This document shows positions 1 to 64,000 of a DNA stretch of 64,000 nt, in pieces. The position numbers and the translations under genes are program-made. This DNA is from Deltaproteobacteria bacterium (GTDB lineage Bacteria; Myxococcota; Myxococcia; SLRQ01): the NCBI GenBank assembly GCA_029210625.1, contig JARGFU010000016.1, positions 62,001-126,000 on the forward strand. Direction: 5' to 3'. The notes under the pieces are model-generated. The model was not told the DNA's origin. It was given only the letters and a program-made list of their open reading frames with translations, and did not search any database. Numbering within the stretch: the stretch's first letter is position 1; each line of letters begins with the position of its first letter.

Positions 1-233
1 CCGCTCTCCTCGCCGAGGACCTCGGGGGCCTCCCGGGGGCCCACGAGGAGGATCTTCTCCCGGGGGACGGGCAGCCCGATCTCGACCTCGGGGCAGACCG
101 GGATCAGGACGCAGCGGGCGCCGAGGATCTCCTCGAGGAGGCGAAGCTCGGCGCTGCCCCCGTCGTAGCGGCAGGCGGCGCCGAGGAGGCAGTGGGAGAC
201 CCCGACCCTGAGACGATCCGCGCTCTTCATCAT
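1..233 (-). CDS. DUF523 family protein, truncated by the window edge
   Basis: The N-terminal 77 or so codons of a minus-strand gene are present; the 3' end lies outside the window. The protein opens with two Met codons (233 and 230). It then shows the DUF523 (YbbK-type) hallmarks: a short strand ending in SHCLLG, then CRYDGG, and further on VCPEVEIGLPVPRE, which matches the family pattern CLLG...RYDGG...CPE..GLP.PR. The conserved Cys residues are all visible. The function of DUF523 is not established. The gene is divergent from the ion-channel gene, and the two share the upstream region around 234-311. I see no strong ribosome binding site. The family assignment is secure from the motifs; the biological role is unknown. 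Confidence 0.8.
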   Translation of the reverse strand, partial: MMKSADRLRVGVSHCLLGAACRYDGGSAELRLLEEILGARCVLIPVCPEVEIGLPVPREKILLVGPREAPEVLGEES

Positions 234-311
234 CACCCTCGAGGAGAAGAGGGTAGACGCGAAGCCCGCCGCCTTGCCAGCCGGCCGGGATGCGGGCTAA
301 TCGAACTCCTC

Positions 312-1769
312 GTGGCCGTCGTCGACGCGCAGAGGGGCGCACTGCAGCTCTCCCGCTATGAGGCGGTGAAGCTCGCCTTCCACCGCTGGCTCCACCGGCC
401 CACGACCGACCTGCTGGTGGCGGTGCTGATCCTGGTCTCGGTGGTGCTCATCGTCCTGGAGACCGTGGAGGGGCGCGACAGCCCCCTGCGGGTCACCCTC
501 GAGGAGCTCTCCGACCTCATCACCTGGGCCTTCATCGTCGAGCTCTCCCTGCGCTTCTGGGTCGCGCCGAAGAAGTCGGTCTACTTCCGGCGCTACTGGA
601 TCGACCTCCTCTCGGTCCTGCCGGTCATCCGGCCCCTGCGCCTCTTGCGGGTGCTGCGCCTGCTGCGCCTCTTCCGGCTCGGCCTGATCCTCAACCGCCG
701 CTTCTCGCTCCTGCGCGGCGCCATCTCCGGGGCCACCACCGAGCTGATGCTCCTCGGGACGGTCACGACGGTGCTGGTCCTGGCCGGCGCGATCACCCTC
801 TATCTGGCCGAGCGGACGGTGGGGACGGGCTTCGCGAGCCTGCCCCAGGCCACCTGGTTCTCGATCTACTCCCTCATCGCCGGCGAGCCGGTGGGCGGTG
901 AGCCGGTCACCCTGCTGGGCCGCGTGATCACCCTGACCCTGATGCTCGGCGGGCTGACGGTCTTCGGCATGTTCGTCGGCACGATCTCGGCGACCATGGT
1001 CGGCCGGCTCTCCCAGCGCATGGAGGTGAACCCCATGGACGTGGACGATCTCTCCGGACACATCATCATCTGCGGCTGGAACCACGCCGGACCCCTCGTC
1101 GTCGAGGAGATGATGGTGGGGGAGGGGGCCGAGGACCTCCCGGTGGTGATCATCACCGAGGCCGAGGGCCTGCCCGAGGACCTCCCCCTCGACCGGCTGC
1201 GGCGCGAGCTGCTCTACCACGTCTCCGGGGACTACACCCGGGTGGAGGTCCTGGAGCAGGCCGCCGTCTCCCGGGCCTCCAAGGCCATCCTCCTCTCCGA
1301 CAAGACCCAGCCCCGCTCGGACCAGGATCGGGATGCCCGCACGGTGCTGGCGGCGCTGACCGTCGAGCGCCTCTGCCCGGGGATCTTCACCTGCGCGGAG
1401 CTGCGCAGCCGGCAGAACGAGGGCCTGCTGCGCCGCTCCGGGGTCGAGGAGATCGTGATCGCCGACGAGTACAGCGGCTTCATCCTCGGCTCGGTGGGGC
1501 GCACCTCGGGGCTGGTGGCCACCTTCGACGAGATCCTCTCGGCGCGCTACGGCAACGCCTTCCACAAGGTGACGGTGGGGGAGGCGCAGGCCGGCCAGAG
1601 CATCGGTGACCTGCACCGCTCCCTGAAGAAGGAGCACGACGCGGTGCTCGTCTCCCTCGAGCGGATGGAGGCGGGCTCACCGAAGGTCACGGTGAACCCC
1701 CCCTCGGAGCTCGTGGTGAACGCGGGCGACGCCCTGGTGGTCATCGCCCGGCGCCCGGTGAAGCTCTAG
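312..1769 (+). CDS. Voltage-gated-type ion channel with C-terminal RCK (TrkA-N/TrkA-C) domains and an atypical pore
   Basis: An inner-membrane cation channel. The order is: S1 (LLVAVLILVSVVLIVLETV), S2, a short S3 (YWIDLLSVLPVI), an S4-like helix with Arg every third residue (about nt 627-690), S5, pore loop, S6. A cytosolic Rossmann-type TrkA-N domain follows (IIICGWNHAG near nt 1060), then a TrkA-C domain at the C-terminus (about nt 1550-1760). The pore loop at about nt 870-910 reads SLIAGEPVGGEPV where potassium channels have TVGYGD, so ion selectivity cannot be assumed. The frame is open back to nt 192, but those codons would overlap the divergent DUF523 gene. I chose GTG 312; GTG 366, just before S1, is equally possible, and neither has a good ribosome binding site. 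The 3' end directly abuts the convergent TerB-like gene. Confidence 0.8.
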   Translation: MAVVDAQRGALQLSRYEAVKLAFHRWLHRPTTDLLVAVLILVSVVLIVLETVEGRDSPLRVTLEELSDLITWAFIVELSLRFWVAPKKSVYFRRYWIDLLSVLPVIRPLRLLRVLRLLRLFRLGLILNRRFSLLRGAISGATTELMLLGTVTTVLVLAGAITLYLAERTVGTGFASLPQATWFSIYSLIAGEPVGGEPVTLLGRVITLTLMLGGLTVFGMFVGTISATMVGRLSQRMEVNPMDVDDLSGHIIICGWNHAGPLVVEEMMVGEGAEDLPVVIITEAEGLPEDLPLDRLRRELLYHVSGDYTRVEVLEQAAVSRASKAILLSDKTQPRSDQDRDARTVLAALTVERLCPGIFTCAELRSRQNEGLLRRSGVEEIVIADEYSGFILGSVGRTSGLVATFDEILSARYGNAFHKVTVGEAQAGQSIGDLHRSLKKEHDAVLVSLERMEAGSPKVTVNPPSELVVNAGDALVVIARRPVKL

Positions 1770-2171
1770 CTAGCCTCGCAGCAGGTCGTTCCCCTCGCGC
1801 TGGAGCTCGAGGGTGCGCTGCACGTAGTCCCGCCCGCGATCGACCCACTCGCGGTCGACCTTCAGGGCGTCGGCGACCGCCAGGATGGCCTTGACCTCGG
1901 CCTCGTGGAGGTTGTTGTCGGCCAGGGCCACGCCCATCATCTCCAGGAGGAGGGAGTGCCGGGCCACCGGGGTGTCGAAGCGGTCGAGGAGGGCCTCGAC
2001 GGCGTCCTGATCGTCGGCGGTCGCCGGCATCGTGTCGAGGGAGGTCTCGGCGAGCAGGGCCGAGATGAGCAGCTCCTCACGGGCGTCGTCCGCGCCATCG
2101 ATCTTGGCGACGAACTGGATGATCGAGCAGAGCGCTTCCTGCTGCTCCTTGTTCAGAAGTCCGATGAACAT
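1770..2171 (-). CDS. TerB-like (tellurite-resistance TerB family) protein
   Basis: A 133-residue soluble helical protein. Its start (NKEQQEALCSIIQFVAKIDG), the acidic DGADD segment and the later VALADNNLHEAEVKAILAVAD resemble the TerB/DjlA-N helical fold, in which paired acidic loops can bind metal. TerB-fold proteins occur in stress and envelope-associated systems; no ter operon surrounds this one, so tellurite resistance should not be inferred. A good ribosome binding site (GAGGAG) precedes ATG 2171. The gene lies 32 bp after the cyclase gene on the same strand, suggesting co-transcription. Its stop abuts the stop of the channel gene. Confidence 0.6.
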   Translation of the reverse strand: MFIGLLNKEQQEALCSIIQFVAKIDGADDAREELLISALLAETSLDTMPATADDQDAVEALLDRFDTPVARHSLLLEMMGVALADNNLHEAEVKAILAVADALKVDREWVDRGRDYVQRTLELQREGNDLLRG

Positions 2172-2203
2172 GCGGCCTCTCCTCTGGCTGATGGGCGTTG
2201 GGT

Positions 2204-2821
2204 CTATTTCCGGTCGTAGCCGACCCGGTAGTAGGGCAGCTCCAGGGGGCCAAAGCTACAGTGATCCTCCTCGAAGGTCACCCCCGGAACCTTGTCGCCG
2301 ATGGCCCGGTGGGCCTCCTCGGTGAGCAGGATCTCGTCGGCCCGGGCGATGTCCTCGCCGAGCTTGGAGGCGTAGTTCACCTCCCGGCCCCAGACGTCGT
2401 CGTCGCCGATCTTCAGGGTGGGACCGAAGCCGATGCCCACGCAGAGCTCGACCTTGTCCTCGGGGCGGGCGCCCTCGTTGTAGGCCTGGCAGGCGTGCTG
2501 GCAGGCGATGATGGCCTTCAGCGCCGTCTCGGGCTTGCGGAAGATGACGATCCACGAGTCGGCCTCCTCCTTGAGGATCAGGCCGCCGTGCTCGTCGACG
2601 ATGGGCCGGCAGAGCACGCCCTTCTGATAGATGATCCCGAGGAAGTGGACGATTCCGAAATCACGGGTCGTCTTGGAAAAACCGACCAGGTCGGTGAAGA
2701 CGATGGTCCACTCCTCCTCGAAGCGCTCCCGGATGGCCTCGTCGATGGCCTGGCGATCCTCTCCGGGGGTATTCCTGCGCTCGAGAAGCCGCTCGAGGGC
2801 TCGCTGCGATGCTCCAGACAC
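2204..2821 (-). CDS. Class III adenylate/guanylate cyclase domain protein
   Basis: A soluble 205-residue protein that is almost entirely a class III nucleotide cyclase domain. It would make cAMP or cGMP from ATP or GTP. Both metal-binding aspartates are present: D44 in IVFTDLVGFSK and D88 in KEEADSWIVIF. So is the characteristic GREVNYASKL segment near the C-terminus, which matches the G..VN.A..L motif. There is no visible sensor or membrane domain beyond a short N-terminal helix (residues 1-35), so activity may be controlled by partners. The start is GTG 2821, chosen because a GGGAG ribosome binding site lies just upstream and the next candidates are inside the domain. It is divergent from the AT-hook gene across an AT-rich 83-bp gap. 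Confidence 0.82.
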   Translation of the reverse strand: MSGASQRALERLLERRNTPGEDRQAIDEAIRERFEEEWTIVFTDLVGFSKTTRDFGIVHFLGIIYQKGVLCRPIVDEHGGLILKEEADSWIVIFRKPETALKAIIACQHACQAYNEGARPEDKVELCVGIGFGPTLKIGDDDVWGREVNYASKLGEDIARADEILLTEEAHRAIGDKVPGVTFEEDHCSFGPLELPYYRVGYDRK

Positions 2822-2904
2822 TTGACTCTCCCTTCCAAAAGAGATTTGTCACTCAATTATCGATTGGGAACGGGGGGGAAAACCCGTACAGGAACATATA
2901 AAAA
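2822..2904. promoter_or_regulatory. AT-rich divergent promoter region between cyclase and AT-hook genes
   Basis: This 83-bp gap is much richer in A and T than its surroundings, especially 2837-2905. It must hold the start signals for two divergent genes. It carries short A/T runs and an AGGAA ribosome binding site ahead of ATG 2905. I cannot assign clean -35/-10 pairs. AT-hook proteins bind AT-rich DNA, so autoregulation by the neighbouring gene is conceivable, but that is inference. Confidence 0.4.
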
Positions 2905-3522
2905 ATGCCGAAAACCTATATCATCATCGACGGCCGGGGCCGGGCCACCCTCCACGACGAGCGCGAGGTGCGCAGGGAGATTACCACGCGCCTCGGCTCG
3001 GGCGAGAGCTACCAGCTCTTCGAGGCCCAGGCCCTCGAGGTCAAGATCGACTTCGGGGCGGCCAGCGGCCCGGCCCGGATCGGTGGTGGCAAGAAGCGCG
3101 GCCGCCCTGCCAGCCGGAAGAAGGGAGCCGCCCGGCGGGGCGGCACCAAGGCTGCGAAGCGGGCCGGCAAGAAGACCGGCAAGGTCGGCCGCCCCCGCCT
3201 CAACGTCGGGGACTGCACCCAGGAGGGCTGCAAGAACCCCTCGAAGACCCGGGGCCTCTGCTCGGCGCACTACCAGAAGCACCGCCGGCTGGTGCAGGAA
3301 GGCAAGACCGGCCTGATCTCCAGCGGGGTGACCCCGAAGAAGGCCGGCCGCCCGGCGAAGAAGAAGGCGGCCCCGAAGACCGCGCGCAAGGCCGGCAAGA
3401 AGGCCGCGAAGAAGGCCGCCGTGAAGAAGCCGGCCGCCAAGAAGGCCGCGAAGAAGACGGCCGCGAAGAAGAGCGTGCGCAAGGCCAACAAGCAGGCCGC
3501 GCCCCAGGCCGAGGCCAAGTAG
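2905..3522 (+). CDS. AT-hook / histone H1-like basic DNA-binding protein with a Cys-rich motif
   Basis: A 205-residue, strongly basic protein in three parts. Residues 1-52 form a small, mostly non-basic domain (PKTYIIIDGRGRATLHDERE). The middle holds AT-hook-like GRP cores at about 64-70 (KRGRPAS), 94-98 (VGRPR) and 147-152, interrupted by a possible zinc site C104-x4-C109-x9-C119-x2-H122. This has the GC..P...GLC..HY.. pattern found in some HNH/phage-type proteins. The last 60 residues are Lys/Ala repeats (KKAAKKAAVKKPAAKKAAKK) like eukaryotic histone H1 tails. It is probably a nucleoid-associated or regulatory DNA-binding protein. Myxobacteria are known for such modules (for example CarD-type proteins), but this is not CarD. 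The ribosome binding site AGGAA precedes ATG 2905. Confidence 0.7.
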   Translation: MPKTYIIIDGRGRATLHDEREVRREITTRLGSGESYQLFEAQALEVKIDFGAASGPARIGGGKKRGRPASRKKGAARRGGTKAAKRAGKKTGKVGRPRLNVGDCTQEGCKNPSKTRGLCSAHYQKHRRLVQEGKTGLISSGVTPKKAGRPAKKKAAPKTARKAGKKAAKKAAVKKPAAKKAAKKTAAKKSVRKANKQAAPQAEAK

Positions 3523-3535
3523 CGGCGCGCCTCTT

Positions 3536-4993
<1,458 letters not shown>

Positions 4994-5004
4994 GCAGCCT
5001 GGGA

Positions 5005-5745
5005 CTATACCCGCGTCCGCTGGTGAAGCCACCGGATCCTCGCCAGGTCCCGGAGCATCTGGGCGCTGTGGACGACCGGGTTCACCGAGCTGACCTCGTC
5101 GTTGACCCAGCGCACCGGCACCTCGGCGATGGAGAGGCCCGCCTTCCGGGCGAGGAAGAGGACCTCGACGTCGAAGGCGAAGCCGTCGATGAGCGAGGCG
5201 GCGAAGAGCCGCGCGGAGGCCTCCCGGCGAAAGAGCTTGAAGCCGCACTGGGAGTCGACCACCGGCAGGAAGGTCATCAGCCGCATGATCTTGTTGAAGG
5301 TCTTCCCCATGGCCATCCGGTAGAGGGGCTGGCGCTTCTCCACCCGGGCCCCGGAGATGGAGCGCGACCCGATGGCCAGGTCGGCGCCGGCCTCGATGGC
5401 GGCGGCGAGCTTCGGGAGCTCCTCGAGGTCGGTCGAGAGATCGGCGTCGCAGAAGAGCACCAGGGGGGCCTCGGCCGCCAGGACCCCGAGGCGCACGGCG
5501 TGGCCCTTGCCGCGGTTCGGGGGGCCGCCCAGGAGCTGGAAGCGCACGCCCTCCGGCAGCCCGGCGCCGGCGGCCCGGGCCACCCCGGCGGTGTCGTCCC
5601 GGGAGCCATCGTCCACCACGCAGAGGGTCGAGCCCGGCCGGTGATCGGCCAGGTAGCGGCCGGCCCGCTCCACCGTCCTGCCGATCAGGCGGGCCTCGTC
5701 GAAAGCCGGGATCACGACGTGGACCGGGGTAGAAGAGTTGATCAT
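5005..5745 (-). CDS. Family 2 glycosyltransferase, dolichyl/polyprenyl-phosphate sugar type
   Basis: A GT-A fold glycosyltransferase of about 246 residues. It begins PVHVVIPAFDEA, followed by CVVDDGSRDDT and the donor/metal motif FCDADLSTDLEELP. Later segments (NKIMRLMTFLPVVDSQCGFKLF and GFAFDVEVLFLARKAG) are typical of the DPM1-like subfamily, which transfers a sugar from a nucleotide onto a polyprenyl phosphate at the inner membrane. No membrane helix is present. Met 5745 is preferred because the fold starts five residues later; an upstream Met at 5787 in frame would crowd the divergent gene that begins at 5796. It is probably co-transcribed with the sigma54 activator 11 bp downstream; the functional link is unclear. 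Confidence 0.88.
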   Translation of the reverse strand: MINSSTPVHVVIPAFDEARLIGRTVERAGRYLADHRPGSTLCVVDDGSRDDTAGVARAAGAGLPEGVRFQLLGGPPNRGKGHAVRLGVLAAEAPLVLFCDADLSTDLEELPKLAAAIEAGADLAIGSRSISGARVEKRQPLYRMAMGKTFNKIMRLMTFLPVVDSQCGFKLFRREASARLFAASLIDGFAFDVEVLFLARKAGLSIAEVPVRWVNDEVSSVNPVVHSAQMLRDLARIRWLHQRTRV

Positions 5746-5795
5746 CGGGGTGGGCCCTTGTACCACGGTGGCAGACGGGGGGATCATCGAAGGAC

Positions 5796-7382
5796 ATGGA
5801 TCTCGAGCGTCTAGCCTCAGCCTGGGAGCGCTTCCACCGGGAGGCCCGCGGCAGTGCGCGCGTGCTCATCGTGGACGACGAGCCCTCGGTCTGCATGACC
5901 CTCTCGGCGATCCTGGGCGCCGCCGGCCTGGAGTCGGACTCGGCCGGCAGCCTGGCCGACGCTCGCTCCCTCCTGGGGGCTCGCAGCTACGACCTGATGG
6001 TGATCGACAAGAACCTGCCGGACGGGTCGGGGGTGGTCCTCATCGAGGAGGTCTGCTCGGGCGCCGACTACGTGCCCTCCGTGATGATCACCGGCTTCCC
6101 CTCGGCCTCCACCGTGGTGGACGCGCTCACCGCCGGCGCGGCGGACTACATCGCCAAGCCCTTCGATCACCTCGACGTGGTCACGGGGAGGCTGATCTCG
6201 GTGATGGAGCGGCACATCTCCCGGCGCCTCTCCGATCAGATGGTCGCCGATCTCTCCCGGGAGCTCGCCGCCGGCGAGGCCGGACAGGAGGTCGTGACCT
6301 GGGTCGCCCGCCAGCTCTTCGGCTTCAAGAAGGACCTGGCCCGCCGCCCCTCGGTCCTCGTGGTGGAGGACAACCTCGCGGTCGCCTCGGTGATCGAGCA
6401 GACCCTGGAGGAGAGCCGCCTGCGCTGCGAGGTGGCCCACCACCTCGAAACGGCGCGCAGCTGGCTCGGGCGCCCCGACAGCCCGCTGGCCGCCCTGGTG
6501 AGCGTGGATCTGCCCGAGGCCCTGACCCTGGTGCGCACCCTCAAGGGGATCGATCCCCGGGTGGAGATCGTCGTCACCAGCGGTGGCTCGGACACCCGGA
6601 TCGCGCTGGAGGCCGTCCGGGCCGGCGCCTCCGACTACGTGGTGCGCAGCCTGGAGAGCGTCGAGGTCCTGCGGACCCGGATGCAGCGGGCCGTGGGGCG
6701 CTCCCGGCGCCGCCACCTGCACCTGCACCTCTTCGGCACCCTCTACCGGGCCGCCCAGCAGGTGGGCGTCACCCTCTCCTCGGAGCTCTTCGCCGCGGCC
6801 AACGCCCGGGCGGGCAAGGCGAACTGGGTCGAGTCGGACGAGGGCTTCCCGATCGAGATCGAGGGCGAGGAGCACCTGCCCCCCGAGGAGATCGATCTCT
6901 CCGATCTCTTCGACGGCGAGGAGGAGCTCAGCACCCAGGTCGTCCGTGGCGCCCGGCCCGGCCTCTCGGTCACCGTGCGCCCGGCCGCCCCCGGGGACGA
7001 GACCCTGCCCCTGGTGGAGGTCGAGGACCTCGGTGACGACCGGCGCCGGGCGGAGCGGCTCGCGGCGAACCTCGAGGTGCGCTTCCAGGTGGGCGGCGGC
7101 GCGGACATCGTCTACGGCCACCTCAAGGACGTCTCCACCGGGGGGCTCTTCCTGCCCATGCGGGAGCCCCTCGCCATCGGCTCCCGCCTCTCCATCGAGA
7201 TCCGCCCCGGCTGGAACGTCGAGCCCATCCAGGTGGTCGGGGAGGTGGTCCGTCAGGTCCACGCCGCCGGCGACGCCGGAGCCCAGTCTGGCGTCGGGGT
7301 GCGGCTGATCGCCGGCCAGACCGAGCTGCAGCGGGTGATCGAGGGGCTGGCCGCGCGCCGCCCGGCCGGAGGACGTGGGTGA
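5796..7382 (+). CDS. Response regulator with two receiver domains (second degenerate) and a C-terminal PilZ domain
   Basis: 528 residues. Receiver 1 (about 20-140) is complete: D27 and D28, phosphoacceptor D71 in VIDKNLPDGSG, T in MITGF, and K in AKPF. Receiver 2 (about 185-310) keeps LVVEDN, but the phosphoacceptor position reads Ser in VSVDLPE and the conserved Lys is Arg (VVRSLE), so it looks like a pseudo-receiver. The C-terminal region (about 410-515) carries a PilZ signature, an RRRAER stretch followed by DVSTGGLF, which normally binds cyclic di-GMP. The protein therefore appears to combine phosphorelay input with c-di-GMP sensing. No partner kinase is in the window. Its stop overlaps the GTG start of the J-domain gene, indicating coupled translation. 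Confidence 0.85.
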   Translation: MDLERLASAWERFHREARGSARVLIVDDEPSVCMTLSAILGAAGLESDSAGSLADARSLLGARSYDLMVIDKNLPDGSGVVLIEEVCSGADYVPSVMITGFPSASTVVDALTAGAADYIAKPFDHLDVVTGRLISVMERHISRRLSDQMVADLSRELAAGEAGQEVVTWVARQLFGFKKDLARRPSVLVVEDNLAVASVIEQTLEESRLRCEVAHHLETARSWLGRPDSPLAALVSVDLPEALTLVRTLKGIDPRVEIVVTSGGSDTRIALEAVRAGASDYVVRSLESVEVLRTRMQRAVGRSRRRHLHLHLFGTLYRAAQQVGVTLSSELFAAANARAGKANWVESDEGFPIEIEGEEHLPPEEIDLSDLFDGEEELSTQVVRGARPGLSVTVRPAAPGDETLPLVEVEDLGDDRRRAERLAANLEVRFQVGGGADIVYGHLKDVSTGGLFLPMREPLAIGSRLSIEIRPGWNVEPIQVVGEVVRQVHAAGDAGAQSGVGVRLIAGQTELQRVIEGLAARRPAGGRG

Positions 7383-7795
7383 GCGTCGGCTCGCGCCTCT
7401 TCCGCGCCCTGCGAGCCAACGTGGGCCACGCCGTCCGGCGCCTCGGCCGCGACCGGCTCGAGGCGGATCCGGAGCTCGAGCTCCCGGAGCTCGACGCGGA
7501 GGGCCCCTCCGCCGAGGAGCGGGCGCACTACCAGCGGCAGCGCCAGAGGGCCGCCGCGGCCCGTAGCCGCCGGGACGAGCTGGAGAAGGCCTACCGGGCC
7601 CTCGAGCTGGACTGGGGAGCGGACGCCGCGGCGATCAAGCAGGCCCACCGCCGGCTGCTGCGGCAGTTCCACCCCGATCGCTTCGCCAACGATCCCGAGC
7701 GCCTCGAGGACGCCACCCGGCTCTCCCAGGAGCTGACGATCGCGCGGGACACCCTCCTCGATGCGATCGAGAAGGGTGTGATCAGCCCGAGCTGA
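7379..7795 (+). CDS. Small J-domain (DnaJ-like) protein
   Basis: 138 residues. The C-terminal half is a J domain (AYRALELDWGADAAAIKQAH then RQFHPDRF), with the HPD tripeptide that stimulates DnaK ATPase. The N-terminal half is charged and carries no zinc or G/F region, so this is a type III J-protein that likely recruits DnaK to a specific client. The GTG start at 7379 overlaps the TGA of the preceding regulator (GTGA) and has GGAGG six bases upstream, so translational coupling is expected. A role in remodelling the PilZ/receiver protein is a reasonable guess, not shown. The gene ends directly against the convergent next gene. Confidence 0.8.
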   Translation: MSVGSRLFRALRANVGHAVRRLGRDRLEADPELELPELDAEGPSAEERAHYQRQRQRAAAARSRRDELEKAYRALELDWGADAAAIKQAHRRLLRQFHPDRFANDPERLEDATRLSQELTIARDTLLDAIEKGVISPS

Positions 7796-9241
7796 CTACC
7801 AGCGGGCGCCGAGGGAGAGGGCGAGGCCCTTCTCGGTCGGGACCGCGCCGAGGACGAAGGCGCCCTCGGCGTTGGCCGGCACGCCGTTGAGGTAGGCGTC
7901 GAGCAGGTTGTAGGCCCAGAGGCCGCCCGCGATGATCAGGAAGGTGTTGCGGGTGCGGTAGTTCTGGGCGGCCGAGGTGCGCAGGTTCTCGGCGATCTCC
8001 GAGAGGGTGAGGCCCGAGCTGTCGTTGGCGAACTTCGTCTCGAACTGGTCGCGGGGCAGGTGGTAGTCGCTCTCGTCCTGCATGCCGAGCAGGTGGAAGG
8101 TGGTGGCCACGCCGAAGAGGGCGAGCTCCGCGCCGAGGAAGACCGAGCCCTTCACCGGCTCGCGGTTGTAGAACTGGCCCCAGCCGGGGATCAGGATCGA
8201 GCGGAAGGCCGCGCCCGAGCGGGAGCGCAGCACCACGGCGTCCGCGGAGAGGGCGATCAGGCTCGCCGAGGGCAGCGAGCGGTTGTCCGAGGCGACGACC
8301 TTGCCGTTCTCGGCGCTGACCACCTTCGCGTCGACCCGGAAGTGGTCGCCCACCTCACCCACGGTGCCGAGCACGAGGTAGTCGACGCCGAGGATCTTGC
8401 CCATCTCGGCCGCGGTGTTCTCGTCGATGAGGCCGCTCTGGCCGCGGGCCTGCTCGTCCACGACCTTGCCGATCTGCTGCCGCTCGACCAGGAGGACGCC
8501 GTGGTCCCGGCGCAGGATGGTCGAGATCTCGGAGGCGACGACCGCGCCGAGCTCCTTGGACTTGGTGCTCTTGCCCTTCTCCTCGAAGGGGATCACGCCG
8601 GCCCGCAGGTAGCGCAGATCCACGTCGGGCAGGGCCTTGCGCAGCTGGATCACCAGGCCGTCGGTGAGGCGCCGCAGGGCGACCTCCACCCGCTCGTCAC
8701 TCGCGCCGCCGGTGTAGGCCTTGGTGGAGGGCTGCTTCTTGCTGGCGAAGAGCGAGAGGGGGAGCTTCTGGTCGGTGGCGCCGACCACCTGGGCGGTGGA
8801 GGGATCGAGGGCCTTCACGTCCAGCACCAGGGTCTCGCCCAGCGCGCCGAGCTGGGTCACCAGGATGGTCTTCGCGCCGAGGGACTGCTGGATCTTCTCG
8901 AGCTTGTCCGAGTCACCGCCGAGGGTCTCGGACATCGCCGCCTCACCCAGGAGGTCCTTGATCGTCGACTCGTCCCTCACCTCGAAGTCCGCCTTGCGCA
9001 GGGCGTCGACCAGCGCCGCGCCGAAGGAGGCGCCGAGATCGAAGGGCTTCGCGTCTCCCATCGAGACCACCGGCGCCACGGCGATCACGCCGCCGCGCTT
9101 CTTGAGGCCGGCCCGGAGGGACTCGACCGCGAGCTCGGCCTTGGCGGAGATGGCCGCCGAGCCGTCGTCGGCGCGGGCGGAGGTGGCGGGCAGGAGGGCG
9201 GCGAGGCCCAGGGCCAGAAGAGCGAAGGTGAGGCGCTTCAC
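7796..9241 (-). CDS. Exported CsgG/FlgO-like envelope protein with C-terminal membrane segments
   Basis: About 481 residues with an N-terminal signal peptide (RLTFALLALGLAALLPATSARA). Two copies of a CsgG/FlgO/TolB-N-like alpha/beta module follow: first GVIAVAPVVSMGDAKPFD, later LRYLRAGVIPFEEKGKS with LLVERQQIGKVV and LGVDYLVLGTVGEVGDHFRV. This fold is found in envelope lipoproteins that assemble or modulate secretion machinery. The C-terminal part has IPGWGQFYNREPVKG, a signature of DUF5683-type proteins, and two hydrophobic stretches. The GTG start at 9241 is chosen for its AGAGAGGA ribosome binding site and because the signal peptide begins there. It is divergent from the giant repeat lipoprotein. 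Precise function unknown. Confidence 0.72.
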   Translation of the reverse strand: MKRLTFALLALGLAALLPATSARADDGSAAISAKAELAVESLRAGLKKRGGVIAVAPVVSMGDAKPFDLGASFGAALVDALRKADFEVRDESTIKDLLGEAAMSETLGGDSDKLEKIQQSLGAKTILVTQLGALGETLVLDVKALDPSTAQVVGATDQKLPLSLFASKKQPSTKAYTGGASDERVEVALRRLTDGLVIQLRKALPDVDLRYLRAGVIPFEEKGKSTKSKELGAVVASEISTILRRDHGVLLVERQQIGKVVDEQARGQSGLIDENTAAEMGKILGVDYLVLGTVGEVGDHFRVDAKVVSAENGKVVASDNRSLPSASLIALSADAVVLRSRSGAAFRSILIPGWGQFYNREPVKGSVFLGAELALFGVATTFHLLGMQDESDYHLPRDQFETKFANDSSGLTLSEIAENLRTSAAQNYRTRNTFLIIAGGLWAYNLLDAYLNGVPANAEGAFVLGAVPTEKGLALSLGARW

Positions 9242-9466
9242 GAAATGATCCTCTCTAGACACCGCTGAACCCCCTTCCATGCCCTCGGCGTTCGCGAGGG
9301 CCCCCGCGGGGCCAGCATGGGTCCCCACGTCGTAGCACCCCCGGCCCCTCCCGAACAAGGCAGGAGGTCACCCCCCGGACCCCCCCGAGGGGCCCCCGGG
9401 GGTTTGCCCTGGGTCGGGGGCGAAAACTACAATGACTTCGGGCATTTCTTTGCCCGGGAGGCAGCG
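9242..9466. other. Divergent intergenic region, 225 bp
   Basis: The region separates the minus-strand envelope protein from the plus-strand giant lipoprotein and should hold both promoters. The stretch 9350-9420 contains runs of C and G (several 5-7 base homopolymer blocks) that can fold on themselves. The 9421-9452 part is more AT-rich, and GGGAGG at 9457-9462 is a good ribosome binding site for ATG 9467. I could not identify a convincing -35/-10 pair. Confidence 0.4.
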
Positions 9467-12400
9467 ATGAGGAAGCTCGGGGCGAGTCTCGCGATCGTGT
9501 TCTTCGCCGGCATGGGCTGCGTGACCGACGTGGGTGGTGAGCCGGCGCCGGTGGCGGTGGTGGGAGCGGACGGAAACGTCGCGCTGGAGACCGAGGTCAC
9601 CCTCGACGGCAGCGGCAGCCACGTCCCCGGCAACCCCGGGGCCGTCCTCTCCTATGCGTGGAGCATCTCGGTGGAGCCGAGCCCGGGAGCGGGCACCCTC
9701 GGCACGCCGGCCGCGGCGACCACCTCCTTCCTCGCCAGCGCACCCGGCCACTACGTCGTCCGGCTGGTGGTGAGCCACGAGGGCCGCGACTCGAAGCCGG
9801 ACTACGGCAACGTGCGAGTCTTCGAGCTCGCCCTGCCCCCGGCCGCCAACGCCGGCCCCGACCAGACCGTGGATCCGGGGGTGACGGTCACCCTCGACGG
9901 CACGGGCAGCGCGGACCCCAACGGCGGCGCCCTGACCTACGCCTGGACCCAGACCACCGGCGACCCCGTGACCCTCTCCGACCCGGCCGCGGCCCAGCCC
10001 ACCTTCACCTCGCCGCAGCCCGCCGGGACCCTCTCCTTCTCCCTGGTCGTCACCGACAACACCGCCCTCGCCAGCCAGCCCGACACCGTGGTGGTCACCG
10101 TCTCCGACCTGCCGCCGGTCGCCGTGATCACCGCCCCCGCCACCGGGGACGAGGGCGCCGCCGTCGCCCTGGACGGCACGAGCTCCTACGATCCGAACGG
10201 CGATCCGGGCACGGCCTTCACCTACGCCTGGACCGTGCAGTCGAACCTCGGGATCACCCTCACCGATCCGGCCGTCGCCCGTCCGGCCTTCACGGTGCCC
10301 AGCTTCTGCGGCGCCGAGCAGGTCACCGTCGGCCTCACGGTCACCGTCGGCGGGCAGGCCTCGGCGCCGGTCAGCGCCGTCGTCGATCTGCAGGACATCG
10401 TGAACAACGCGCCGACAGCCAACGCCGGCGGCACCCAGACGGTGGGAGAGGGCGACACGGTCACCCTCGATGGCAGCGGCTCGGCCGACTGCAACGGCGA
10501 CGCCCTGACCTACGCCTGGACCCAGACCTCGGGGCCGGCGGTCACGCTCTCCGACACCACCGCGGCGCAGCCCACCTTCACCGCGCCGACGGTCCTCGCC
10601 GACACCTTCCTCGGCTTCCTGATCACGGTCACCGACCCCGCCGGCCTCACCGACACCGCCGCGGTCACCGTGAGCGTGCGGAACAGCGTGAACGAGCCGC
10701 CGATCGCGAACGCCGGTCCGCCCCAGTCGGTGCAGGTGGTGGCCACCGTCACCCTCGACGGCTCCGGCTCCAGCGACCCCAACGGGGATGCGCTCACCTA
10801 CGCCTGGACCCAGCTCGCCGGCACCGGCGTGACCCTCTCCGACGCCACCGCCGTCCAGCCGACCTTCACCGCCCCGACCACCCCGGGCGACCTCGAGTTC
10901 CAGCTGGTGGTGAACGACGGCGCGGCGGACTCGGCGCCGGCGAGCGTGACCATCGTCGTCAACCCGGCGGGGCCGGACCTGACGGCCTCGACCATCACCA
11001 CCGCCGATCCCTCGCTGGTGGCGGACGGCGCCGCGACCACCGGCGTGACGGTGAGCGTGGTGGACGGAGTGGGCAACGCGCTCATCGGCCAGGCCGTGGT
11101 GATCGGCACCACCGCCGGCACGCTCCTCGGCTCGGTCGTCGATCAGGGCGACGGCACCTACACCCAGGTCCTCCGGGCGCCGACCACCACCGGCCAGGCC
11201 CTCCTCGACTTCACCATCGGGGGGCAGGCGGCCAGCGACACCGCCACCGTCGACTTCGTGCCCGGGACGCCCTCCGGCACCATCGACCTCTTCCCGGCGC
11301 CCTCCGCCATCCCCGCCGACGGCAGCAGCACCTCCACCATCACCAGCGGGACCATCACCGACGACAACGGCAACGCCGTGGCCGACGGCACCCTGGTTAC
11401 GGTGAGCACCGATCTGGGCACCATCACCACCGTCGACGCCGACGCCGGCTTGCCGGGGATCCAGGTGGCCACCAGCGGCGGGGTCATCGTCTTCGTGCTC
11501 CGGTCCCAGGTGGGCGTGGGCACCGCCAACCTCCAGGCGAACTCCGTCACCGGCACCGCCTCGGGGAGCGCGACCGTGCCCTTCCAGACCGGCCTGCCCG
11601 AGGGCACCATCGCGGTGGTGGTGGCCAGCCCGATCCGGGTCGCCGACGGCAGCTCCACCACCCAGGTCACCGGCGGCCCGGTGACCGACGCCTCCGGCAA
11701 CACGGTGCCCGACGGCACCCTGATCACCGTGACGATCGACGGGGTCGGCGCTCCGGGGACCCTCCTCGACGCCGACGAGGATCCGGGCACGCCCGGCCTC
11801 CAGGTGAGCACCACCGGCGGGACCTTCGTGATCACCGTCCAGTCCGGCACCCAGGCGGGCACCCTCACCGTGAACGTGGCCAGCGCGCAGGGGAGCGCCA
11901 CCGGCAGCGCCGACGTCACCCTGATCCCCGGCCCGGCCGCCGGGACCATCACCCTGACGGCCTCGCCCGATCCCATCGCCGTGAGCGGCACGACCTCTCC
12001 GCTGCCCACCACCACCACCGTGACCAGCGGGGTGATCACCGACCTCAACGGTAACCCGGTTCCCGACGGCACCCTGGTGACCGTCACCGCCGATCTCGGG
12101 AGCACCATCAGCACCCTCGACGCGGACCTGGGCCAGGCCGGGATCCAGGTCGCCACTGTGGGCGGAGTCATCGCCTTCGACATCGACTCCGGCACCCTGG
12201 CCGGCACCCTCACCGCCGGCGCCTCGGTGGACGGCGCCACCGGCAGCACCACCCTCACCGTCGCCCCCGGCCCGGCGACGAGCATCGTCTACGTGAGCGG
12301 GAGCGGGCAGAGCGGGACCGTGGGGTCGGCGCTCACCGGTCAGCTGGTCGTCCGCACCGAGGACGCGAACCTCAACCCGGTCCCGGGAGAGAGCGTCGCC

Positions 12401-15400
12401 TTCGCCGCCACCGCGGGCGGGGGCGGGGTCTCGTCCCCCACCGTCACCACCGACGCCGCCGGCGAGGCGAGCGTCACGGCGACCCTCGGCACCACCGCGG
12501 GGACGGACAACAACACCTACGAGGCCACCGCGGCCCTGAGCGGCTCGCCGATCACCTTCACCGCCTCGGCGGATCCCGACGTGGCGGTGAGCCTCGAGGT
12601 CACCGGGCACCCCTCGCCGAGCACGGCGGGCACCAGCCAGACGGTGACGATCACCGCCCGGGACCAGTACGGCAACGTGGCCACCGGCTACACCGGCACC
12701 GTCACCTTCACCTCCAGTGACGGCTCGGCGGTGCTGCCGGGGAACACCACCTTCACCGGCGGCGACGCCGGGGTGATCACCGCCAGCGTCGAGCTGCGCA
12801 CCGCCGGCAGCCAGAGCGTGACGGCCACCGACACCGTCACCGGCAGCATCACCGGCAGCCAGACCGGCATCACCATCCAGGCGGCGGCGGCGGACGTGAT
12901 CGTCTACGTCAGCGGCGACGGGCAGAGCGGGCAGATCTCCAGCGCCCTGGGGCAGCCCCTGGTCGTGCGGGTGGACGACGCCTTCGGCAACCCGGTCGCG
13001 GGAGAGACCGTGAGCTTCGCGGCGACCGCCGGCGGTGGTGGGGTCTCGCCGGCCAGCGCTTCCACCGACGCGGCGGGCCTGGCCCAGACCACGGCCACCG
13101 TGGGCAGCACGGTGGGCACCGACAACAACACCTTCGAGGCGACGGCGGCCCTGACCGGCTCGCCGATCACCTTCACCGCCTCGGTGACCTCCGGCCCCGC
13201 CGACCACCTCGTCTACGTCAGCGGCGACGCCCAGACCGGCACCGTGGGCGCGGCGCTCACCTCCGAGCTGGTGGTGCGGGTCGAGGACGCCGGCAACAAC
13301 CCGGTGACCGGCTACACGGTCGCCTTCGCGGCCACCGCCGGCGGCGGTAGCGTCCTGCCCACCTCGATCGCCACCGACGCGGCGGGTGAGGCTCGGACCA
13401 CCGCGACCCTCGGCACCCTCGCTGGCACCGACAACAACACCTACGAGGCGACGGCGGCCCTGACCGGCTCGCCGATCACCTTCACCGCCTCGGCGGATCC
13501 CGACGTGGCGGTGAGCCTCGAGGTCACCGGGCACCCCTCGCCGAGCACGGCGGGCACCAGCCAGACGGTGACGATCACCGCCCGGGACCAGTACGGCAAC
13601 GTGGCCACCGGCTACACCGGCACCGTCACCTTCACCTCCAGTGACGGCTCGGCGGTGCTGCCGGGGAACACCACCTTCACCGGCGGCGACGCCGGGGTGA
13701 TCACCGCCAGCGTCGAGCTGCGCACCGCCGGCAGCCAGAGCGTGACGGCCACCGACACCGTCACCGGCAGCATCACCGGCAGCCAGACCGGCATCACGGT
13801 CGATCCGGGCGCCGCGAACAAGCTGGCCATGGCCGTCGAGCCCAGCAACGTCGCCTCCGGCGCCAGCATCTCGCCGGCCATCGAGGTCGAGGTCCAGGAT
13901 CAGTTCGGCAACCGGGTCACGACCGGCAGCCACGACGTCACCATCGCCTTCGCCAACGACGCCTCCGGGGGGAGCGCGAACCTCACGGCCAGCAGCCCGG
14001 TCGCCACGGTCTCCGGCGTCGCGACCTTCAGCGGGGTCAGCGTCGACGTCGCGGCCTCGGGCTACACCCTGCAGTTCACCGCCCCGACCCTGACCGCCGT
14101 CGTCTCCGCGGCCTTCGACGTCGTGGCCGGGGCGCCCGCCTCCCTGGCCTTCGACGTCCAGCCCTCGAACACGAGCGCCAGCGGCACGATCACCCCGGCG
14201 GTGACCGTCCGGATCCTCGACGCCAACGGCAACCTCTGCGCGACCGCCACCCACTCGGTGACGATGGCCATCGACAACGATCCCAACGGCAGCTCCGTCC
14301 TCTCGGGCACCCTCTCGGTCTCCGCGGTGAGCGGCGTGGCCACCTTCGCGGACCTCTCCATCGACCTCTCGGGCACGGGCTTCACCCTCCTGGCCACCGC
14401 CACCGGGCTGGCCTCGGCCACCAGCGGCGCCTTCGACATCGGCGGCTGCACGCTGGCGGCCCTGGCCTCGGCCAGCGGGGTCGGGGCGGCCACGACCGCC
14501 TTCCCCTGGGACACCATCGTCCTCGACGGCACCGGCAGCACCGACTGCGGGGCCAGCGTCACCTACAGCTGGTCGGTGGCGGTGACGGCCACCGACGGCA
14601 CCGCCGATCAGGTCGGCGGCTTCGCCCCCTGGGCCACCCTGCCCACCACCGGCGCCGGCGGCACCACGATCTACTACGTGCAGGAGCCGGGCTCCTACGT
14701 CTTCACCCTCACCATGGACGACGCGGGTACCCCCTACACTTCCGACGCCACCATCACCGTGGCGAGCTTCGCCCAGATCCCCTACGGGGGCGCGAACGAG
14801 GCCGCGGCGGACTCCCGGAGCCTCAAGTTCGATCCGGTCTCGGGGCGTCTCTTCATCGGTACCGAGGGGGGCGGAATGGTCTACGACCAGGTCGCGGGGA
14901 CCATCCAGAACCTCCCCTGCATCCCCGGCAGCCAGGTGAGGACACTGGCCGTGAGCCCCGGGGGGGTGCCACACTTCGGGCACGCCAACGCGCGCACGAT
15001 CGAGCGGGTCGACGACGTGGCGGCCTGCATCGCCGACACCGGCGGCGTCACCACCCTCGATCCGAACGGGGTGGCCGCCAGCAACCCGGCCCGGACCCGG
15101 GACATCTTGTTCCCGGACGGCAGCGAGGACTTCTTCTTCGCCACCGACAACGACATCTTCTTCTGGGACGACTCGGCCACGAGCTTCACCGAGTACGCCT
15201 ACGCCACCAACGGCGACAACGCGGAGTACCGCGCCCTGGGGCGGGATCACGACGGCGACTACTGGTTCGCCTCCTGGGAGAACGCCAACTCCGACCGCAC
15301 GGTGAAGACCGCCGATCCGAGCACCGAGACCGCGACCCTCGACCTCTTCACGAGCGCCAACGACAAGGCTCGCTGCATCGTGCGCGGGCTGCTGATCCCC

Positions 15401-15772
15401 AGCTTCGTCAACGAGATGTGGGTGGGGACCGACATCAACGGCATCGCCTACTATCCCGACGCCGCCACCGCCTCGAGCGGCGGGGCGACGGTCTTCGACC
15501 TGGCCAGCGGGGATCTGCTGAGCAACGAGGTCTGGGGCGGCGTGCTGGAGAACGGCACCGGGGACCTCTGGTTCGTCACCAACAACGGGATCGCCCGCTA
15601 CAAGAGGGACGTCGGCGACTTCGCGACGGTGGCCATGGGTGGCTTCGGCCTCCCCGCGTTCGGGGGCGGGCGCGAGTTCCAGGGTGTGGCCATCGACGAA
15701 GGCACGGCCCGCGGCCGGATCCTCTTCTTCTCCCTGCGCTCGGACGGAATCTACGAGATCGTCGCCCCCTAG
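9467..15772 (+). CDS. Giant secreted lipoprotein with PKD and bacterial Ig-like repeats and a C-terminal propeller-like region
   Basis: About 2101 residues. The signal peptide ends at FFAGMGC, a slightly atypical lipobox. Five PKD-type repeats come first (for example PPAANAGPDQTV...TLDGTGSADPNGG). A long series of invasin/Big1-like beta domains follows (GNAVADGTLVTV, GNTVPDGTLITV, NPVPDGTLVTV). Next are alternating YVSG...ATAGGGG...TDNNTYEATAAL and VTGHPSPSTAGTSQ modules, then another PKD-like unit (TIVLDGTGSTDCG). The last 320 residues resemble a two-component-regulator-type beta-propeller (SGRLFIGTEGGGMVYD, NEMWVGTDINGIAYY). This points to a surface adhesin or matrix-binding protein. Two 333-bp segments inside it are identical. 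The start ATG 9467 has GGGAGG upstream and immediately precedes the signal peptide. Confidence 0.85.
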   Translation: MRKLGASLAIVFFAGMGCVTDVGGEPAPVAVVGADGNVALETEVTLDGSGSHVPGNPGAVLSYAWSISVEPSPGAGTLGTPAAATTSFLASAPGHYVVRLVVSHEGRDSKPDYGNVRVFELALPPAANAGPDQTVDPGVTVTLDGTGSADPNGGALTYAWTQTTGDPVTLSDPAAAQPTFTSPQPAGTLSFSLVVTDNTALASQPDTVVVTVSDLPPVAVITAPATGDEGAAVALDGTSSYDPNGDPGTAFTYAWTVQSNLGITLTDPAVARPAFTVPSFCGAEQVTVGLTVTVGGQASAPVSAVVDLQDIVNNAPTANAGGTQTVGEGDTVTLDGSGSADCNGDALTYAWTQTSGPAVTLSDTTAAQPTFTAPTVLADTFLGFLITVTDPAGLTDTAAVTVSVRNSVNEPPIANAGPPQSVQVVATVTLDGSGSSDPNGDALTYAWTQLAGTGVTLSDATAVQPTFTAPTTPGDLEFQLVVNDGAADSAPASVTIVVNPAGPDLTASTITTADPSLVADGAATTGVTVSVVDGVGNALIGQAVVIGTTAGTLLGSVVDQGDGTYTQVLRAPTTTGQALLDFTIGGQAASDTATVDFVPGTPSGTIDLFPAPSAIPADGSSTSTITSGTITDDNGNAVADGTLVTVSTDLGTITTVDADAGLPGIQVATSGGVIVFVLRSQVGVGTANLQANSVTGTASGSATVPFQTGLPEGTIAVVVASPIRVADGSSTTQVTGGPVTDASGNTVPDGTLITVTIDGVGAPGTLLDADEDPGTPGLQVSTTGGTFVITVQSGTQAGTLTVNVASAQGSATGSADVTLIPGPAAGTITLTASPDPIAVSGTTSPLPTTTTVTSGVITDLNGNPVPDGTLVTVTADLGSTISTLDADLGQAGIQVATVGGVIAFDIDSGTLAGTLTAGASVDGATGSTTLTVAPGPATSIVYVSGSGQSGTVGSALTGQLVVRTEDANLNPVPGESVAFAATAGGGGVSSPTVTTDAAGEASVTATLGTTAGTDNNTYEATAALSGSPITFTASADPDVAVSLEVTGHPSPSTAGTSQTVTITARDQYGNVATGYTGTVTFTSSDGSAVLPGNTTFTGGDAGVITASVELRTAGSQSVTATDTVTGSITGSQTGITIQAAAADVIVYVSGDGQSGQISSALGQPLVVRVDDAFGNPVAGETVSFAATAGGGGVSPASASTDAAGLAQTTATVGSTVGTDNNTFEATAALTGSPITFTASVTSGPADHLVYVSGDAQTGTVGAALTSELVVRVEDAGNNPVTGYTVAFAATAGGGSVLPTSIATDAAGEARTTATLGTLAGTDNNTYEATAALTGSPITFTASADPDVAVSLEVTGHPSPSTAGTSQTVTITARDQYGNVATGYTGTVTFTSSDGSAVLPGNTTFTGGDAGVITASVELRTAGSQSVTATDTVTGSITGSQTGITVDPGAANKLAMAVEPSNVASGASISPAIEVEVQDQFGNRVTTGSHDVTIAFANDASGGSANLTASSPVATVSGVATFSGVSVDVAASGYTLQFTAPTLTAVVSAAFDVVAGAPASLAFDVQPSNTSASGTITPAVTVRILDANGNLCATATHSVTMAIDNDPNGSSVLSGTLSVSAVSGVATFADLSIDLSGTGFTLLATATGLASATSGAFDIGGCTLAALASASGVGAATTAFPWDTIVLDGTGSTDCGASVTYSWSVAVTATDGTADQVGGFAPWATLPTTGAGGTTIYYVQEPGSYVFTLTMDDAGTPYTSDATITVASFAQIPYGGANEAAADSRSLKFDPVSGRLFIGTEGGGMVYDQVAGTIQNLPCIPGSQVRTLAVSPGGVPHFGHANARTIERVDDVAACIADTGGVTTLDPNGVAASNPARTRDILFPDGSEDFFFATDNDIFFWDDSATSFTEYAYATNGDNAEYRALGRDHDGDYWFASWENANSDRTVKTADPSTETATLDLFTSANDKARCIVRGLLIPSFVNEMWVGTDINGIAYYPDAATASSGGATVFDLASGDLLSNEVWGGVLENGTGDLWFVTNNGIARYKRDVGDFATVAMGGFGLPAFGGGREFQGVAIDEGTARGRILFFSLRSDGIYEIVAP
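12541..12873 (+). repeat. Copy 1 of a perfect 333-bp direct repeat inside the giant lipoprotein gene
   Basis: The sequence from 12541 to 12873 is identical, base for base as I read it, to 13465-13797; the offset is exactly 924 bp, which keeps the reading frame. It encodes the end of one YVSG-type module and all of one VTGHPSPSTAGTSQ module. Flanking modules between the copies are clearly related but diverged, so the identity stops sharply at both ends. Confidence 0.93.
13465..13797 (+). repeat. Copy 2 of the perfect 333-bp direct repeat
   Basis: Identical to 12541-12873. Immediately before it the bases differ (C instead of G), and after it the copies diverge at the fourth base. Recombination between the copies would add or delete 308 residues in frame. 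Confidence 0.93.
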
Positions 15773-15779
15773 AGCGCCG

Positions 15780-15808
15780 TTGACAGCGGGGGAGGGGGGC
15801 GCTACTTG
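15780..15808 (+). promoter_or_regulatory. Putative sigma70-type promoter of mfd
   Basis: TTGACA at 15780-15785, a 17-bp spacer, and TACTTG at 15803-15808. Transcription would begin about 15814-15816, only some five bases before the mfd ATG at 15820, and no ribosome binding site is visible there. The -10 match is weak; the assignment rests on the perfect -35 box and the spacing. Confidence 0.45.
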
Positions 15809-15819
15809 CCCCACCCCCG

Positions 15820-18800
15820 ATGTCCGCCCCGACCTCCATCTTCGAGCGCATCGCGAGGCGCGCCGGAGCCCTCGCGCCCGGTGAGTCCCTCTCGGCCTCC
15901 GGCTTCGCCGGGGACGCCGAGGCCCTCGCCCTCGCCCGCCTCTCGGTGGAGCGGCCGGTGGTGGCGGTCTGCCCGGACGGCACCCAGGCCGACGCCCTCT
16001 ACCGGGCCCTGCGGGCCTTCCTCCCCGGCGGGACGGCCGACGCGCCGCGGGTGCTGCGCCTGCCCGCCGACGAGATCCTCCCCTACGACGCCCTCTCGCC
16101 GGATCCCCAGGTGGCCCAGGCCCGCCTCGGCGCCCTCTTCCACCTGCGCTTCGAGACCGGGGCGCGGGTGCTGGTCCTCTCGGTGGCCTCCCTCTACGGG
16201 CGGGTGCTCGCCCCGGCCACCCTCGACCGTCACGCCCGGGCGATCGCCCTGAAGGACCTCATCGACCGGGACGAGCTGGCCCACGCCCTGCTCGAGGCGG
16301 GCTACCACAACGTCCCCCTGTGCGAGGACCCGGGGACCTACGCCCTGCGCGGCGGCATCCTCGATTGCTTCTCGCCCCTCTACCGCTGGCCCCTGCGCAT
16401 CGAGTTCTTCGGGGACGAGATCGACTCCCTGCGCTTCTACGACCCCGCCACTCAGCGCACGGTCGAGACGGTGGCCGACGCCTTCCTGCCTCCGGCGCGG
16501 GAGGTCCTCTTCGACGCCCGCTCGATCCGCAACGCCACCCTGGCGGCGCGGGAGCTGGCCGACGAGATGGACCGCCCCTCCCGCCAGATCCGCGGCCTCC
16601 TCGACGAGATCGAGCGGGGCCAGGCCGGCTTCGGCATCGAGGCCCTCCTGCCGGGCTTCTACGACGAGGGCCTGGTCTCCCTGGGGGAGTACCTGCCCGA
16701 GGGCGCGGTGCTCGCGCTGGTGCGCGCCGACGCCTGCGAGGAGGCGGCCGCCTCCCTCGATGCGCACCTCGAGCAGGAGTACGCGGCGGCCCGCGATCGC
16801 AGCGAACTGGTCTACCCCCCGCAGGGCTACTTCATCGGGGGCGAGGAGCGCGAGGCCCTCCACGCCTCCCTGCCCACCCTGCGCCTGGGTGAGCTGATCC
16901 TCGCCGGCGACGCCCTGCATCAGGAGGTCGAGGAGGCGGCGGACGAGGACGAGGGCGTTTCGCCGGCGCGGGTCCCGGAGGGGGAGCGCCCCCTCAAGGC
17001 CAACCAGCAGCCCACCGCCCTCCTGCGCCAGGAGATCCTCGCCGGCCGCGATCCCGAGGGCGCGCTCGCCCCCCTGGTGAGCCGGCTGAAGCGCTGGCGG
17101 GACGCCGGCCACACCGTGATCCTGAGCGCCTCCAGCGCCGGCCGGGCCGATCGCCTCAAGCAGCTCCTCCTGGGCCGGGCCCTGATGGTGAAGACCCTGG
17201 CCTCCAGCGAGGAGGCGCCGGCCTTCGATCCGGCCCGCCCCCGGGCCTTCCACGACCCTTCCGTCCACGCCCACCTCCTGCGCGGAGAGCTGGAGGGGGG
17301 CTTCGTCGACGGCGAGGCCGGGCTGGTGGTCCTCAGCGACGCCGAGATCCTGGGCAAGCCGAAGGAGGGTCGGCACCAGAAGAAGGCCGGCGCCAAGCCC
17401 GAGGAGATCTTCGCCGAGCGCTTCCGGGACCTGGCCGAGGGCGACCTGGTCATCCACGTCGAGCACGGCATCGCCCGCTACGGCGGCCTGACCCGGCTCT
17501 CCCTGCGGGGGGTGGAGGGCGACTTCCTCGAGCTCCACTTCGCCGGCAAGGACAAGATCTACCTGCCGGTGCACCGCCTCGGCCTCGTCCAGAAGTACGT
17601 GGGGGGCAAGGAGGAGGCGACCCGCCTCGACAAGCTCGGCAGCCAGGCCTTCGCCGTCCGCAAGAAGAAGGTGAAGGAGGAGCTGCTGAAGATGGCGGCC
17701 GAGCTCCTCGAGATCTACGCCGCCCGCAAGGCCCACCCGGGCACGGCCTTCTCGCCCCCCGACACCGCCTTCCGTCACTTCGAGACCGGCTTCGCCTACG
17801 AGGAGACCAACGACCAGGCGCGGGCGATCCACGAGGTGATCGTGGACATGCAGCGCGATCAGCCCATGGACCGGCTGGTCTGCGGCGACGTGGGCTTCGG
17901 CAAGACCGAGGTCGCCATGCGGGCGGCGATGAAGGCGGTGATCGACGGCAAGCAGGTGGCGGTGCTGGTGCCCACCACCGTGCTGGCCGCCCAGCACGAG
18001 AGCAGCTTCAAGGAGCGCTTCGCCGGCTTCCCGGTCAGCGTGGAGGGGGTGAGCCGCTTCCGCCCGAAGGAGGAGATCCGGGACGTCCTCGCCCGGGCCA
18101 AGGAGGGGAAGGTCGACATCCTCATCGGCACCCACCGGCTGCTCTCCAAGGACGTGGGCTTCAAGGATCTCGGCCTCCTCGTCGTGGACGAGGAGCAGCG
18201 CTTCGGGGTGAAGCAGAAGGAGGCCCTGAAGAGGCTGCGCAAGCAGGTGGACGTCCTCACCCTCACCGCCACCCCCATCCCCCGCACCCTGAACATGTCC
18301 CTCTCGGGGATCCGGGACCTCTCGATCATCGCCACGCCCCCGATGGATCGGCGGGCGATCCGCACCTTCGTCACCCGCTTCGACGGGCCGACGATCAAGG
18401 AGGCCGTCGAGCGCGAGCTCGCCCGGGGCGGGCAGGTCTTCTTCGTCCACAACCGGGTGAAGTCCATCGGCGGCGTGTACCGCTACCTGCGGGAGCTGCT
18501 CCCGGACGTGAAGATCGAGGTCGCCCACGGTCAGATGACCGAGACCAAGCTCGAGACGGCGATGACCCGCTTCGTGAAGCGCGAGGCGGACCTGCTGCTC
18601 TGCACCGCGATCATCGAGTCGGGCCTCGACATCCCCTCGGTGAACACCATCCTCATCTCCCGCTCGGACATGTTCGGGCTGGCGCAGCTCTACCAGCTGC
18701 GCGGGCGGGTCGGCCGCAGCCGGGAGCGGGCCTACTGCTACCTCCTGGTCCCCGCCCGCCGGCCGATCACCCCCGACGCCCGCAAGCGCCTCACGGTCCT

Positions 18801-19449
18801 GCAGGAGCTCGGCGAGCTGGGGGCGGGCTTCCGCCTGGCCAGCCACGACCTCGAGATCCGGGGGGCGGGCAACCTCCTGGGCCACCACCAGTCCGGGCAG
18901 ATCGAGGCGGTCGGCTTCGACCTCTACAGCCAGATGCTCGACGACGCCGTGAGGGAGCTGCGGGGGCAGCCGCCCCGGGAGCACTTCGAGCCGGAGGTCA
19001 CCCTGCCGGTGCCGGCCTTCCTCCCCGACGACTACATCCCCGACATCCACCAGCGCCTGACCCTCTACAAGCGAGCGACCTCGCTGGAGGGCGAGGAGGA
19101 GATCGCTGCGTTCCGCGAGGAGCTGGTGGACCGCTACGGCCACCTCCCCGGGGAGGCCGAGAACCTGCTGGCCATCAGCCGGATCCGCCACCACCTGGCC
19201 CGCCTCCACCTGCGGAGCCTGGAGAGCGGCCCGGGGCGGCTCGTCATCACCCTGGGGGACGAGGCCCGGCTGGACCCCCTGCGGCTGGCCGCCCACATCG
19301 AGAAGGTCGACAAGGGGCACCGGGGGCGCCTGAGGCTCTCGCCGGAGCTGCGCCTCTCCCTGAAGCTGCCCGGGGTCCTGGAGGGGGAGGCCCTCTTCGA
19401 GGCCGCCGTGGCCTTCATCGAGGAAATCGATCGGGCCGCCGGAGGTTGA
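15820..19449 (+). CDS. mfd: Transcription-repair coupling factor Mfd
   Basis: 1209 residues, the usual family length. Mfd displaces stalled RNA polymerase at lesions and recruits UvrA. The UvrB-like N-terminal region contains LPADEILPYDALSPDP and TYALRGGILDCFSPLY. The RNA-polymerase-interacting CarD-like domain begins near residue 545 (VIHVEHGIARYGGLTRL). The SF2 translocase has Walker A GDVGFGKTEVAMRAA (about 689), VVDEEQRFGVKQKE (about 789), LTATPIPRTL, and the RecG-like motif QLRGRVGRS. The C-terminal TRCF domain follows (IPDIHQRLTLYKR). ATG 15820 is the natural start: the preceding gene ends at 15772. The following genes are parvulin-type isomerases, an order I recall from myxobacterial genomes. 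Confidence 0.97.
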   Translation: MSAPTSIFERIARRAGALAPGESLSASGFAGDAEALALARLSVERPVVAVCPDGTQADALYRALRAFLPGGTADAPRVLRLPADEILPYDALSPDPQVAQARLGALFHLRFETGARVLVLSVASLYGRVLAPATLDRHARAIALKDLIDRDELAHALLEAGYHNVPLCEDPGTYALRGGILDCFSPLYRWPLRIEFFGDEIDSLRFYDPATQRTVETVADAFLPPAREVLFDARSIRNATLAARELADEMDRPSRQIRGLLDEIERGQAGFGIEALLPGFYDEGLVSLGEYLPEGAVLALVRADACEEAAASLDAHLEQEYAAARDRSELVYPPQGYFIGGEEREALHASLPTLRLGELILAGDALHQEVEEAADEDEGVSPARVPEGERPLKANQQPTALLRQEILAGRDPEGALAPLVSRLKRWRDAGHTVILSASSAGRADRLKQLLLGRALMVKTLASSEEAPAFDPARPRAFHDPSVHAHLLRGELEGGFVDGEAGLVVLSDAEILGKPKEGRHQKKAGAKPEEIFAERFRDLAEGDLVIHVEHGIARYGGLTRLSLRGVEGDFLELHFAGKDKIYLPVHRLGLVQKYVGGKEEATRLDKLGSQAFAVRKKKVKEELLKMAAELLEIYAARKAHPGTAFSPPDTAFRHFETGFAYEETNDQARAIHEVIVDMQRDQPMDRLVCGDVGFGKTEVAMRAAMKAVIDGKQVAVLVPTTVLAAQHESSFKERFAGFPVSVEGVSRFRPKEEIRDVLARAKEGKVDILIGTHRLLSKDVGFKDLGLLVVDEEQRFGVKQKEALKRLRKQVDVLTLTATPIPRTLNMSLSGIRDLSIIATPPMDRRAIRTFVTRFDGPTIKEAVERELARGGQVFFVHNRVKSIGGVYRYLRELLPDVKIEVAHGQMTETKLETAMTRFVKREADLLLCTAIIESGLDIPSVNTILISRSDMFGLAQLYQLRGRVGRSRERAYCYLLVPARRPITPDARKRLTVLQELGELGAGFRLASHDLEIRGAGNLLGHHQSGQIEAVGFDLYSQMLDDAVRELRGQPPREHFEPEVTLPVPAFLPDDYIPDIHQRLTLYKRATSLEGEEEIAAFREELVDRYGHLPGEAENLLAISRIRHHLARLHLRSLESGPGRLVITLGDEARLDPLRLAAHIEKVDKGHRGRLRLSPELRLSLKLPGVLEGEALFEAAVAFIEEIDRAAGG

Positions 19450-19557
19450 GGCCCTGCGACCGGCGCGGATCGGCCCTTCCTTGCCGCCCTGGCTCGGGGT
19501 GGTGTAAACCCCTGATTCCGTTTCGATAACCGGTAGGCCCGGAGGCCCAAGAGCCCG

Positions 19558-20670
19558 ATGAAATCCACGATCCTCACCAGCTTCTTCGCCCTGATGCTCT
19601 CCCTCACCCTGACCGGCTGCCCGCCGAAGAAGGATGGCGGCAAGACCGACGGCAAGGGCGGCGAGTCCGGCGGTGTCACCCAGACCGAGAAGGCCGGCCC
19701 GGCGCTGGCGACCATCGGCGACACCAAGATCACCGTCGACGAGTTCAAGGAGCGCCTCATGCGCCAGAGCCCCTTCCTGCGGGCTCGCTACAACACCACC
19801 GAGCGCAAGAAGCAGTTCCTGGACAACATGGTGCGCTTCGAGCTGCTGGCCCGCGAGGCCGAGCGGCGGGGCCTGCAGCAGGACCCCGACGTTCAGGAGA
19901 CCATGAAGAAGGTCATGGTGCAGAAGCTCATCCGCCAGCTCAACGAGGACGACCAGGCCGCGCTGCCCGACGCGGAGCTCAAGGCCTTCTACGACGCGCA
20001 CCTCACCGACTACGTGAAGCCCGAGCGGGTGCGCCTGGCCCACATCCTGGTGCAGGCCGAGGACCCGGCGAAGAAGGGTGAGGCCAAGAAGAAGATCCAG
20101 GCCATCGGCAAGGAGCTGGCCAAGCGCAGCGCCGAGGCGACCGCCTTCCAGATGATCGCCCGGGAGAAGAGCGACGACGCCGGCACCCGCTCGGTGGGTG
20201 GTGACCTGGGCTACCACACCAAGGAGGAGCTGGCCGACATCTGGGGTGGGGCCCTGGCGGACGCCGCCTTCGCCATGGAGAAGGTGGGCGACGTGAGCAC
20301 CGTCGTGGAGAGCGAGAAGGGCCTCCACCTCCTGAAGCTCACCGGCAAGCAGAAGGCCCTGGATCGCAGCTTCGACCAGGTGAAGATGCAGATCGAGGGG
20401 CGCGTACGCCGCGAGAAGCGCACCACCCTCTTCGACGACTTCGTCGACGGGCTGCGCACCAAGGAGGCGGTCAAGGTCGACGAGGCCCTCCTCGAGAGCA
20501 TCGAGGTCAGCGCCTCGGGCGTCGACGGCGAGGCCGGCCCCGAAGGAATGGCGGGCCCCGGCGGCATGCCTGGCCCCGGGGGCGCCCCGGGCGGCCTGAA
20601 CCCCCCGATGCCCATGGGCGAGGGCGACGAGCCGCCGCACGTCATCCCCTCCCAGCCCGCGGACCAGTAG
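19558..20670 (+). CDS. Parvulin-type peptidyl-prolyl isomerase lipoprotein
   Basis: 370 residues. The signal peptide ends with a clean lipobox (SLTLTGC, Cys21), so it is anchored in the envelope. A SurA-N-like helical chaperone part precedes a parvulin domain at about 157-262 (VRLAHILVQAEDPAKK, GGDLGYHTKEE, VSTVVESEKGLHLLKL). The isomerase would help fold outer-membrane or secreted proteins. The C-terminal tail is unusual: a Gly/Pro/Met-rich stretch (GGMPGPGGAPGG). GGAGG lies upstream of ATG 19558. It is the first of three consecutive isomerase genes. Confidence 0.9.
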   Translation: MKSTILTSFFALMLSLTLTGCPPKKDGGKTDGKGGESGGVTQTEKAGPALATIGDTKITVDEFKERLMRQSPFLRARYNTTERKKQFLDNMVRFELLAREAERRGLQQDPDVQETMKKVMVQKLIRQLNEDDQAALPDAELKAFYDAHLTDYVKPERVRLAHILVQAEDPAKKGEAKKKIQAIGKELAKRSAEATAFQMIAREKSDDAGTRSVGGDLGYHTKEELADIWGGALADAAFAMEKVGDVSTVVESEKGLHLLKLTGKQKALDRSFDQVKMQIEGRVRREKRTTLFDDFVDGLRTKEAVKVDEALLESIEVSASGVDGEAGPEGMAGPGGMPGPGGAPGGLNPPMPMGEGDEPPHVIPSQPADQ

Positions 20671-20688
20671 GCTCGCCCGCTCGCGACG

Positions 20689-21681
20689 ATGGTGGTCCTT
20701 CCCTCAGCGCGGTGGCTCCGGAGGAGCCTCTCCCCCGGCGCCACCGCTGCGCTCCTCTCGCTCGCGCTCCTCGCCGGGGGCTGCCCCGAGGGGAGCGAGG
20801 GCAAGGCCCCGGCCGATCCGGTGGTCGCCAGCGTGAGCGGCCAGGAGGTCCCGGCCTCCGAGCTCGCCCGGCTGATGGATCGCTTCCGGCAGGAGCACGG
20901 TGACCTGGCCTTCCGCTCCGACTCCGACCGGGTGCAGGTGCGCGACCAGCTCCTGAAGGATCGCATCCAGGAGCTGCTGCTCCTGCAGGCGGCCGAGGCC
21001 CGGAAGATCGAGATCTCCGAGGAGAAGATCGACCGCGCGATGATGCGGCTGCGGGCCGGCTACCCCGAGCGCTCCTTCGAGGAGCACCTGGCGGAGGAGG
21101 GGCTCCCCGAGAGCCAGGTCCGCCGGGACCTGCGGGACCGCCTCATGATCCGGGAGCTGCTGCGCACGGAGGTCAACGCGCGGGTCGCCGTCTCCGAGCA
21201 GGAGATCGAGACCTACTTCCAGGAGAACGAGAAGAAGCTCGAGCGCCCGGAGGAGGTGCGCGCCTCGCAGATCGTGGTGCGCACCGAGGAGGAGGCCCAG
21301 CGGATCCGCCGGGACCTGCAGCGCGGAGAGGACTTCGCCGAGCTGGCCCGCCAGCACAGCGTCGCCCCCGAGGCCGCCTCGGGCGGGGATCTGGGCTTCT
21401 TCGCCCGGGGCATCATGCCCAACCCCATCGACTCGAGCTGCTTCTCCCTGGGCACCGGCAAGGTCTCCGAGGTGGTCGAGAGCCCCTACGGCTACCACCT
21501 CTTCATGGTGCACGAGCGCCGCGGGGCCGAGGCCCGCAAGCTCGACGACGCGCTGCGAGAGAAGATCGAGCTCGAGCTGCGTCAGGAGAAGGAGGCCGCC
21601 GCTCAGCAGCGCTTCATCGAGGAGCTCCAGAAGGCGGCCAAGATCACCATCGACGACACGCGTCTGGCGGAGGTCCACTGA
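20689..21681 (+). CDS. Second parvulin-type peptidyl-prolyl isomerase lipoprotein
   Basis: 330 residues with a lipoprotein signal (SLALLAGGC, Cys32). A SurA-like N-terminal chaperone region (VASVSGQEVPASELARLMDR) leads into one parvulin domain at about 190-278 (VRASQIVVRTEEEAQ, GGDLGFFARG, SPYGYHLFMVHERR). It lies 18 bp after the first isomerase, and its TGA overlaps the ATG of the third (TGATG). It is probably an envelope foldase with clients overlapping those of its neighbours. The ribosome binding site is weak, consistent with coupling to the upstream gene. Confidence 0.9.
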   Translation: MVVLPSARWLRRSLSPGATAALLSLALLAGGCPEGSEGKAPADPVVASVSGQEVPASELARLMDRFRQEHGDLAFRSDSDRVQVRDQLLKDRIQELLLLQAAEARKIEISEEKIDRAMMRLRAGYPERSFEEHLAEEGLPESQVRRDLRDRLMIRELLRTEVNARVAVSEQEIETYFQENEKKLERPEEVRASQIVVRTEEEAQRIRRDLQRGEDFAELARQHSVAPEAASGGDLGFFARGIMPNPIDSSCFSLGTGKVSEVVESPYGYHLFMVHERRGAEARKLDDALREKIELELRQEKEAAAQQRFIEELQKAAKITIDDTRLAEVH

Positions 21682-22655
21682 TGACGACCTGGAATCAACG
21701 GCTGCTCTGCCTCGCTCTGGCGCTCGGCCTGGGGCTCCCTGCGGCCGCGAGCGCGGAGCAGGTCATCGACCGGGTGGTCGCGGTGGTGGGTAGGAAGGTC
21801 GTGACCCTCTCCGAGGTCGAGACCCGGGTGCAGCTCTCCCGTCAGCTCGGCACCATGGCGGGCAGCGACACGAAGGCGCAGCAGCGCCGCGCCCTCCAGG
21901 AGCTGATCGACGAGGCCCTGCTGGAGGCCGAGGTCGAGGGGATGCAGATCGAGGTCGCCGACGCCGAGGTGGAGGCCGCCATCACCGAGCTGCGCCGCCA
22001 GAACGGCCTGGACGAGGCCTCCTTCGCCCGGGCGATCGCCATGCAGGGCTACACCCTCGACGCCTACCGCAAGGAGGTCGCGGCCCAGCTGCGGCGCGCG
22101 CGCCTGATCAACTCCGAGGTGCGCTCCAAGGTCCAGATCAGCGACGCCGACATCGACGGCGTCCTCCGGCAGCGGGGCACGAAGGAGAGCTTCGAGATCC
22201 GGGCGCGCCACATCCTCCTGAAGGTCGACGAGGACGCCCCGGCGGCCGAGGCCAAGGCGGTCGAGGAGAAGCTCCTCGGGCTCCTCGCGAAGGTGCGGGC
22301 CGAGGAGGTCCCCTTCGACGAGCTCGCCCGGGCCGAGTCCCAGGACGGCACCGCCAAGGACGGCGGTGATCTGGGCTGGTTCGGCCGGGGCCTGATGGTC
22401 CCCCCCTTCGAGGAGGCCGCCTTCGGCGCGGAGCCGGGCACGATCGTCGGCCCGGTGCGCACCCGCTTCGGCTACCACCTCATCCAGGTGCTCGCGCGCC
22501 GGGAGAAGGCGGCGAAGAGCAAGGACGCCGAGCGCCAGGCCGCCCGGGCCGAGCTCTACGGCAAGGCCTTCGAGGCCGAGATGCAGCGCTACCTCGAGCA
22601 CCTGCGTGAGGGCGCGGTGATCGAGATCAAGGTCGCCGAGCTGGCGACGCCGTGA
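21681..22655 (+). CDS. surA: SurA-like periplasmic peptidyl-prolyl isomerase
   Basis: 324 residues with a cleavable signal peptide (CLALALGLGLPAAASA) and no lipobox, so it should be soluble in the periplasm. It starts like SurA (VIDRVVAVVGRKVVTLSEVETR) with the helical chaperone domain, then has a single parvulin domain at about 173-273 (IRARHILLKVDE, GGDLGWFGRG, TRFGYHLIQVLARR). E. coli SurA has two. SurA escorts unfolded outer-membrane proteins to the BAM machinery. The next gene is pdxA, the same surA-pdxA order as in E. coli, which supports the name. Start and stop overlap both neighbours by 1-4 bases. Confidence 0.88.
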   Translation: MTTWNQRLLCLALALGLGLPAAASAEQVIDRVVAVVGRKVVTLSEVETRVQLSRQLGTMAGSDTKAQQRRALQELIDEALLEAEVEGMQIEVADAEVEAAITELRRQNGLDEASFARAIAMQGYTLDAYRKEVAAQLRRARLINSEVRSKVQISDADIDGVLRQRGTKESFEIRARHILLKVDEDAPAAEAKAVEEKLLGLLAKVRAEEVPFDELARAESQDGTAKDGGDLGWFGRGLMVPPFEEAAFGAEPGTIVGPVRTRFGYHLIQVLARREKAAKSKDAERQAARAELYGKAFEAEMQRYLEHLREGAVIEIKVAELATP

Positions 22656-23614
22656 GCCCGGAGCGCCCGCTCGTCGCCATCTCCCTGGGGGACCCCTGCG
22701 GCATCGGCTGCGAGGTCACCCTGCGGGCGCTGCTGCACCCCGAGGTGCAGGCCTCCCTGCGTCCCCTGGTCTTCGGGGACGCCTTCCTCTGGCGCCGGGC
22801 CGAGGAGGCCCTCGCTCGGCGCCTCGATCCCGCCTCGCTCGGCGGTGCGCTGCGGGAGGTCACCTCCCTGGCGCCGGGAGACGCGCCCCTCGGCGGCGCG
22901 AGCCCGGCCTCGGATCGGGCCCAGAAGGCCTACCTCGAGGCCGCGACCGCGTCCGTGCTCGCCGGCGAGGCGCGCGCCCTGTGCACGGCGCCGATCACCA
23001 AGGCCGCCGCCGCCCGCGCCGGCTTCCACCACCCCGGACAGACCGAGTACCTGGCGGAGGCCGCCGGGGTCGAGCAGGTGACGATGATGCTCGCCGGGCC
23101 GCGCCTGAAGGTGGCGCTGGTCACCACCCACCTCGCCCTCGCCGAGGTCTCCGGCGCCCTCGAGGAGGCGACGGTGATCGCCACGGTGCGCCGCACCGCG
23201 GCGGCGCTGCGCGACTGGTTCGGCGTCGCCGAGCTGAAGATCGCGGTCTGCGGCCTGAACCCCCACGCCGGAGAGGGCGGGCGCTTCGGCCGGGAGGAGC
23301 TGGAGCTCCTCGGACCGGCGGTGGAGAAGATGAAGGCCGAGGGGCTGCCCGTGGAGGGGCCGAAGGCCGCCGACGCCGCGCTCGCGCAGGCGGCGATGGG
23401 TGCCTACAGTGCGGTCGTGGCGATGTACCACGACCAGGGGCTGACCGCGGCCAAGGCCGTGGATCAGGCCGAGAGCGTCAACCTCACCCTGGGGCTTCCC
23501 TTCGTCCGCAGCAGCCCCGATCATGGCTCGGCCCTCGACATCGCCGGGCGCTTCGCCGCCGATGAGGGCTCGATGGTCGCGGCCCTGCTCCAGGCCGCCC
23601 GGCTCTCCGCCTGA
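22652..23614 (+). CDS. pdxA: 4-hydroxythreonine-4-phosphate dehydrogenase PdxA
   Basis: 320 residues. PdxA oxidises 4-phosphohydroxy-L-threonine in the DXP-dependent pathway to pyridoxal phosphate. It shows the family opening ISLGDPCGIGCEV and all three metal-binding histidine segments: FHHPGQTEYLAE, MYHDQGLTAAK and SSPDHGSALDIAG. CTAPITKAA is also present. The start is GTG 22652, overlapping the surA stop (GTGA), so translation is coupled. The length is normal for the family (about 320-330). The hemL and gyrB-independent gyrA loci further along also need PLP or housekeeping supply, but no direct link is implied. Confidence 0.95.
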   Translation: MSPERPLVAISLGDPCGIGCEVTLRALLHPEVQASLRPLVFGDAFLWRRAEEALARRLDPASLGGALREVTSLAPGDAPLGGASPASDRAQKAYLEAATASVLAGEARALCTAPITKAAAARAGFHHPGQTEYLAEAAGVEQVTMMLAGPRLKVALVTTHLALAEVSGALEEATVIATVRRTAAALRDWFGVAELKIAVCGLNPHAGEGGRFGREELELLGPAVEKMKAEGLPVEGPKAADAALAQAAMGAYSAVVAMYHDQGLTAAKAVDQAESVNLTLGLPFVRSSPDHGSALDIAGRFAADEGSMVAALLQAARLSA

Positions 23615-23628
23615 ACAGGAGGTTCGAC

Positions 23629-24843
23629 ATGCCTCGTCTCCCGCTCCGCTCCGCTCGCCGAGGGTCGATCTCCCTGTTCGCCGCCGCGCTCCTCCTCGGG
23701 GGCGCCGCCTGCAAGGACGAGCCGGCCCCGAAGCCCGCCCCGGCGCCGACCCCCTCCGCGCCCGCGCCCGCGCCCGCCGCGAGGCCCGCGACGGGAGCCG
23801 AGCCCGCGCCGGTGGTGCCCGCCCTCTCCGGCCTCGACCTGGAGGCCTTCCTCGAGGATCACGTGCGCCGCTGGGCGCTGAAGGATCCGAAGAACCCCTG
23901 GGCCCTGGCCCACGCCCTCCCCATCACCGGCCCCGAGGTCGAGCTCGCCGACGGCCAGACCCTCCTCGAGGCCATCCTCGCCAACGCCAGCTGGCGCACC
24001 GAGAAGGGGCGCACCTTCCCGGCCTTCGTCGGCAAGGCCCCGGACGGCACCCCCCGCGAGCCCCACCGCAACCTCACCATCGCGGCCCTCTACCTCGCCG
24101 GCGTCGACCCCGAGACCGCCTTCACGATCGACGACGAGCCGGCCACGGTGGGCGAGATCTACCGCGGCGCCCTCTGGCTCTTCGAGGAGCCCAAGGACGG
24201 CCACTTCGGCCCCGACGCCTGGACCCTCTCGGCGATGGCCGTCGCCCCGGGCAAGCCCGAGAAGCTGATCAACCTGCGAGGGGTCACGGTGAAGGTCCGC
24301 GACCTGCCCGCGCGGGCGGCCGAGGACTTCGAGACCCAGAACGCCTTCCTCCACCAAGTGCGGGCCAGCGGCGAGCCGCTGGTGAAGCAGCGCCAGGGGG
24401 TCTTCTCCGAGCCCTGCGGGGGCTGGCACTACTACGAGGGCCTCGCCCGCTGGCTGCCCGACAAGCACGCTGGCAAGAAGGTGCGGCCGATCCTCCAGCG
24501 GATCACCGAGCTCTCGGCCTTCCGGATCCGGGCCGAGGCCGAGCTCTACGACCGGACCCACGAGCGGGCCCCGGCGCACCTCCAGCGTCTGCTCTGGATC
24601 CAGGAGCTGAAGTTCTTCGGGCACTACCTCGAGGCCATGAGCATCGGCCGGGACGGCGGCATCGCGGTGCGCCCCGAGGACGTCGACTTCGCCCGCCGCC
24701 GCCTGCATCAGGCGATCGAGAAGCTGCGGGAGCTGAAGGCCTTCGAGGAGATGGAGCAGGTGAACGCCGAGCGGCACCAGTCCTACCTCGACCTGATCGG
24801 CGACTCCTCGCACGCCCTCCAGGGCCTGCGCGCCTGGCGCTGA
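23629..24843 (+). CDS. Predicted lipoprotein of unknown function
   Basis: 404 residues. The signal peptide ends LLLGGAACKD (lipid-modified Cys about 28). A Pro/Ala-rich linker (residues 30-65) likely spans the periplasm or keeps the domain away from the membrane. The remaining 330 residues are a mixed alpha/beta domain with no repeat or motif I recognise; notable stretches are DPKNPWALAHALP, FSEPCGGWHYYEG and LWIQELKFFGHYLEAM. It follows pdxA by 14 bp with AGGAGG just before the ATG and is probably the last gene of the mfd-isomerase-pdxA run. Function not assignable from sequence. Confidence 0.7.
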   Translation: MPRLPLRSARRGSISLFAAALLLGGAACKDEPAPKPAPAPTPSAPAPAPAARPATGAEPAPVVPALSGLDLEAFLEDHVRRWALKDPKNPWALAHALPITGPEVELADGQTLLEAILANASWRTEKGRTFPAFVGKAPDGTPREPHRNLTIAALYLAGVDPETAFTIDDEPATVGEIYRGALWLFEEPKDGHFGPDAWTLSAMAVAPGKPEKLINLRGVTVKVRDLPARAAEDFETQNAFLHQVRASGEPLVKQRQGVFSEPCGGWHYYEGLARWLPDKHAGKKVRPILQRITELSAFRIRAEAELYDRTHERAPAHLQRLLWIQELKFFGHYLEAMSIGRDGGIAVRPEDVDFARRRLHQAIEKLRELKAFEEMEQVNAERHQSYLDLIGDSSHALQGLRAWR

Positions 24844-24856
24844 CCGGGCCCCGCCT

Positions 24857-25501
24857 TCAGATCCCGGCGGGGGTCTCGCTCGCGCCCGGGGCCTCCTCCT
24901 CGCCCTCCGGGGCGCCGGCCGGCGGCTCGGGGGAGAGCAGGGGCGGGCGGCCCCGCTCGAGGGCCTCGGCGGAGAGGCTCGCCTTGTCCATCACCTGCCG
25001 GGCCACGAAGATCGGCGCCCGGGAGCTCACGGCCAGGGCGATGGCGTCGGAGGGCCGCACGTCGAGGCGGGTCGACCCTCGATCGGAGAGCAGGGTGAGG
25101 GTGGCCACGAAGGTGCCGTCGTGGACGGCGTCCACCCGCACCTCCCGCACCCGGGCGTCGAAGAGCTCCAGGAGCTGATCGATCAGGTCGTGGGTGAGGG
25201 GTCGCTCGAAGCGGCGCCGGTCCAGCCGCAGCTGGATCGACATGGCCTCGGTCTGCCCGATCCAGATCGGCAGCAGCCGGCGGGTGAGCGGCTCGACCAG
25301 GAAGAGGGCGTGCCCCTCCGGGCCCGGGATCACCCCGAGGATGTCCACCCGGAAGAAGCCCTCCGGGGTGGGGATGGCCCCCTCGTCGGCCTCCGCGCTG
25401 GCGGCCGTCGCCGGCTCCGTGGCGGCGGGGGCGCTGGAGGTGTGAGCGCAGCCCACCGGGAGGGTCACGAGCGCCAGGGAGAGGAGGAGGGACCTCACCA
25501 C
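24857..25501 (-). CDS. Bifunctional nuclease (BFN/DUF151) domain protein, predicted lipoprotein
   Basis: 214 residues. The domain at about 48-165 matches the DUF151/BFN family: VDILGVIPGPEGHALFLVEP, LLPIWIGQTEAMSI, LTHDLIDQLLELFDARV, and LDVRPSDAIALAVSSRAPIFV. In plants the family has reported RNase/DNase activity; in bacteria its role is unclear. Unusually, this copy carries an N-terminal lipoprotein-like signal (LALVTLPVGC, Cys18) and so may act outside the cytoplasm. The start is one of two adjacent GTG codons at 25501. A Pro/Glu-rich tail follows the domain. It is convergent with the upstream lipoprotein gene, and the F0 operon terminator lies just upstream. Confidence 0.85.
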   Translation of the reverse strand: MVRSLLLSLALVTLPVGCAHTSSAPAATEPATAASAEADEGAIPTPEGFFRVDILGVIPGPEGHALFLVEPLTRRLLPIWIGQTEAMSIQLRLDRRRFERPLTHDLIDQLLELFDARVREVRVDAVHDGTFVATLTLLSDRGSTRLDVRPSDAIALAVSSRAPIFVARQVMDKASLSAEALERGRPPLLSPEPPAGAPEGEEEAPGASETPAGI

Positions 25502-25514
25502 TTCACGTTAGCAC

Positions 25515-25564
25515 GCAAAAGAAAGAGGCCGGCGCCAGGATTCATCGAATCCCGCGCCGGCCTC
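25515..25564 (-). terminator. Intrinsic terminator of the F0 ATP synthase operon
   Basis: An 11-bp perfect stem (25525-25535 with 25554-25564) encloses a second 6-bp stem GGATTC/GAATCC around a three-base loop (25538-25552). On the minus strand the stem is followed by a T-rich tract, TCTTTCTTTTG (the complement of 25515-25524 and just beyond). It lies 36 bp past the atpF stop and before the BFN gene, which uses a promoter of its own or reads through. Confidence 0.88.
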
Positions 25565-25599
25565 GAGAGAGACGTGAGGGCGCTGGCAGGGCCTTCGCG

Positions 25600-26127
25600 T
25601 CAGGCCTCGGCCGAGGGCAGCTCCTTCAGGTAGGCCTCGACCAGCTCCCGCTGGCGGGCCTCGTCCATCTGGCTCTTCAGGAGATGCCCGGCGGCGCCGA
25701 TGGCGAGATCGACGGCCACCTTGCGGACCTCGGCGAGGGCCTGCTTCTTCTCCTCCTCGATCTGGGATCGAGCGGAGGCGATGAGCTTGTCGGCCTCTTC
25801 CCTGGCCTTGGCCAGCTGCTCCTCGCGCGCCTTGCCCACCTCCGCCTTGGTCTGGCGAACCACCTCGGCGGACTCCTTGCGGGCCGCCTCGAGGGCGGCC
25901 TGGTTGTCGGCCATCATCTTCTCGACCTCGGCCTGACCTTGCTCGGCCGCGTCGAGGGCGTCCCGGATGCGCTTCTCCCGGGCCTCGATGGTGGAGAGGA
26001 TCGGACCCCAGGCCTTCCACCGCAGGATCGCGAGCAGCAGGCCGAAGGTGACCAGTGTCCAGATGATGAGGCCGGGCTCGACGTCGACCAGGCCACCAGC
26101 ACCCAGCAGGATGGGCAGGGCGTTCAT
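25600..26127 (-). CDS. atpF: ATP synthase F0 subunit b
   Basis: 175 residues. One N-terminal membrane helix (IIWTLVTFGLLLAILRWKAW) is followed by a long charged helix of the peripheral stalk (IEAREKRIRDALDAAEQGQ onward), the standard subunit b layout. It connects the F1 head to subunit a. ATG 26127 lies 13 bp after the atpE stop. The gene is the last in its operon: no delta subunit or F1 genes follow, and a terminator comes next. Confidence 0.95.
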   Translation of the reverse strand: MNALPILLGAGGLVDVEPGLIIWTLVTFGLLLAILRWKAWGPILSTIEAREKRIRDALDAAEQGQAEVEKMMADNQAALEAARKESAEVVRQTKAEVGKAREEQLAKAREEADKLIASARSQIEEEKKQALAEVRKVAVDLAIGAAGHLLKSQMDEARQRELVEAYLKELPSAEA

Positions 26128-26140
26128 GGGTACAGCCTTC

Positions 26141-26365
26141 CTACTTCAGGGCGAGGAGGATGCAGATAACCTCGGCGAAGAGGGTCACGCCCTCGATGAG
26201 GGCCGCGGCGATGATCATCGAGGTCCGGACGTCGCCGGCGACGGAGGGCTGCCGGCCCGTGGCGTCCATGGCAGAGGCGGCGAGACGGCCGATGCCGTAA
26301 CCACCACCGACGACCGCGAGACCGGCCCCGAGGCCAGCGGCGAGATAAGCGAGTGCGAGCTCCAT
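26141..26365 (-). CDS. atpE: ATP synthase F0 subunit c
   Basis: 74 residues in two membrane helices joined by the polar loop GRQPS (37-41), the canonical subunit c hairpin that forms the rotor ring. The ion-binding carboxylate is E58 (AAALIEGVTLFAEV). The helix-1 position that holds Gln in sodium-dependent rings is Ile here, and the residue after E58 is Gly rather than Ser, so proton coupling is more likely. GGAG lies nine bases ahead of ATG 26365, which supports this start over longer readings of the frame. Confidence 0.95.
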   Translation of the reverse strand: MELALAYLAAGLGAGLAVVGGGYGIGRLAASAMDATGRQPSVAGDVRTSMIIAAALIEGVTLFAEVICILLALK

Positions 26366-26394
26366 GATGAGTTGCTCCTTCCCCTGTGGGGAGA

Positions 26395-27351
26395 TCAGTG
26401 GTCGTGGGAAGCCAGGCCGATGAACAGCGCGGTCAGCATGGCGAAGATGTAGGCCTGCAGGAGAGCGACCAGGATCTCCAGCAGGTAGATGAACAGCGCG
26501 AAGGGGACCGACACCGGCACCCACACCAGGCTCTTCTGCACGAAGATGAGCCCGAGGAGGGAGAGGATGACCACGTGGCCCGCGGTCATGTTGGCGAAGA
26601 GCCGCACGGTGAGGGCGAAGGGCTTGGTGAAGAGGCCGACGAACTCGATGGGCCACATCAGGGGCCAGAGGGCCGCCGGCACGCCGGAGGGCACCAGGGC
26701 CTTCCAGTAGCCGAGGGTGCCGTGGGCCCGCATCCCGGCCAGGGTCGTCATGAAGAAGGCGATCAGCGCCAGGGCGCCGGTCACCGCCAGGTTGCTGGTG
26801 GCGGTGGACATGTAGGGGATGAGCCCCACGAAGTTCATGACCAGGATGAAGAGGAAGAGGGTGAGGAGGAAGGGCACGTAGCGCGGCCCGTCCTTCTTGC
26901 CGATGTTCGCGATCGCGATCTCGTCGCGCACGAAGATCACCAGCACCTCGAGGAGGTTGCCGAAGCCCCTCGGCACGCCGCGCTCGTCGTACTTCCTCGG
27001 GGCGATGACGCCGTAGAGCACGAAGAGGATGAACGCCGAGAGCCAGAGGAAGAGGACCAGCTTCGACGGGGTCATGTCGATGGTGGTCTCGCCGAGCTGG
27101 AAGCTCCAGGTGCCGAAGGTCTCGCGCAGGTCGATCTTGTGGCCGAGGTGCCCGTTCGGCGCCGGCACCTCCACGTCGTAGCCGTTGGTGATGTGGTGCA
27201 TCATCACGTCGGCGTAGGGCGTCTCCTCGCCGGCCGCGCCGTGACCCTCGCCGGGGGCGTCACCGTGGGTGTCACCGGACGCGAAGGCCGGGGCGCCCAG
27301 CAGCAGGGCGGCGAGAGCGACGGAGGTCGTCAGCAGGCGCGCGAGCTTCAT
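26395..27351 (-). CDS. atpB: ATP synthase F0 subunit a with signal-peptide-like N-terminal extension
   Basis: 318 residues, longer than the roughly 230-270 typical of the family. The five-helix core is normal, including the essential Arg at residue 250 (KPFALTVRLFANMTAGHV), which forms the proton half-channels with subunit c. The first 24 residues look like a cleavable signal (LLTTSVALAALLLGAPAFA). They are followed by about 65 hydrophilic, His-rich residues before the first core helix. Extended subunit a proteins of this kind occur in Bacteroidetes and some deltaproteobacteria. The operon order is atpZ-atpI-atpB-atpE-atpF, with one base between atpI and this gene. Confidence 0.95.
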   Translation of the reverse strand: MKLARLLTTSVALAALLLGAPAFASGDTHGDAPGEGHGAAGEETPYADVMMHHITNGYDVEVPAPNGHLGHKIDLRETFGTWSFQLGETTIDMTPSKLVLFLWLSAFILFVLYGVIAPRKYDERGVPRGFGNLLEVLVIFVRDEIAIANIGKKDGPRYVPFLLTLFLFILVMNFVGLIPYMSTATSNLAVTGALALIAFFMTTLAGMRAHGTLGYWKALVPSGVPAALWPLMWPIEFVGLFTKPFALTVRLFANMTAGHVVILSLLGLIFVQKSLVWVPVSVPFALFIYLLEILVALLQAYIFAMLTALFIGLASHDH

Positions 27352-27352
27352 T

Positions 27353-27748
27353 TCAGTTCCCCTCGGCGGGCTGGATGGACCGGGTGCGCAGGGCGAGCCG
27401 GACCTCCAGGGCCTGGGCGATGACGTAGAGAGCGAAGAAGGAGATGACGATCCAGGCCGGCGCGACGCCGAGGACCTTGACCCCGAGGATCAGGCCGGCG
27501 CCCAGGACGATGGCGCGCCCCAGGAAGGTGCCGACGATGGCGCCCATCACGGCGTTCTGGGCAGCGGTGGGGTTGAGCCCCGGCGCCCGGGCGATCGCCT
27601 CGGAGACCTTGAGCAGCCCGTAGAGCCCGCCCGAGAGGCCGAGGAAGGTGCCCAGGCCCACGGCGGTCCACTCGCCGGAGAGCCCGCCGAGGAGGGCGAG
27701 GACCAGGGCAGAGGCGGCGGTCAGCACGATGGTGTCGTTGCGGCTCAT
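27353..27748 (-). CDS. atpI: ATP synthase accessory membrane protein, AtpI-like
   Basis: 131 residues with four predicted membrane helices (for example TAASALVLALLGGLSGEW, AIVLGAGLILGVKVLGVAP and AWIVISFFALYVIAQALEV). Position (second in the F0 operon), size and helix pattern fit subunit I, thought to help assemble the c ring. Sequence conservation in this family is low, so the name rests mainly on context. The ATG directly abuts the TAG of the preceding gene. Confidence 0.72.
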   Translation of the reverse strand: MSRNDTIVLTAASALVLALLGGLSGEWTAVGLGTFLGLSGGLYGLLKVSEAIARAPGLNPTAAQNAVMGAIVGTFLGRAIVLGAGLILGVKVLGVAPAWIVISFFALYVIAQALEVRLALRTRSIQPAEGN

Positions 27749-28018
27749 CTACAGTCGTTTCACGGTTCGGAAGAGCTCCACCATGCCGCTCGTGATGCCC
27801 AGCAGCGCGCCGGTGATCGTGAGCCAGGGGGTGGTGCCCCACTTTTTGTCCAGCCAGTAGCCGCCCAGGGTGAAGATCGTGAGGGCCCCTGCCATCGTCC
27901 AGCCCAGGTGGAGGAAGGGGCCCACCGAGCGGTAGGCCTTGGCGAGCTCGGAGAGACCCTCTTCAGGGTCCGCCGGCTCACCCTTCTCCCCTCTGGGATC
28001 ATCGGGGGCAGAAGGCAT
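27749..28018 (-). CDS. atpZ: AtpZ/AtpI-type F0F1-associated membrane protein
   Basis: 89 residues. A charged N-terminus leads into two helices (PFLHLGWTMAGALTIFTLGG and PWLTITGALLGITSGMVELF) joined by YWLDKKWGTTPW. This is the characteristic AtpZ family pattern (G.W.D...GT.P...). AtpZ is implicated in ATP synthase assembly and magnesium uptake. ATG 28018 is preferred over the in-frame TTG one codon upstream. It is the first gene of the F0 operon, with a candidate promoter 57 bp upstream. Confidence 0.85.
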   Translation of the reverse strand: MPSAPDDPRGEKGEPADPEEGLSELAKAYRSVGPFLHLGWTMAGALTIFTLGGYWLDKKWGTTPWLTITGALLGITSGMVELFRTVKRL

Positions 28019-28074
28019 CAAAAACTCTAGTTATAACGAGCGCTTAGGTACTGCTTCCGCGTCGGCGGGCCGCA

Positions 28075-28104
28075 TACGTAGCATGGGGCCGCGCAAACGG
28101 TCAA
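28075..28104 (-). promoter_or_regulatory. Candidate promoter of the F0 operon
   Basis: On the minus strand TTGACC (28104-28099) is followed after 18 bp by TACGTA (28080-28075). The -35 box is good and the -10 is poor. The same TTGACC -35 appears ahead of gyrA and the cpaF-like gene, which lends some support. The leader would be about 50 bases. Confidence 0.35.
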
Positions 28105-28156
28105 GCGAGGGGGAATCGGGCCCCGGAGGGCCCGGATCCGGCCTTTTCGGGCCCCT

Positions 28157-29446
28157 CTAGGCGAGGGTCTTCATGACCTCCCGGGCGGCCGCGATCGTCG
28201 CGTCGATCGTCGCGTCGTCGTGGGCCAGGGAGACGAAGCCGGCCTCGAACTGGGAGGGGGCCACGTAGACGCCCTTCTCGAGCATGGCGGCGTGCCACTT
28301 GCCGAAGCGCCCGGTGTCGCTCTTGCGGGCATCGTCGCCGTTCAGGACGGGGCCCTCCTGGAAGTAGAAGCCGAACATGGCCCCCACCCGGGCGGTGCAG
28401 ATGGGGATGCCGGCCTCGGCGGCGGCGGCCTCGAGGCCGTCCACGAGGCGGTCGCAGGTCTTGCCGAGCCGCTCGAAGACCCCCGGCTCGGCCAGCTTCT
28501 TCAGGGTGGCGATGCCCGCAGCCATGGCCAGCGGATTCCCGGAGAGGGTGCCGGCCTGGTAGATGGGGCCGGCCGGGGCCATCTGGTCCATCAGGTCGGC
28601 CCGGCCGCCGTAGGCGCCCACCGGCAGGCCGCCGCCGATGACCTTGCCGAAGCAGGTGAGGTCGGGGCGGATGTCGAAGCGGGCCTGGGCGCCGCCGAGG
28701 GCGACCCGGAAGCCCGTCATGACCTCGTCGAAGATGAGGATCGCGCCGTGGGCGTCGCAGAGCTCGCGCAGGCCCTCGAGGAAGCCCTCCACCGGCGGGA
28801 TGCAGCCCATGTTGCCCACGACCGGCTCGAGGATCACGCAGGCGATCTCCTTCCCCTTCTGCTCGAAGAGGGCCTTCGCGGCCGCGAGGTCGTTGTAGGG
28901 GAGGGTGAGGGTGTGCTTCGCGAAGTCGGCGGGCACGCCGGGGGAGTCGGGGAGGCCGAGGGTCTCGACCCCCGAGCCGGCCTTCACCAGCAGGCTGTCC
29001 GCGTGGCCGTGGTAGCAGCCGTCGAACTTCACGATGTCGTCCCGGCCGGTGGCGCCCCGGGCCAGACGCAGGGCGCTCATGGTGGCCTCGGTGCCGCTGT
29101 TCACGAAGCGCACCTTCTCGAGGGAGGGCATCAGCTCGATGACCAGCTCGGCCAGCTCGTTCTCCCGCACGCTGGGCGCGCCGAAGCTCGTCCCCTGCTG
29201 CGCCGCGGCGGTGATGGCCGCGATGACGTCGGGGTCGGCGTGGCCGAGGATGGCCGGGCCCCAGGTGCCGACGTAGTCGATGTAGCTGTTGCCGTCGACG
29301 TCGGTCATCCGGGCGCCGGAGGCGCTGGCGATGACCAGGGGGTTGCCGCCGACGGCCTTGAAGGCGCGCACCGGCGAGTTGACCCCGCCGGGCATCAGCT
29401 GGCGGGCGCGGTCCATGATCTCCTGGCTGCGGCTGTGATCGAGCAA
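28157..29446 (-). CDS. hemL: Glutamate-1-semialdehyde 2,1-aminomutase
   Basis: 429 residues, normal length. This PLP enzyme converts glutamate-1-semialdehyde to 5-aminolevulinate in the C5 pathway of haem synthesis. Visible signatures are [76 protein letters not shown] and the PLP-lysine segment [17 protein letters not shown]. The start is TTG 29446, chosen for the AGGAG seven bases upstream; no closer ATG gives the family N-terminus [15 protein letters not shown]. Haem supply is relevant here, since the window encodes two large multihaem cytochromes, although the gene sits with gyrA. Confidence 0.97.
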
Positions 29447-29455
29447 GGTGGTCTC

Positions 29456-30301
29456 CTAGTGGCCGGGGCGTTGATAGGACTCCTCGTCGGGGACGAGGGC
29501 CTTCTTGCGGGTCTTGAGGCGGGCGATCTTCACCTGCACCGCCCGGGGGTCGGGGTGGGTCTCGAGGGCCCGGATGTAGGCGGCGATGGCCTCGTCGGTC
29601 TTGCCCTGGCGGGCGAGGCAGTTGCCCTCCTCGACCCAGGCGCGGGGGACGAGGATGGAGGAGGCGTGCTCCTCGTGGAGGCGGGAGTAGGCCTTCAGGG
29701 CCTCGTCCAGCTTCTCCTCGGCCTGGAAGGCGCCGCCGATGAGGAAGAGGGCGTCGTCCACGTACTCCGAGTCCTCGTGCTTCTCGAGGAGGACCTGGGC
29801 CTCGGTGCGGGCCTGGGTCCAGTTGCCCTGGGCGTAGTAGCCCAGCGCCACCTCGTGCTGCCAGCGAGGGGCCTCCGGGGAGTCGGTGTCGGTGGCGATC
29901 AGCGCCTGGTAGAGGCCGACCGAGGCCGGCCGGTCGTCGAGGTCCTCGACGTGGATCCGGGCCATCCGCTCCCGGGCCCGCAGGGCCTCGGGGGAGGTCG
30001 GGTAGTCCTCGACCAGGGTCTGGTAGTAGCGCAGGGCCACCCGGGGCTGGTGGAGGTAGAGGTGGGTGAGCCGGCCGGCGGTCCAGAGAGCCTCGATGCG
30101 CAGGGGCCGGGCCTCGGCGCTGTTGTCTCCGCGGAGCGACTCGAGGGCCTTCTCGACCTGCGACATGGCGGCCTCGTGCCTCCCCTTGAAGGAGAGGTCG
30201 TCCGCCCGATCGAGGCACTGCCTCGCCTCGGGCTCACAGGAGGCCCCGCCGACAGCGAGCACGAGGAGGAGGGTCAGGCTGACGAGCCCGGCGCGCTTCA
30301 C
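29456..30301 (-). CDS. TPR-containing lipoprotein (BamD/YbgF-like)
   Basis: 281 residues. The lipoprotein signal ends AVGGASCEP (Cys about 22). The rest is helical with tetratricopeptide-like repeats ([60 protein letters not shown]). It is probably an envelope scaffold protein that binds partners; BamD and CpoB have this layout, but specific BamD residues were not checked. GTG 30301 overlaps the gyrA stop (GTGA), and the gene ends nine bases before the hemL TTG, so gyrA, this gene and hemL form one operon. Confidence 0.78.
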
Positions 30302-32856
30302 GCGCCCTCCTCCTCGCCGCCCTCGTCGCCCTCGTCGTCCATCTCGGTCTCCACCACCGGGGCCACGCCGGTGACCTTCTCCTCCCGGGAGCCCAGGGAG
30401 ATCAGCCGCACCCCCTGGGTGTTGCGGCCGATGATCGAGATGTCGGCGGTGGCCATGCGGATCAGCATGCCGGTGTTGGTGATGAGGATGATCTCGGCGT
30501 CCTCCTTCACCTGCACGGCGCCCACCACCGGGCCGTTCCGGTCGGTGGTCTTGATGGTGATGATGCCCTTCCCGCCCCGGGACTGCGTCCGGTACTCGTC
30601 CAGGGCGGTGCGCTTGCCGTAGCCGTTCTCGGTGATCGAGAGGATGGGGTCGTCCGAGCGCAGCACCTCGGCGCTGACCACCTGGTCTCCCGTGCCCAGG
30701 GCGATGGCGCGGACCCCGCGGGCGGTGCGGCCCATGGGGCGCACCTGATCCTCGGAGAAGCGGATGGAGAGCCCCCCGGCGGTGGTCACCAGCATCTCGC
30801 TCTTGCCGTCGGAGATCTGGGCGGTGATGAGGTCGTCGCCCTCGTCGATCGTCAGGGCGATGATGCCGCCCTGCCGCTGGTTGGCGAAGGCCGAGAGCGC
30901 CGTCTTCTTCACGTAGCCGCCGTGGGTGAACATGGCGATGAAGTGCTCGTCGTCGAAGCTCTCGATGGGCAGCACGGTGCGCAGCCGCTCGTCGCCGCGC
31001 ATGGAGATGAGGTTCACCACCGGCTTGCCCCGGGCGGCCCGGCTGGCCGCGGGGATCTCGTGGACCTTCAGCCAGTGGCAGCGGCCGTGGGAGGTGAAGA
31101 GCAAGAGCTGGGTGTGGGTCGAGGCGACGATCAGCTGCTCGACGAAGTCCTCTTGCTTCACCGAGGCGCCGGTCTTGCCGCGCCCGCCCCGCTTCTGGGA
31201 GCGGTACTCGTCCAGCGGGATGCGCTTGATGTAGCCGGCGTGGCTGACGGTGACGACCATGTCCTCGTCGGCGATCAGGTCCTCGATGGCGATCTCGCCC
31301 ACGTCGGCCTTGATCTGGGTGCGGCGCTCGTCGCCGTACTGCTCGCGGACCACCTTCAGCTCGCCGATGATCTCGTTGAGGAGGAGGCGGTCGTGGGCCA
31401 GGATCTCCTTGAGGCGGACGATCTCGTCGCGCAGGGTGAGCATCTCCGCCTCGAGCTTCTCGCGCTCGAGGCCGGTGAGGCGGGAGAGGCGCATCTCGAG
31501 GATGGCCTGGGCCTGGATGGCGTCGAGCTGGAAGATGCCGCTCGCGATGGCGGCGTCGATCTGGGCGTCGTGGGCGTCGACCAGCTGGGCGAAGCGGGGC
31601 TCGAAGCCCTTGAACTTCTCGGCGACCAGGAGGGCCTTGGCCTCGTCGGGGTCCCTCGACCCGCGGATGATCTCCACGACGCGGTCGATGTGGTCGGTGG
31701 CGACCACCAGGCCGGCCAGGACGTGGAAGCGGGCCTCGGCCTTCTCCAGCTCGAAGCGGCAGCGCCGGGTGACCACCTCGCGGCGGTGGTCGATGAAGCG
31801 CGCGATGCACTCCTTGAGGGTGAGCACCTTCGGCTGGCCCTGATCGATGGCCAGCATGGTGATGCCGAAGGTGGTCTGGAGCTGGGTCTGCTTGAAGAGG
31901 TTGTTGCGGACCACGTCGGCCATCGCGTCGCGCTTGAGCTCGATGACGATGCGCATGCCGTCGCGATCGGACTCGTCGCGAAGATCGGAGATGCCGGTGA
32001 GCTTCTTGTCGCGGACCAGCTCGGCGATCTTCTCGATGAGCTTGGCCTTGTTGACGTAGTAGGGGATCTCGGTGACCACGATCCGCTCGCGGTCCTCCTT
32101 CTTGCCGTAGATCTCCACCTCGGTCTTGGCGCGCACCTTTACGCTGCCCCGGCCGGTCTCGTAGGCCTGCCGGGCGCCGGAGACGCCCAGGAGGATGCCG
32201 CCGGTGGGGAAGTCCGGGCCCTTCACGAAGCGCATCAGGTCGGTCACCGACGCGTCCGGGTGATCGATGAGGTGCATCGTGGCGTCGATCACCTCCCGCA
32301 TGTTGTGGGGCGGGATGTTCGTCGCCATGCCGACCGCGATGCCCGACGCGCCGTTCACCAGCAGGTTCGGGAAGCGGGCCGGGAGGATCAGCGGCTCCTC
32401 GAGGGTCTCGTCGTAGTTCGGGCCGAAGTCGACGGTCTTCTTGTCGATGTCGGCGAGCAGGTCGCTCGCCAGCCGCTCCATGCGCACCTCGGTGTACCGC
32501 ATGGCCGCCGCGCGATCACCGTCGATCGAGCCGAAGTTGCCCTGCCCGTCGACCAGCGGGTAGCGCAGGGAGAAGTCCTGGGCGAGGCGCACCAGGGTGT
32601 CGTAGACCGCCTGGTCGCCGTGGGGGTGATACTTGCCGATGACGTCGCCGACGATGCGCGCCGACTTCTTGTAGGCCCGGCCGGCGGTGTTGCCGAGGTC
32701 CTGCATGGCGAAGAGGACCCGGCGGTGCACGGGCTTGAGGCCGTCGCGCACGTCCGGCAGGGCGCGGCCGATGATCACGGACATGGAGTAGTCGAGATAC
32801 GACCGCCGCATCTCGTCTTCGATGTTCACCGGGCGGGTGCTCGAGCCCTCGGTCAT
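30298..32856 (-). CDS. gyrA: DNA gyrase subunit A
   Basis: 852 residues. The breakage-reunion domain carries [30 protein letters not shown] and the catalytic Tyr in [11 protein letters not shown]. The C-terminal six-bladed DNA-wrapping domain includes a GyrA box (QKRGGRG at about nt 31200) that distinguishes gyrase from topoisomerase IV. It negatively supercoils DNA with GyrB, which is not in the window. In the quinolone-determining region the sequence is [11 protein letters not shown]: Gln at the E. coli Ser83 position, with Asp87 kept. ATG 32856 has GGAG upstream. A Glu/Asp-rich tail ends the protein. Confidence 0.97.
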
Positions 32857-32969
32857 CTTGGTGCTTCTCCTTCGGTGGGCCCATCGGCGGGCCGGCCCCG
32901 TGCTCGCCGCTGGCGGCGGATCCACGGGGCGCGGGCACCCCGGATCGGGGTGCCTCGAGAGGACGCGGA

Positions 32970-32998
32970 ATAATGCCCCGCCGGGGGCCTCCGGTCAA
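32970..32998 (-). promoter_or_regulatory. Putative sigma70-type promoter of gyrA
   Basis: Minus strand TTGACC (32998-32993), a 17-bp spacer, then CATTAT (32975-32970), which matches four of six consensus positions in the -10 box. Spacing is ideal. It would drive the gyrA-TPR lipoprotein-hemL operon. Confidence 0.6.
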
Positions 32999-33168
32999 CG
33001 CCTATGTGACCAATATTCAAGGGCTTTTTGCCGATTTCGGCCCTCTCCAACCCCCCGGAATCGGGGGGGCTTCCCCGGGCCTCGAAAAACTGTGGGGGAT
33101 CGCGGAGAAGGTGGCGTGGATCGCGGCCTTGGCCGGCTCAGGCAAACGTGATTTCAGGTACTTGCGGG

Positions 33169-33184
33169 TGGCACGGGGCCTGCT
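33169..33184 (+). promoter_or_regulatory. Near-consensus sigma54 (RpoN) promoter
   Basis: TGGCACGGGGCCTGCT matches the consensus TGGCACGRNNNTTGCW at all but one defined position. The invariant GG (33170-33171) and GC (33182-33183) are separated by exactly 10 bases. The start of transcription would fall near 33195, about 47 bases before the ATG at 33242. It needs an enhancer-binding activator; one FHA-type activator is encoded at 3536-4993, though nothing ties the two together. Confidence 0.75.
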
Positions 33185-33241
33185 TTGATCCGGCTTCGAA
33201 TCCATCCTCGCGCCCCGCAAGAGCGCCCAAGGGAGACCGCC

Positions 33242-35227
33242 ATGAAGATCGCCAAGCTGACCCTCGCCGCCGCCGCCGCGACCCTCCTCCTCGCCCCCGG
33301 CTGCAAGAACCTGGATCCGCCCTACGCCCTCGAGTCCGCGGACACCTGCGAGAAGCTGGAGAAGGAGATCAAGCTCCAGGCCCAGACCCAGATCCGCCTC
33401 AACTACGGCTGGATCAGCGGGCTGAACTTCATCAGCTGGGGGAAGGGCGGCGGGGGCTTCCTCGGCGGGATGGCCGAGGCCGACATGGCGGCCGGCGCCG
33501 CCCCCCGCAGCAGCAACAGCTCCTCCACCCCCCGCCTGCACTCGGACACCAACGTGCAGGTCGAGGGCGTGGACGAGGCCGACCTGGTCGAGACCGACGG
33601 CACCTACCTCTACGCCCTGGCCGGTGACCACCTGATCATCACCGAGGCGTGGCCGGCCGCCAGCGCCCACGAGGTCGGCCGCCTGAAGATCGAGGGCCAG
33701 GTGCAGGGCATCTACCTGCGCGAGGACGAGGACCGGGTGGCGGTGCTCTCCCAGCTCTGGAGCGCCCCGCAGCCCATCGCCGGCGGCAGCGCGCAGCTCT
33801 CCGGCGCCACCAACTCCGACATCACCAAGGTGACCCTGGTGAGCGTCGCCAACAAGGCCGCCCCGGTGGTCGAGCGCGAGACCTACCTCGAGGGCTTCCT
33901 CCACGACTCCCGGGTGGTGGGCGATCGCCTCTTCGTCGTCTCCTACGTCGATCTCTACTTCGACGACCTGATGTGGGCCGACTCCCAGGCCGAGGCCATG
34001 CGCCTCTCCAAGAACAGCACCCTGGACCAGTGGATGCCCAAGCGGGCGGACAACGTCCTGCGGGGCGGCAGCTGGAGCTCCGAGGAGACCGACATCTGCA
34101 ACTGCGCCGACGTGAACGTCTCCATCCGCCAGAGCGGCACCCACATGATGACCATCTCCTCCTTCGACGTGACCGACCCGACCTCCACGGTCGACGCCAC
34201 CTCGGTCCTCGGCTCGGTGGAGCAGGTCTACGCCAACGGCCGCAGCCTCTACATCTTCTCCGAGGAGCACGCGGACGGCCCCTGGCGCTCCTTCGACGGG
34301 CTGCGCGAGACCATCATCCACCGCTTCGACATCCCCGAGAACGGCACCAAGCCGACCTACGACGTCTCGGGCAAGGTGCCCGGCACCCTCACCAACCAGG
34401 GGGCCGCCGCCGCCCAGTTCTCCTCCGACGAGTTCGACGGCAAGCTGCGCATCGTCACCAACCAGATGGACGACGACTGGAACACCTCGGTCGGCCTCTA
34501 CGTCCTCGAGCCCGGCACCAACCAGCTGCGGATGGTCGGCATGGTCCCCGAGCTGGTGGAGAACGAGGAGGTCTACGCCGTGCGCTTCATCGGCGAGAAG
34601 GCCTACGTGGTGACCTTCCGCCAGATCGATCCCCTCTTCATCGTCGACCTCACCGACCCGCGCCGTCCCGAGGTGAAGGGTGAGCTGGAGATCCCCGGCT
34701 TCTCGAACTACCTCCACCCCATCGACGCGGACCACCTGCTGGGCATCGGCCTCGATGGCAGCGTCCAGGTCTCCCTCTTCGACGTCAGCGACGACATGAA
34801 CCCCGTGCGCGACTCCCAGCTGGTCCTCCCGAACACCGGCTGGTCCGAGGCCCAGAACGATCACCACGCCTTCAACTTCTTCGCGCCCCACGACGCCCTC
34901 TTCGTGCCGGTCTCCGACTGGGGCAGCAACGGCTCGAAGGTCAGCGTGATCCACGCCAAGGTGGACGAGCCCCTGGCCGAGCTCGGCCGGGTGAGCAACG
35001 CCACCCTGCGGACCGCCGCCGGCTTCGCCTCCAGCCAGTACGACTGGTGCGTCGACCAGCGCCGCTCGGTGGTCATCGAGAACGCCCTCTACGCCGTGAG
35101 CGGCGCGGGCATCACGGTCACCGAGGTGCGCAACCCCACCGCCGAGCTGGCCACCGTGCCCTTCGCCGGCATCGATCCCTGCGCCGACACCATCTACTAT
35201 GGCGGCGGCTGGGACGAGGGCTGGTAG
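33242..35227 (+). CDS. Secreted lipoprotein with beta-propeller domain (PF09826-type)
   Basis: About 661 residues. The signal peptide and lipobox are clear (ATLLLAPGCKN, Cys20). The bulk resembles the secreted beta-propeller family (COG4880): NVQVEGVDEADLVETDGTYLYAL is its hallmark opening, followed by LIITEAWPA, DRLFVVSYVDLYFDD, VYAVRFIGEKAYVVTFRQIDPLFIVDL and NYLHPIDADHLLGIG. Several Cys residues (ICNCADVN, DWCVD) may form disulphides outside the cell. The function of the family is unknown. ATG 33242 is chosen because GGGAG precedes it and the signal peptide starts there. It is preceded by a sigma54-type promoter and lies 84 bp before the porin-cytochrome genes, so shared regulation is possible. 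Confidence 0.82.
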   Translation: MKIAKLTLAAAAATLLLAPGCKNLDPPYALESADTCEKLEKEIKLQAQTQIRLNYGWISGLNFISWGKGGGGFLGGMAEADMAAGAAPRSSNSSSTPRLHSDTNVQVEGVDEADLVETDGTYLYALAGDHLIITEAWPAASAHEVGRLKIEGQVQGIYLREDEDRVAVLSQLWSAPQPIAGGSAQLSGATNSDITKVTLVSVANKAAPVVERETYLEGFLHDSRVVGDRLFVVSYVDLYFDDLMWADSQAEAMRLSKNSTLDQWMPKRADNVLRGGSWSSEETDICNCADVNVSIRQSGTHMMTISSFDVTDPTSTVDATSVLGSVEQVYANGRSLYIFSEEHADGPWRSFDGLRETIIHRFDIPENGTKPTYDVSGKVPGTLTNQGAAAAQFSSDEFDGKLRIVTNQMDDDWNTSVGLYVLEPGTNQLRMVGMVPELVENEEVYAVRFIGEKAYVVTFRQIDPLFIVDLTDPRRPEVKGELEIPGFSNYLHPIDADHLLGIGLDGSVQVSLFDVSDDMNPVRDSQLVLPNTGWSEAQNDHHAFNFFAPHDALFVPVSDWGSNGSKVSVIHAKVDEPLAELGRVSNATLRTAAGFASSQYDWCVDQRRSVVIENALYAVSGAGITVTEVRNPTAELATVPFAGIDPCADTIYYGGGWDEGW

Positions 35228-35311
35228 GCCCGGACCTGACGCTCCGGGGTGGGGGAGCTATCTGTGCGAGGGGCGATTGGCCCCTCCACCTCGAGCCCCC
35301 GCACCCCGAAG

Positions 35312-36793
35312 ATGGCCTACTGCTCCCGCTCCCCTCGCAGGCCGCCCGGCATTCCGTCCGGGTGTCTCCTCCTCCTGTTCGCGCTCTGGCCCGGGCTCTC
35401 CCGGGCCGAGGCGCCCGCGGACGAGCCCTCGCCGGCCGCCGCGGAGGAGACGGCCCTGGCCTCGCCCGGGCTGGTCTACTGGCTGACCGCCCGGCAGGGC
35501 TACCGCCTGCGGGACGCGCGCCCCGGCGATGAGGCCGCGGCCGATCCCCTGGCGCCCGTCGCGCCGGCGACCGATCAGGACCTGCACCTCGCCCTCGACG
35601 CCGGCCTCCTGAACGGCGCGGGGACCCTCGGCGCCGACCTGGCCCTGGGGGCCTGGCTGGACGCCGACGGGATCGCCGGCGATCCGGCGCCCCTGGCCTT
35701 CGCCTCGGTGCGGGACGGGGCAGCGGGCCGGGCGGCCAGCCTCTACCTCGCCTCGGTCTTCTACCGCCCCGGCGGCTGGCTGAAGGAGGTGCGGCTCGGC
35801 CGGATGAGCACCGGCTTCGGGACGCGCACCGTCTTCGACGGGGCCTCCCTCTCCCTGCTGCCCCTGCGCGGGCTGCGCAGCCCGGCGCTCGCGCGGCTCG
35901 AGCTCGTCGCCCTCGGCGGCCGCACCGCGCACCTCTACGAGCTCGACGGCGAGCACTTCGAGGACTGGCTCGGCGCGGTGGCCCTGCGCCTGCGGCCCCT
36001 GCGGGATCTGAAGCTCGCCCTGGACTACCGCCTGATGATCGAGGACTCGGCCAGCGCGGGGCTCGACCACGGCTACGGCCTCGAGGCGCAGTGGCGGATC
36101 AGTGACTTCCTCGGCGCCCGGCTCGAGGTGCGGGGGGTCGACGACGCGCTCTCCCGCCTCGCGCTGGCGGGGCGCTACTGGCACGAGGCCCTCGGCTTCG
36201 GGCTCGACGCCCGGATCGATCTGCAGCTCTCGACCCTGGAGGCCCTCAACGAGCGGGACGATCCCCTCTTCGCCATCCTCGGGCCGAGCCACCCCAACCT
36301 GCGCTGGGACCTCGACCTCTTCGAGGAGTTCGAGACCGGCCACGCGGACTACGTCCTCCACCTGGGCTGGCAGGGCCGGGAGCCCCTCGACGGGATCAGC
36401 GCCCCCTTCAACCGCCGCCAGGGCCGGCTCCACCTCACCGGCGACGCGCTCGAGCTGGTGATCCCGGGCCTGCAGGCCTCCCTCTCCCTCGAGTACCACC
36501 ACGACGGGGGCGACCTGGGCGAGGGCCTGCTGACCCTCGGCGGCGCCGCGGGCTACCGCTCCGAGGCGCTGCGCGGCCTCGGGGGCGAGCTCGGCAGCTA
36601 CTACCAGCGCTTCAAGTACGACTACTACGCGGACGTCGAGGAGCGGCAGGACGTGCGGACCTTCTTCGTCGCGGCCTTCGTCGACGCGCTCCCCTGGCTG
36701 GAGGTCCGCCTCCGCTACACCCTGGAGCACTTCGACCGCACCGCCCACTCCTTCCACTTCCTCCTCACCCAGCGCCTCGAGGGGGGACGGTGA
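35312..36793 (+). CDS. Outer-membrane beta-barrel protein, candidate porin of a porin-cytochrome conduit
   Basis: 493 residues with a signal peptide (LLLLFALWPGLSRAEA). The mature chain alternates polar and hydrophobic residues in many short strands, for example LKLALDYRLMIEDSA, LGARLEVRGVD and ASLSLEYHHDGG. It ends in a strand-like C-terminal segment (FHFLLTQRLEGGR). There are no Cys haem motifs. Size and fold fit the roughly 20-strand barrels that sheath cytochromes in Geobacter-type conduits. Its TGA overlaps the ATG of an 11-haem cytochrome, which overlaps in turn a lipoprotein multihaem cytochrome, and this arrangement is the main reason for the functional call. ATG 35312 is used because it immediately precedes the signal peptide. 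Confidence 0.75.
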   Translation: MAYCSRSPRRPPGIPSGCLLLLFALWPGLSRAEAPADEPSPAAAEETALASPGLVYWLTARQGYRLRDARPGDEAAADPLAPVAPATDQDLHLALDAGLLNGAGTLGADLALGAWLDADGIAGDPAPLAFASVRDGAAGRAASLYLASVFYRPGGWLKEVRLGRMSTGFGTRTVFDGASLSLLPLRGLRSPALARLELVALGGRTAHLYELDGEHFEDWLGAVALRLRPLRDLKLALDYRLMIEDSASAGLDHGYGLEAQWRISDFLGARLEVRGVDDALSRLALAGRYWHEALGFGLDARIDLQLSTLEALNERDDPLFAILGPSHPNLRWDLDLFEEFETGHADYVLHLGWQGREPLDGISAPFNRRQGRLHLTGDALELVIPGLQASLSLEYHHDGGDLGEGLLTLGGAAGYRSEALRGLGGELGSYYQRFKYDYYADVEERQDVRTFFVAAFVDALPWLEVRLRYTLEHFDRTAHSFHFLLTQRLEGGR

Positions 36794-37629
36794 TGCGAAC
36801 GACGCTCCTCCGGGCCCTCCTCCTGGCCCTCCTCCTCTCCGCCGGCCCCGGCCGGGCCGAGGAGGGGCCGGTCTTCTCCCACGCCGACCACATCGGCCGC
36901 GAGCCCGATGGGCCCTGTACGGCCTGCCACGCCGTCGAGGCGCCGAAGCCCACCCTGAAGGCGGAGCGCTGCATCTTCTGCCACGACGAGGACGACACCG
37001 CCCCCACGCGCTATCGCCTCCTCGACCGGGCGAAGCCGCTCCCCCTCGCGCTCCCCCACGAGCGCCACGCGAAGGAGGGCGACTGCCGGACCTGCCACGC
37101 CCGGACCGTCCGCGATCAGCTGGTGCAGGGCGAGGCCTTCATGCCCTCGTCGCTCTGCTTCGACTGCCACCAGGAGCGCCAGGTCGTCGCCGCCACCGAC
37201 CGCTGCGAGAGCTGCCACGGCGAGGGGAAGCGCCTGACGCCTCCGGCCGGTCACCGCGCGTCCAGCTGGATGCGGCGCCACGGGGAGGCCTCTCGCTGGA
37301 CCGGCGGGATCCACGGCGAGGACTGCGCCCTCTGCCACCGGGCCGACGCCTGCCAGACCTGCCATCAGCAGCGGGCGCCCGCCGATCACAACGGCCTCTG
37401 GCGCCTGCGCGGCCACGGCCGGGTGGCCGCCTGGGATCGGGAGGGCTGCAAGACCTGCCACGAGTCGGGGCAGTGCGTCGCCTGCCACCGCAGCACCCAG
37501 CCGCTCAACCACCAGGGCGCCTGGACCTCGCTCCACGGCGCCGTGGCCGGGGACCGGGAGAACCCCTCCTGCCTGACCTGCCACCGGCCGACCGCCTGCG
37601 TCGCCTGCCACGCGGGAGCCACGCCATGA
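36793..37629 (+). CDS. Periplasmic multihaem c-type cytochrome with 11 CXXCH sites
   Basis: About 278 residues with a cleavable signal (ALLLALLLSAGPGRA) and no lipobox. I count 11 CXXCH motifs: CTACH, CIFCH, CRTCH, CFDCH, CESCH, CALCH, CQTCH, CKTCH, CVACH, CLTCH and CVACH. That is one haem per 23 or so mature residues, a dense nanowire-like packing. Extra His residues (HADH, HERH, DHNG) can supply distal ligands. It should sit on the periplasmic side of the barrel encoded just upstream and pass electrons through it. ATG 36793 overlaps the barrel stop; a GTG one codon earlier is also possible. It overlaps the next cytochrome gene by four bases (ATGA). Confidence 0.93.
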   Translation: MRTTLLRALLLALLLSAGPGRAEEGPVFSHADHIGREPDGPCTACHAVEAPKPTLKAERCIFCHDEDDTAPTRYRLLDRAKPLPLALPHERHAKEGDCRTCHARTVRDQLVQGEAFMPSSLCFDCHQERQVVAATDRCESCHGEGKRLTPPAGHRASSWMRRHGEASRWTGGIHGEDCALCHRADACQTCHQQRAPADHNGLWRLRGHGRVAAWDREGCKTCHESGQCVACHRSTQPLNHQGAWTSLHGAVAGDRENPSCLTCHRPTACVACHAGATP

Positions 37630-40358
37630 GCGCGAAGATCACGAAGATCACGTGGGGTCCGCTGGGCGTGGGGCTCCTCCTCTTGCTGCTCTGCGCGGCC
37701 TGTGAGGGCGCGCCCCTCGCGGACGGGGTGCCCGACGATCTGAGCTGCTCCACCTGCCACGGGGGCCCCGAGAGCAGCGCGCCCCCCTCCGCCCTCTCCG
37801 GGGAGACCGCCACCGAGGCCATCGGGGTGGGCGCCCACCAGGCCCACCTCCAGGACGGCGCCATCCGGGCGGCCCTCCCTTGCGAGAGCTGCCACGTGGT
37901 GCCCGCCGAGATCGGCGCGGCCGGCCACGTCGATCCCCTCCCGGCCGAGGTGAGCTTCGAGGCCGGCCTGGACAAGGCGACCGGTCAGGGCACCTGGGAC
38001 CGGACCACCGCCACCTGCAGCGAGGTCTACTGCCACGGCGTGACCCTCGCGGGGGGGACCACCAAGACCCCGGTCTGGACCCTCGTGGACGGCTCCCAGA
38101 GCCAGTGCGGCAGCTGCCACGGCAACCCCCCGGTGACGCCCACCCACCCGGCGGCGAGCCAGTGCCACCTCTGCCACCGCGGGACGGTGGCCGCCGACGG
38201 CAGCATCGACGTCGCCGGCGGGATGCACATCGACGGCAAGCTCGACGTCGACGGCACCGCCTGCGACTCCTGCCACGGCGGGAGCGGCGAGCCCGCGCCG
38301 CCGCTGGACCTCGCGGGGAACACCGAGACCACCGCGCCCGGGGTCGGCGCCCACCGCGAGCACCTCGCCGCCTCGAGCTGGCACCGCACGATGATCTGCG
38401 ACGACTGCCACCTCGTGCCCGGGCAGATCGACGCGGCCGGGCACCTCGACACGCCGGCCCCGGCGGAGCTGACCTGGGCGGGGATCGCGATCGCCGACGG
38501 CGCGGCGCCCACCTACGATCGGACGACCGGCGCCTGCGCCGACGCCTACTGCCACGGCGGCACCCTGAAGCTCGGGCCGGGCACGGTGCCGGCCCCGGTC
38601 TGGACCGTGGTGGACGACAGCCAGGATGCCTGCGGCGCCTGCCACGGGGTGCCGCCGGGCGGCAGCCACCCCCCCGTCTCGCCCACCGAGTGCGGCAGCT
38701 GCCACCCCTGGAGCGGGCTGACCCCCGACGATCCGGCCACCCACATCGACGGCAAGGTCGACCTCGCCTCCATGGCCTGCGACGCCTGCCACGGCGGCGG
38801 CGGGGTCGCCGCGCCGCCCCTCGATCTCTCGGGCAACGTCGCGAAGAGCGAGCCCGGGGTCGGCGCCCACCGGGAGCACCTGGCCTCCTCGGTCTGGCAC
38901 CGCACGATGGCCTGCGACGACTGCCACCTCGTGCCGCAGGCCGTCGGCGATCCGGGGCACCTCGACACCCCCCCGCCGGCCGAGCTCACCTGGGCCGGGA
39001 TCGCCGTGGCCGGGGGCGCGGCGCCCGTCTACGATCCGGTGACCGGCCGCTGCAGCGACACCTACTGCCACGGCGCCACCCTCCCCACCGGCCCGGGCAC
39101 CGTGCCCGCGCCGACCTGGACCACGGTGGACGGAAGCCAGGACGCCTGCGGCACCTGTCACGGCTTGCCGCCGGGCGGGGTGCATCCCACCCTCCAGAGC
39201 TTCGAGTGCGGCCCCTGCCACACCTTCAACGGCCTGAACCCGGCGGATCCCACGACCCACGTCGACGGCAAGATCGACGTCCTCTACTGCGACGGCTGCC
39301 ACGGCTTCCCCCCGGCGACCGGCGCGCACCCGCTCCACGTGGGCGACGCGGACGCCACGAGCTGGGCGAGCTACGGCGGCCTGCTCCACGCCGCCGACGT
39401 GCGGGCCGGCGCGGCGACCTACCTCTTCGACTGCGGCCAGTGCCACCCGCGCGACGTGGCGCGGCACGCCGACGGCACCGTCGACGTGGAGGTCGGCTCG
39501 ACCGGTGTCCCCGGGGGCACCCTGCGCTCCCTCTCGACGCCGACGGCGAGCTACACCGGCGGGGTCTGCCGCGAGGTCTACTGCCACTCGACCGGCCAGG
39601 AGACCCCGGCCTACGTCGACTCGCCGCCCTGGACCGGCGGCTTCACCGGCCCGCGCTGCGCGAGCTGCCACGAGAACCCACCCTCCTACGCCAGCGGCGG
39701 CGCGGGCACGGCGACGGCGAACACCCACCTCCAGATCGCCGACGACGGCGTCGAGTACGGGCACTTCGGGGGCCTGCCGGGCCCCTGGCACACGAGCTAC
39801 CACGGCGGCGGCAGCCCGGGCGACGCGGCCTCGCCGCTGACCTGCCAGACCTGCCACTACGACACGGTCGATCCCGCGGCGGTGGGGCCCGGCGGCTTCT
39901 ACTGGCTGAACACCTCCGGCAGCTACGAGCGCGGCTCGGGCCACTGGATGGACTGCACCCGCTGCCACACCGGCGCCGGCGGCGCGCCGGCGCAGGGGGT
40001 CGGAGGCGTCCAGCCGGCGGCCCACGTCAACGGCGTGCGCGACGTGGTCTTCGAGCAGCGCACCTCGATCCCCGCGGGCACCCCGGGGATCCCCGCGGCA
40101 CCCAACCGGCCGACCTACCCGACCTGGGTCACCGCCGCCCCCAGCGCCGCGGATCGGCCGCCGGGCTCGGTCGTCGACGGGATCACCTGGTCGGTGGACC
40201 TGACCCTCTCGACCTACGATCCCGCCGACAAGAGCTGCCAGAACGTCGGCTGCCACATCCTCCAGTCCTTCGGGACCGGCATGGCCCAGTACGAGCCGCT
40301 GCAGTGGGGGGTGACGCCCGTCGGCTGGTCGACCTGCAACGCCTGCCACCAGAACTGA
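37626..40358 (+). CDS. Outer-membrane lipoprotein multihaem cytochrome with CXXCH and CXXXXCH sites
   Basis: 910 residues. The lipobox is LLCAACEG, so the mature protein is lipid-anchored and probably on the outer face. I count 18 CXXCH and five CXXXXCH motifs (CSEVYCH, CADAYCH, CSDTYCH, CREVYCH, CQNVGCH), 23 candidate haem sites. The alternation of the two types matches the Geobacter CxxxxCH...CXXCH domain family. Three internal modules are near-copies (GVGAHREHLA..WHRTM.CDDCHLVP... LDTP.PAELTWAGIA), so the protein grew by duplication. It would be the terminal outer cytochrome of the conduit. ATG 37626 overlaps the preceding TGA. Haem attachment at CX4CH needs suitable cytochrome c maturation genes, which are not in the window. 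Confidence 0.93.
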   Translation: MSAKITKITWGPLGVGLLLLLLCAACEGAPLADGVPDDLSCSTCHGGPESSAPPSALSGETATEAIGVGAHQAHLQDGAIRAALPCESCHVVPAEIGAAGHVDPLPAEVSFEAGLDKATGQGTWDRTTATCSEVYCHGVTLAGGTTKTPVWTLVDGSQSQCGSCHGNPPVTPTHPAASQCHLCHRGTVAADGSIDVAGGMHIDGKLDVDGTACDSCHGGSGEPAPPLDLAGNTETTAPGVGAHREHLAASSWHRTMICDDCHLVPGQIDAAGHLDTPAPAELTWAGIAIADGAAPTYDRTTGACADAYCHGGTLKLGPGTVPAPVWTVVDDSQDACGACHGVPPGGSHPPVSPTECGSCHPWSGLTPDDPATHIDGKVDLASMACDACHGGGGVAAPPLDLSGNVAKSEPGVGAHREHLASSVWHRTMACDDCHLVPQAVGDPGHLDTPPPAELTWAGIAVAGGAAPVYDPVTGRCSDTYCHGATLPTGPGTVPAPTWTTVDGSQDACGTCHGLPPGGVHPTLQSFECGPCHTFNGLNPADPTTHVDGKIDVLYCDGCHGFPPATGAHPLHVGDADATSWASYGGLLHAADVRAGAATYLFDCGQCHPRDVARHADGTVDVEVGSTGVPGGTLRSLSTPTASYTGGVCREVYCHSTGQETPAYVDSPPWTGGFTGPRCASCHENPPSYASGGAGTATANTHLQIADDGVEYGHFGGLPGPWHTSYHGGGSPGDAASPLTCQTCHYDTVDPAAVGPGGFYWLNTSGSYERGSGHWMDCTRCHTGAGGAPAQGVGGVQPAAHVNGVRDVVFEQRTSIPAGTPGIPAAPNRPTYPTWVTAAPSAADRPPGSVVDGITWSVDLTLSTYDPADKSCQNVGCHILQSFGTGMAQYEPLQWGVTPVGWSTCNACHQN

Positions 40359-40419
40359 AGGCCTGGAATAGCCCTCGGGGTGGCCGGTTCCAGCGACCGG
40401 CACTAGAAGTGGTGCACCC

Positions 40420-40956
40420 ATGACCGCACTGGCTCGCCTCATCCCCGCCTCGCTGGGCCTCCTCCTCCTGGGGTCACTCCTGGGGCTGGGCAACCACGCG
40501 CTGCGCTTCGAGGGGCTCTTCCCCGCGCCCGCCGAGGCGGCCGCCGCCTGCGGTGAGGGGACGACGGGGGCGCCCGTGCTCCAGAGCGCCGAGGAGGCCG
40601 GCACCCTCTGCGCCGGCGGCCACATCCTCATCCTCGACGTCCGTGACGCCGAGACCTTCGCCCGGGGGCACGTCGCCGGGGCGGTGCACCTGCCCTGCTC
40701 GGTGGGGAAGATCGAGGCGGAGATCGAGGGCCAGCTGATGGGCTCGGAGACGGTCCTGGTCTACGGCGCCGACACCGAGAGCGCCCTGCCGGTGGCCTCC
40801 TCCCTGCTGCTGCGGGGCATCCACGACGTGCGGGTGATCGACGGCGGCTACCCGGCCTGGGAGGCCGCGAGCCTCGCCTGCGCCTCCGGTCCCTGCGCGG
40901 CCTGTGGCGCGGGCCACGAGGGCGGGCCCAGCCATGAGGGGCACGACCATGAGTAG
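40420..40956 (+). CDS. Membrane-anchored rhodanese-like protein lacking the catalytic cysteine
   Basis: 178 residues. An N-terminal hydrophobic segment (IPASLGLLLLGSLLGLG) anchors or exports it. The rhodanese domain (about 50-155) has LILDVRDAETFARGHVAGAVHLP, but the active-site loop reads VYGADTESA where active enzymes have a Cys first (CxxGxRS). Both the Cys and the Arg are absent, so thiosulphate sulphurtransferase activity is unlikely. The C-terminus has clustered Cys and His (CASGPCAACGAGHEGG ... HEGHDHE) that could bind metal. It follows the large cytochrome gene by 61 bp. A rhodanese-like lipoprotein is also part of one Geobacter conduit cluster (extH), as I recall. Confidence 0.82.
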   Translation: MTALARLIPASLGLLLLGSLLGLGNHALRFEGLFPAPAEAAAACGEGTTGAPVLQSAEEAGTLCAGGHILILDVRDAETFARGHVAGAVHLPCSVGKIEAEIEGQLMGSETVLVYGADTESALPVASSLLLRGIHDVRVIDGGYPAWEAASLACASGPCAACGAGHEGGPSHEGHDHE

Positions 40957-41395
40957 GTCCCTCCCCGAGCGCGGCGCGGTCTGGGTCCTGAAGCTCTTCC
41001 TGGCCGTCGTCTGGCTCTGGGCCGGGATCGCCAAGCTGGGGGATCCGGCGGGCTTCGCCGAGGAGATCGCCAACTACCAGCTGCTGCCCTGGGTGGCGCC
41101 CTACGTCGCCTCGATCCTGCCCGGCGTGGAGATCGTCCTGGGGCTGGCCCTGCTCCTGCCCCCCTGGACCCGGATGGCCCGGGCCTCGGCCCTGCTCACC
41201 ACCGGGGCCATGGCCGGCTTCACCTTCGCCGTGACCACCGTGGTGGCCCGGGGCATCGACATCTCCTGCGGCTGCTTCGGCACCGGCACCGGGCCGGTCA
41301 CCGGCCTGACCGTCCTGCGGGACGTGGCGCTGACCGCGGCGGCCGCGGCGGCGCTCTGGCTCTCCCAGCGGGCGGCGCGAGAGCGCGAGGGCTAG
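40949..41395 (+). CDS. DoxX/MauE-type integral membrane protein
   Basis: 148 residues with four membrane helices (VLKLFLAVVWLWAGIAKL, YVASILPGVEIVLGLALLL, ASALLTTGAMAGFTFAV and the last near LRDVALTAAAAAALWL). It contains a conserved cysteine pair, DISCGCFGTG, typical of MauE/DoxX-like proteins linked to thiol redox or disulphide formation. The opening helix ends GIAKLGDPAGFAEEI, a DoxX-family pattern. ATG 40949 overlaps the rhodanese gene by eight bases and has GAGGGG upstream; an in-frame ATG at 40934 is an alternative. The pair with the rhodanese suggests a redox or sulphur-handling accessory to the cytochromes (inference). Its stop overlaps the stop of the convergent TPR gene on a CTAG palindrome. 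Confidence 0.8.
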   Translation: MSRSLPERGAVWVLKLFLAVVWLWAGIAKLGDPAGFAEEIANYQLLPWVAPYVASILPGVEIVLGLALLLPPWTRMARASALLTTGAMAGFTFAVTTVVARGIDISCGCFGTGTGPVTGLTVLRDVALTAAAAAALWLSQRAAREREG

Positions 41396-41979
41396 CCCAG
41401 CTTCTTGAGCTGGGCGATGGCCTGGCGGCCGACCTCGCCGTGGGGGTCGAGATCGCGGGCCTTGCGGAAGGCCTCCCGGGCCCCCTCCTTCTCGCCCCGC
41501 AGCTTCTTGCAGACCCCCACCTGGAGGTGGGCGCTGGGCAGGTCGCGGTCGATGGCGAGCGCCCGCTGGAACTCCTCGAGGGCCTCGTCCACGTCGCCGT
41601 CGAGGAGGTGCTCCTGTCCCCGGGCCAGGTGGGGCTCGGCGTCGGAGATCAGCTCGACGTCGAAGAGGGCGCGCCCGCCGACGTTCATCACCAGGGCCCG
41701 CAGGAGGCCCGTGTACCAGAAGGTGGCGGCCTCGGCGGCGAGGAAGGCCGCCATGGGCAGGTCGGGCAGGAGCGGCTTGCCCCGGAACTTGAAGCGCACC
41801 TTGGTGTAGACGCCCTTCTTGGCCCAGTAGGTGACCTCGCCGCGGACCTTCTCCAGCACCTGATCGAGGCGCTCGAGCTGCCGATCGATCTCGATGACGA
41901 TCGGCTCGGTGGGCAGCGCCTCCTTCGGATCGGCCTCTTCTTCGATCTCGGGGATCTTGGGATCGTCGCCTTCGCTCAT
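41392..41979 (-). CDS. TPR-repeat protein
   Basis: 195 residues, no signal peptide. The acidic N-terminus (residues 1-28) is followed by a helical region and then two tetratricopeptide-like units: HLLDGDVDEALEEFQRALAIDRDLPSAH and LRGEKEGAREAFRKARDLDPHG. These mediate protein-protein contact. GGAGG lies ahead of ATG 41979. It is divergent from the CpaF-type gene, and a partnership is possible but unproven. The middle segment (FKFRGKPLLPDLPMAAFLAAEAATF) could be a small additional domain. Confidence 0.7.
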   Translation of the reverse strand: MSEGDDPKIPEIEEEADPKEALPTEPIVIEIDRQLERLDQVLEKVRGEVTYWAKKGVYTKVRFKFRGKPLLPDLPMAAFLAAEAATFWYTGLLRALVMNVGGRALFDVELISDAEPHLARGQEHLLDGDVDEALEEFQRALAIDRDLPSAHLQVGVCKKLRGEKEGAREAFRKARDLDPHGEVGRQAIAQLKKLG

Positions 41980-42038
41980 GATTCGCCTCCAGACTCTAGC
42001 ACGGGGTGGGGGAGGGCGGATCGCGTCCGGGTGCCCCG

Positions 42039-42068
42039 TTGACCGGCATCGAGCGCCTGTCCTAGCGT
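42039..42068 (+). promoter_or_regulatory. Putative sigma70-type promoter of the CpaF-like gene
   Basis: TTGACC at 42039-42044, an 18-bp spacer and TAGCGT at 42063-42068. Transcription should begin at or within a base or two of the ATG at 42076, implying a leaderless or nearly leaderless mRNA. No ribosome binding site is present upstream, which agrees. Confidence 0.5.
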
Positions 42069-42075
42069 CTTCGGC

Positions 42076-43773
42076 ATGGGAATGTACGAGGAATCACTAC
42101 GCCACTTCCTGAAGCCCATCGGGGAGTTCCTGGACGACCCCAAGGTCTCCGAGATCATGATCAACGGTCCCGAGGAGATCTGGATCGAGAAGGGGGGCAA
42201 CCTCACCCTCACCCAGGCCAAGTTCACCAACGAGGGACTCGAGGCCGCCGCCCGGAACATGGCGCAGTTCGTCGGCCGGATCCTCGACGACGAGCGGCCC
42301 CGCCTCGACGCCCGGCTGCCGGACGGCTCGCGGATCCACATCGTGATGCCGCCGATCGCCCGCAAGGGCTGCACCATCGCCATCCGGAAGTTCTTCCCGG
42401 ACAAGCTGACGGTGGCGAACCTCGTGCAGTTCGGCTCGATGTCGCCGGCCATGGCGAACTTCATCGACGCCTGCGTGCAGCTGAAGGAGAACGTCATCGT
42501 CTCGGGGGGTACCGGCTCCGGCAAGACCACCATGCTCAACTGCGTGGCGGCCTACATCCACGATGAAGAACGCATCATCACCATCGAGGATTCCGCCGAG
42601 CTGCAGATGAACCAGGAGCACCTCGTGCCCTTCGAGTCGCGGCCGCCGGACAAGTTCGGCAAGGGCAAGGTGGACATGGGCGATCTGCTCCAGTCCTCCC
42701 TGCGGCTGCGCCCCGACCGGATCGTCGTCGGCGAGGTCCGCGGCGGCGAGGCCTTCCACCTGATGCAGGCGATGAACACCGGCCACGGCGGCTCCCTGGC
42801 CACCGTCCACGCCAACACGCCCACCGACACCCTGCGGCGCCTCGAGTCCCTCTGCCTCCAGAGCGGCATCGACCTGCCGATGGTGGCGGTCCGCGCCCAG
42901 GTGGCCTCGGCCATCAACATCACGCTCTGCTGCGCCCGCCTCTCCGATGGCTCTCGGCGCACCACCCACATCTCCGAGGTGCTGCCCCTCAACGAGAAGG
43001 GCGACTACCGCACCCAGGACATCTTCGTCTTCACCCAGACCCACAAGGACGCCGACGGGAAGATCCACGGCTACCACTCGCCCACCGGGCTGATCCCGAC
43101 CTTCTTCGAGCAGCTCAAGGCCTTCGGCTTCGGCTACATGGACGAGGAGTTCTTCGATCCGGCGACCTACGGTCAGGTGCCGCCCCCGAGCTTCGTGGGC
43201 GCGGGCTTCAAGCCCCGCTGGTCCCCCAGCCTCAAGCACCGCGAGGAGGGGCTGCCCGATCCCGAGCACAACCCCGTCGCCGACGCGCTGCGCGAGAAGG
43301 GGAAGACGCGCGAGATCATCGTGCGCACCGGCATGGAGGGCAAGGAGCCGCCCAAGCCGATGGCGCCCCCGAAGGCCGAGGCCACCGACCTGGGCGACGA
43401 CGCGGACGCGGCCCCGGCGGCGGCCACCCCGCCTCCACCCGAGGACGAGTACGACGAGCCCTCCACCCGGATCGGCGCGGCGCCGGCGGCGGTGAAGGCC
43501 CAGGCCCGGGGCGACGAGCTCGGCGCGGCCGTGCCGGCCACCGCCGAGAAGGAGGAGTCCACCGACCCCGGCGCCGACGACGCGCCGGTCGGCCTCTCCG
43601 ACGAGGAGGCGGCCATCGCCGCGGCCCTCGCCGCGGCCGAGGCGGCCGAACAGCCCTCGATCCAGCTCGCCGACGACTTCGCCGAGGAGGCGAAGGCCTA
43701 CGAGGATCAATCCTCCAATGGGCCGGAGGGGCGGCCCCGGCGCAGGCGCGGGGGGACGATCGGCCGCAAGTAG
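42076..43773 (+). CDS. CpaF/TadA-type secretion ATPase with long acidic C-terminal tail
   Basis: 565 residues. The first 370 form a CpaF-family hexameric ATPase that powers Tad/Flp pilus or type II-like secretion: VSEIMINGPEEIWIEKGG, Walker A GGTGSGKTT (about 144-152), the acidic IEDSAELQM box, LRPDRIVVGEVRGGEAFHLMQAMNTGHGG (Walker B region) and HANTPTDTLRRLE. The C-terminal 190 residues are Ala/Glu/Asp/Pro-rich and probably disordered. No pilin, TadB/C or secretin gene is adjacent, so the ATPase is an orphan here; myxobacteria have several such solitary CpaF paralogues. The gene ends before a convergent repeat-containing intergenic region. Confidence 0.92.
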   Translation: MGMYEESLRHFLKPIGEFLDDPKVSEIMINGPEEIWIEKGGNLTLTQAKFTNEGLEAAARNMAQFVGRILDDERPRLDARLPDGSRIHIVMPPIARKGCTIAIRKFFPDKLTVANLVQFGSMSPAMANFIDACVQLKENVIVSGGTGSGKTTMLNCVAAYIHDEERIITIEDSAELQMNQEHLVPFESRPPDKFGKGKVDMGDLLQSSLRLRPDRIVVGEVRGGEAFHLMQAMNTGHGGSLATVHANTPTDTLRRLESLCLQSGIDLPMVAVRAQVASAINITLCCARLSDGSRRTTHISEVLPLNEKGDYRTQDIFVFTQTHKDADGKIHGYHSPTGLIPTFFEQLKAFGFGYMDEEFFDPATYGQVPPPSFVGAGFKPRWSPSLKHREEGLPDPEHNPVADALREKGKTREIIVRTGMEGKEPPKPMAPPKAEATDLGDDADAAPAAATPPPPEDEYDEPSTRIGAAPAAVKAQARGDELGAAVPATAEKEESTDPGADDAPVGLSDEEAAIAAALAAAEAAEQPSIQLADDFAEEAKAYEDQSSNGPEGRPRRRRGGTIGRK

Positions 43774-43850
43774 GCTGCGAGCTACGAGCTACGAGCTACG
43801 AGCTCGGGCAGCGCTGTGCGCCCGGTTGCTCGCAGCTCACAGCTCATAGC
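43774..43850. repeat. Heptamer tandem repeats forming an inverted, hairpin-like array
   Basis: Left arm: GCTGCGA then three GCTACGA units (43774-43801) running into GCTCGGG. Right arm: GCTCGCA, GCTCACA, GCTCATA (43828-43848). The reverse complement of the right arm aligns with 43781-43803 over 23 bases with four differences, all of which become G-U pairs in a minus-strand transcript. The loop contains a further CGGGC/GCCCG stem. It lies between convergent genes and could terminate transcripts from either side. Confidence 0.85.
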
Positions 43851-43903
43851 CAGGAAGTCAAGCCGCGGCCGCTCACCGAGCGTCCGTGGAGCCCGGCTGC
43901 TTG

Positions 43904-45031
43904 CTACTGCGAGGCGCGGACCTCTGCACACGAGATCCCCTCATCCGGCGCGCAGTTCTTCCCGATGACGCAGCCGCCGATCCCGTCGATGTTCACGCAG
44001 GAGAGCTGCCCGCGGCACTGATCCCCGCCGAGCTGGCAGGGCGCGCGGGTCATCCCGCAGGAGCGGGTGGTGGTGTCGCAGGTGTCCTGGGGGCAGTCGG
44101 TGTCCTGCACGCAGGAGCAGAAGCCCGTGCCCGAGGCGCCGCCCTCGTGGCCGATGCAGCGGCCGGCGCACTGGCCGATGGTCTCGCCCGCGGCGATGGC
44201 GCAGCGGCCGCCGGGGCACTCGTCGTCGGTGGTGCAGCTGGCGCCGGTGGGGGCGCAGTCCTCGTCCCGGCCGCAGAGGCTCTGGGTGAGGATCACCACG
44301 AAGTGGCAGTCGAAGCCGTTGGGGCAGGGCTGATCGTTGCTGCAGTCGACCCCGCAGAAGGAGGCCCGCCCGCCCGGGACCGAGGTGTCGACCAGGCAGT
44401 AGTTGCCCGGGTCGTCGCAGAGGGAGAGGCCCGAGCCCGCCGAGAGCTGGCACTGCTCGCAGTAGGGGCCGCGGGTGTCGTCGACGCAGACCGTGTCCTC
44501 CTCGACGGCGTCGTACTCGCAGAGCTGCACGTAGTCGCAGAAGCTCTGGTCGTCGCAGAGGCCGGCCTTGCACCGGCCCACGTCGCACTCGGGGTCGTCC
44601 ACCGGGCAGCGGCAGACCTGGGCGAGCGGGCAGTCGCCGTTGACCCGGCAGCCCGGCTCGCAGCGGAAGGTCACCAGGTTGCAGAGGGTGCCGATGGGGC
44701 AGTGGATGTCCGAGGTGCAGTGGCTCTCCTCGATGCACTGGTTCTGGGCCGTGTCGCAGAAGTTCTCGCTCGGGCACTCGGCGTTGGTCTCGCAGCCCAC
44801 CCGCGGCTGGCAGGTGCCCGCCTGGTTGCAGAAGGCGTCCGAGCCGCAGGCGGCGTCGGTGGTGCAGAGGCAGACCTTCGGCTTGAACTTGTCGGAGCAG
44901 ACGAAGCCGTCGCCGTTCTCGGCCACGCACTGGGCGTCGTCGACGCAGCCGCCGACCAGGTCGGGGTCGTTGGGGCAGCCGGCCGAGAGGAGGAGCAGGC
45001 CGAGGCAGGCGGTGAGGATCGAGCGCATCAT
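43904..45031 (-). CDS. Cys-rich surface lipoprotein (Dickkopf-N-like repeats)
   Basis: 375 residues. The lipobox is clear (LGLLLLSAGCPN). The mature protein is packed with short disulphide-type modules of the form C..D..C......C (GCVDDAQCV, ACGSDAFCNQAGTCQ, ECPSENFCDTAQNQCI, DCPQDTCDTTTRSCG), as seen in many myxobacterial surface proteins. They presumably form small disulphide-stabilised knots that bind ligands or other surface proteins. It is the last gene of a five-gene operon; ATG 45031 overlaps the preceding TGA (ATGATG). Function unknown. Confidence 0.8.
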   Translation of the reverse strand: MMRSILTACLGLLLLSAGCPNDPDLVGGCVDDAQCVAENGDGFVCSDKFKPKVCLCTTDAACGSDAFCNQAGTCQPRVGCETNAECPSENFCDTAQNQCIEESHCTSDIHCPIGTLCNLVTFRCEPGCRVNGDCPLAQVCRCPVDDPECDVGRCKAGLCDDQSFCDYVQLCEYDAVEEDTVCVDDTRGPYCEQCQLSAGSGLSLCDDPGNYCLVDTSVPGGRASFCGVDCSNDQPCPNGFDCHFVVILTQSLCGRDEDCAPTGASCTTDDECPGGRCAIAAGETIGQCAGRCIGHEGGASGTGFCSCVQDTDCPQDTCDTTTRSCGMTRAPCQLGGDQCRGQLSCVNIDGIGGCVIGKNCAPDEGISCAEVRASQ

Positions 45032-48000
45032 GGAACGACGAAGATCTGGCTATCGAGGGTGAAGGAGTTCCAGGAGAGCGCCGAGAGCTGCGAGTAGGAG
45101 AAGTGGTCGTAGTCGAAGCGCGGCGAGAGCGCGGTGGTCGCGGTGATCTGCAGCATCGGCGACTGGCGCAGGACGGTGAGCACCTGCTCGGGCACCTCCA
45201 CCGAGGTCTCCGAGCCCGGCAGGATGATCGACCAGAGGGGCTTGGGCACGAAGCCGGGCTCCTCGACGTCGATCTGCACCAGGTCGGGCTCGGGGCTGCC
45301 GTCGTAGGCCCACTGCACCCGGCCCCCCACCAGGCTGCCGCCGGGGACCGGCGAGATGAAGTGGGTCATCGGCTGCATCGGCCCGAGGTCCACGCCGAGG
45401 GCGAGGTCGCCGATCTGCCGGCGGAAGTAGAGGGAGAGGGGGTAGCCGCCGCCGCTGGTCGCCATGTCGAGGAAGACGAAGCCGTCGCCGGGCAGGCGAG
45501 GGTGGCGGGGGAAGTCGAAGCGGTCACTCTGGTTGACCACCTCGCCGACGTAGACCGTGCCCTCGCCGCCGAGCTCCAGGTAGGAGTAGGTGACGTGGAT
45601 GGCGCCGGCGGCCGGCTGGGGCGCGTTGACCAGGCGGATCGGGACGTCGAGGTCCATGTGCATGGAGAGGATGACGTCCGCCTCCAGGGGAGGCTGGCAG
45701 CCGCCGGCCGCGTTGCAGAACTCGCCGGTGCCGCAGGCCGCGTCGACCTGGCAGAGGCAGTAGCCGAAGTCGTTCGGGTTCTCCGGGTCGAACTCCGACT
45801 TGCCGCAGGCGAAGCCGCCCGGGCAGGCCTGGTTCGGGGTGCAGACCGGCGGCACGATCGCGGGCACCTCCAGCCCCCGGGTGATGCCCATCAGGTGGGG
45901 CTCGAAGCTGTCGAGGGTCTCCCCGGTGGTGGGATCGATCTCGGTGGAGGCCACCCCGTAGAAGGCGTAGACCGCGACGTTCCCGGCCCGCGAGGCCATG
46001 GTGAAGGTGCCGCAGTCCTGGCTGACCACCTGGAAGCTGGGCGGGAAGCCGAAGGGGGGCAGGTAGAAGGAGCTGCGCGAGGTGATGTAGACCCGCGCCT
46101 CCTCGCGCTCGCCGGGCATCAGCGCCCGGTTCGGCGGGAGCTTGAAGCCGCAGACCCGGCCGAGGGAGCCGTCCTCGCCCGAGCCGCCCACGAAGGCCGG
46201 CGGCGCGAAGACCGGCGGCGGCCCCGGCTCACCCTCGTTCGGGGTGATGAAGATCGTCAGGTCGCGGGTGTCGACCCGGCTGACCGTCGTCGAGGCGAAG
46301 CCGGCCGCGCTGGCGGTGACGTCGGTGGCCTTCACCAGCGAGGGATCCGAGAAGGTGATCTGGCCGCGGGTGTCGGTGAGCCCCTGGAAGGGGGTGGTGG
46401 GATCCGCCCCGAGGATCACGAAGGCGTCCTGCACGGGCAGGCCGGCCATCGAGTCGAGGACGGTGATGTTCAGGGTGCCGGCCATCGGGCCGCCCGAGGC
46501 GCCGCCCCGCAGGTTCGTGGGGTCGTAGTACTGGAAGGCGTCGGGGAGGAGGGCCGGGCCGGCGCCCTCGCTCACGCTCACGTCGACCAGCCCCGGCGCG
46601 CCCGGGGGGCTGCGCACGGTGAGGATGGCGTCGCCGAGGAGCGCCTCGACCGTGGCGGTGCGCAGGCCGAAGGTGACCTGCGAGCCGGTGGTGAAGCCGC
46701 TGCCGTAGAGGGAGACCAGGGTCCCGCCGGCCTGGGCCCCGCGCTCGGGCTCGACCCGGGAGAGGTCCAGCGCTCCCTGGTAGGTGAAGCCGCCGGCCAG
46801 CACGCCCTCGAGGCGATCGAGGCCGCTGCCCAGGCCCACCACGACGTCCGACGCGCCCGGGCTGCCCGCCGCGGTGGTCGCGGTGAGGGTGTTCGCGTCG
46901 ACCACCACCAGATCGGTGACCGGCAGGGCGCCGATGCGCAGGTCGACGCCGGCCGCGAAGCCGCTGCCGGTGATCGTCACCGGGGTGCCGCCGGTGTCCG
47001 GGCCGGTGACCGGATCGATGGCCGAGACCACGACGGCCTCGTAGTAGGTGAGCGCGCCGGGGAGGAGGGCGCCGCCGCGGTCGTTGCGCACCTGCACGTC
47101 CACCGGGCCGACGGCCGCGCCGGCGGGCACGGTCGCGCGCAGGCGGTTGCCGTCGACGAGGGTGACGCCGGTGGCGGGCAGGCCACCGAAGGTCACCTGG
47201 GGCGCGGGCCGATCGAGGCCGGTGCCGATCAGCTCGACCTCGGTCCCCCCGGCCAGGGGCGCCCGCCGCGGCTGCACCGCCAGCAGGGAGAGGCTCCGGT
47301 CGGAGGGGTCGACGTAGGTGAAGGCCCCGGGGATCGTGAGGTCGCCGCGGGGGTGCTGGAGGGTGAGGTCCACCACGCTGCCGGCGGCGCCCGCCGGGGT
47401 GGTGACGAGGAGGGTGGTGTCGCCGATGGCGGTCAGGCCGGTGGCCGGCGCGCCGCCGAGGAGGACGCCGGTGGTGCCGGTGAGGCCCGCGCCCTCGAGC
47501 TGGACGACGGTCCCGCCCGTGCTGCGGCCCACCGGGGGCGCCAGGCGGTCGACCCTCGGCGCGACGAAGTAGTGGAGCGAGCGCCGGAGGGTGGCCCGGC
47601 CGTTCTCGTTGAAGACCACCACGTCCACCGGGCCGGGGCCGGCGGCCGGCGGCGCGATGAAGGTCAGCAGGCGGGGATCCTGCACCTGCACGTCGATGGC
47701 CGAGCGATCGCCGACCAGGACCCGGCTGCCGGGGACCAGGCCGTCACCGGAGAGGGCGAGGAGCGCGCCGCCGCTGACCGGCGACTCTCCGGGGGCCAGG
47801 GAGTCGGCCCGCACGGGGGTGTAGTAGGTGTAGCAACCCTCACAGCGGGCCTCGCCGTTGGGGTTCTGCACCACGATGTCCCGGGCGCCGACCAGCCCCG
47901 GAGGGGCGAAGACCTCGAGGGTGTCGTCGTCCACCACCGTGAACTCGATGGCGGTGTTCGAGCCGAAGAGCACGGCGGTCTGGGACTCGACCCCCTCCCC

Positions 48001-48327
48001 GAGGCGGGCGAAGGGGAAGACGAAGCCGCGGCCGGAGAGGGTGACGCGGTTGCCGCCGGCCGAGGGGCCGCGGGCGGGCATCACCCGGTCGATCTGGAAG
48101 GGCGGCGGACCGGCGTCGGTGCCGCCGTCGTCGCCGCCGTCCGGCATCCCGCCGTCGTCGCCGCCGTCGGGCAGCCCACCGTCGTCGCCGCCGTCCGGCG
48201 TCCCGCCGTCCACCGTGGCGTCCGGGTTGCCGCCGTCGGTCTTGCCGCCGCCGCAGTCACCGCAGCCGCCGAGGGCGAGGCCGAGGAGGAGGGCGAGGGA
48301 GAGGGTCGGGAGGGTGTGAAGCTTCAT
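45028..48327 (-). CDS. Large surface lipoprotein with six IPT/TIG repeats
   Basis: 1099 residues. The lipobox is LGLALGGCGD. A low-complexity Gly/Asp/Pro linker follows (nine-residue PDGGDDGGx units, encoded at 48124-48204). Six IPT/TIG Ig-like repeats each open with the pattern P..G...GG..V.L.G.G. (VMPARGPSAGGNRVTLSG, VDRLAPPVGRSTGGTVVQLE, LSRVEPERGAQAGGTLVSLY). A carboxypeptidase-regulatory-like domain comes next (GTLNITVLDSMAGLPVQDAF), then a Cys-rich segment (NQACPGGFACGKS, AACGTGEFCNAAGGCQ) and a final unrecognised beta-rich domain. It is probably an adhesin or scaffold on the cell surface. ATG 48327 overlaps the upstream TGA (ATGA). Confidence 0.85.
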   Translation of the reverse strand: MKLHTLPTLSLALLLGLALGGCGDCGGGKTDGGNPDATVDGGTPDGGDDGGLPDGGDDGGMPDGGDDGGTDAGPPPFQIDRVMPARGPSAGGNRVTLSGRGFVFPFARLGEGVESQTAVLFGSNTAIEFTVVDDDTLEVFAPPGLVGARDIVVQNPNGEARCEGCYTYYTPVRADSLAPGESPVSGGALLALSGDGLVPGSRVLVGDRSAIDVQVQDPRLLTFIAPPAAGPGPVDVVVFNENGRATLRRSLHYFVAPRVDRLAPPVGRSTGGTVVQLEGAGLTGTTGVLLGGAPATGLTAIGDTTLLVTTPAGAAGSVVDLTLQHPRGDLTIPGAFTYVDPSDRSLSLLAVQPRRAPLAGGTEVELIGTGLDRPAPQVTFGGLPATGVTLVDGNRLRATVPAGAAVGPVDVQVRNDRGGALLPGALTYYEAVVVSAIDPVTGPDTGGTPVTITGSGFAAGVDLRIGALPVTDLVVVDANTLTATTAAGSPGASDVVVGLGSGLDRLEGVLAGGFTYQGALDLSRVEPERGAQAGGTLVSLYGSGFTTGSQVTFGLRTATVEALLGDAILTVRSPPGAPGLVDVSVSEGAGPALLPDAFQYYDPTNLRGGASGGPMAGTLNITVLDSMAGLPVQDAFVILGADPTTPFQGLTDTRGQITFSDPSLVKATDVTASAAGFASTTVSRVDTRDLTIFITPNEGEPGPPPVFAPPAFVGGSGEDGSLGRVCGFKLPPNRALMPGEREEARVYITSRSSFYLPPFGFPPSFQVVSQDCGTFTMASRAGNVAVYAFYGVASTEIDPTTGETLDSFEPHLMGITRGLEVPAIVPPVCTPNQACPGGFACGKSEFDPENPNDFGYCLCQVDAACGTGEFCNAAGGCQPPLEADVILSMHMDLDVPIRLVNAPQPAAGAIHVTYSYLELGGEGTVYVGEVVNQSDRFDFPRHPRLPGDGFVFLDMATSGGGYPLSLYFRRQIGDLALGVDLGPMQPMTHFISPVPGGSLVGGRVQWAYDGSPEPDLVQIDVEEPGFVPKPLWSIILPGSETSVEVPEQVLTVLRQSPMLQITATTALSPRFDYDHFSYSQLSALSWNSFTLDSQIFVVP
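48124..48204. repeat. Three tandem 27-bp units in the IPT/TIG lipoprotein gene
   Basis: Units 48124-48150, 48151-48177 and 48178-48204 differ at a few positions. Each encodes nine residues of a Gly/Asp-rich linker (PDGGDDGG plus Leu, Met or Thr). Such repeats can change copy number by slippage, altering linker length. Confidence 0.85.
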
Positions 48328-49838
48328 TGGATCACCCATTCGAGATCGTAGGCCGCCTCGCTGCGCGCGGAGCCCGTCACCTGGATGAAGGCCCGCCCGG
48401 CGCTGGTGGTGGTGAGGTTCACCACCTCCTCGGGGTCGGCGGTGGCCGAGCGGCCCAGGAGGGTCACGCCGTCGGAGTCGAAGACCGAGAGGTCGAGGTC
48501 GCCCTCCAGCGGGTCGTGCTGGAGGCGGACGGTGCCGCTGCGGCCGCGCTCGAGGAGGACCTCGTACCAGTCGTCGTTGCTGGCGCAGCGCTGCAGGTTG
48601 AAGAGGGAGCCGGGCTGGAGCAGGGTCGCCGCCGTGAAGCCGTCGTTGGGCTCGTTGCCGTCGTCCTCGCAGGGGATGCCCCGGGAGACGAGGAGCTGGA
48701 TGCTGTAGGTGCCCCGCAGGTCGGTGGCCGTCACCAGGAGGGGGTGGTCCCCGGTGACCGCGGCGATGAAGTCCAGCTGGAGGTTGCCGGTGGCGATGAC
48801 GCTGGTGCCGGTGGGATCGAAGGCGCGGGCCGAGTAGTTCGAGCCCGAGAGGGCCGGGGGGTTCACCGTCAGGCTGACCCGGTCCCCGGCGCCGAGGGAG
48901 ACGAGGTAATGGTCGTCCTCCTGGTTGCAGAGGGTCAGGTTGGAGATCAGCCCGGGCGAGACCGGGGCGGCCTCGCTGATGAGGTCGTTGGGCTCGAGGG
49001 CGTCCGGCAGGCACTCGGCGTCGACGCAGAGCCCCGAGCGGATCTCACAGACCTCGGTGGGCAGGCAGTCGTCGTTCGAGACGCAGGGCGGCGGCTCGTC
49101 GGTGCACTGGCCGGTGGCCCGGTTGCAGACCAGGGGGCGGACGCAGTCGCGGTCGGTGAAGCAGGTGGCCTGGGCGGCGCAGCGGCCGGCCAGCAGATCG
49201 CAGGTCAGCCCCGTGCCGCAGTCGGCGTCCGCGGAGCACTCGACGCAGCGGCCGCTCACGCAGTTCCAGGCGTCCGGGCAGATCTCGAGCTCGGTCTCGG
49301 CGGTGCAGGCCTGCCGGCAGGTGTTGGTGCCCAGGTCGCAGTAGGTGCCCGCCGCGCAGGCGCCGTCGCTGAAGCAGCCGGTGTCCAGCTCGCAGACCAG
49401 GGTCTGCTCGTTGCAGCGCTCGTCGGCCTCGCAGTCGGTGTCGTTGCCGCAGGCCCGCACGGTCCCGCACTCGGGGTCGCCCGCCGGCAGGCGGCAGAGC
49501 CCCTGGACGCAGAACTCGCCGAGGGCGCAGTCGCCGTGGGCCTCGCAGTCGCCGCCGAAGCAGGGGATGAACTCGCAGCGGTGGATCACCGGGTTGCACA
49601 GCTCGGTGCCCAGGCACTGGCGGTCCCGCAGGCAGTCCTCGCAGAAGCCCTCCACGCAGACCCGCCCGTCCTCGCAGCCGGTGCGGTCGGTGCAGGGGAT
49701 GCCGGCGTCGACACCGGCGTCGGGGCCGGCGTCGAGGCCTCCGTCGGCGTTCCCATTCCCCCTGGGACACCCGGCGGAGAAGCCGAGCACGAGGACGAGC
49801 ACGTGCACGGGTACGAGGAGGTGGAGGGCGCGGGACAT
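48324..49838 (-). CDS. Cys-rich surface lipoprotein with two PPC-type domains
   Basis: 504 residues. The lipobox is VLGFSAGCPR. An Asp/Gly/Ala linker leads into about 220 residues of Cys-rich modules (GCEDGRVCVEGFCEDC, DGACAAGTYCDLGTNTC, DADCGTGLTCDLLAGRC). Two pre-peptidase C-terminal-like beta domains follow, each opening with an EPND motif (DALEPNDLISEAAPV and DGNEPNDGFTAATLL) and containing DDHYLVSL or DDWYEVLL. PPC domains are usually accessory binding domains of secreted enzymes; no catalytic domain is present here. Its ATG 49838 overlaps the previous stop by one base, and its own stop overlaps the next ATG by four. Confidence 0.83.
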   Translation of the reverse strand: MSRALHLLVPVHVLVLVLGFSAGCPRGNGNADGGLDAGPDAGVDAGIPCTDRTGCEDGRVCVEGFCEDCLRDRQCLGTELCNPVIHRCEFIPCFGGDCEAHGDCALGEFCVQGLCRLPAGDPECGTVRACGNDTDCEADERCNEQTLVCELDTGCFSDGACAAGTYCDLGTNTCRQACTAETELEICPDAWNCVSGRCVECSADADCGTGLTCDLLAGRCAAQATCFTDRDCVRPLVCNRATGQCTDEPPPCVSNDDCLPTEVCEIRSGLCVDAECLPDALEPNDLISEAAPVSPGLISNLTLCNQEDDHYLVSLGAGDRVSLTVNPPALSGSNYSARAFDPTGTSVIATGNLQLDFIAAVTGDHPLLVTATDLRGTYSIQLLVSRGIPCEDDGNEPNDGFTAATLLQPGSLFNLQRCASNDDWYEVLLERGRSGTVRLQHDPLEGDLDLSVFDSDGVTLLGRSATADPEEVVNLTTTSAGRAFIQVTGSARSEAAYDLEWVIQ

Positions 49839-51307
49839 CAGTAGGCCACCAGCTGATCGACGGCGGTGACCTCACCGCCGGGCCACGCGACCTCGCCCAC
49901 CTGCCAGAGGACCTGGTCGGTCACCATCGTGCGGGTGAACTCGGCGGCGATGATCCCGTACTCGTAGACCCGCAGGGTCACGTCGCTCGAGGGGTTGGCG
50001 GCGCCGTTGTCCTTCACGAAGTCGACGACGATCGCGTAGGTGCCAGGCCCCGGATCGGGGAAGGTCACGATCTCCGGACCGAAGCCGGCGAGGTCGTCCC
50101 GGGAGAGGTAGGGGTCGTCCGCGGGGTCGCCCGCCACCCCGAAGTCGGGGTTCGGGTTGCCCCAGTAGCAGTCGCCGGGGCTGCCCACCGAGGCGCCGGT
50201 CTCGAGGAAGTGCAGGTCGAAGTCGGTCTGGGGGTGGTTCCAGACCAGCTCGACGTAGAGCTTCTCGGCGGGCACCGAGCGGATCTTGGTGCGGCAGCAG
50301 TCGAGGGAGGGCACGCCCAGGGCGTCGGTGACGCACAAGCCCACCTCCCAGAGGCCGGGCACGTCCAGCTCGAGGGAGGTGGTGGGGCCGGTGGTGTCCG
50401 AGAGGTCGGTGTTGCTGTTCACCGGCCGCTGCTCCACCTGCCACTGGTAGGTGACCGGCTCGTGGCCGTCCGGGTCGCTGGAGGCCGAGCCGTCGAGGGT
50501 GATCACGTCGCCGGGCGCGCCCAGCAGCTCCTCGCCGGAGCATGAGGGGGTCGGGGCGTGGTTGACCTCCCCCTCCAGCGAGACCTCGACGGTGCGGTTG
50601 AGGGGGTCGGTGGAGGTGATGCGGATGGTCCCGGTGGTGCCGGGCCGCTCGGGAGAGGGCGAGAAGCCCACCGAGAGGGGGATGCTCGCGCCCGCGGCGA
50701 GGGTGCCCGAGCCCCAGGAGCCCACCGGGATGAAGGCGATGGAGGAGCCCTCGACCAGCTCGACCGACTCGACGATCAGGGGGGCGCTGCCCACCGAGCG
50801 GATCTCGAAGCCCTCGACGGCGGTGAGGCCCTCGCCCACCAGGCCGAAGTGGATGGCGGCGGGCTCGACCTCGATGGCCGCGATGGTGTCGCCGACGCCG
50901 AAGAGGGTGATCACCGCCGTGCCCTCGGTCTCGTCGTTGGTCGCGACGGTGAGGGTGGCGGTGTAGGAGCGCTCCTCCTCGGGCCGGAAGCGGACGACGA
51001 TCTCGTCCTCGTTGCCGAAGGGGATGGCCTCGGCGGGCTGCGCCTCGACCCAGTAGAAGGCGGCGTCGTCACCGCCGATCTCCAGGGAGGTGATCTCGAG
51101 GCCGGCCTGGCCCCGGTTCTTCACCACCAGCACCTGCTCGCCGACGTTGAGCACCGGCAGGCGCCCGAAGTCGAGGCGGTCGACCTCGATGAGCAGATCC
51201 GGGCGGACCCGGCCCAGGTCGTCGGGGCCGCAGGCCAGGGCGCCGGCGGCGAGGGGGGCGAGACAGAGCAGGCTCGCGAGGAGCAGGTTTCGCATCGACG
51301 AGGTCAT
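49838..51307 (-). CDS. Surface lipoprotein with ASH/hydin-type and PKD-like beta domains
   Basis: 489 residues. The signal ends LAAGALACGPD. Two ASPM-SPD2-hydin-like (choice-of-anchor-D) Ig domains follow: LDFGRLPVLNVGEQVLVVKN and IHFGLVGEGLTAVEGFEIRS. A PKD-like unit comes next (DVITLDGSASSDPDGHEPVTYQWQV), then a C-terminal domain of a kind found after PKD in myxobacterial proteins (LVWNHPQTDFDLHFLE). There is no catalytic signature. ATG 51307 overlaps the upstream TGA (TGATG); Met 51295 directly before the signal peptide is an alternative start. Second gene of the operon, likely a structural surface component. Confidence 0.8.
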   Translation of the reverse strand: MTSSMRNLLLASLLCLAPLAAGALACGPDDLGRVRPDLLIEVDRLDFGRLPVLNVGEQVLVVKNRGQAGLEITSLEIGGDDAAFYWVEAQPAEAIPFGNEDEIVVRFRPEEERSYTATLTVATNDETEGTAVITLFGVGDTIAAIEVEPAAIHFGLVGEGLTAVEGFEIRSVGSAPLIVESVELVEGSSIAFIPVGSWGSGTLAAGASIPLSVGFSPSPERPGTTGTIRITSTDPLNRTVEVSLEGEVNHAPTPSCSGEELLGAPGDVITLDGSASSDPDGHEPVTYQWQVEQRPVNSNTDLSDTTGPTTSLELDVPGLWEVGLCVTDALGVPSLDCCRTKIRSVPAEKLYVELVWNHPQTDFDLHFLETGASVGSPGDCYWGNPNPDFGVAGDPADDPYLSRDDLAGFGPEIVTFPDPGPGTYAIVVDFVKDNGAANPSSDVTLRVYEYGIIAAEFTRTMVTDQVLWQVGEVAWPGGEVTAVDQLVAY

Positions 51308-52449
51308 CAGCGGGTCAGGGGATCCTTGGGCTGGAGGTAGATCACCTCGACGGTGGCCTTCAGCGGCGGCACCGAGGAGCCCATGAAGAAGATGGAGTTG
51401 GTCTCGCTCTCGTAGACCCAGCCGTCGTTGGGGCCCTCGGGCGGCGTGCAGAAGAAGTCCTGGTCCTCGGCGCGGGAGGCGCCGCAGCTGTCCTGCACCT
51501 CGCCGCACTCGCCCAGGTCGGCGGGGATCTCGTCGCAGTCGAAGTGGAGGTAGACCTCGATCGTGTCGGGGTCGGGCTCGTAGGAGAGGAAGAACTTCCG
51601 CTTGAGGCCGACCGCCTTCGCGCCGAGGGCGTCGAGGGTGTCGGCGAAGGAGGCGTCGCAGATCGAGCCGAAGATCCCGCCGGTCTCCTCGGTGAGGAGG
51701 GCGTAGCGGTCGCCGGGGGAGGCGACGCCGGCCGTCGAGGAGCAGCCCCCGCCCTCGCCGCTCACGGGGTCGTTGGGCGGGCCGATGATCGCCGAGAGGC
51801 TCACGGTGTCCTCGTTGCCGATGCCCTTGAGCTGCTCGAAGACCCGCCAGTAGTAGCGCAGCTCTCCGAAGGAGTGGTCGTCCTCGTCGGAGACGAAGAT
51901 CACGAAGAGGTGGGCGTCCTCCCGGACGAAGCCGGGGTTCTGGCCCCCCAGGGCCAGCTCGGCGGCCTGCAGGCCCTGCTCCTGGGCCCGGCCGGTGATC
52001 CCCACCCGGATGTTCTGCTGGAAGGCGGTGAAGACGTCGGGGGTGGTGGGGGAGAGGAGGGTCGGGCTGCCCACCAGCCTCCCCGCGTTGCTCACCGCGT
52101 CGGTGGTGGTGACGCCGATCTGGTAGTCGACGTCACCCTCGTCGAGGAAGCGGTGGAAGGAGGAGAGGTTGTCCGCCAGGTTCTGCTGCTCCTCGGTCAT
52201 CGAGGCCGAGTCGTCGATCACCCAGAGGATGTCGATGCGGGAGACCTCGGCCTGGGCGAAGGTGTCGATGATCGCCCCCGGCGGCAGGGCCCGCGAGAGG
52301 GAGGGATCGTCGCAGCGGCAGCCCCCCACCGCCAGGAAGGCGAGGAGGAGGGCGGTCAGCAGACGCCTCCCGGAGGAAGCATGACAGAGGTGGCTCAAGA
52401 CGGACCCCCGACCAAGAGAAGAACGAGCCTGTGGCCCCAGCGGATTCAT
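51307..52449 (-). CDS. von Willebrand factor A-domain lipoprotein
   Basis: 380 residues as drawn. The lipobox lies at LLLAFLAVGGC (Cys44). A vWA domain covers about 72-280 with an intact metal-ion-dependent adhesion site, D79-x-S81-x-S83 in WVIDDSASM, plus LFVIFVSDEDDHS. Such domains bind partners through a divalent cation. The C-terminal 80 residues contain several Cys (CDEIP, CGEVQDSCG). ATG 52449 is nearly overlapped by its own candidate promoter, so translation may begin downstream, for example at TTG 52398, which would leave a more normal signal peptide. First gene of the surface lipoprotein operon. Confidence 0.8.
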   Translation of the reverse strand: MNPLGPQARSSLGRGSVLSHLCHASSGRRLLTALLLAFLAVGGCRCDDPSLSRALPPGAIIDTFAQAEVSRIDILWVIDDSASMTEEQQNLADNLSSFHRFLDEGDVDYQIGVTTTDAVSNAGRLVGSPTLLSPTTPDVFTAFQQNIRVGITGRAQEQGLQAAELALGGQNPGFVREDAHLFVIFVSDEDDHSFGELRYYWRVFEQLKGIGNEDTVSLSAIIGPPNDPVSGEGGGCSSTAGVASPGDRYALLTEETGGIFGSICDASFADTLDALGAKAVGLKRKFFLSYEPDPDTIEVYLHFDCDEIPADLGECGEVQDSCGASRAEDQDFFCTPPEGPNDGWVYESETNSIFFMGSSVPPLKATVEVIYLQPKDPLTR

Positions 52450-52452
52450 GGT

Positions 52453-52482
52453 CGTCTAACGTGCCTCCCTCGACCCGGTCAA
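52453..52482 (-). promoter_or_regulatory. Candidate promoter of the surface lipoprotein operon
   Basis: On the minus strand TTGACC (52482-52477) is followed by 18 bp and TAGACG (52458-52453). The -10 box ends only three bases before ATG 52449, so the transcript would start inside the annotated first codons. Either the true start codon is further in or this is not the promoter used. Confidence 0.4.
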
Positions 52483-52682
52483 TCGCGGGTGATCCTCAAG
52501 CAGTAGCAACGAGCGTGCCGCCTCGCCGCGACCGAAAGAGGCAGTGTAACCCACTGAAATCAGGTTTGCGAGGTGCGGCCTCTCCGGCGCGGCCGTCCAC
52601 GGGCGATCACCCCCCTGACGCCCCGATCAGGGATTTTCGTGGCGGTCGCCCGCCGGCCCCCTCCGCGGCCGGGGAGCCCCGC

Positions 52683-52710
52683 TTGACAAGGCCGCTCCGC
52701 GGTAGCACTC
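52683..52710 (+). promoter_or_regulatory. hrcA upstream region: TTGACA box and a CIRCE-like half-site
   Basis: A perfect TTGACA lies at 52683-52688. TAGCACTC at 52703-52710 equals eight of the nine bases of the left CIRCE arm (TTAGCACTC), the HrcA operator. The right arm GAGTGCTAA is not found nine bases later. No -10 box lies at proper spacing. It may be a degenerate operator or chance. Confidence 0.3.
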
Positions 52711-52720
52711 ACCCCATCAG

Positions 52721-53800
52721 ATGGCACCCCCCTCCCCCAAGCAGGCCCGGGCCGCCGGGCTCACCCGACCCGACCTCTCCGATCGGGGCCTGGAGGTCCT
52801 GCGGGCGGTGGTGCGGGACTACATCGACTCGGCCGAGCCGGTGGGCTCGAAGCACCTGGTGGAGGGGGTGGGCCTCTCGGCCTCCCCGGCCACCATCCGG
52901 GCGGTGATGGCCGATCTGGAGCAACTGGGCTACCTCGCCAAGCCCCACGCCTCGGCCGGGCGGGTGCCCACCCCCAAGGCCTTCCGCTTCTACGTGGACA
53001 CCTTCCTGGAGGCCGAGCCCCTGCCCGACGCCGCCAAGGTCGCGGTGCGGCGGGCCTACCAGCCCCCCCGGGGCAGCGTGGACGAGCTGATGGCCCAGAC
53101 CGGCCGGATCCTCTCCCGCCTGACCCACCACGCCGCGGTGGTGGCCGCCCCCCTCCTCTCCCGGGCGGTCTACCGGCAGATCCGCTTCGTGAAGCTGCGG
53201 GAGGACCGGGTGCTGGCCATCCTCGTCTCGGAGAGCGGGATGGTCCAGAACCGGGTGCTCGTCCTCGAGGAGGAGATGAGCCAGGAGGAGCTCGACCGGG
53301 CGACCACCCTCCTCGACGAGCACTTCGGGGCCCTGACCCTCACCGAGGTCCGCGTCCGCCTGCGGGAGGCCCTCGCCCGGGACGAGGCCGCCCGGGACGC
53401 CCTGGAGCGCCGGGCGATGGAGCTGGCCGAGGCGGCGGTGGACGGCACCGAGGAGCGGGCCGACGAGGACCTCATCGTCTCGGGGCAGGAGGCCCTGCTG
53501 GCCGCCCCGGAGTTCGCCACCCGCGAGAAGCTCCAGGAGGTGCTCGAGCTCATCGCCCGGCGGGAGCAGCTCCTGCGGGTCCTCGAGCAGGCCGAGGGCT
53601 CCCAGGGCATCCAGATCTACATCGGGACCGAGTCCGAGTTCGGCGGCGAGGACCTCTCCCTGGTGGTCACCACCTACCAGCGCGGGGGCCAGGTGCTCGG
53701 CGCCCTGGGTGTGATCGGCCCCACACGCATGGACTACGGTCGCGTGGTAGCTTCGGTGCGGTATACGGCGGCGCACCTCTCGCGCGCCTTCGATGCCTGA
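52721..53800 (+). CDS. hrcA: Heat-inducible transcription repressor HrcA
   Basis: 359 residues, normal length. The N-terminal winged helix (LEVLRAVVRDYIDSAEPVGSKHLVE, LSASPATIRAVMADLEQLGYL, HASAGRVPTPKAFRFYVD) is characteristic. The GAF-like dimerisation domain follows (VLAILVSESGMVQNRVL ... IYIGTESEFGGEDLSLVVTTY) and the ending GVIGPTRMDYGRVVASVRYTA is a family signature. HrcA represses chaperone genes by binding CIRCE and is kept active by GroEL. It leads the hrcA-grpE-dnaK-dnaJ cluster. No good ribosome binding site precedes the ATG. Confidence 0.96.
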   Translation: MAPPSPKQARAAGLTRPDLSDRGLEVLRAVVRDYIDSAEPVGSKHLVEGVGLSASPATIRAVMADLEQLGYLAKPHASAGRVPTPKAFRFYVDTFLEAEPLPDAAKVAVRRAYQPPRGSVDELMAQTGRILSRLTHHAAVVAAPLLSRAVYRQIRFVKLREDRVLAILVSESGMVQNRVLVLEEEMSQEELDRATTLLDEHFGALTLTEVRVRLREALARDEAARDALERRAMELAEAAVDGTEERADEDLIVSGQEALLAAPEFATREKLQEVLELIARREQLLRVLEQAEGSQGIQIYIGTESEFGGEDLSLVVTTYQRGGQVLGALGVIGPTRMDYGRVVASVRYTAAHLSRAFDA

Positions 53801-53854
53801 CGCGACCCACCGACCGATTGCTTTTCACCTGAAAGATCGGATAGTTCGACCCCG

Positions 53855-54778
53855 ATGACCAACGAGCCCAGCGATCTGACGCCGCCCGGCGAGGGCGACG
53901 AGCAGGAGAAGGCCACCGAGGAGGAGGCTGCGCCCGAAGAGGGCGCGCCCGAGCCCCCCCCGGGGACCTTCGACATGGACCCCGCCCTGGCCGCCGCCAT
54001 GGCCGACGCCGACGCCGCCTACGCGAAGCGCAAGGCGGAGGCCTCTGGTGAGGTCTTCGTCGACGAGTCGGACGACGACGAGGGCGAGGAGATCCCGATC
54101 GAGGCCCCCTCCCGGGCGCCGCCGCTGCCCTCCGGGGCCGGCGAGGGCACCATCCGGGCCCTCGCCCAGCTCAAGGAGACGATGGAGCGGCTCGAGCAGG
54201 TCGAGGCCGAGAAGAAGCAGCTGGAAGAGCGGCTGCTGCGGGCCCGCGCCGATCTCGAGAACTACAAGAAGCGGGCGCAGCGAGAGGTCGAGCAGGAGCG
54301 CAAGTTCGCCAACGAGAAGCTCCTCAAGGAGCTCTTCCCGGTCATGGACAACATGGAGCGGGCCATCGACGCCACCGAGAACACCACCCTGGAGGCCTAC
54401 GCCCAGGGGCTCGAGATGGTGGAGAAGAGCTTCATGGACGCGCTGGCCCGCTTCGGCGTCGAGAAGTTCAGCTGTCTGCACGAGCCCTTCGATCCCGAGC
54501 GGATGGAGGCCATGCAGCAGATGGAGTCCGCCGACCACCCTCCGGGGACGGTCGTGATGGAGTACATGAAGGGCTACCTCCTCAAGGGACGGCTGGTCCG
54601 CCCCTCCATGGTGGTGGTCTCCAAGGCCCCGGCCGGCGCTCCGCTTGCGGCGGAAGGCCAGCCGGATCAGGATCAGGGGGGGGCGCCTTCGACGGATGAG
54701 GCGTCCGCTGCAGCAGCCGGGGGTGGCGTCGATGCGGGGACCAGCGACGCTGCGGGCGAGAACGAAGGTGATGGATGA
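53855..54778 (+). CDS. grpE: Nucleotide exchange factor GrpE with N- and C-terminal extensions
   Basis: 307 residues, against about 190-200 in E. coli. The core is at about 100-250: a long coiled-coil helix ([23 protein letters not shown]), then [16 protein letters not shown] and the beta-wing ending [25 protein letters not shown]-like sequence, here [20 protein letters not shown]. The N-terminal 95 residues are Glu/Pro/Ala-rich and the C-terminal 45 are Ala/Gly/Asp-rich; both are probably disordered. GrpE drives ADP release from DnaK. It overlaps dnaK by four bases (ATGA), ensuring coupled translation. Confidence 0.95.
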
Positions 54779-56601
54779 GCAAGGTCATCGGGATTGACCT
54801 GGGGACGACCAACTCTTGCGTGGCGGTGATCGAGGGCGGGGAGCCCGTCGTGATCCCCAACTCGGAAGGCAGCCGCACCACGCCCTCCATGGTCGCCTTC
54901 ACGGAGTCGGACGAGCGCCTGGTGGGGCAGATCGCCAAGCGGCAGGCGGTGACCAACGCCGACAACACGCTCTATGCGGTCAAGCGCCTCATCGGCCGGA
55001 AGTTCGACGAGCCCGAGGTGCAGCGCACCATCGAGCTGGCGCCCTTCGCGATCGTCAGGTCCGACAACGGCGACGCCTGGGTCGAGGTGCGGGGCGAGAA
55101 GATGAGCCCCCAGCAGATCAGCGCGATGATCCTGGGGAAGATGAAGGAGACCGCCCAGGACTACCTGGGAGAGGAGATCACCGAGGCGGTGGTCACGGTC
55201 CCGGCCTACTTCAACGACGCCCAGCGGCAGGCCACCAAGGACGCTGGCAAGATCGCCGGCCTCGACGTCCTGCGGATCATCAACGAGCCCACCGCGGCGG
55301 CGCTGGCCTACGGCCTCGACAAGGAGGCCACCGAGAAGATCGCGGTCTACGACCTGGGCGGCGGCACCTTCGACGTCTCGATCCTCGAGCTGAACTCCGG
55401 GGTCTTCGAGGTCAAGAGCACCAACGGCGACACCTTCCTGGGCGGCGAGGACTTCGACCAGGCCATCGTGACCTGGCTCAACGAGCGCTTCATGGAGGAG
55501 AACTCCGGCAAGGACCTCACCGAGGACCGGATGGCGCTGCAGCGCCTGAAGGAGGCCGCGGAGAAGGCCAAGCACGAGCTCTCCAGCTCCCACGAGACCG
55601 ACATCAACCTGCCCTTCATCACCGCCGACCAGACCGGCCCCAAGCACCTGGTGGCCAGCCTCGACCGCGCCACCCTCGAGGGGCTGGTCGAGCACCTCGT
55701 CGAGCGCAGCCTCGAGCCCTGCCAGAGGGCGCTGGCCGACGCCGGCCTGAAGAAGGGGCAGGTCGACCAGGTCCTGCTGGTCGGCGGCATGACCCGGATG
55801 CCCCTGGTGCAGTCCAAGGTCCAGGGCTTCTTCGGCCGCGAGCCCCACAAGGGCATCAACCCCGACGAGGTCGTCGCCATCGGCGCCTCGGTGCAGGGCG
55901 CGGTGCTCAAGGGTGAGGTGAAGGACGTCCTCCTGCTGGACGTGACCCCCCTCTCCCTGGGCGTCGAGACCGCCGGCGGGGTCTTCACCAAGATCATCGA
56001 CCGGAACACCACCATCCCCTGCAAGAAGGCGATGGTCTTCTCCACCGCCCAGGACAACCAGCCGCTGGTCTCGGTGCACGTCCTCCAGGGCGAGCGCGAG
56101 ATGGCCGAGGACAACAAGACCCTCGCCCGCTTCGAGCTGGTGGGCATCCCGCCGGCCCCCCGCGGCGTGCCGCAGATCGAGGTCGCCTTCGACATCGACG
56201 CCAACGGCATCGTCCACGTCTCGGCCAAGGACCTGGGCACCGGCAAGCAGCAGTCCATCCGGATCGTCGCCTCCTCCGGCCTCTCCGAGGCGGAGATCGA
56301 GGCGATGGTCACCGCGGCCGCCGAGCACGCCACCTCCGACAAGGGCAAGAAGGAGCTCGCCGACCTGCGCAACAACGCGGACGGGCTCATCTACACCACC
56401 GAGAAGTCCCTCGAGGAGTTCTCCGAGGACCTCTCCGAGGAGGACGTCAACGAGATCCGCGAGGATCTGGCGGCCCTCAAGGAGATGCTCGGCAAGCCGG
56501 ACGTCGAGCTCGGCGCCCTCAAGGAGGCCCTCCAGCGCCTGGAGGGCTCGGCCTACCGGATCGCCGAGGCGATGTACGGCGGCGCCGAGGACGACATCTA
56601 A
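54775..56601 (+). CDS. dnaK: Molecular chaperone DnaK (Hsp70)
   Basis: 608 residues. The ATPase domain has [19 protein letters not shown], the [14 protein letters not shown] segment, [16 protein letters not shown] and [13 protein letters not shown]. The substrate-binding domain contains [20 protein letters not shown] and [10 protein letters not shown]-like [20 protein letters not shown]. The lid ends GGAEDDI. It refolds proteins in an ATP cycle with DnaJ and GrpE, both adjacent. The length is a little short because the C-terminal linker is reduced. Confidence 0.98.
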
Positions 56602-56763
56602 GGGGCCGGAAACAGGCACCTTTTCGTGGCTCGGGGCGAGCCGGCGGTCGGCCCCCCCGGGGGGGCTTGATCCCCGCCCGAGCCGCATTAGCTTGGGTGG
56701 CGAGCCCCTCCTTCGAGCCCCACCCCGCACCCGCCCCCCGGAAGAGAGCGAAGTTCCCCGACG

Positions 56764-57867
56764 ATGAAGCGCGACTACTACGAGGTCCTGGGGGTGTCGC
56801 GCCATGCCGACGCCCGGGAGCTGAAGACCGCCTACCGGAAGCTGGCCCAGAAGTTCCACCCCGACCGCAACCCGGACAACGACGAGGCCGAGGAGCGCTT
56901 CAAGGAGGCGGCCGAGGCCTACGAGGTCCTCTCGGACGCCGACAAGCGGGCCCGCTACGACCAGTTCGGCCACGCCGGGGTCGGCGGCGCCGGCGGGGAC
57001 CCCTTCGCCGGCTTCCGTGGCGGGGGCTTCGGCTCGGTGAGCGACATCTTCGGGGACATCTTCGGCGACATCTTCGGGGGCCGCGGCGGCCGGGGCCGGG
57101 GCGCCGACCTGCGCTACAACCTCGAGCTCACCTTCGAGGAGGCCGCCTTCGGCACCGAGAAGGACATCGTGGTCCCCCGCCACCTGCGCTGCGAGACCTG
57201 CGGCGGCGGAGGGGCCAAGCCCGGCACCCGCCCGGAGCGCTGCGGCACCTGCGGCGGCGCCGGTGAGGTCCGCTTCTCCCAGGGCTTCTTCGCGGTGAGC
57301 CGCCCCTGCCCCCAGTGCGAGGGCCGGGGCGAGGTGATCTCCGATCCCTGCGACGACTGCGGCGGCAAGGGCCTGCGGGTGAAGGAGAGCAAGCTCAACG
57401 TGAAGATCCCCGCGGGCGTCGACTCCGGCACCCGCCTGAAGCTCTCGGGCGAGGGTGAGTCGGGGCTCGGCGGGAATCCCCCGGGCGACCTCTTCGTGGT
57501 CTGCCGGGTCAAGGAGCACCCGATCTTCATCCGGGACGACTCCGAGGTCCTCTGCGAGCTGCCCATCACCTTCCCCCAGGCGGCCCTCGGCGACGAGATC
57601 CAGGTGCCCACCCTCGACGGGAAGGTGAAGATGCGCATCCCCGAGGGCACCCAGACCGGCAAGGTCTTCCGCCTCAAGGGCAAGGGGATCCCCCGCCTCG
57701 GCGGCAACGGGCGGGGCGATCAGCACGTCCGGATCGTGGTGGAGACGCCCAGCGGCCTCGACGCCAAGCAGCGGGAGCTGCTCGAGCAGTTCGCGGCGGC
57801 GAGTGGGGAAGAGGTGAGTCCGCAGGCGAGGTCCTTCTTCGAGAAGGTCAAGGACCTGTTCGACTAG
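56764..57867 (+). CDS. dnaJ: Chaperone protein DnaJ (Hsp40)
   Basis: 367 residues with the full type I layout. The J domain is at 1-70 ([31 protein letters not shown] with HPD). A G/F-rich linker with repeated FGDIFG follows (about 78-115). The zinc domain has four CxxCxGxG repeats: [24 protein letters not shown] and CDDCGGKG. The client-binding domain comes last ([18 protein letters not shown]). It delivers clients to DnaK. It lies 162 bp behind dnaK with GGAAG ahead of the ATG. Confidence 0.97.
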
Positions 57868-57892
57868 GCCCCCGGGGCGCCCTGCGCCCCCG

Positions 57893-58007
57893 CCGTACAC
57901 GTACACGTACACGTCCACGTACACGGGGTCTCCTCGGTTCCCGTCGACGTCGCCTTCTACCCCGGGAAAGGCCGTGTACGAGTACGTGGACGTGGACGTG
58001 CACGGGG
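57893..58007. repeat. Inverted pair of hexamer tandem arrays
   Basis: Left arm: GTACAC units at 57895, 57901 and 57907, GTCCAC at 57913, GTACAC at 57919, then GGGG. Right arm: CGTGTA at 57973, CGAGTA, CGTGGA, CGTGGA, CGTGCA, then CGGGG ending at 58007. The arms are imperfect reverse complements over about 33 bases with a 42-base spacer. They could fold into a long hairpin after dnaJ. Confidence 0.85.
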
Positions 58008-58032
58008 AAGCTCAGTGAGCCCCGGCGGTTGT

Positions 58033-58064
58033 AGCTGACGGCTGATAGCTGATAGCTGACAGCT
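58033..58064. repeat. Heptamer tandem array AGCTGAY
   Basis: AGCTGAC, GGCTGAT, AGCTGAT, AGCTGAC and a final AGCT, four and a half units of seven bases, immediately upstream of the next gene. It shares the GCT core and 7-base period with the array at 43774 but has no clear inverted partner here. Confidence 0.85.
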
Positions 58065-58089
58065 TCGACTCGAAAGACCGGAGTCCCTC

Positions 58090-60216
58090 ATGAAGCGCCT
58101 CGCCTACCTCCTCCCCCTCCTCTTCCTCCTGCCCGCCTGCCCCAAGCGGGTCGTCGTCGTGGATGGAGTCGAGGTCCCCTACGAGGAGGCGGCCGGCAGG
58201 GCCTACGCCTCGGCGATGCAGAAGGTCGAGCAGAAGGGGGGCGCCGAGGGGATCGAGGCCCTGCGGGACTACATCGAGCACTACCCCGAGGCCGACGAGA
58301 CGGACGCGGCCTACTTCCACCTCGCCCGGCTCTACCGGGAGGGGGGGGACGACGCCGCGGCCCGGGGGGCGCTCTCGACCCTGCTGGAGCGGCACCCCTT
58401 CTCGGACTTCACCGCCACCGCCCAGCTGATGCTGGGCGAGATGCACCTCGAGGCCGAGCAGTACAACGACGCGATGCAGATCCTGAAGCCCGCCTACAAG
58501 AAGCTCGACGGGGCGGGGCAGCAGCGGGCGGCCCGGGCCCTCTCCGAGGCGGCGGTCGGCGTCCAGGACTGGCAGGGCGCGGTGGCCTGGCTCGCCGAGC
58601 TGAAGAAGCACGCCCGGGACGACGCCGAGAAGGAGCGCATCGACGCGATGCTCCTCGACCTGGTCGACGGCAAGCTCCCGGCGGTGGGCCTGGCTCAGCT
58701 GCGGGCCGACCTCGACGAGGACTCCCCGGTGATGCCGATGGTGGTGATGAAGCTCGCCCTGGTGCAGGTGCACCTGCGCGACTACCGCCGGGCCTACGAG
58801 CTGCTGGGGATCTACCTGCGCGAGCACCCCGAGGGGCCCCACGCCGAGCGGGCCCGGGCCCTCTCGAGCCGGATCGAGAAGCTCGCCCAGGTCAGCCCCC
58901 TCACGGTGGGCCTCGTCCTCCCCCTCTCGGGCACCTACAAGCCCTTCGGTGAGGACGTCCTCAAGGGCATCGGCATGGCCCTCGACGTCGAGGTGGAGGG
59001 CGAGAAGGGCAAGAAGAAGGACCAGAAGAAGGGCGAGGCGGCTCCCCGCAAGTCGCCGGTGCGGCTGGTCATCAGGGACTCCAAGGGCGACCCCGACGAG
59101 GCCGCCCGGCAGATCGAGGCCCTGGTGATGGAGGAGCGGGCCGTGGCCGTGATCGGGCCCCTGCTCCAGTCCACCGCGGTCAGCGCCGCGGTGAAGGCCG
59201 AGGAGCTGGGCCTGCCGCTGATCGCGCTCTCCCGGGCCGAGGGCCTCACCGAGCTGGGCTCCTGGATCTTCCGCAACGCCGTCACCGATCAGGCTCAGGC
59301 CAGGGGGCTGGTGGAGTTCGCCGCCGATCAGCTCGGCGCCAGGACCTTCGGCATCCTCTGGCCGAAGAAGCCCTACGGCGAGGCCCTGGCCCGCCACTTC
59401 TGGGACGCCGTCGAGGCGAGGGGCCTCGAGGTGCGGGCCGCCGAGATCTACGAGCACGACCAGACCACCTTCAAGGAGCCCATCAAGAGGATGGTCGGCC
59501 GCTACTACCTCTCCTACCGGGAGGAGTACCGCCGCGAGAAGGACAAGATCGAGTGGACGGTGAAGGACGAGTACAAGAAGCGCAAGGCCCTCGAGGCCCT
59601 GCGCGACGGTCTCGAGCCGGTCGCCGACTTCGACGTCCTCTTCGTGCCCGACGACTACAAGACCATCGGGCTGATCGCTCCGGCCCTGGCCGCCGAGGAC
59701 ATCATCACCAACGTCTGCGACGCGCGGGACCTCGAGCGGATCAAGAAGACCGTCGACAAGAAGGAGCTGCCCCTGGTGAGGCTGATGGGGCCGAACGCCT
59801 GGAACAACCAGGCCCTGGTCGAGCGGGGTGGGAAGTACGTCCACTGCTCGGTGCTGATCGACGGCTTCTTCTCGGACAGCAAGCGCCTCGAGACCCGCAA
59901 CTTCGTCGACGCCTACCAGCGGACCTACGAGACCGAGAAGAAGCCCGGCTACCTCGTGGCCCACGGCTACGACACCGCGCGGATCGTCCGGCAGATCATC
60001 GAGGGCGCCTCGCCCCAGACCCGGGCCGCCTTCCGCGAGACCCTCCTCTCCGTGAAGGCCTTCCCCGGGGCCACCGGCGACATCGACGTGCGGGCCTCCG
60101 GCGAGCTGGAGAAGCGCCTCTTCATCCTGACCGTGGACCGCGACGGCATCCACGAGTGGGAGGCCGAGGGCGCCGCCGGCGACGTGCCGGCGGAGGCGGA
60201 CAAGAAGGCCAAGTAG
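58090..60216 (+). CDS. LpoA-like penicillin-binding protein activator lipoprotein
   Basis: 708 residues. The lipobox is LLFLLPACPK (Cys17). The N-terminal 270 residues are helical with TPR-like units (GGDDAAARGALSTLLERHPFSD, DYRRAYELLGIYLREHPEGP). The C-terminal part is a type I periplasmic-binding-protein fold: LTVGLVLPLSGTYKPFGEDVLKGIGMAL, AVIGPLLQSTAVSAA, FGILWPKKPYGEALARHFWD and DVLFVPDDYKTIGLIAPAL. This TPR plus binding-fold layout matches LpoA, which stimulates PBP1A from the outer membrane; substrate-binding proteins of transporters are the alternative. A Lys-rich insert lies near residue 305. GGAG precedes ATG 58090. Confidence 0.85.
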   Translation: MKRLAYLLPLLFLLPACPKRVVVVDGVEVPYEEAAGRAYASAMQKVEQKGGAEGIEALRDYIEHYPEADETDAAYFHLARLYREGGDDAAARGALSTLLERHPFSDFTATAQLMLGEMHLEAEQYNDAMQILKPAYKKLDGAGQQRAARALSEAAVGVQDWQGAVAWLAELKKHARDDAEKERIDAMLLDLVDGKLPAVGLAQLRADLDEDSPVMPMVVMKLALVQVHLRDYRRAYELLGIYLREHPEGPHAERARALSSRIEKLAQVSPLTVGLVLPLSGTYKPFGEDVLKGIGMALDVEVEGEKGKKKDQKKGEAAPRKSPVRLVIRDSKGDPDEAARQIEALVMEERAVAVIGPLLQSTAVSAAVKAEELGLPLIALSRAEGLTELGSWIFRNAVTDQAQARGLVEFAADQLGARTFGILWPKKPYGEALARHFWDAVEARGLEVRAAEIYEHDQTTFKEPIKRMVGRYYLSYREEYRREKDKIEWTVKDEYKKRKALEALRDGLEPVADFDVLFVPDDYKTIGLIAPALAAEDIITNVCDARDLERIKKTVDKKELPLVRLMGPNAWNNQALVERGGKYVHCSVLIDGFFSDSKRLETRNFVDAYQRTYETEKKPGYLVAHGYDTARIVRQIIEGASPQTRAAFRETLLSVKAFPGATGDIDVRASGELEKRLFILTVDRDGIHEWEAEGAAGDVPAEADKKAK

Positions 60217-60244
60217 CGCCCTTCGCGCGCGAGCCCGCCCGACC

Positions 60245-62371
60245 CTAGAAGCGCCAGCCCGCGCCGCCCGAGACGAGCACCGACATCTGCTGGAAGCGCT
60301 GCAGGTTCAGCAGGTAGTTCTCGTAGCCGCCCTCCACGAAGAGGAGGAGGCCGCCGAGGCGCACCTCGATCCCGAAGGCGCCGCGGGGGGCGAGGGCGGG
60401 GTTCGAGAAGGAGAGGCCGGCCAGGAGGTAGGGGTGCACCGGCCCCAGGGCGAAGGGGGTGAGCCGCGCCTCGAGGCGCAGGATCGCCGGGCTCGAGGAC
60501 AGCAGGGTCACCTGCGGCGCGATGATCGCGTTGCGGCCCCAGCCCAGGGTCAGGCCCCAGCCGATCCCCCCGTCGTAGACGAGGTCGTAGTCGACCCGGG
60601 CCTGCAGGTAGAAGTCCTCGGAGATCTTCGCGAAGAGCGAGGGGCCGCTCTTCACCGGAGGCTCGGGGGCCTCCACCACCGCCGGGGCCTCGGGCCCGGG
60701 GGCCGGAGGCGGGGCAGCCGTCGAGGTGACCTCGGCCTCCAGCGGCCGGAAGAGCTCGTTCGCCGCCTCCTCCAGGAGGTCGAGGACCGGCTCGAGGGTG
60801 TCCTCGAGCTTCACCGTGCGAGAGAGGCGGCTGACGACCTGGGTGTTCTCCACGTCGAGGAGCACCAGGTTGAAGACGATGGTGGAGCCGAGGCGGGAGA
60901 GGTCGGCGTAGGCGGCGTGGCGGGCGCCCAGCGCGCCGCCGAGCTCGGCCAGGCAGCTGGTGTCCGACTCGCAGCCCAGCAGCTGCTTCTGCCCCTCGAG
61001 GCCGAGCATGGCCTGGATGTCCGAGGGGCCGATGACCTTGTTCTTGCCGCCCTGACCCAGGTGGGTCTGGAGGATCCCCGAGATGGTCTCGGCGTCGGCG
61101 GGCTCGACCCCGTTGGTGCGCAGCATGCCGAGGTAGGCGATCTGCCGGGGCTCGCTGGCGGTGGCCCCGGCCGGCAGGAGCGCGACGATCAGCAGGGCCA
61201 GCCACCCGCGGCGGGGCAGGGCGAAGAGGGCGACGAGGAGGAGGGCCAGCCCCACCTCGGCGCCCGCGCCGCTGGCGCAGTCCTGGGCGTTGTAGCGCGA
61301 GGGCAGCCGGGGGCCCTCGTACTCCATCGTGATCACCTCGGTGGCGCCGCCCCCCCGATCGATGCCGCCGTAGAGCAGGATGTTGCCCCACTGGCGGTCG
61401 GAGGCGAAGGCTGCCCCCCACACGGGCGGGGCCGCCGAGTCGATCGTGTGCCACTCCCAGCCGTCCCACTCCCAGATGCCGGCCATCCCCGGGCCCTCGC
61501 CGGTCTCGAAGTCCCGACCGCCGGTGAGCACCAGCCGCCCCCGGGCGGGATCGACCGCGAGCACGGCGTCGCGCCGGGCCGGGGGGGCGTCGCCGGAGAC
61601 CCCGTAGTCGTTCCAGCAGGTGTCGGTCAGGCCCCAGGTGTAGGTGTAGAGGGTGCCGTCCTGGTTCACCGTGCCCGCCACGATCAGCTCCTCGCGGTAG
61701 GGGTCGTAGGCGGCGGCGGAGCCGTAGGCGTCCGGCGGCGTCTCACAGTCGGTGGGGGGCGGGCTCTCGATCCAGTCCGAGCCACTCCAGAACCAGAGAT
61801 CGTGGAGCTGGTCACCCGCGGCGTTCATGCCGCCGTAGAGGCCGATCCGCTGACGCTTGGTGTCGTAGAACATCACCGCCCCGCCCCGGGCCTCGGGGGA
61901 CGGCTGCATGGTGTGGTCGGTCCAGCCAGCGAGGTCCCGGATGAAGAAGCTGGCCGTGGGCTCGTTCGTCAGCCCGAAGCCCCCGAAGACCAGGAGGGTT
62001 CCGTCCTCCTCGTGGTAGGCCGCGGCCGCGGCGTAGCGGTCCGGCGCCGCGCTCGAGCTGGTGAAGGTGGTCCAGGCCTCGTCGACCACCCACTGGCCCT
62101 CGGAGTCCGTCTCGGCGGTGCGCTGCCAGCGATGGGTCTGGCTGCTGGCGTTTCCCGTGGCGTCCGCCTCGGTGCCGCCGATGAGGAAGAGCCCGCTGGG
62201 CGCCCCCGCGGCGCCCTCGCTCAGGGCCGAGGCGTCCACCAGGATGGCGTGGTAGGGCGTGGTGGGCGCCGTGTCCTGGGCATCCAGGTTGAACCAGCGG
62301 GCCTCCGCGTTCGACACGCAGCCGGAGAGCAGCAGGCCCCCCAGAGCGACTCCGACGATGGATGCTCTCAT
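60245..62371 (-). CDS. Kelch-like lipoprotein fused in frame, through a MYXO-CTERM-like segment, to a FlgO/CsgG-like outer-membrane module
   Basis: 708 residues. The lipobox is GGLLLSGCVS (Cys18). Residues 30-355 are kelch/galactose-oxidase-like repeats (LLVFGGFGLTNEPTASFF, RIGLYGGMNAAGDQLHDLWF, RLVLTGGRDFETGEG). At about 365-390 comes a Cys, a hydrophobic helix and a basic cluster (DCASGAGAEVGLALLLVALF then ALPRR), resembling a MYXO-CTERM sorting signal, which is normally at the extreme C-terminus. Instead the frame continues into a second signal-like helix (WLALLIVALLPAGATA). A CsgG/FlgO-like domain follows (VIGPSDIQAMLGLEGQKQLL, LGARHAAYADLSRLG) and then a beta-rich C-terminus ending SVLVSGGAGWRF, like a barrel strand. 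No alternative ATG/GTG start is in frame at the junction. Confidence 0.8.
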   Translation of the reverse strand: MRASIVGVALGGLLLSGCVSNAEARWFNLDAQDTAPTTPYHAILVDASALSEGAAGAPSGLFLIGGTEADATGNASSQTHRWQRTAETDSEGQWVVDEAWTTFTSSSAAPDRYAAAAAYHEEDGTLLVFGGFGLTNEPTASFFIRDLAGWTDHTMQPSPEARGGAVMFYDTKRQRIGLYGGMNAAGDQLHDLWFWSGSDWIESPPPTDCETPPDAYGSAAAYDPYREELIVAGTVNQDGTLYTYTWGLTDTCWNDYGVSGDAPPARRDAVLAVDPARGRLVLTGGRDFETGEGPGMAGIWEWDGWEWHTIDSAAPPVWGAAFASDRQWGNILLYGGIDRGGGATEVITMEYEGPRLPSRYNAQDCASGAGAEVGLALLLVALFALPRRGWLALLIVALLPAGATASEPRQIAYLGMLRTNGVEPADAETISGILQTHLGQGGKNKVIGPSDIQAMLGLEGQKQLLGCESDTSCLAELGGALGARHAAYADLSRLGSTIVFNLVLLDVENTQVVSRLSRTVKLEDTLEPVLDLLEEAANELFRPLEAEVTSTAAPPPAPGPEAPAVVEAPEPPVKSGPSLFAKISEDFYLQARVDYDLVYDGGIGWGLTLGWGRNAIIAPQVTLLSSSPAILRLEARLTPFALGPVHPYLLAGLSFSNPALAPRGAFGIEVRLGGLLLFVEGGYENYLLNLQRFQQMSVLVSGGAGWRF

Positions 62372-62402
62372 GGCCGAGAGGTCTATCAGAGGGAGGCGGT
62401 CG

Positions 62403-63239
62403 TCAGAAGCTGGCCATCTCGATGGCGAAGATGATCGGCTGCTGCCCGCCGAGCTCGCCGGTGATCGGGAAGGTCACGTGGGCGGAGGGAGAGAAGCGGC
62501 CGATCTCGAAGCGCAGGCCCGCCGAGATCGTGAGCAGGTGCCCCCGGCTGTCCTCGGGGAGGCCGATCGCGCCGTCGGCGCCGGCCAGCTCGACGAGGGT
62601 CCACATCCCCTTGAAGGCCTTCGCCGCGAAGAGCAGGCCGTAGTGGAGGGCCATCACCGCCGGACGATCGTCGATGGGCAGGATCCCGCTGCCGCCGACC
62701 TCGAGGTCGATGGCGAAGGGATCGAGGTCGAAGGCCAGGCCCAGATCGAGGCGCACCGCCGCGGCGCCGGGGCTCCAGCGCTCGGACCGGTAGAAGCTCA
62801 CCGGCCGCAGCGAGGCCGAGCGCATGGAGGCGGCCTCGGCCCCGAGCCCGGGCGCGGTGGGGACGCGGCCGCGCAGGGCCGCGCCGTAGCGGAAGCCCCC
62901 GTCGAGGCCCATCTGCACGTACCGGCTGCCCCGGGCGCCGATGGCGAGGTTGCCGAGCACCGGCTGGGCCACCGAGCCGCTCGGGCCGGCGTAGCCGAAG
63001 GGGAGCTCGGCGACGAAGGCGATCTCCTCGGCGATGCGCAGGTCGATCCCCACCGGGAGGACCAGCCCGTTGTCCGAGCCGAGGCGGGCGAAGGAGGTGC
63101 CCAGGGAGAAGACGTTGGCCGGGGTCAGGTCGGTGAGGTGCAGGGGGCGGGGCCCCACCGCCTGGGCCGCCGCGCTCGCGGGCGCGAGGGCCAGCCCGGC
63201 GAGGACGAGGAGGGCGAGGATCGGTCGGCGCACGCTCAC
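62403..63239 (-). CDS. Predicted outer-membrane beta-barrel protein
   Basis: 278 residues with a signal peptide (ILALLVLAGLALAPASAAA). The mature protein is made of alternating strands (IAFVAELPFGYAGPSGSV, SRYVQMGLDGGFRYGAAL, AAVRLDLGLAFDLDPFAI) and ends with a hydrophobic/aromatic strand (QQPIIFAIEMASF; terminal Phe as in BAM substrates). There is no enzyme motif, and its channel or transport role is unknown. GTG 63239 overlaps the TGA of the upstream isomerase gene (GTGA); a second GTG two codons in is an alternative. The fusion gene follows 31 bp later. Confidence 0.7.
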   Translation of the reverse strand: MSVRRPILALLVLAGLALAPASAAAQAVGPRPLHLTDLTPANVFSLGTSFARLGSDNGLVLPVGIDLRIAEEIAFVAELPFGYAGPSGSVAQPVLGNLAIGARGSRYVQMGLDGGFRYGAALRGRVPTAPGLGAEAASMRSASLRPVSFYRSERWSPGAAAVRLDLGLAFDLDPFAIDLEVGGSGILPIDDRPAVMALHYGLLFAAKAFKGMWTLVELAGADGAIGLPEDSRGHLLTISAGLRFEIGRFSPSAHVTFPITGELGGQQPIIFAIEMASF

Positions 63240-63829
63240 GGGCCGCGCTCCAGGCGCCGCTCGAGGAAGTCGAGGCGATCGTTGCCCCAGAAGAGCTCCT
63301 CCCCGACGAAGATCGCGGGCGCCCCGAAGGCGCCCCGGGAGACGGCCTCCTCGGTGTTGGCCTTGAGGCGCTCCTTCACGTGCCCGGAGTCCGTGCGCTC
63401 GAGCAGACCCTTCGGCGCGCCGATGGCCTTCAGCGCCTCGGCCAGGACCGCCGGATCGGCGAGGTCCTTCCCCTCCACCCACATGTCGGCGAAGAGGCGG
63501 CGGGCCAGGGGGACCTGGTGACCCCGCTCCTCGGCCGCCACCGCCAGGCGCATGGCCCGCAGGGTGTTCACGGGGAAGTGAGGGTTCATCCGGTAGGGGA
63601 CCTCGTAGAAGGCCGCCCACTGCTCCAGATCCCGCAGCATCCAGCGGGCCTTGGACGCGCTGGTCTCGGCCGGCGAGATCGTCCCGAGGGACTTGAAGAC
63701 CCCCCCGAGGAGGAAGGGGCGCCAGGCCAGCACCGCCCCGGTGCGCTCGATCAGCGCCTCGATCCGGGTGGAGGCCAGGTAGCTGTAGGGACTTCCGAAG
63801 TCGTAGAAGAGCTCGACGGTCTCGGCCAT
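63236..63829 (-). CDS. 2-hydroxychromene-2-carboxylate isomerase-like (DsbA-fold, kappa-GST type) protein
   Basis: 197 residues, the normal size. The opening VELFYDFGSPYSYLAS carries the Ser (S13) that replaces the CXXC of DsbA in this family and activates glutathione. WRPFLLGGVFKSLG, FPVNTLRAMRLAVAAEERG and GAFGAPAIFVGEELFWGNDRLDFLE are also typical. Members isomerise chromene carboxylates in naphthalene breakdown or act as glutathione transferases; no aromatic-degradation genes are nearby, so the substrate is open. It is the first gene of a minus-strand operon with two outer-membrane genes. No good ribosome binding site is seen. Confidence 0.88.
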   Translation of the reverse strand: MAETVELFYDFGSPYSYLASTRIEALIERTGAVLAWRPFLLGGVFKSLGTISPAETSASKARWMLRDLEQWAAFYEVPYRMNPHFPVNTLRAMRLAVAAEERGHQVPLARRLFADMWVEGKDLADPAVLAEALKAIGAPKGLLERTDSGHVKERLKANTEEAVSRGAFGAPAIFVGEELFWGNDRLDFLERRLERGP

Positions 63830-63945
63830 GGGAGAGAGAGGATACTACGGGCCCCCCCTCGCGCCAGGCGGTGATTTCGGGCGCCTCGCCCGGGCGCCAC
63901 ACGGCGCTGGTGGCTGGCGCGAGCCTGGCATAGAGTGACGACATC

Positions 63946-64000
63946 ATGGCGCGCATTCTCGTGGTCGATGATTCGCTGGCTGCCGGCCGGCAGCTCGAGC
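63946..64000 (+). CDS. Response regulator receiver protein, truncated by the window edge
   Basis: Only 18 codons are present: MARILVVDDSLAAGRQLE. The pattern ILVVDDS is the beta-1 strand and acidic pair of a receiver domain. The rest of the gene and any output domain lie beyond the window. It is divergent from the isomerase operon. Confidence 0.75.
   Translation, partial: MARILVVDDSLAAGRQLE

Follow-up and report, generated by a model that had tools for sequence, protein, structure and literature searches.

A predicted trans-outer-membrane electron conduit of a barrel, an 11-haem and a 23-haem protein in a Myxococcota-like genome

Organization of the locus

The window analyzed here is a stretch of 64,000 nucleotides on contig 16 of a genome that totals 6.1 Mb in 64 contigs and is deposited under Deltaproteobacteria bacterium (GCA_029210625.1). 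We take the host to be a member of Myxococcota, of the class shared with Anaeromyxobacter, and the apparent presence of an Anaeromyxobacter genome in the class of this genome supports the Myxococcota-like host that had been suspected from the DNA. Three consecutive genes on the plus strand, which encode a barrel protein, an 11-haem protein, and a multihaem lipoprotein (P0003), are joined by two overlaps of 4 bases each, between the barrel and 11-haem genes and between the 11-haem and lipoprotein genes, as claimed in the first-pass annotation (Table 1). A gap of 61 bases separates the lipoprotein gene from a rhodanese gene, which in turn overlaps a MauE gene on the same strand, so that co-transcription is likely. 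On the 5′ side, the gene of a beta-propeller lipoprotein ends 84 bases before the start of the barrel gene; it was not found beside the barrel relatives examined, and its participation in the conduit system is doubtful.

Table 1. Genes of the locus, with positions counted from the first letter of the window
Feature	Position	Strand	Remarks
Exported beta-propeller lipoprotein	33185..35227	+	PF09826, 6.7e-121
Outer-membrane beta-barrel, predicted conduit sheath	35312..36793	+	493 aa, 22 predicted strands; alternative start GTG at 35249
Exported 11-haem c-type cytochrome, predicted wire within barrel	36790..37629	+	279 aa from GTG 36790; alternative start ATG at 36793
Predicted outer-membrane/surface lipoprotein cytochrome (P0003)	37626..40358	+	910 aa, 23 haem motifs
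Membrane-anchored rhodanese-like protein	40420..40956	+	PF00581, 5e-15; same gene run, downstream
MauE/DoxX-family membrane protein with CGCFG motif	about 40949..41395	+	PF07291, 6.5e-30; longest ORF begins at 40904

The barrel protein

The barrel protein possesses a signal-like N-terminus and no CXXCH motif, and AlphaFold2 with 15 aligned sequences predicted 22 strands (pLDDT 79.7, pTM 0.74), which lies inside the range of about 18–26 strands set beforehand as the refutation test; its description as an exported beta-barrel lacking haem sites was therefore borne out. The Foldseek matches of the model in the PDB were outer-membrane barrels with TM-scores of 0.27–0.52 (query length) among the 50 listed, which support the barrel fold class but not a specific relative. 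The best of them were solute porins and other transport barrels, and they favor an ordinary solute porin that lies by chance beside multihaem genes, the cytochromes of which would function in periplasmic respiration. This explanation is quite improbable, however, because every one of the 38 relative loci that could be read has the homologous multihaem gene immediately after the barrel gene and in the same orientation, the genome itself carries a single copy each of the barrel and the 11-haem protein, and the third gene of the triad encodes a lipoprotein. On the other hand, the C-terminal residue of the barrel is not a canonical aromatic, which is a point against the conduit reading.

No family in Pfam or NCBIfam covers the barrel or its relatives, and PDB sequence searches with the barrel found no solved structure related by sequence. 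Matches of barrels to Pfam RhaB_D2 (E 0.055) and to NCBIfam GSU2204 (E 0.0053–0.0083; 47 residues in the member shown) were both far under the cut-off and were rejected. A search at E<=0.1 did not link the barrel to the MtrB/PioB family (PF11854), and no member of this family was found in the genome either.

The two cytochromes

The second protein of the triad contains 11 CXXCH motifs behind a signal-like N-terminus, in agreement with its first description as a soluble exported protein, whereas 2000 shuffles of both cytochromes yielded a mean of 0.14 CXXCH and a maximum of 2–3. Its 22 histidines are divided into 11 within CXXCH motifs and 11 elsewhere. Ten of the latter (H31, H34, H90, H93, H155, H175, H200, H209, H241, and H249) are invariant across nine relatives, and the eleventh, H164, lies outside this set yet is nearly invariant in an alignment of 15 sequences (conserved in at least 90%). 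Judged from this count, the histidines suffice for bis-His ligation of every one of the 11 haems, as would suit electron transfer along a wire and not catalysis. The Pfam matches of the protein are of the c7/c3 type, and its profile matched MtrC and a chain of 6r2q in the PDB, as multihaem proteins generally do. The AlphaFold2 model (mean pLDDT 58.6) has good confidence in the N-terminal part alone and is weak in the second half. Outer-membrane reductase modules that contain a barrel exist, such as those of the Dms type, and the cytochromes could in principle constitute such an enzyme instead of a wire. We consider this very improbable, because bis-His ligation of all 11 haems would leave no site open and neither Pfam nor NCBIfam detected a molybdenum, copper, or other catalytic domain in the triad.

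The lipobox of P0003 ends at Cys26, and its 18 CXXCH and 5 CX4CH motifs add up to the 23 haem motifs that had been assigned to a lipoprotein at this position. The protein consists of three repeats of ~172 residues, followed by a degenerate fourth repeat and a C-terminal part; each full repeat carries four CXXCH and one CX4CH, and the repeats are 46–68% identical. The protein matches the CxxxxCH/CxxCH domain, which is named after Geobacter (TIGR01904, 7.5e-55; PF09698, 4.8e-18). The lipoprotein is presumably exposed at the cell surface, and haem binding is assumed for its CX4CH sites, as it is for the CX3CH sites of a larger relative described below.

Conservation of the barrel–wire pair

Barrel relatives were sought in 195 genomes of the host's phylum with the single barrel sequence (E<=0.001) and with a profile (1e-5). 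The former search found them in 10 genomes including the host's own, one being a marginal 84-residue match, and the latter in 9. A candidate at L010/L019 (E 7.8e-4), which lacked a multihaem neighbor and was lost with the profile, was rejected. A first scan of a genome collection with the barrel gave no match, and the relatives in this collection were found by a scan with the 11-haem alignment, after which the barrel was located in 29 of 68 genomes of one group and 9 of 284 genomes of another. None of the genomes listed for these groups belongs to the host's phylum, and both groups appear to represent other phyla. One Kiritimatiellales contig carries two barrel copies (L053). Most relatives are metagenome assemblies.

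In all 38 readable relative loci, the homologous multihaem gene lies directly 3′ of the barrel gene. These loci comprise eight from Myxococcota (L011–L018), L042, L048, L049, L053 (at both of its barrel copies), six of the G197 group (L085–L090, one of them cut by a contig end), and 19 of the 20 G195 loci fetched. The count leaves out L082 and L091, which break off too soon, the duplicates L052 (of L064) and L084 (of L042), and L092, in which a multihaem ORF adjoins but the barrel match is weak. Complete wire homologs contain 10 to 20 CXXCH motifs. A P0003-like cytochrome gene occurs beside or near the pair in eight of eight Myxococcota loci, in L048 and L049, and in three G197-group loci. No P0003-like gene was found within the short flanks read in the G195 group, where a gene with 6 or 8 CXXCH is usually located 5′ of the barrel and a 14-CXXCH gene 3′ of it. 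Profile comparison showed the G195 barrels to be related to the host's barrel family (probability 99.7, E 2.9e-25). In the synteny check called for by the first-pass annotation, the triad proved to be kept in relatives, but the five-gene order was not found elsewhere.

The distances among barrels and among wires were correlated across 29 pairs including the host's own (Spearman 0.74, Mantel p<=0.0005). They were also correlated in two subgroups, at 0.39 (p 0.012) for the Myxococcota-type loci taken together with the G197 group and at 0.49 (p 0.001) for the G195 group. These correlations indicate that barrel and wire travel together and fall short of proving contact, and co-inheritance alone would equally yield them. 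Further redox genes are found at some loci. In L013, the barrel, 11-haem, and P0003-like genes are followed by one for an OmcA/MtrC-like decahaem protein (TIGR03507, 180 bits; cut-off 209.3). Near the barrel pair of L042 are encoded two candidate quinol oxidases, one a fusion of cytochrome b561 with an 11-CXXCH part and the other a cytochrome of the NapC/NirT type, together with a ten-CXXCH protein with Ig-like domains.

The rhodanese-like and MauE proteins

The rhodanese and DoxX/MauE partners of the initial proposal are real genes, as judged from their Pfam matches, but are not conserved partners of the conduit. No homolog of either was detected by BLAST at E<=1e-5 among the ORFs of nine own-phylum stretches, several of which reach well past the triad. 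In the rhodanese-like protein, the column of the catalytic cysteine (VCVYC in domain 2 of 3tp9) is occupied by glycine (VLVYG); the protein has no early lipobox and ends in a Cys/His-rich tail (CASGPCAACG and several histidines), which may bind metal. A true five-gene system, in which the rhodanese and MauE proteins serve the conduit through sulfur or thiol chemistry, would agree with the close spacing and shared strand of the genes, and yet it is improbable and was rejected in view of the missing own-phylum conservation and the missing catalytic cysteine. The rhodanese domain near L048 belongs to a different 363-residue protein on the opposite strand. The two gene products are probably co-transcribed passengers, and the resemblance to the rhodanese lipoprotein of the Geobacter ext loci (ExtH) proved superficial on the same grounds, with no early lipobox, no catalytic cysteine, and no conserved link to the barrel.

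Comparison with known conduits

A porin-cytochrome conduit is defined as a periplasmic multihaem protein, a barrel, and a redox lipoprotein (PMC6148476), and all three elements are predicted here in the 11-CXXCH exported protein, the 22-strand barrel, and the 23-motif lipoprotein. The same composition, a barrel with an exported multihaem cytochrome and a surface lipoprotein cytochrome, characterizes the Geobacter Pcc conduits, which include OmbB-OmaB-OmcB (PMC4245776) and ExtABCD, ExtEFG, and ExtHIJKL (PMC6148476), and the counts found here fit the 18–22 strands and 5–14 wire haems reported for Pcc systems (PMC4245776, PMC6148476). As first noted, however, the haem numbers depart from the Geobacter examples, with 11 and 23 here against 8 and 12 in OmaB and OmcB. 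ExtHIJKL includes a rhodanese lipoprotein but lacks a surface cytochrome (PMC6148476), whereas the present locus encodes no rhodanese lipoprotein. With identities among Pcc porins ranging over 8–100% (PMC4245776), homology defines "Pcc" only loosely.

The Anaeromyxobacter Pcc (group IV) occurs in the class of the host and comprises a 338–344-residue cytochrome with 12–14 haems and no surface cytochrome (PMC4245776). This pair was recovered via its cytochrome (L121); the barrel ORF spans at most 455 codons, the 12-CXXCH protein is 345 codons long, and no surface cytochrome gene is adjacent. The cytochromes are related by profile to those of the present family (probability 99.6), although haem motifs drive such scores. 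In contrast, profile comparison of the barrels was not significant (probability 18.9, covering 89 columns; the Anaeromyxobacter profile contained only two sequences), and barrel profiles searched against Anaeromyxobacter genomes gave no match to the Pcc porin; the weak matches obtained were short, lay within unrelated genes, and were rejected.

Shewanella MtrCAB and PioAB share the porin-cytochrome principle and differ in their PF11854 barrels, in the haem count of the wire (10, against 11 here), and, for MtrB, in 28 predicted strands (PMC4245776) against 22. PCC3 and PCC4 (PMC5566968) and the Verrucomicrobia porin-multihaem clusters (PMC5615132) resemble the present locus as barrel-multihaem pairs proposed from gene organization and not from homology. 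PCC3 is set apart by its description, which includes larger barrels of up to 42 strands and a conserved inner-membrane protein in the cluster (PMC5566968), whereas no counterpart of that protein occurs in the present gene run; the Verrucomicrobia clusters are likewise set apart by a wire with 8 haems (PMC5615132). The sequence comparison covered MtrB/PioB and the Anaeromyxobacter Pcc porin, and the suggestion of a distinct lineage is supported relative to these only.

Proposed conduit and direction of electron flow

The barrel prediction, the haem motifs, the conserved candidate ligands, the lipobox, and the pairing of barrel and wire across groups were all obtained by computation, and they support the conduit reading given to the three core genes at the outset. 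The locus most probably encodes a trans-outer-membrane electron conduit, with the three proteins presumably forming one complex in which the wire lies inside the barrel and the lipoprotein faces outward. In the proposed mechanism, the 22-strand barrel would sheathe the extended 11-haem cytochrome within the outer membrane, electrons could run along its bis-His haems and so connect the periplasm with the repetitive 23-haem lipoprotein at the cell exterior, and this lipoprotein may then exchange electrons with an extracellular partner.

Outward flow, that is, respiration of an extracellular acceptor, is the likelier direction, favored with some reserve. The same conduit operating in reverse would draw electrons from a donor outside the cell, for example Fe(II), a mineral, or a second cell, and we regard this as unlikely. 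No feature of the locus fixes the direction, and the OmcA/MtrC-like decahaem protein and the b561/multihaem fusion in related loci recall reducer pathways, although this argument is weak and such proteins can be reversible. PioAB and MtoAB, which are also barrel and multihaem pairs, have been assigned to Fe(II) oxidation (PMC5566968).

Scope of the barrel family and large relatives of the surface cytochrome

The conduit follows a design established for Geobacter and Shewanella. Its barrel family has no Pfam or NCBIfam entry, although it may have been described outside the open-access full text searched. The chances seem evenly balanced that the barrel and its 11- to 14-haem wire constitute a further, independently evolved porin-cytochrome lineage. 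Such a lineage would extend over Myxococcota, Kiritimatiellales, and no fewer than two other groups and would combine a constant barrel and wire with varying surface cytochromes; in this host, the surface repeat would also have been multiplied to give a lipoprotein with about 80 haem motifs. Whether a bacterium can respire minerals and electrodes depends on porin-cytochrome conduits, and models of the MtrB, OmbB, and Ext porins are commonly used to screen genomes for them. Because no Pfam or NCBIfam model exists for the present barrel, screens for known porins may miss its carriers, which make up 29 of the 68 genomes searched in one group. If the barrel is unrelated to the Geobacter porins, it would represent another independent evolution of the same device, and the constant barrel–wire pair would lend itself well to structural work.

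Very large multihaem ORFs occur elsewhere in the same genome. Contig 22 contains an ORF for a 3,026-residue lipoprotein with 14 copies of the five-haem repeat of P0003, in 13 of which CX3CH occupies the place of CX4CH; its 67 CXXCH, 1 CX4CH, and 14 CX3CH amount to about 82 motifs. A 3,951-residue ORF with 46 CXXCH and 12 CX4CH is located on contig 50.

Additional multihaem loci and the rhodanese-like protein

The five-haem repeat of the surface cytochrome of the window recurs in 14 tandem copies within the giant lipoprotein encoded on contig 22 of the same genome, which carries approximately 82 haem motifs provided that CX3CH is counted. The giant ORF on contig 50 contains 46 CXXCH and 12 CX4CH motifs, and among the genes that follow it is one that may be ResB-like, as judged by its start. 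On contig 5, the NrfD-type, 4Fe-4S, and 13-CXXCH group could possibly constitute an inner-membrane quinol module. In the Kiritimatiellales stretch, the multihaem members of the two barrel pairs possess 12 and 20 CXXCH motifs, and ResB and cytochrome c assembly genes lie between the pairs. The tail of the rhodanese-like protein of the window is rich in Cys and His.

Features and their coordinates (L, counted within each stretch from another contig; contigs 22, 50, 5 and 1 all belong to the genome of the window)
Stretch	Position	Strand	Feature
L096 (contig 22, 26000-45000)	2804-11881	minus	Lipoprotein ORF, 3,026 residues; tandem five-haem repeats
L095 (contig 50)	1914-13766	plus	ORF, 3,951 residues; CXXCH and CX4CH counted
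L097 (contig 5)	3664-10792		13-CXXCH ORF; in its vicinity a 4Fe-4S protein and an NrfD-type membrane protein
L093 (contig 1)	4252-15035		Multihaem ORF cluster with NHL-repeat lipoproteins
L053 (Kiritimatiellales)	406-2783; 7658-10425		Two barrel-multihaem pairs
Window	40420-40956	plus	Rhodanese-like protein; catalytic Cys absent

Follow-up and report, generated by a model that had tools for sequence, protein, structure and literature searches.

Bd0875 of Bdellovibrio, a lipobox protein with a MIDAS, is described as important for prey invasion, and after its deletion 10.1% of prey bdelloplasts were reported to be rounded but without a predator (PMC11003981). A vWA surface lipoprotein of Myxococcus, CglB, is reported to serve as a gliding adhesin and to be held by the Glt complex (PMC12282271, PMC13104615). 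Here we analyzed a cassette of five genes (52449-43904, minus strand) within a 64,000-nucleotide stretch of DNA from a deltaproteobacterium, and this whole stretch is called the window below. G1 to G5 denote the five cassette genes, while three-digit numbers (e.g. G047) denote genomes and L numbers denote stretches of DNA.

The protein encoded by G1 resembles Bd0875 and Bd1483 in its lipobox and in the DxSxS motif within its vWA fold, and its model, in which beta strands from both termini lie to either side of the vWA/MIDAS domain, may point to a similar placement of that domain. It was matched by NF052240, a model of a Bdellovibrio MIDAS adhesin which, judging from its name, models Bd0875/Bd1483 themselves, with an E value of 2.4e-18 but at 66.4 bits against a cut-off of 700. 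In addition, G1 heads five coupled lipoprotein genes, whereas the available text on Bd0875 names no such partners (PMC11003981). The cassette shares with CglB and CglD the lipoprotein character and the phylum, the comparison with CglB being made by its published description only. The model of CglD, NF033765, matched G1 at 31.5 bits against a cut-off of 400, and this weak match fits the vWA domain that CglD presumably carries. With integrin I domains, G1 shares the fold of a ligand-binding domain and the DxSxS motif, a likeness of fold for which no membership is claimed. The Kil/Tad pilus tips are likewise described as contact-dependent surface machinery of myxobacteria (PMC12075869), but the cassette proteins have lipoprotein-like signals and are not pilins, and the linkage to TadA proved to be untied to the cassette.

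No name for the conserved five-gene set appeared among the family-library matches, and no paper on it was found in the open-licence literature, which does not prove that none exists; to this extent the earlier statement that no named system has this set holds. The domains themselves are already known, and the set, so far without a name, is akin to the vWA surface lipoprotein adhesins. With roughly even confidence, we propose that the five genes form a translationally coupled operon whose lipid-anchored outer-membrane products act jointly as a surface attachment or recognition complex.

Five overlapping lipoprotein genes and their conservation

An earlier note on the window, made from the sequence alone, had listed a minus-strand set of vWA, ASH/PKD, Cys-rich/PPC, IPT/TIG and Cys-rich lipoproteins with an overlap at every junction. 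The open reading frames were recovered at the positions it gave, and all four junctions do overlap (Table 1). Third-position GC is 0.96-0.99 in each of the five genes. By eye, every protein begins with a hydrophobic stretch that ends in a lipobox-like cysteine (AVGGC, GALAC, FSAGC, ALGGC and LSAGC for G1 to G5), in agreement with the lipoprotein-like signals that the note had seen on all of them. An automatic test found a signal peptide plus cysteine in 157 of 180 cassette proteins, and the 23 missed proteins showed by eye a hydrophobic stretch ending in cysteine, unusual in one case.

Table 1 Positions of the cassette genes, their junctions and neighbouring features in the window
Feature	Position	Strand	Description
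G1	51307..52449	minus	lipoprotein, 380 aa; integrin I-like vWA domain with metal motif DDSAS
G2	49838..51307	minus	lipoprotein, 489 aa; two ASH/choice-of-anchor D stretches and PKD
G3	48324..49838	minus	lipoprotein, 504 aa; Cys-rich repeats and PPC-like domain
G4	45028..48327	minus	lipoprotein, 1099 aa; acidic Asp/Gly spacer and six IPT/TIG stretches
G5	43904..45031	minus	Cys-rich lipoprotein, 375 aa
G1/G2 junction	51305..51309	minus	TGATG, overlap 1 base
G2/G3 junction	49836..49840	minus	TGATG, overlap 1 base
G3/G4 junction	48324..48327	minus	ATGA, overlap 4 bases
G4/G5 junction	45028..45031	minus	ATGATG, overlap 4 bases (1 base with the second ATG as start)
Sigma-54-like site	52505-52520	minus	upstream of G1
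TadA-like ATPase	42076-43773	plus	convergent, downstream of the cassette
CxxCH-rich pair	36790-40358	plus	two adjoining open reading frames with 11 and 18 CxxCH motifs

A near-perfect sigma-54-like site, CGGCACGCTCGTTGCT (score 21/22), lies upstream of G1 in the window. Across 38 of the 39 sequences (one was left out as too short), such a site reached a shuffle p <= 0.05 in four, the window included, where about two are expected by chance, and a sigma-54 promoter was rejected as not conserved in the relatives.

To describe the cassette beyond the window, 58 genomes, its own included, were compared. Homologues of G1 and G2 adjoin in 12 of the 57 relatives; all five genes follow in order in 11 of these 12, and in the remaining one the contig breaks off within G4. 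Of the 47 junctions in these relatives, 39 retain the start/stop overlap. When named genomes were searched with the G5 profile, 62 loci were obtained, and the full cassette was found in named Myxococcus, Pyxidicoccus and Hyalangium, among them Myxococcus eversor, Pyxidicoccus caerfyrddinensis and Hyalangium versicolor. When 54 stretches were pooled (L059 was left out since it lies on the same contig as L047), 36 distinct ones showed the full five-gene order on one strand, seven were duplicates and 11 were incomplete. At least seven of the incomplete stretches are cut by a contig end, L072 has G4 split over two frames, and G3 could not be recovered as a single frame in L075. Two stretches, both with long flanks, are genuine exceptions: L080, with G5 only, and L090, with G4 and G5 only. 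The synteny that the note had proposed to look for is thus present in relatives.

The overlap is kept at 128 of 164 cassette junctions in the pooled stretches. By a rougher count, six of the 16 remaining closely spaced same-strand pairs of the window overlap as well, and nine of 66 pairs in the flanks. Four overlaps out of four in a single genome are therefore only suggestive, but the share over the relatives is far higher, and it is this persistence that is remarkable. Protein distances correlate at r 0.94-0.96 for the ten pairs among G1-G5, calculated without a control gene, as is expected for genes inherited as a block. From these data, the five genes constitute one conserved operon of probable envelope lipoproteins.

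Variation was also seen at single loci. In L060, a second G4-like gene (11158-14490) follows immediately after G5, and L106 is a complete cassette in a metagenome-assembled genome whose record title gives sheep colon.

Domains, deeper families and the question of joint action

In G2, ASH/choice-of-anchor D and PKD scored above curated cut-offs, and the C-terminal part (about residues 345-489) is conserved without a Pfam match. The six TIG stretches of G4 also scored above the curated cut-off; its C-terminus is beta-rich, and the model of it shows a transthyretin-like domain together with loose multi-Ig matches. The PPC domain and Cys repeats of G3 lie just under their cut-offs, with 41 cysteines invariant in 13 sequences. 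For G5, the family-library scan gave nothing above any curated cut-off, while 51 cysteines are invariant in 12 sequences. No enzyme family scored above cut-off in the five proteins in these scans. The model of the TraA outer membrane exchange receptor, NF033759, matched G3 at 8.8 bits (E 0.52), under its cut-off of 750.

ASH, TIG, PKD, PPC and Cys repeats are modules often found in surface proteins, which would suit five lipoproteins that are co-expressed and act separately, for instance as components of a surface coat, a matrix or a spore envelope, so that the operon would mean common timing and not assembly. The distribution of the genes over the phylum bears on this explanation from both sides. 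Among 195 genomes, G5 occurs in 97, the G4 C-terminus in 81 and G3 in 89. G3 and the G4 C-terminus are found together in 80 of the 90 genomes with either, G3 alone in nine and the G4 C-terminus alone in one. Within the class of the window, the G4 C-terminus occurs in 53 genomes; 46 of them have G3, G4 and G5 collinear in a span of no more than 9 kb, and in the other seven at least one listed match to the three lies on another contig. In family f11, outside this class, the full set is present in seven of eight stretches, the eighth being cut, and G5 is doubled in six of the eight. Genomes of family f10 (2.9-3.0 Mb) also keep cassette homologues.

In the deep families, by contrast with the near relatives, 11 of 12 stretches around G4 lack homologues of G1, G3 and G5; one of the twelve, L136, contains a weak match resembling G2, at 42 bits, and another, L134, spans no more than 3.8 kb. 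Apart from G4 itself, no family was common to more than two of these 12 neighbourhoods. In G182 and G183, whose assemblies comprise about 30 and about 20 contigs, the matches to G3, G4 and G5 are each on a contig of their own. The lone G4 genes and the deep homologues of G3 and G5 on other contigs speak for separate action. Against it, gene order and start/stop coupling are maintained across several families, and even where dispersed, members of the G3, G4 and G5 families are for the most part found together in a genome, though shared ancestry could explain part of this. We consider separate action possible but rather unlikely.

The dispersal of genes in relatives, which the note had named as the finding that would speak against its proposal, is therefore absent among near relatives and present in the deep families for G4. 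Given the G4 genes without partners and the G3, G4 and G5 genes on separate contigs, a fixed complex of all five proteins is not required everywhere; of the tight coupling that the note had suggested, the single conserved operon stands.

Ten deep-family stretches (L091, L092, L093, L095, L096, L102, L103, L104, L107 and L132) have a vWA gene followed by at least one G5-like Cys-rich gene, with none of G2 to G4 between. One reading of this arrangement is that the vWA and Cys-rich genes may be the older core, which the other three genes would have joined later. No match to G3, the G4 C-terminus or G5 was found in the listed genomes of family f3, and most Myxococcaceae genomes among the 57 relatives have no adjoining G1-G2 pair, which indicates that the group can do without the cassette.

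The G1 fold, its metal site and the neighbouring genes

The Pfam vWA model matched G1 with an E value of only 0.14, far under its cut-off, which fits the absence of G1 from the 16 places given by a Pfam VWA search of its own genome. A PDB sequence profile search with G1 found no real relative, its two weak matches having E values of 0.17 and 0.32. The predicted vWA domain rests on the NF052240 match together with a structure model. In the AlphaFold model (mean pLDDT 82), residues 70-284 were placed by VIA-align on an integrin I domain with a Z of 15.9, 184 aligned residues and an rmsd of 3.3. Foldseek ranked integrin beta subunits highest, at low TM-scores of 0.28-0.39, and identity to the structural matches is 9-19% over the 50 matches listed, non-integrins included. 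In the model, strands 60-65 and 298-371 stand to either side of the domain and may together make up a small beta domain from both termini, into which the vWA domain would be inserted; those at the C-terminus carry invariant cysteines. Intracellular vWA proteins align as well, TFIIH chains at Z 14-15, so the fold of G1 alone gives no proof of adhesion.

The metal motif DxSx[ST] is intact in 36 of 39 G1 sequences, that of the window included, and broken in L048, L057 and L089. Metal binding by G1 is accordingly predicted as likely in most members and dispensable in a few; of the metal-dependent vWA adhesion site put forward in the note, the motif is present in the majority and lost in these three.

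Both the fold and the lost motifs could also suit a periplasm-facing module of envelope assembly or stress, in which the vWA protein would be a protein-protein adaptor and not an adhesin. The BatB vWA structure aligns with G1 at Z 14.6, and the operon of the window, like that of one relative, stands divergent to genes that we take, from their sequence and order, to be hrcA, grpE, dnaK and dnaJ. However, apart from the window, only L047/L059, a single contig, showed this putative heat-shock neighbourhood, and the rod-like repeats, together with the lengthy acidic spacer in G4, would better fit a reach beyond the membrane. A periplasmic adaptor is, in our judgement, improbable.

Downstream of the cassette, the window has a convergent TadA-like ATPase gene, which was matched by TIGR03819 at 285 bits, under the cut-off of 373, and by Pfam T2SSE above cut-off; no other Tad genes were recognised beside it. 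A TadA-like gene occupies the same convergent position in six of 41 neighbour-compared stretches, in more than one family, these 41 including at least one duplicate pair (L053/L071). A distant TadA copy is present in all 16 genomes searched, and a close one (54-100% identity) in 15 of them. The latter include G009, G011 and G030, which have no listed neighbouring G1-G2 pair, while G047 has the cassette and only the distant copy, and the six Myxococcaceae genomes that have the pair carry their close copy on another contig or far off. As its presence is independent of the cassette, TadA is better seen as an old chromosomal address than as a partner, and it was rejected as the latter. That the cassette is an accessory to a Tad/Kil-type pilus powered by this ATPase, an idea encouraged by the recurrent convergent gene and by the killing tips reported on Myxococcus Tad pili (PMC12075869), is thus highly improbable, with TadA, the one Tad component considered, showing no tie to the presence of the cassette and with lipoprotein-like signals on all five proteins.

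In 12 of the 41 stretches, a gene near the cassette encodes a small, His-rich protein that bears a signal peptide and is absent from the window. This gene lies on the strand of the cassette and starts within about 110 bases after G5 in ten of the 12 (L055, L064-L068, L075, L079, L087 and L105), standing further away in L063 and L070; it could be a lineage-specific sixth gene of the operon. When the flanks were read without a family-library scan, nothing beside the cassette was recognised as a partner for secretion or flipping. The CxxCH-rich pair of the window (Table 1) probably encodes multihaem cytochromes and perhaps an extracellular electron conduit.

A candidate surface complex and its meaning

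Computation gives the conserved operon, the lipoprotein-like signals, the co-inheritance, the I-domain fold and the mostly conserved metal motif. An I-domain head, TIG/ASH rods and disulfide-rich partners fit the attachment or recognition complex proposed above. In such a complex, the metal-dependent, integrin I-like domain of G1, mounted on a small beta domain, would act as the head that binds the ligand. The beta sandwiches of G2 and G4 would serve as rods providing reach, with G3 and G5 as partners stiffened by disulfides, and G1 and G5 would be the oldest core. We infer that the proteins may be located at the outer membrane or surface, touch one another and bind a partner cell, the matrix or another protein. 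Counted against the surface complex are the MIDAS broken in three of 39 sequences, the deep G4 genes without partners, the partial sets of L080 and L090, the vWA folds of intracellular machines such as TFIIH, the absence of G1 from the Pfam VWA search of its genome, and the failure to recognise a secretion or flipping partner in the flanks as read.

A bolder idea, which we consider possible but less likely than not, is that the cassette encodes an ancient myxobacterial receptor complex, a bacterial counterpart of the integrin adhesion unit with a metal-gated I-domain head. Its lipid-anchored stack of Ig-like and disulfide-rich partners, made together, would grip prey, kin or matrix.

The cassette offers a small, defined and conserved target, five genes in named hosts, for the study of myxobacterial contact with other cells and with surfaces. 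In the accounts available, the vWA adhesins of predatory bacteria have so far been treated singly, as with Bd0875 (PMC11003981), or within a motility machine, as with CglB (PMC12282271, PMC13104615). A free-standing operon would reveal the partner lipoproteins that such vWA heads may need.
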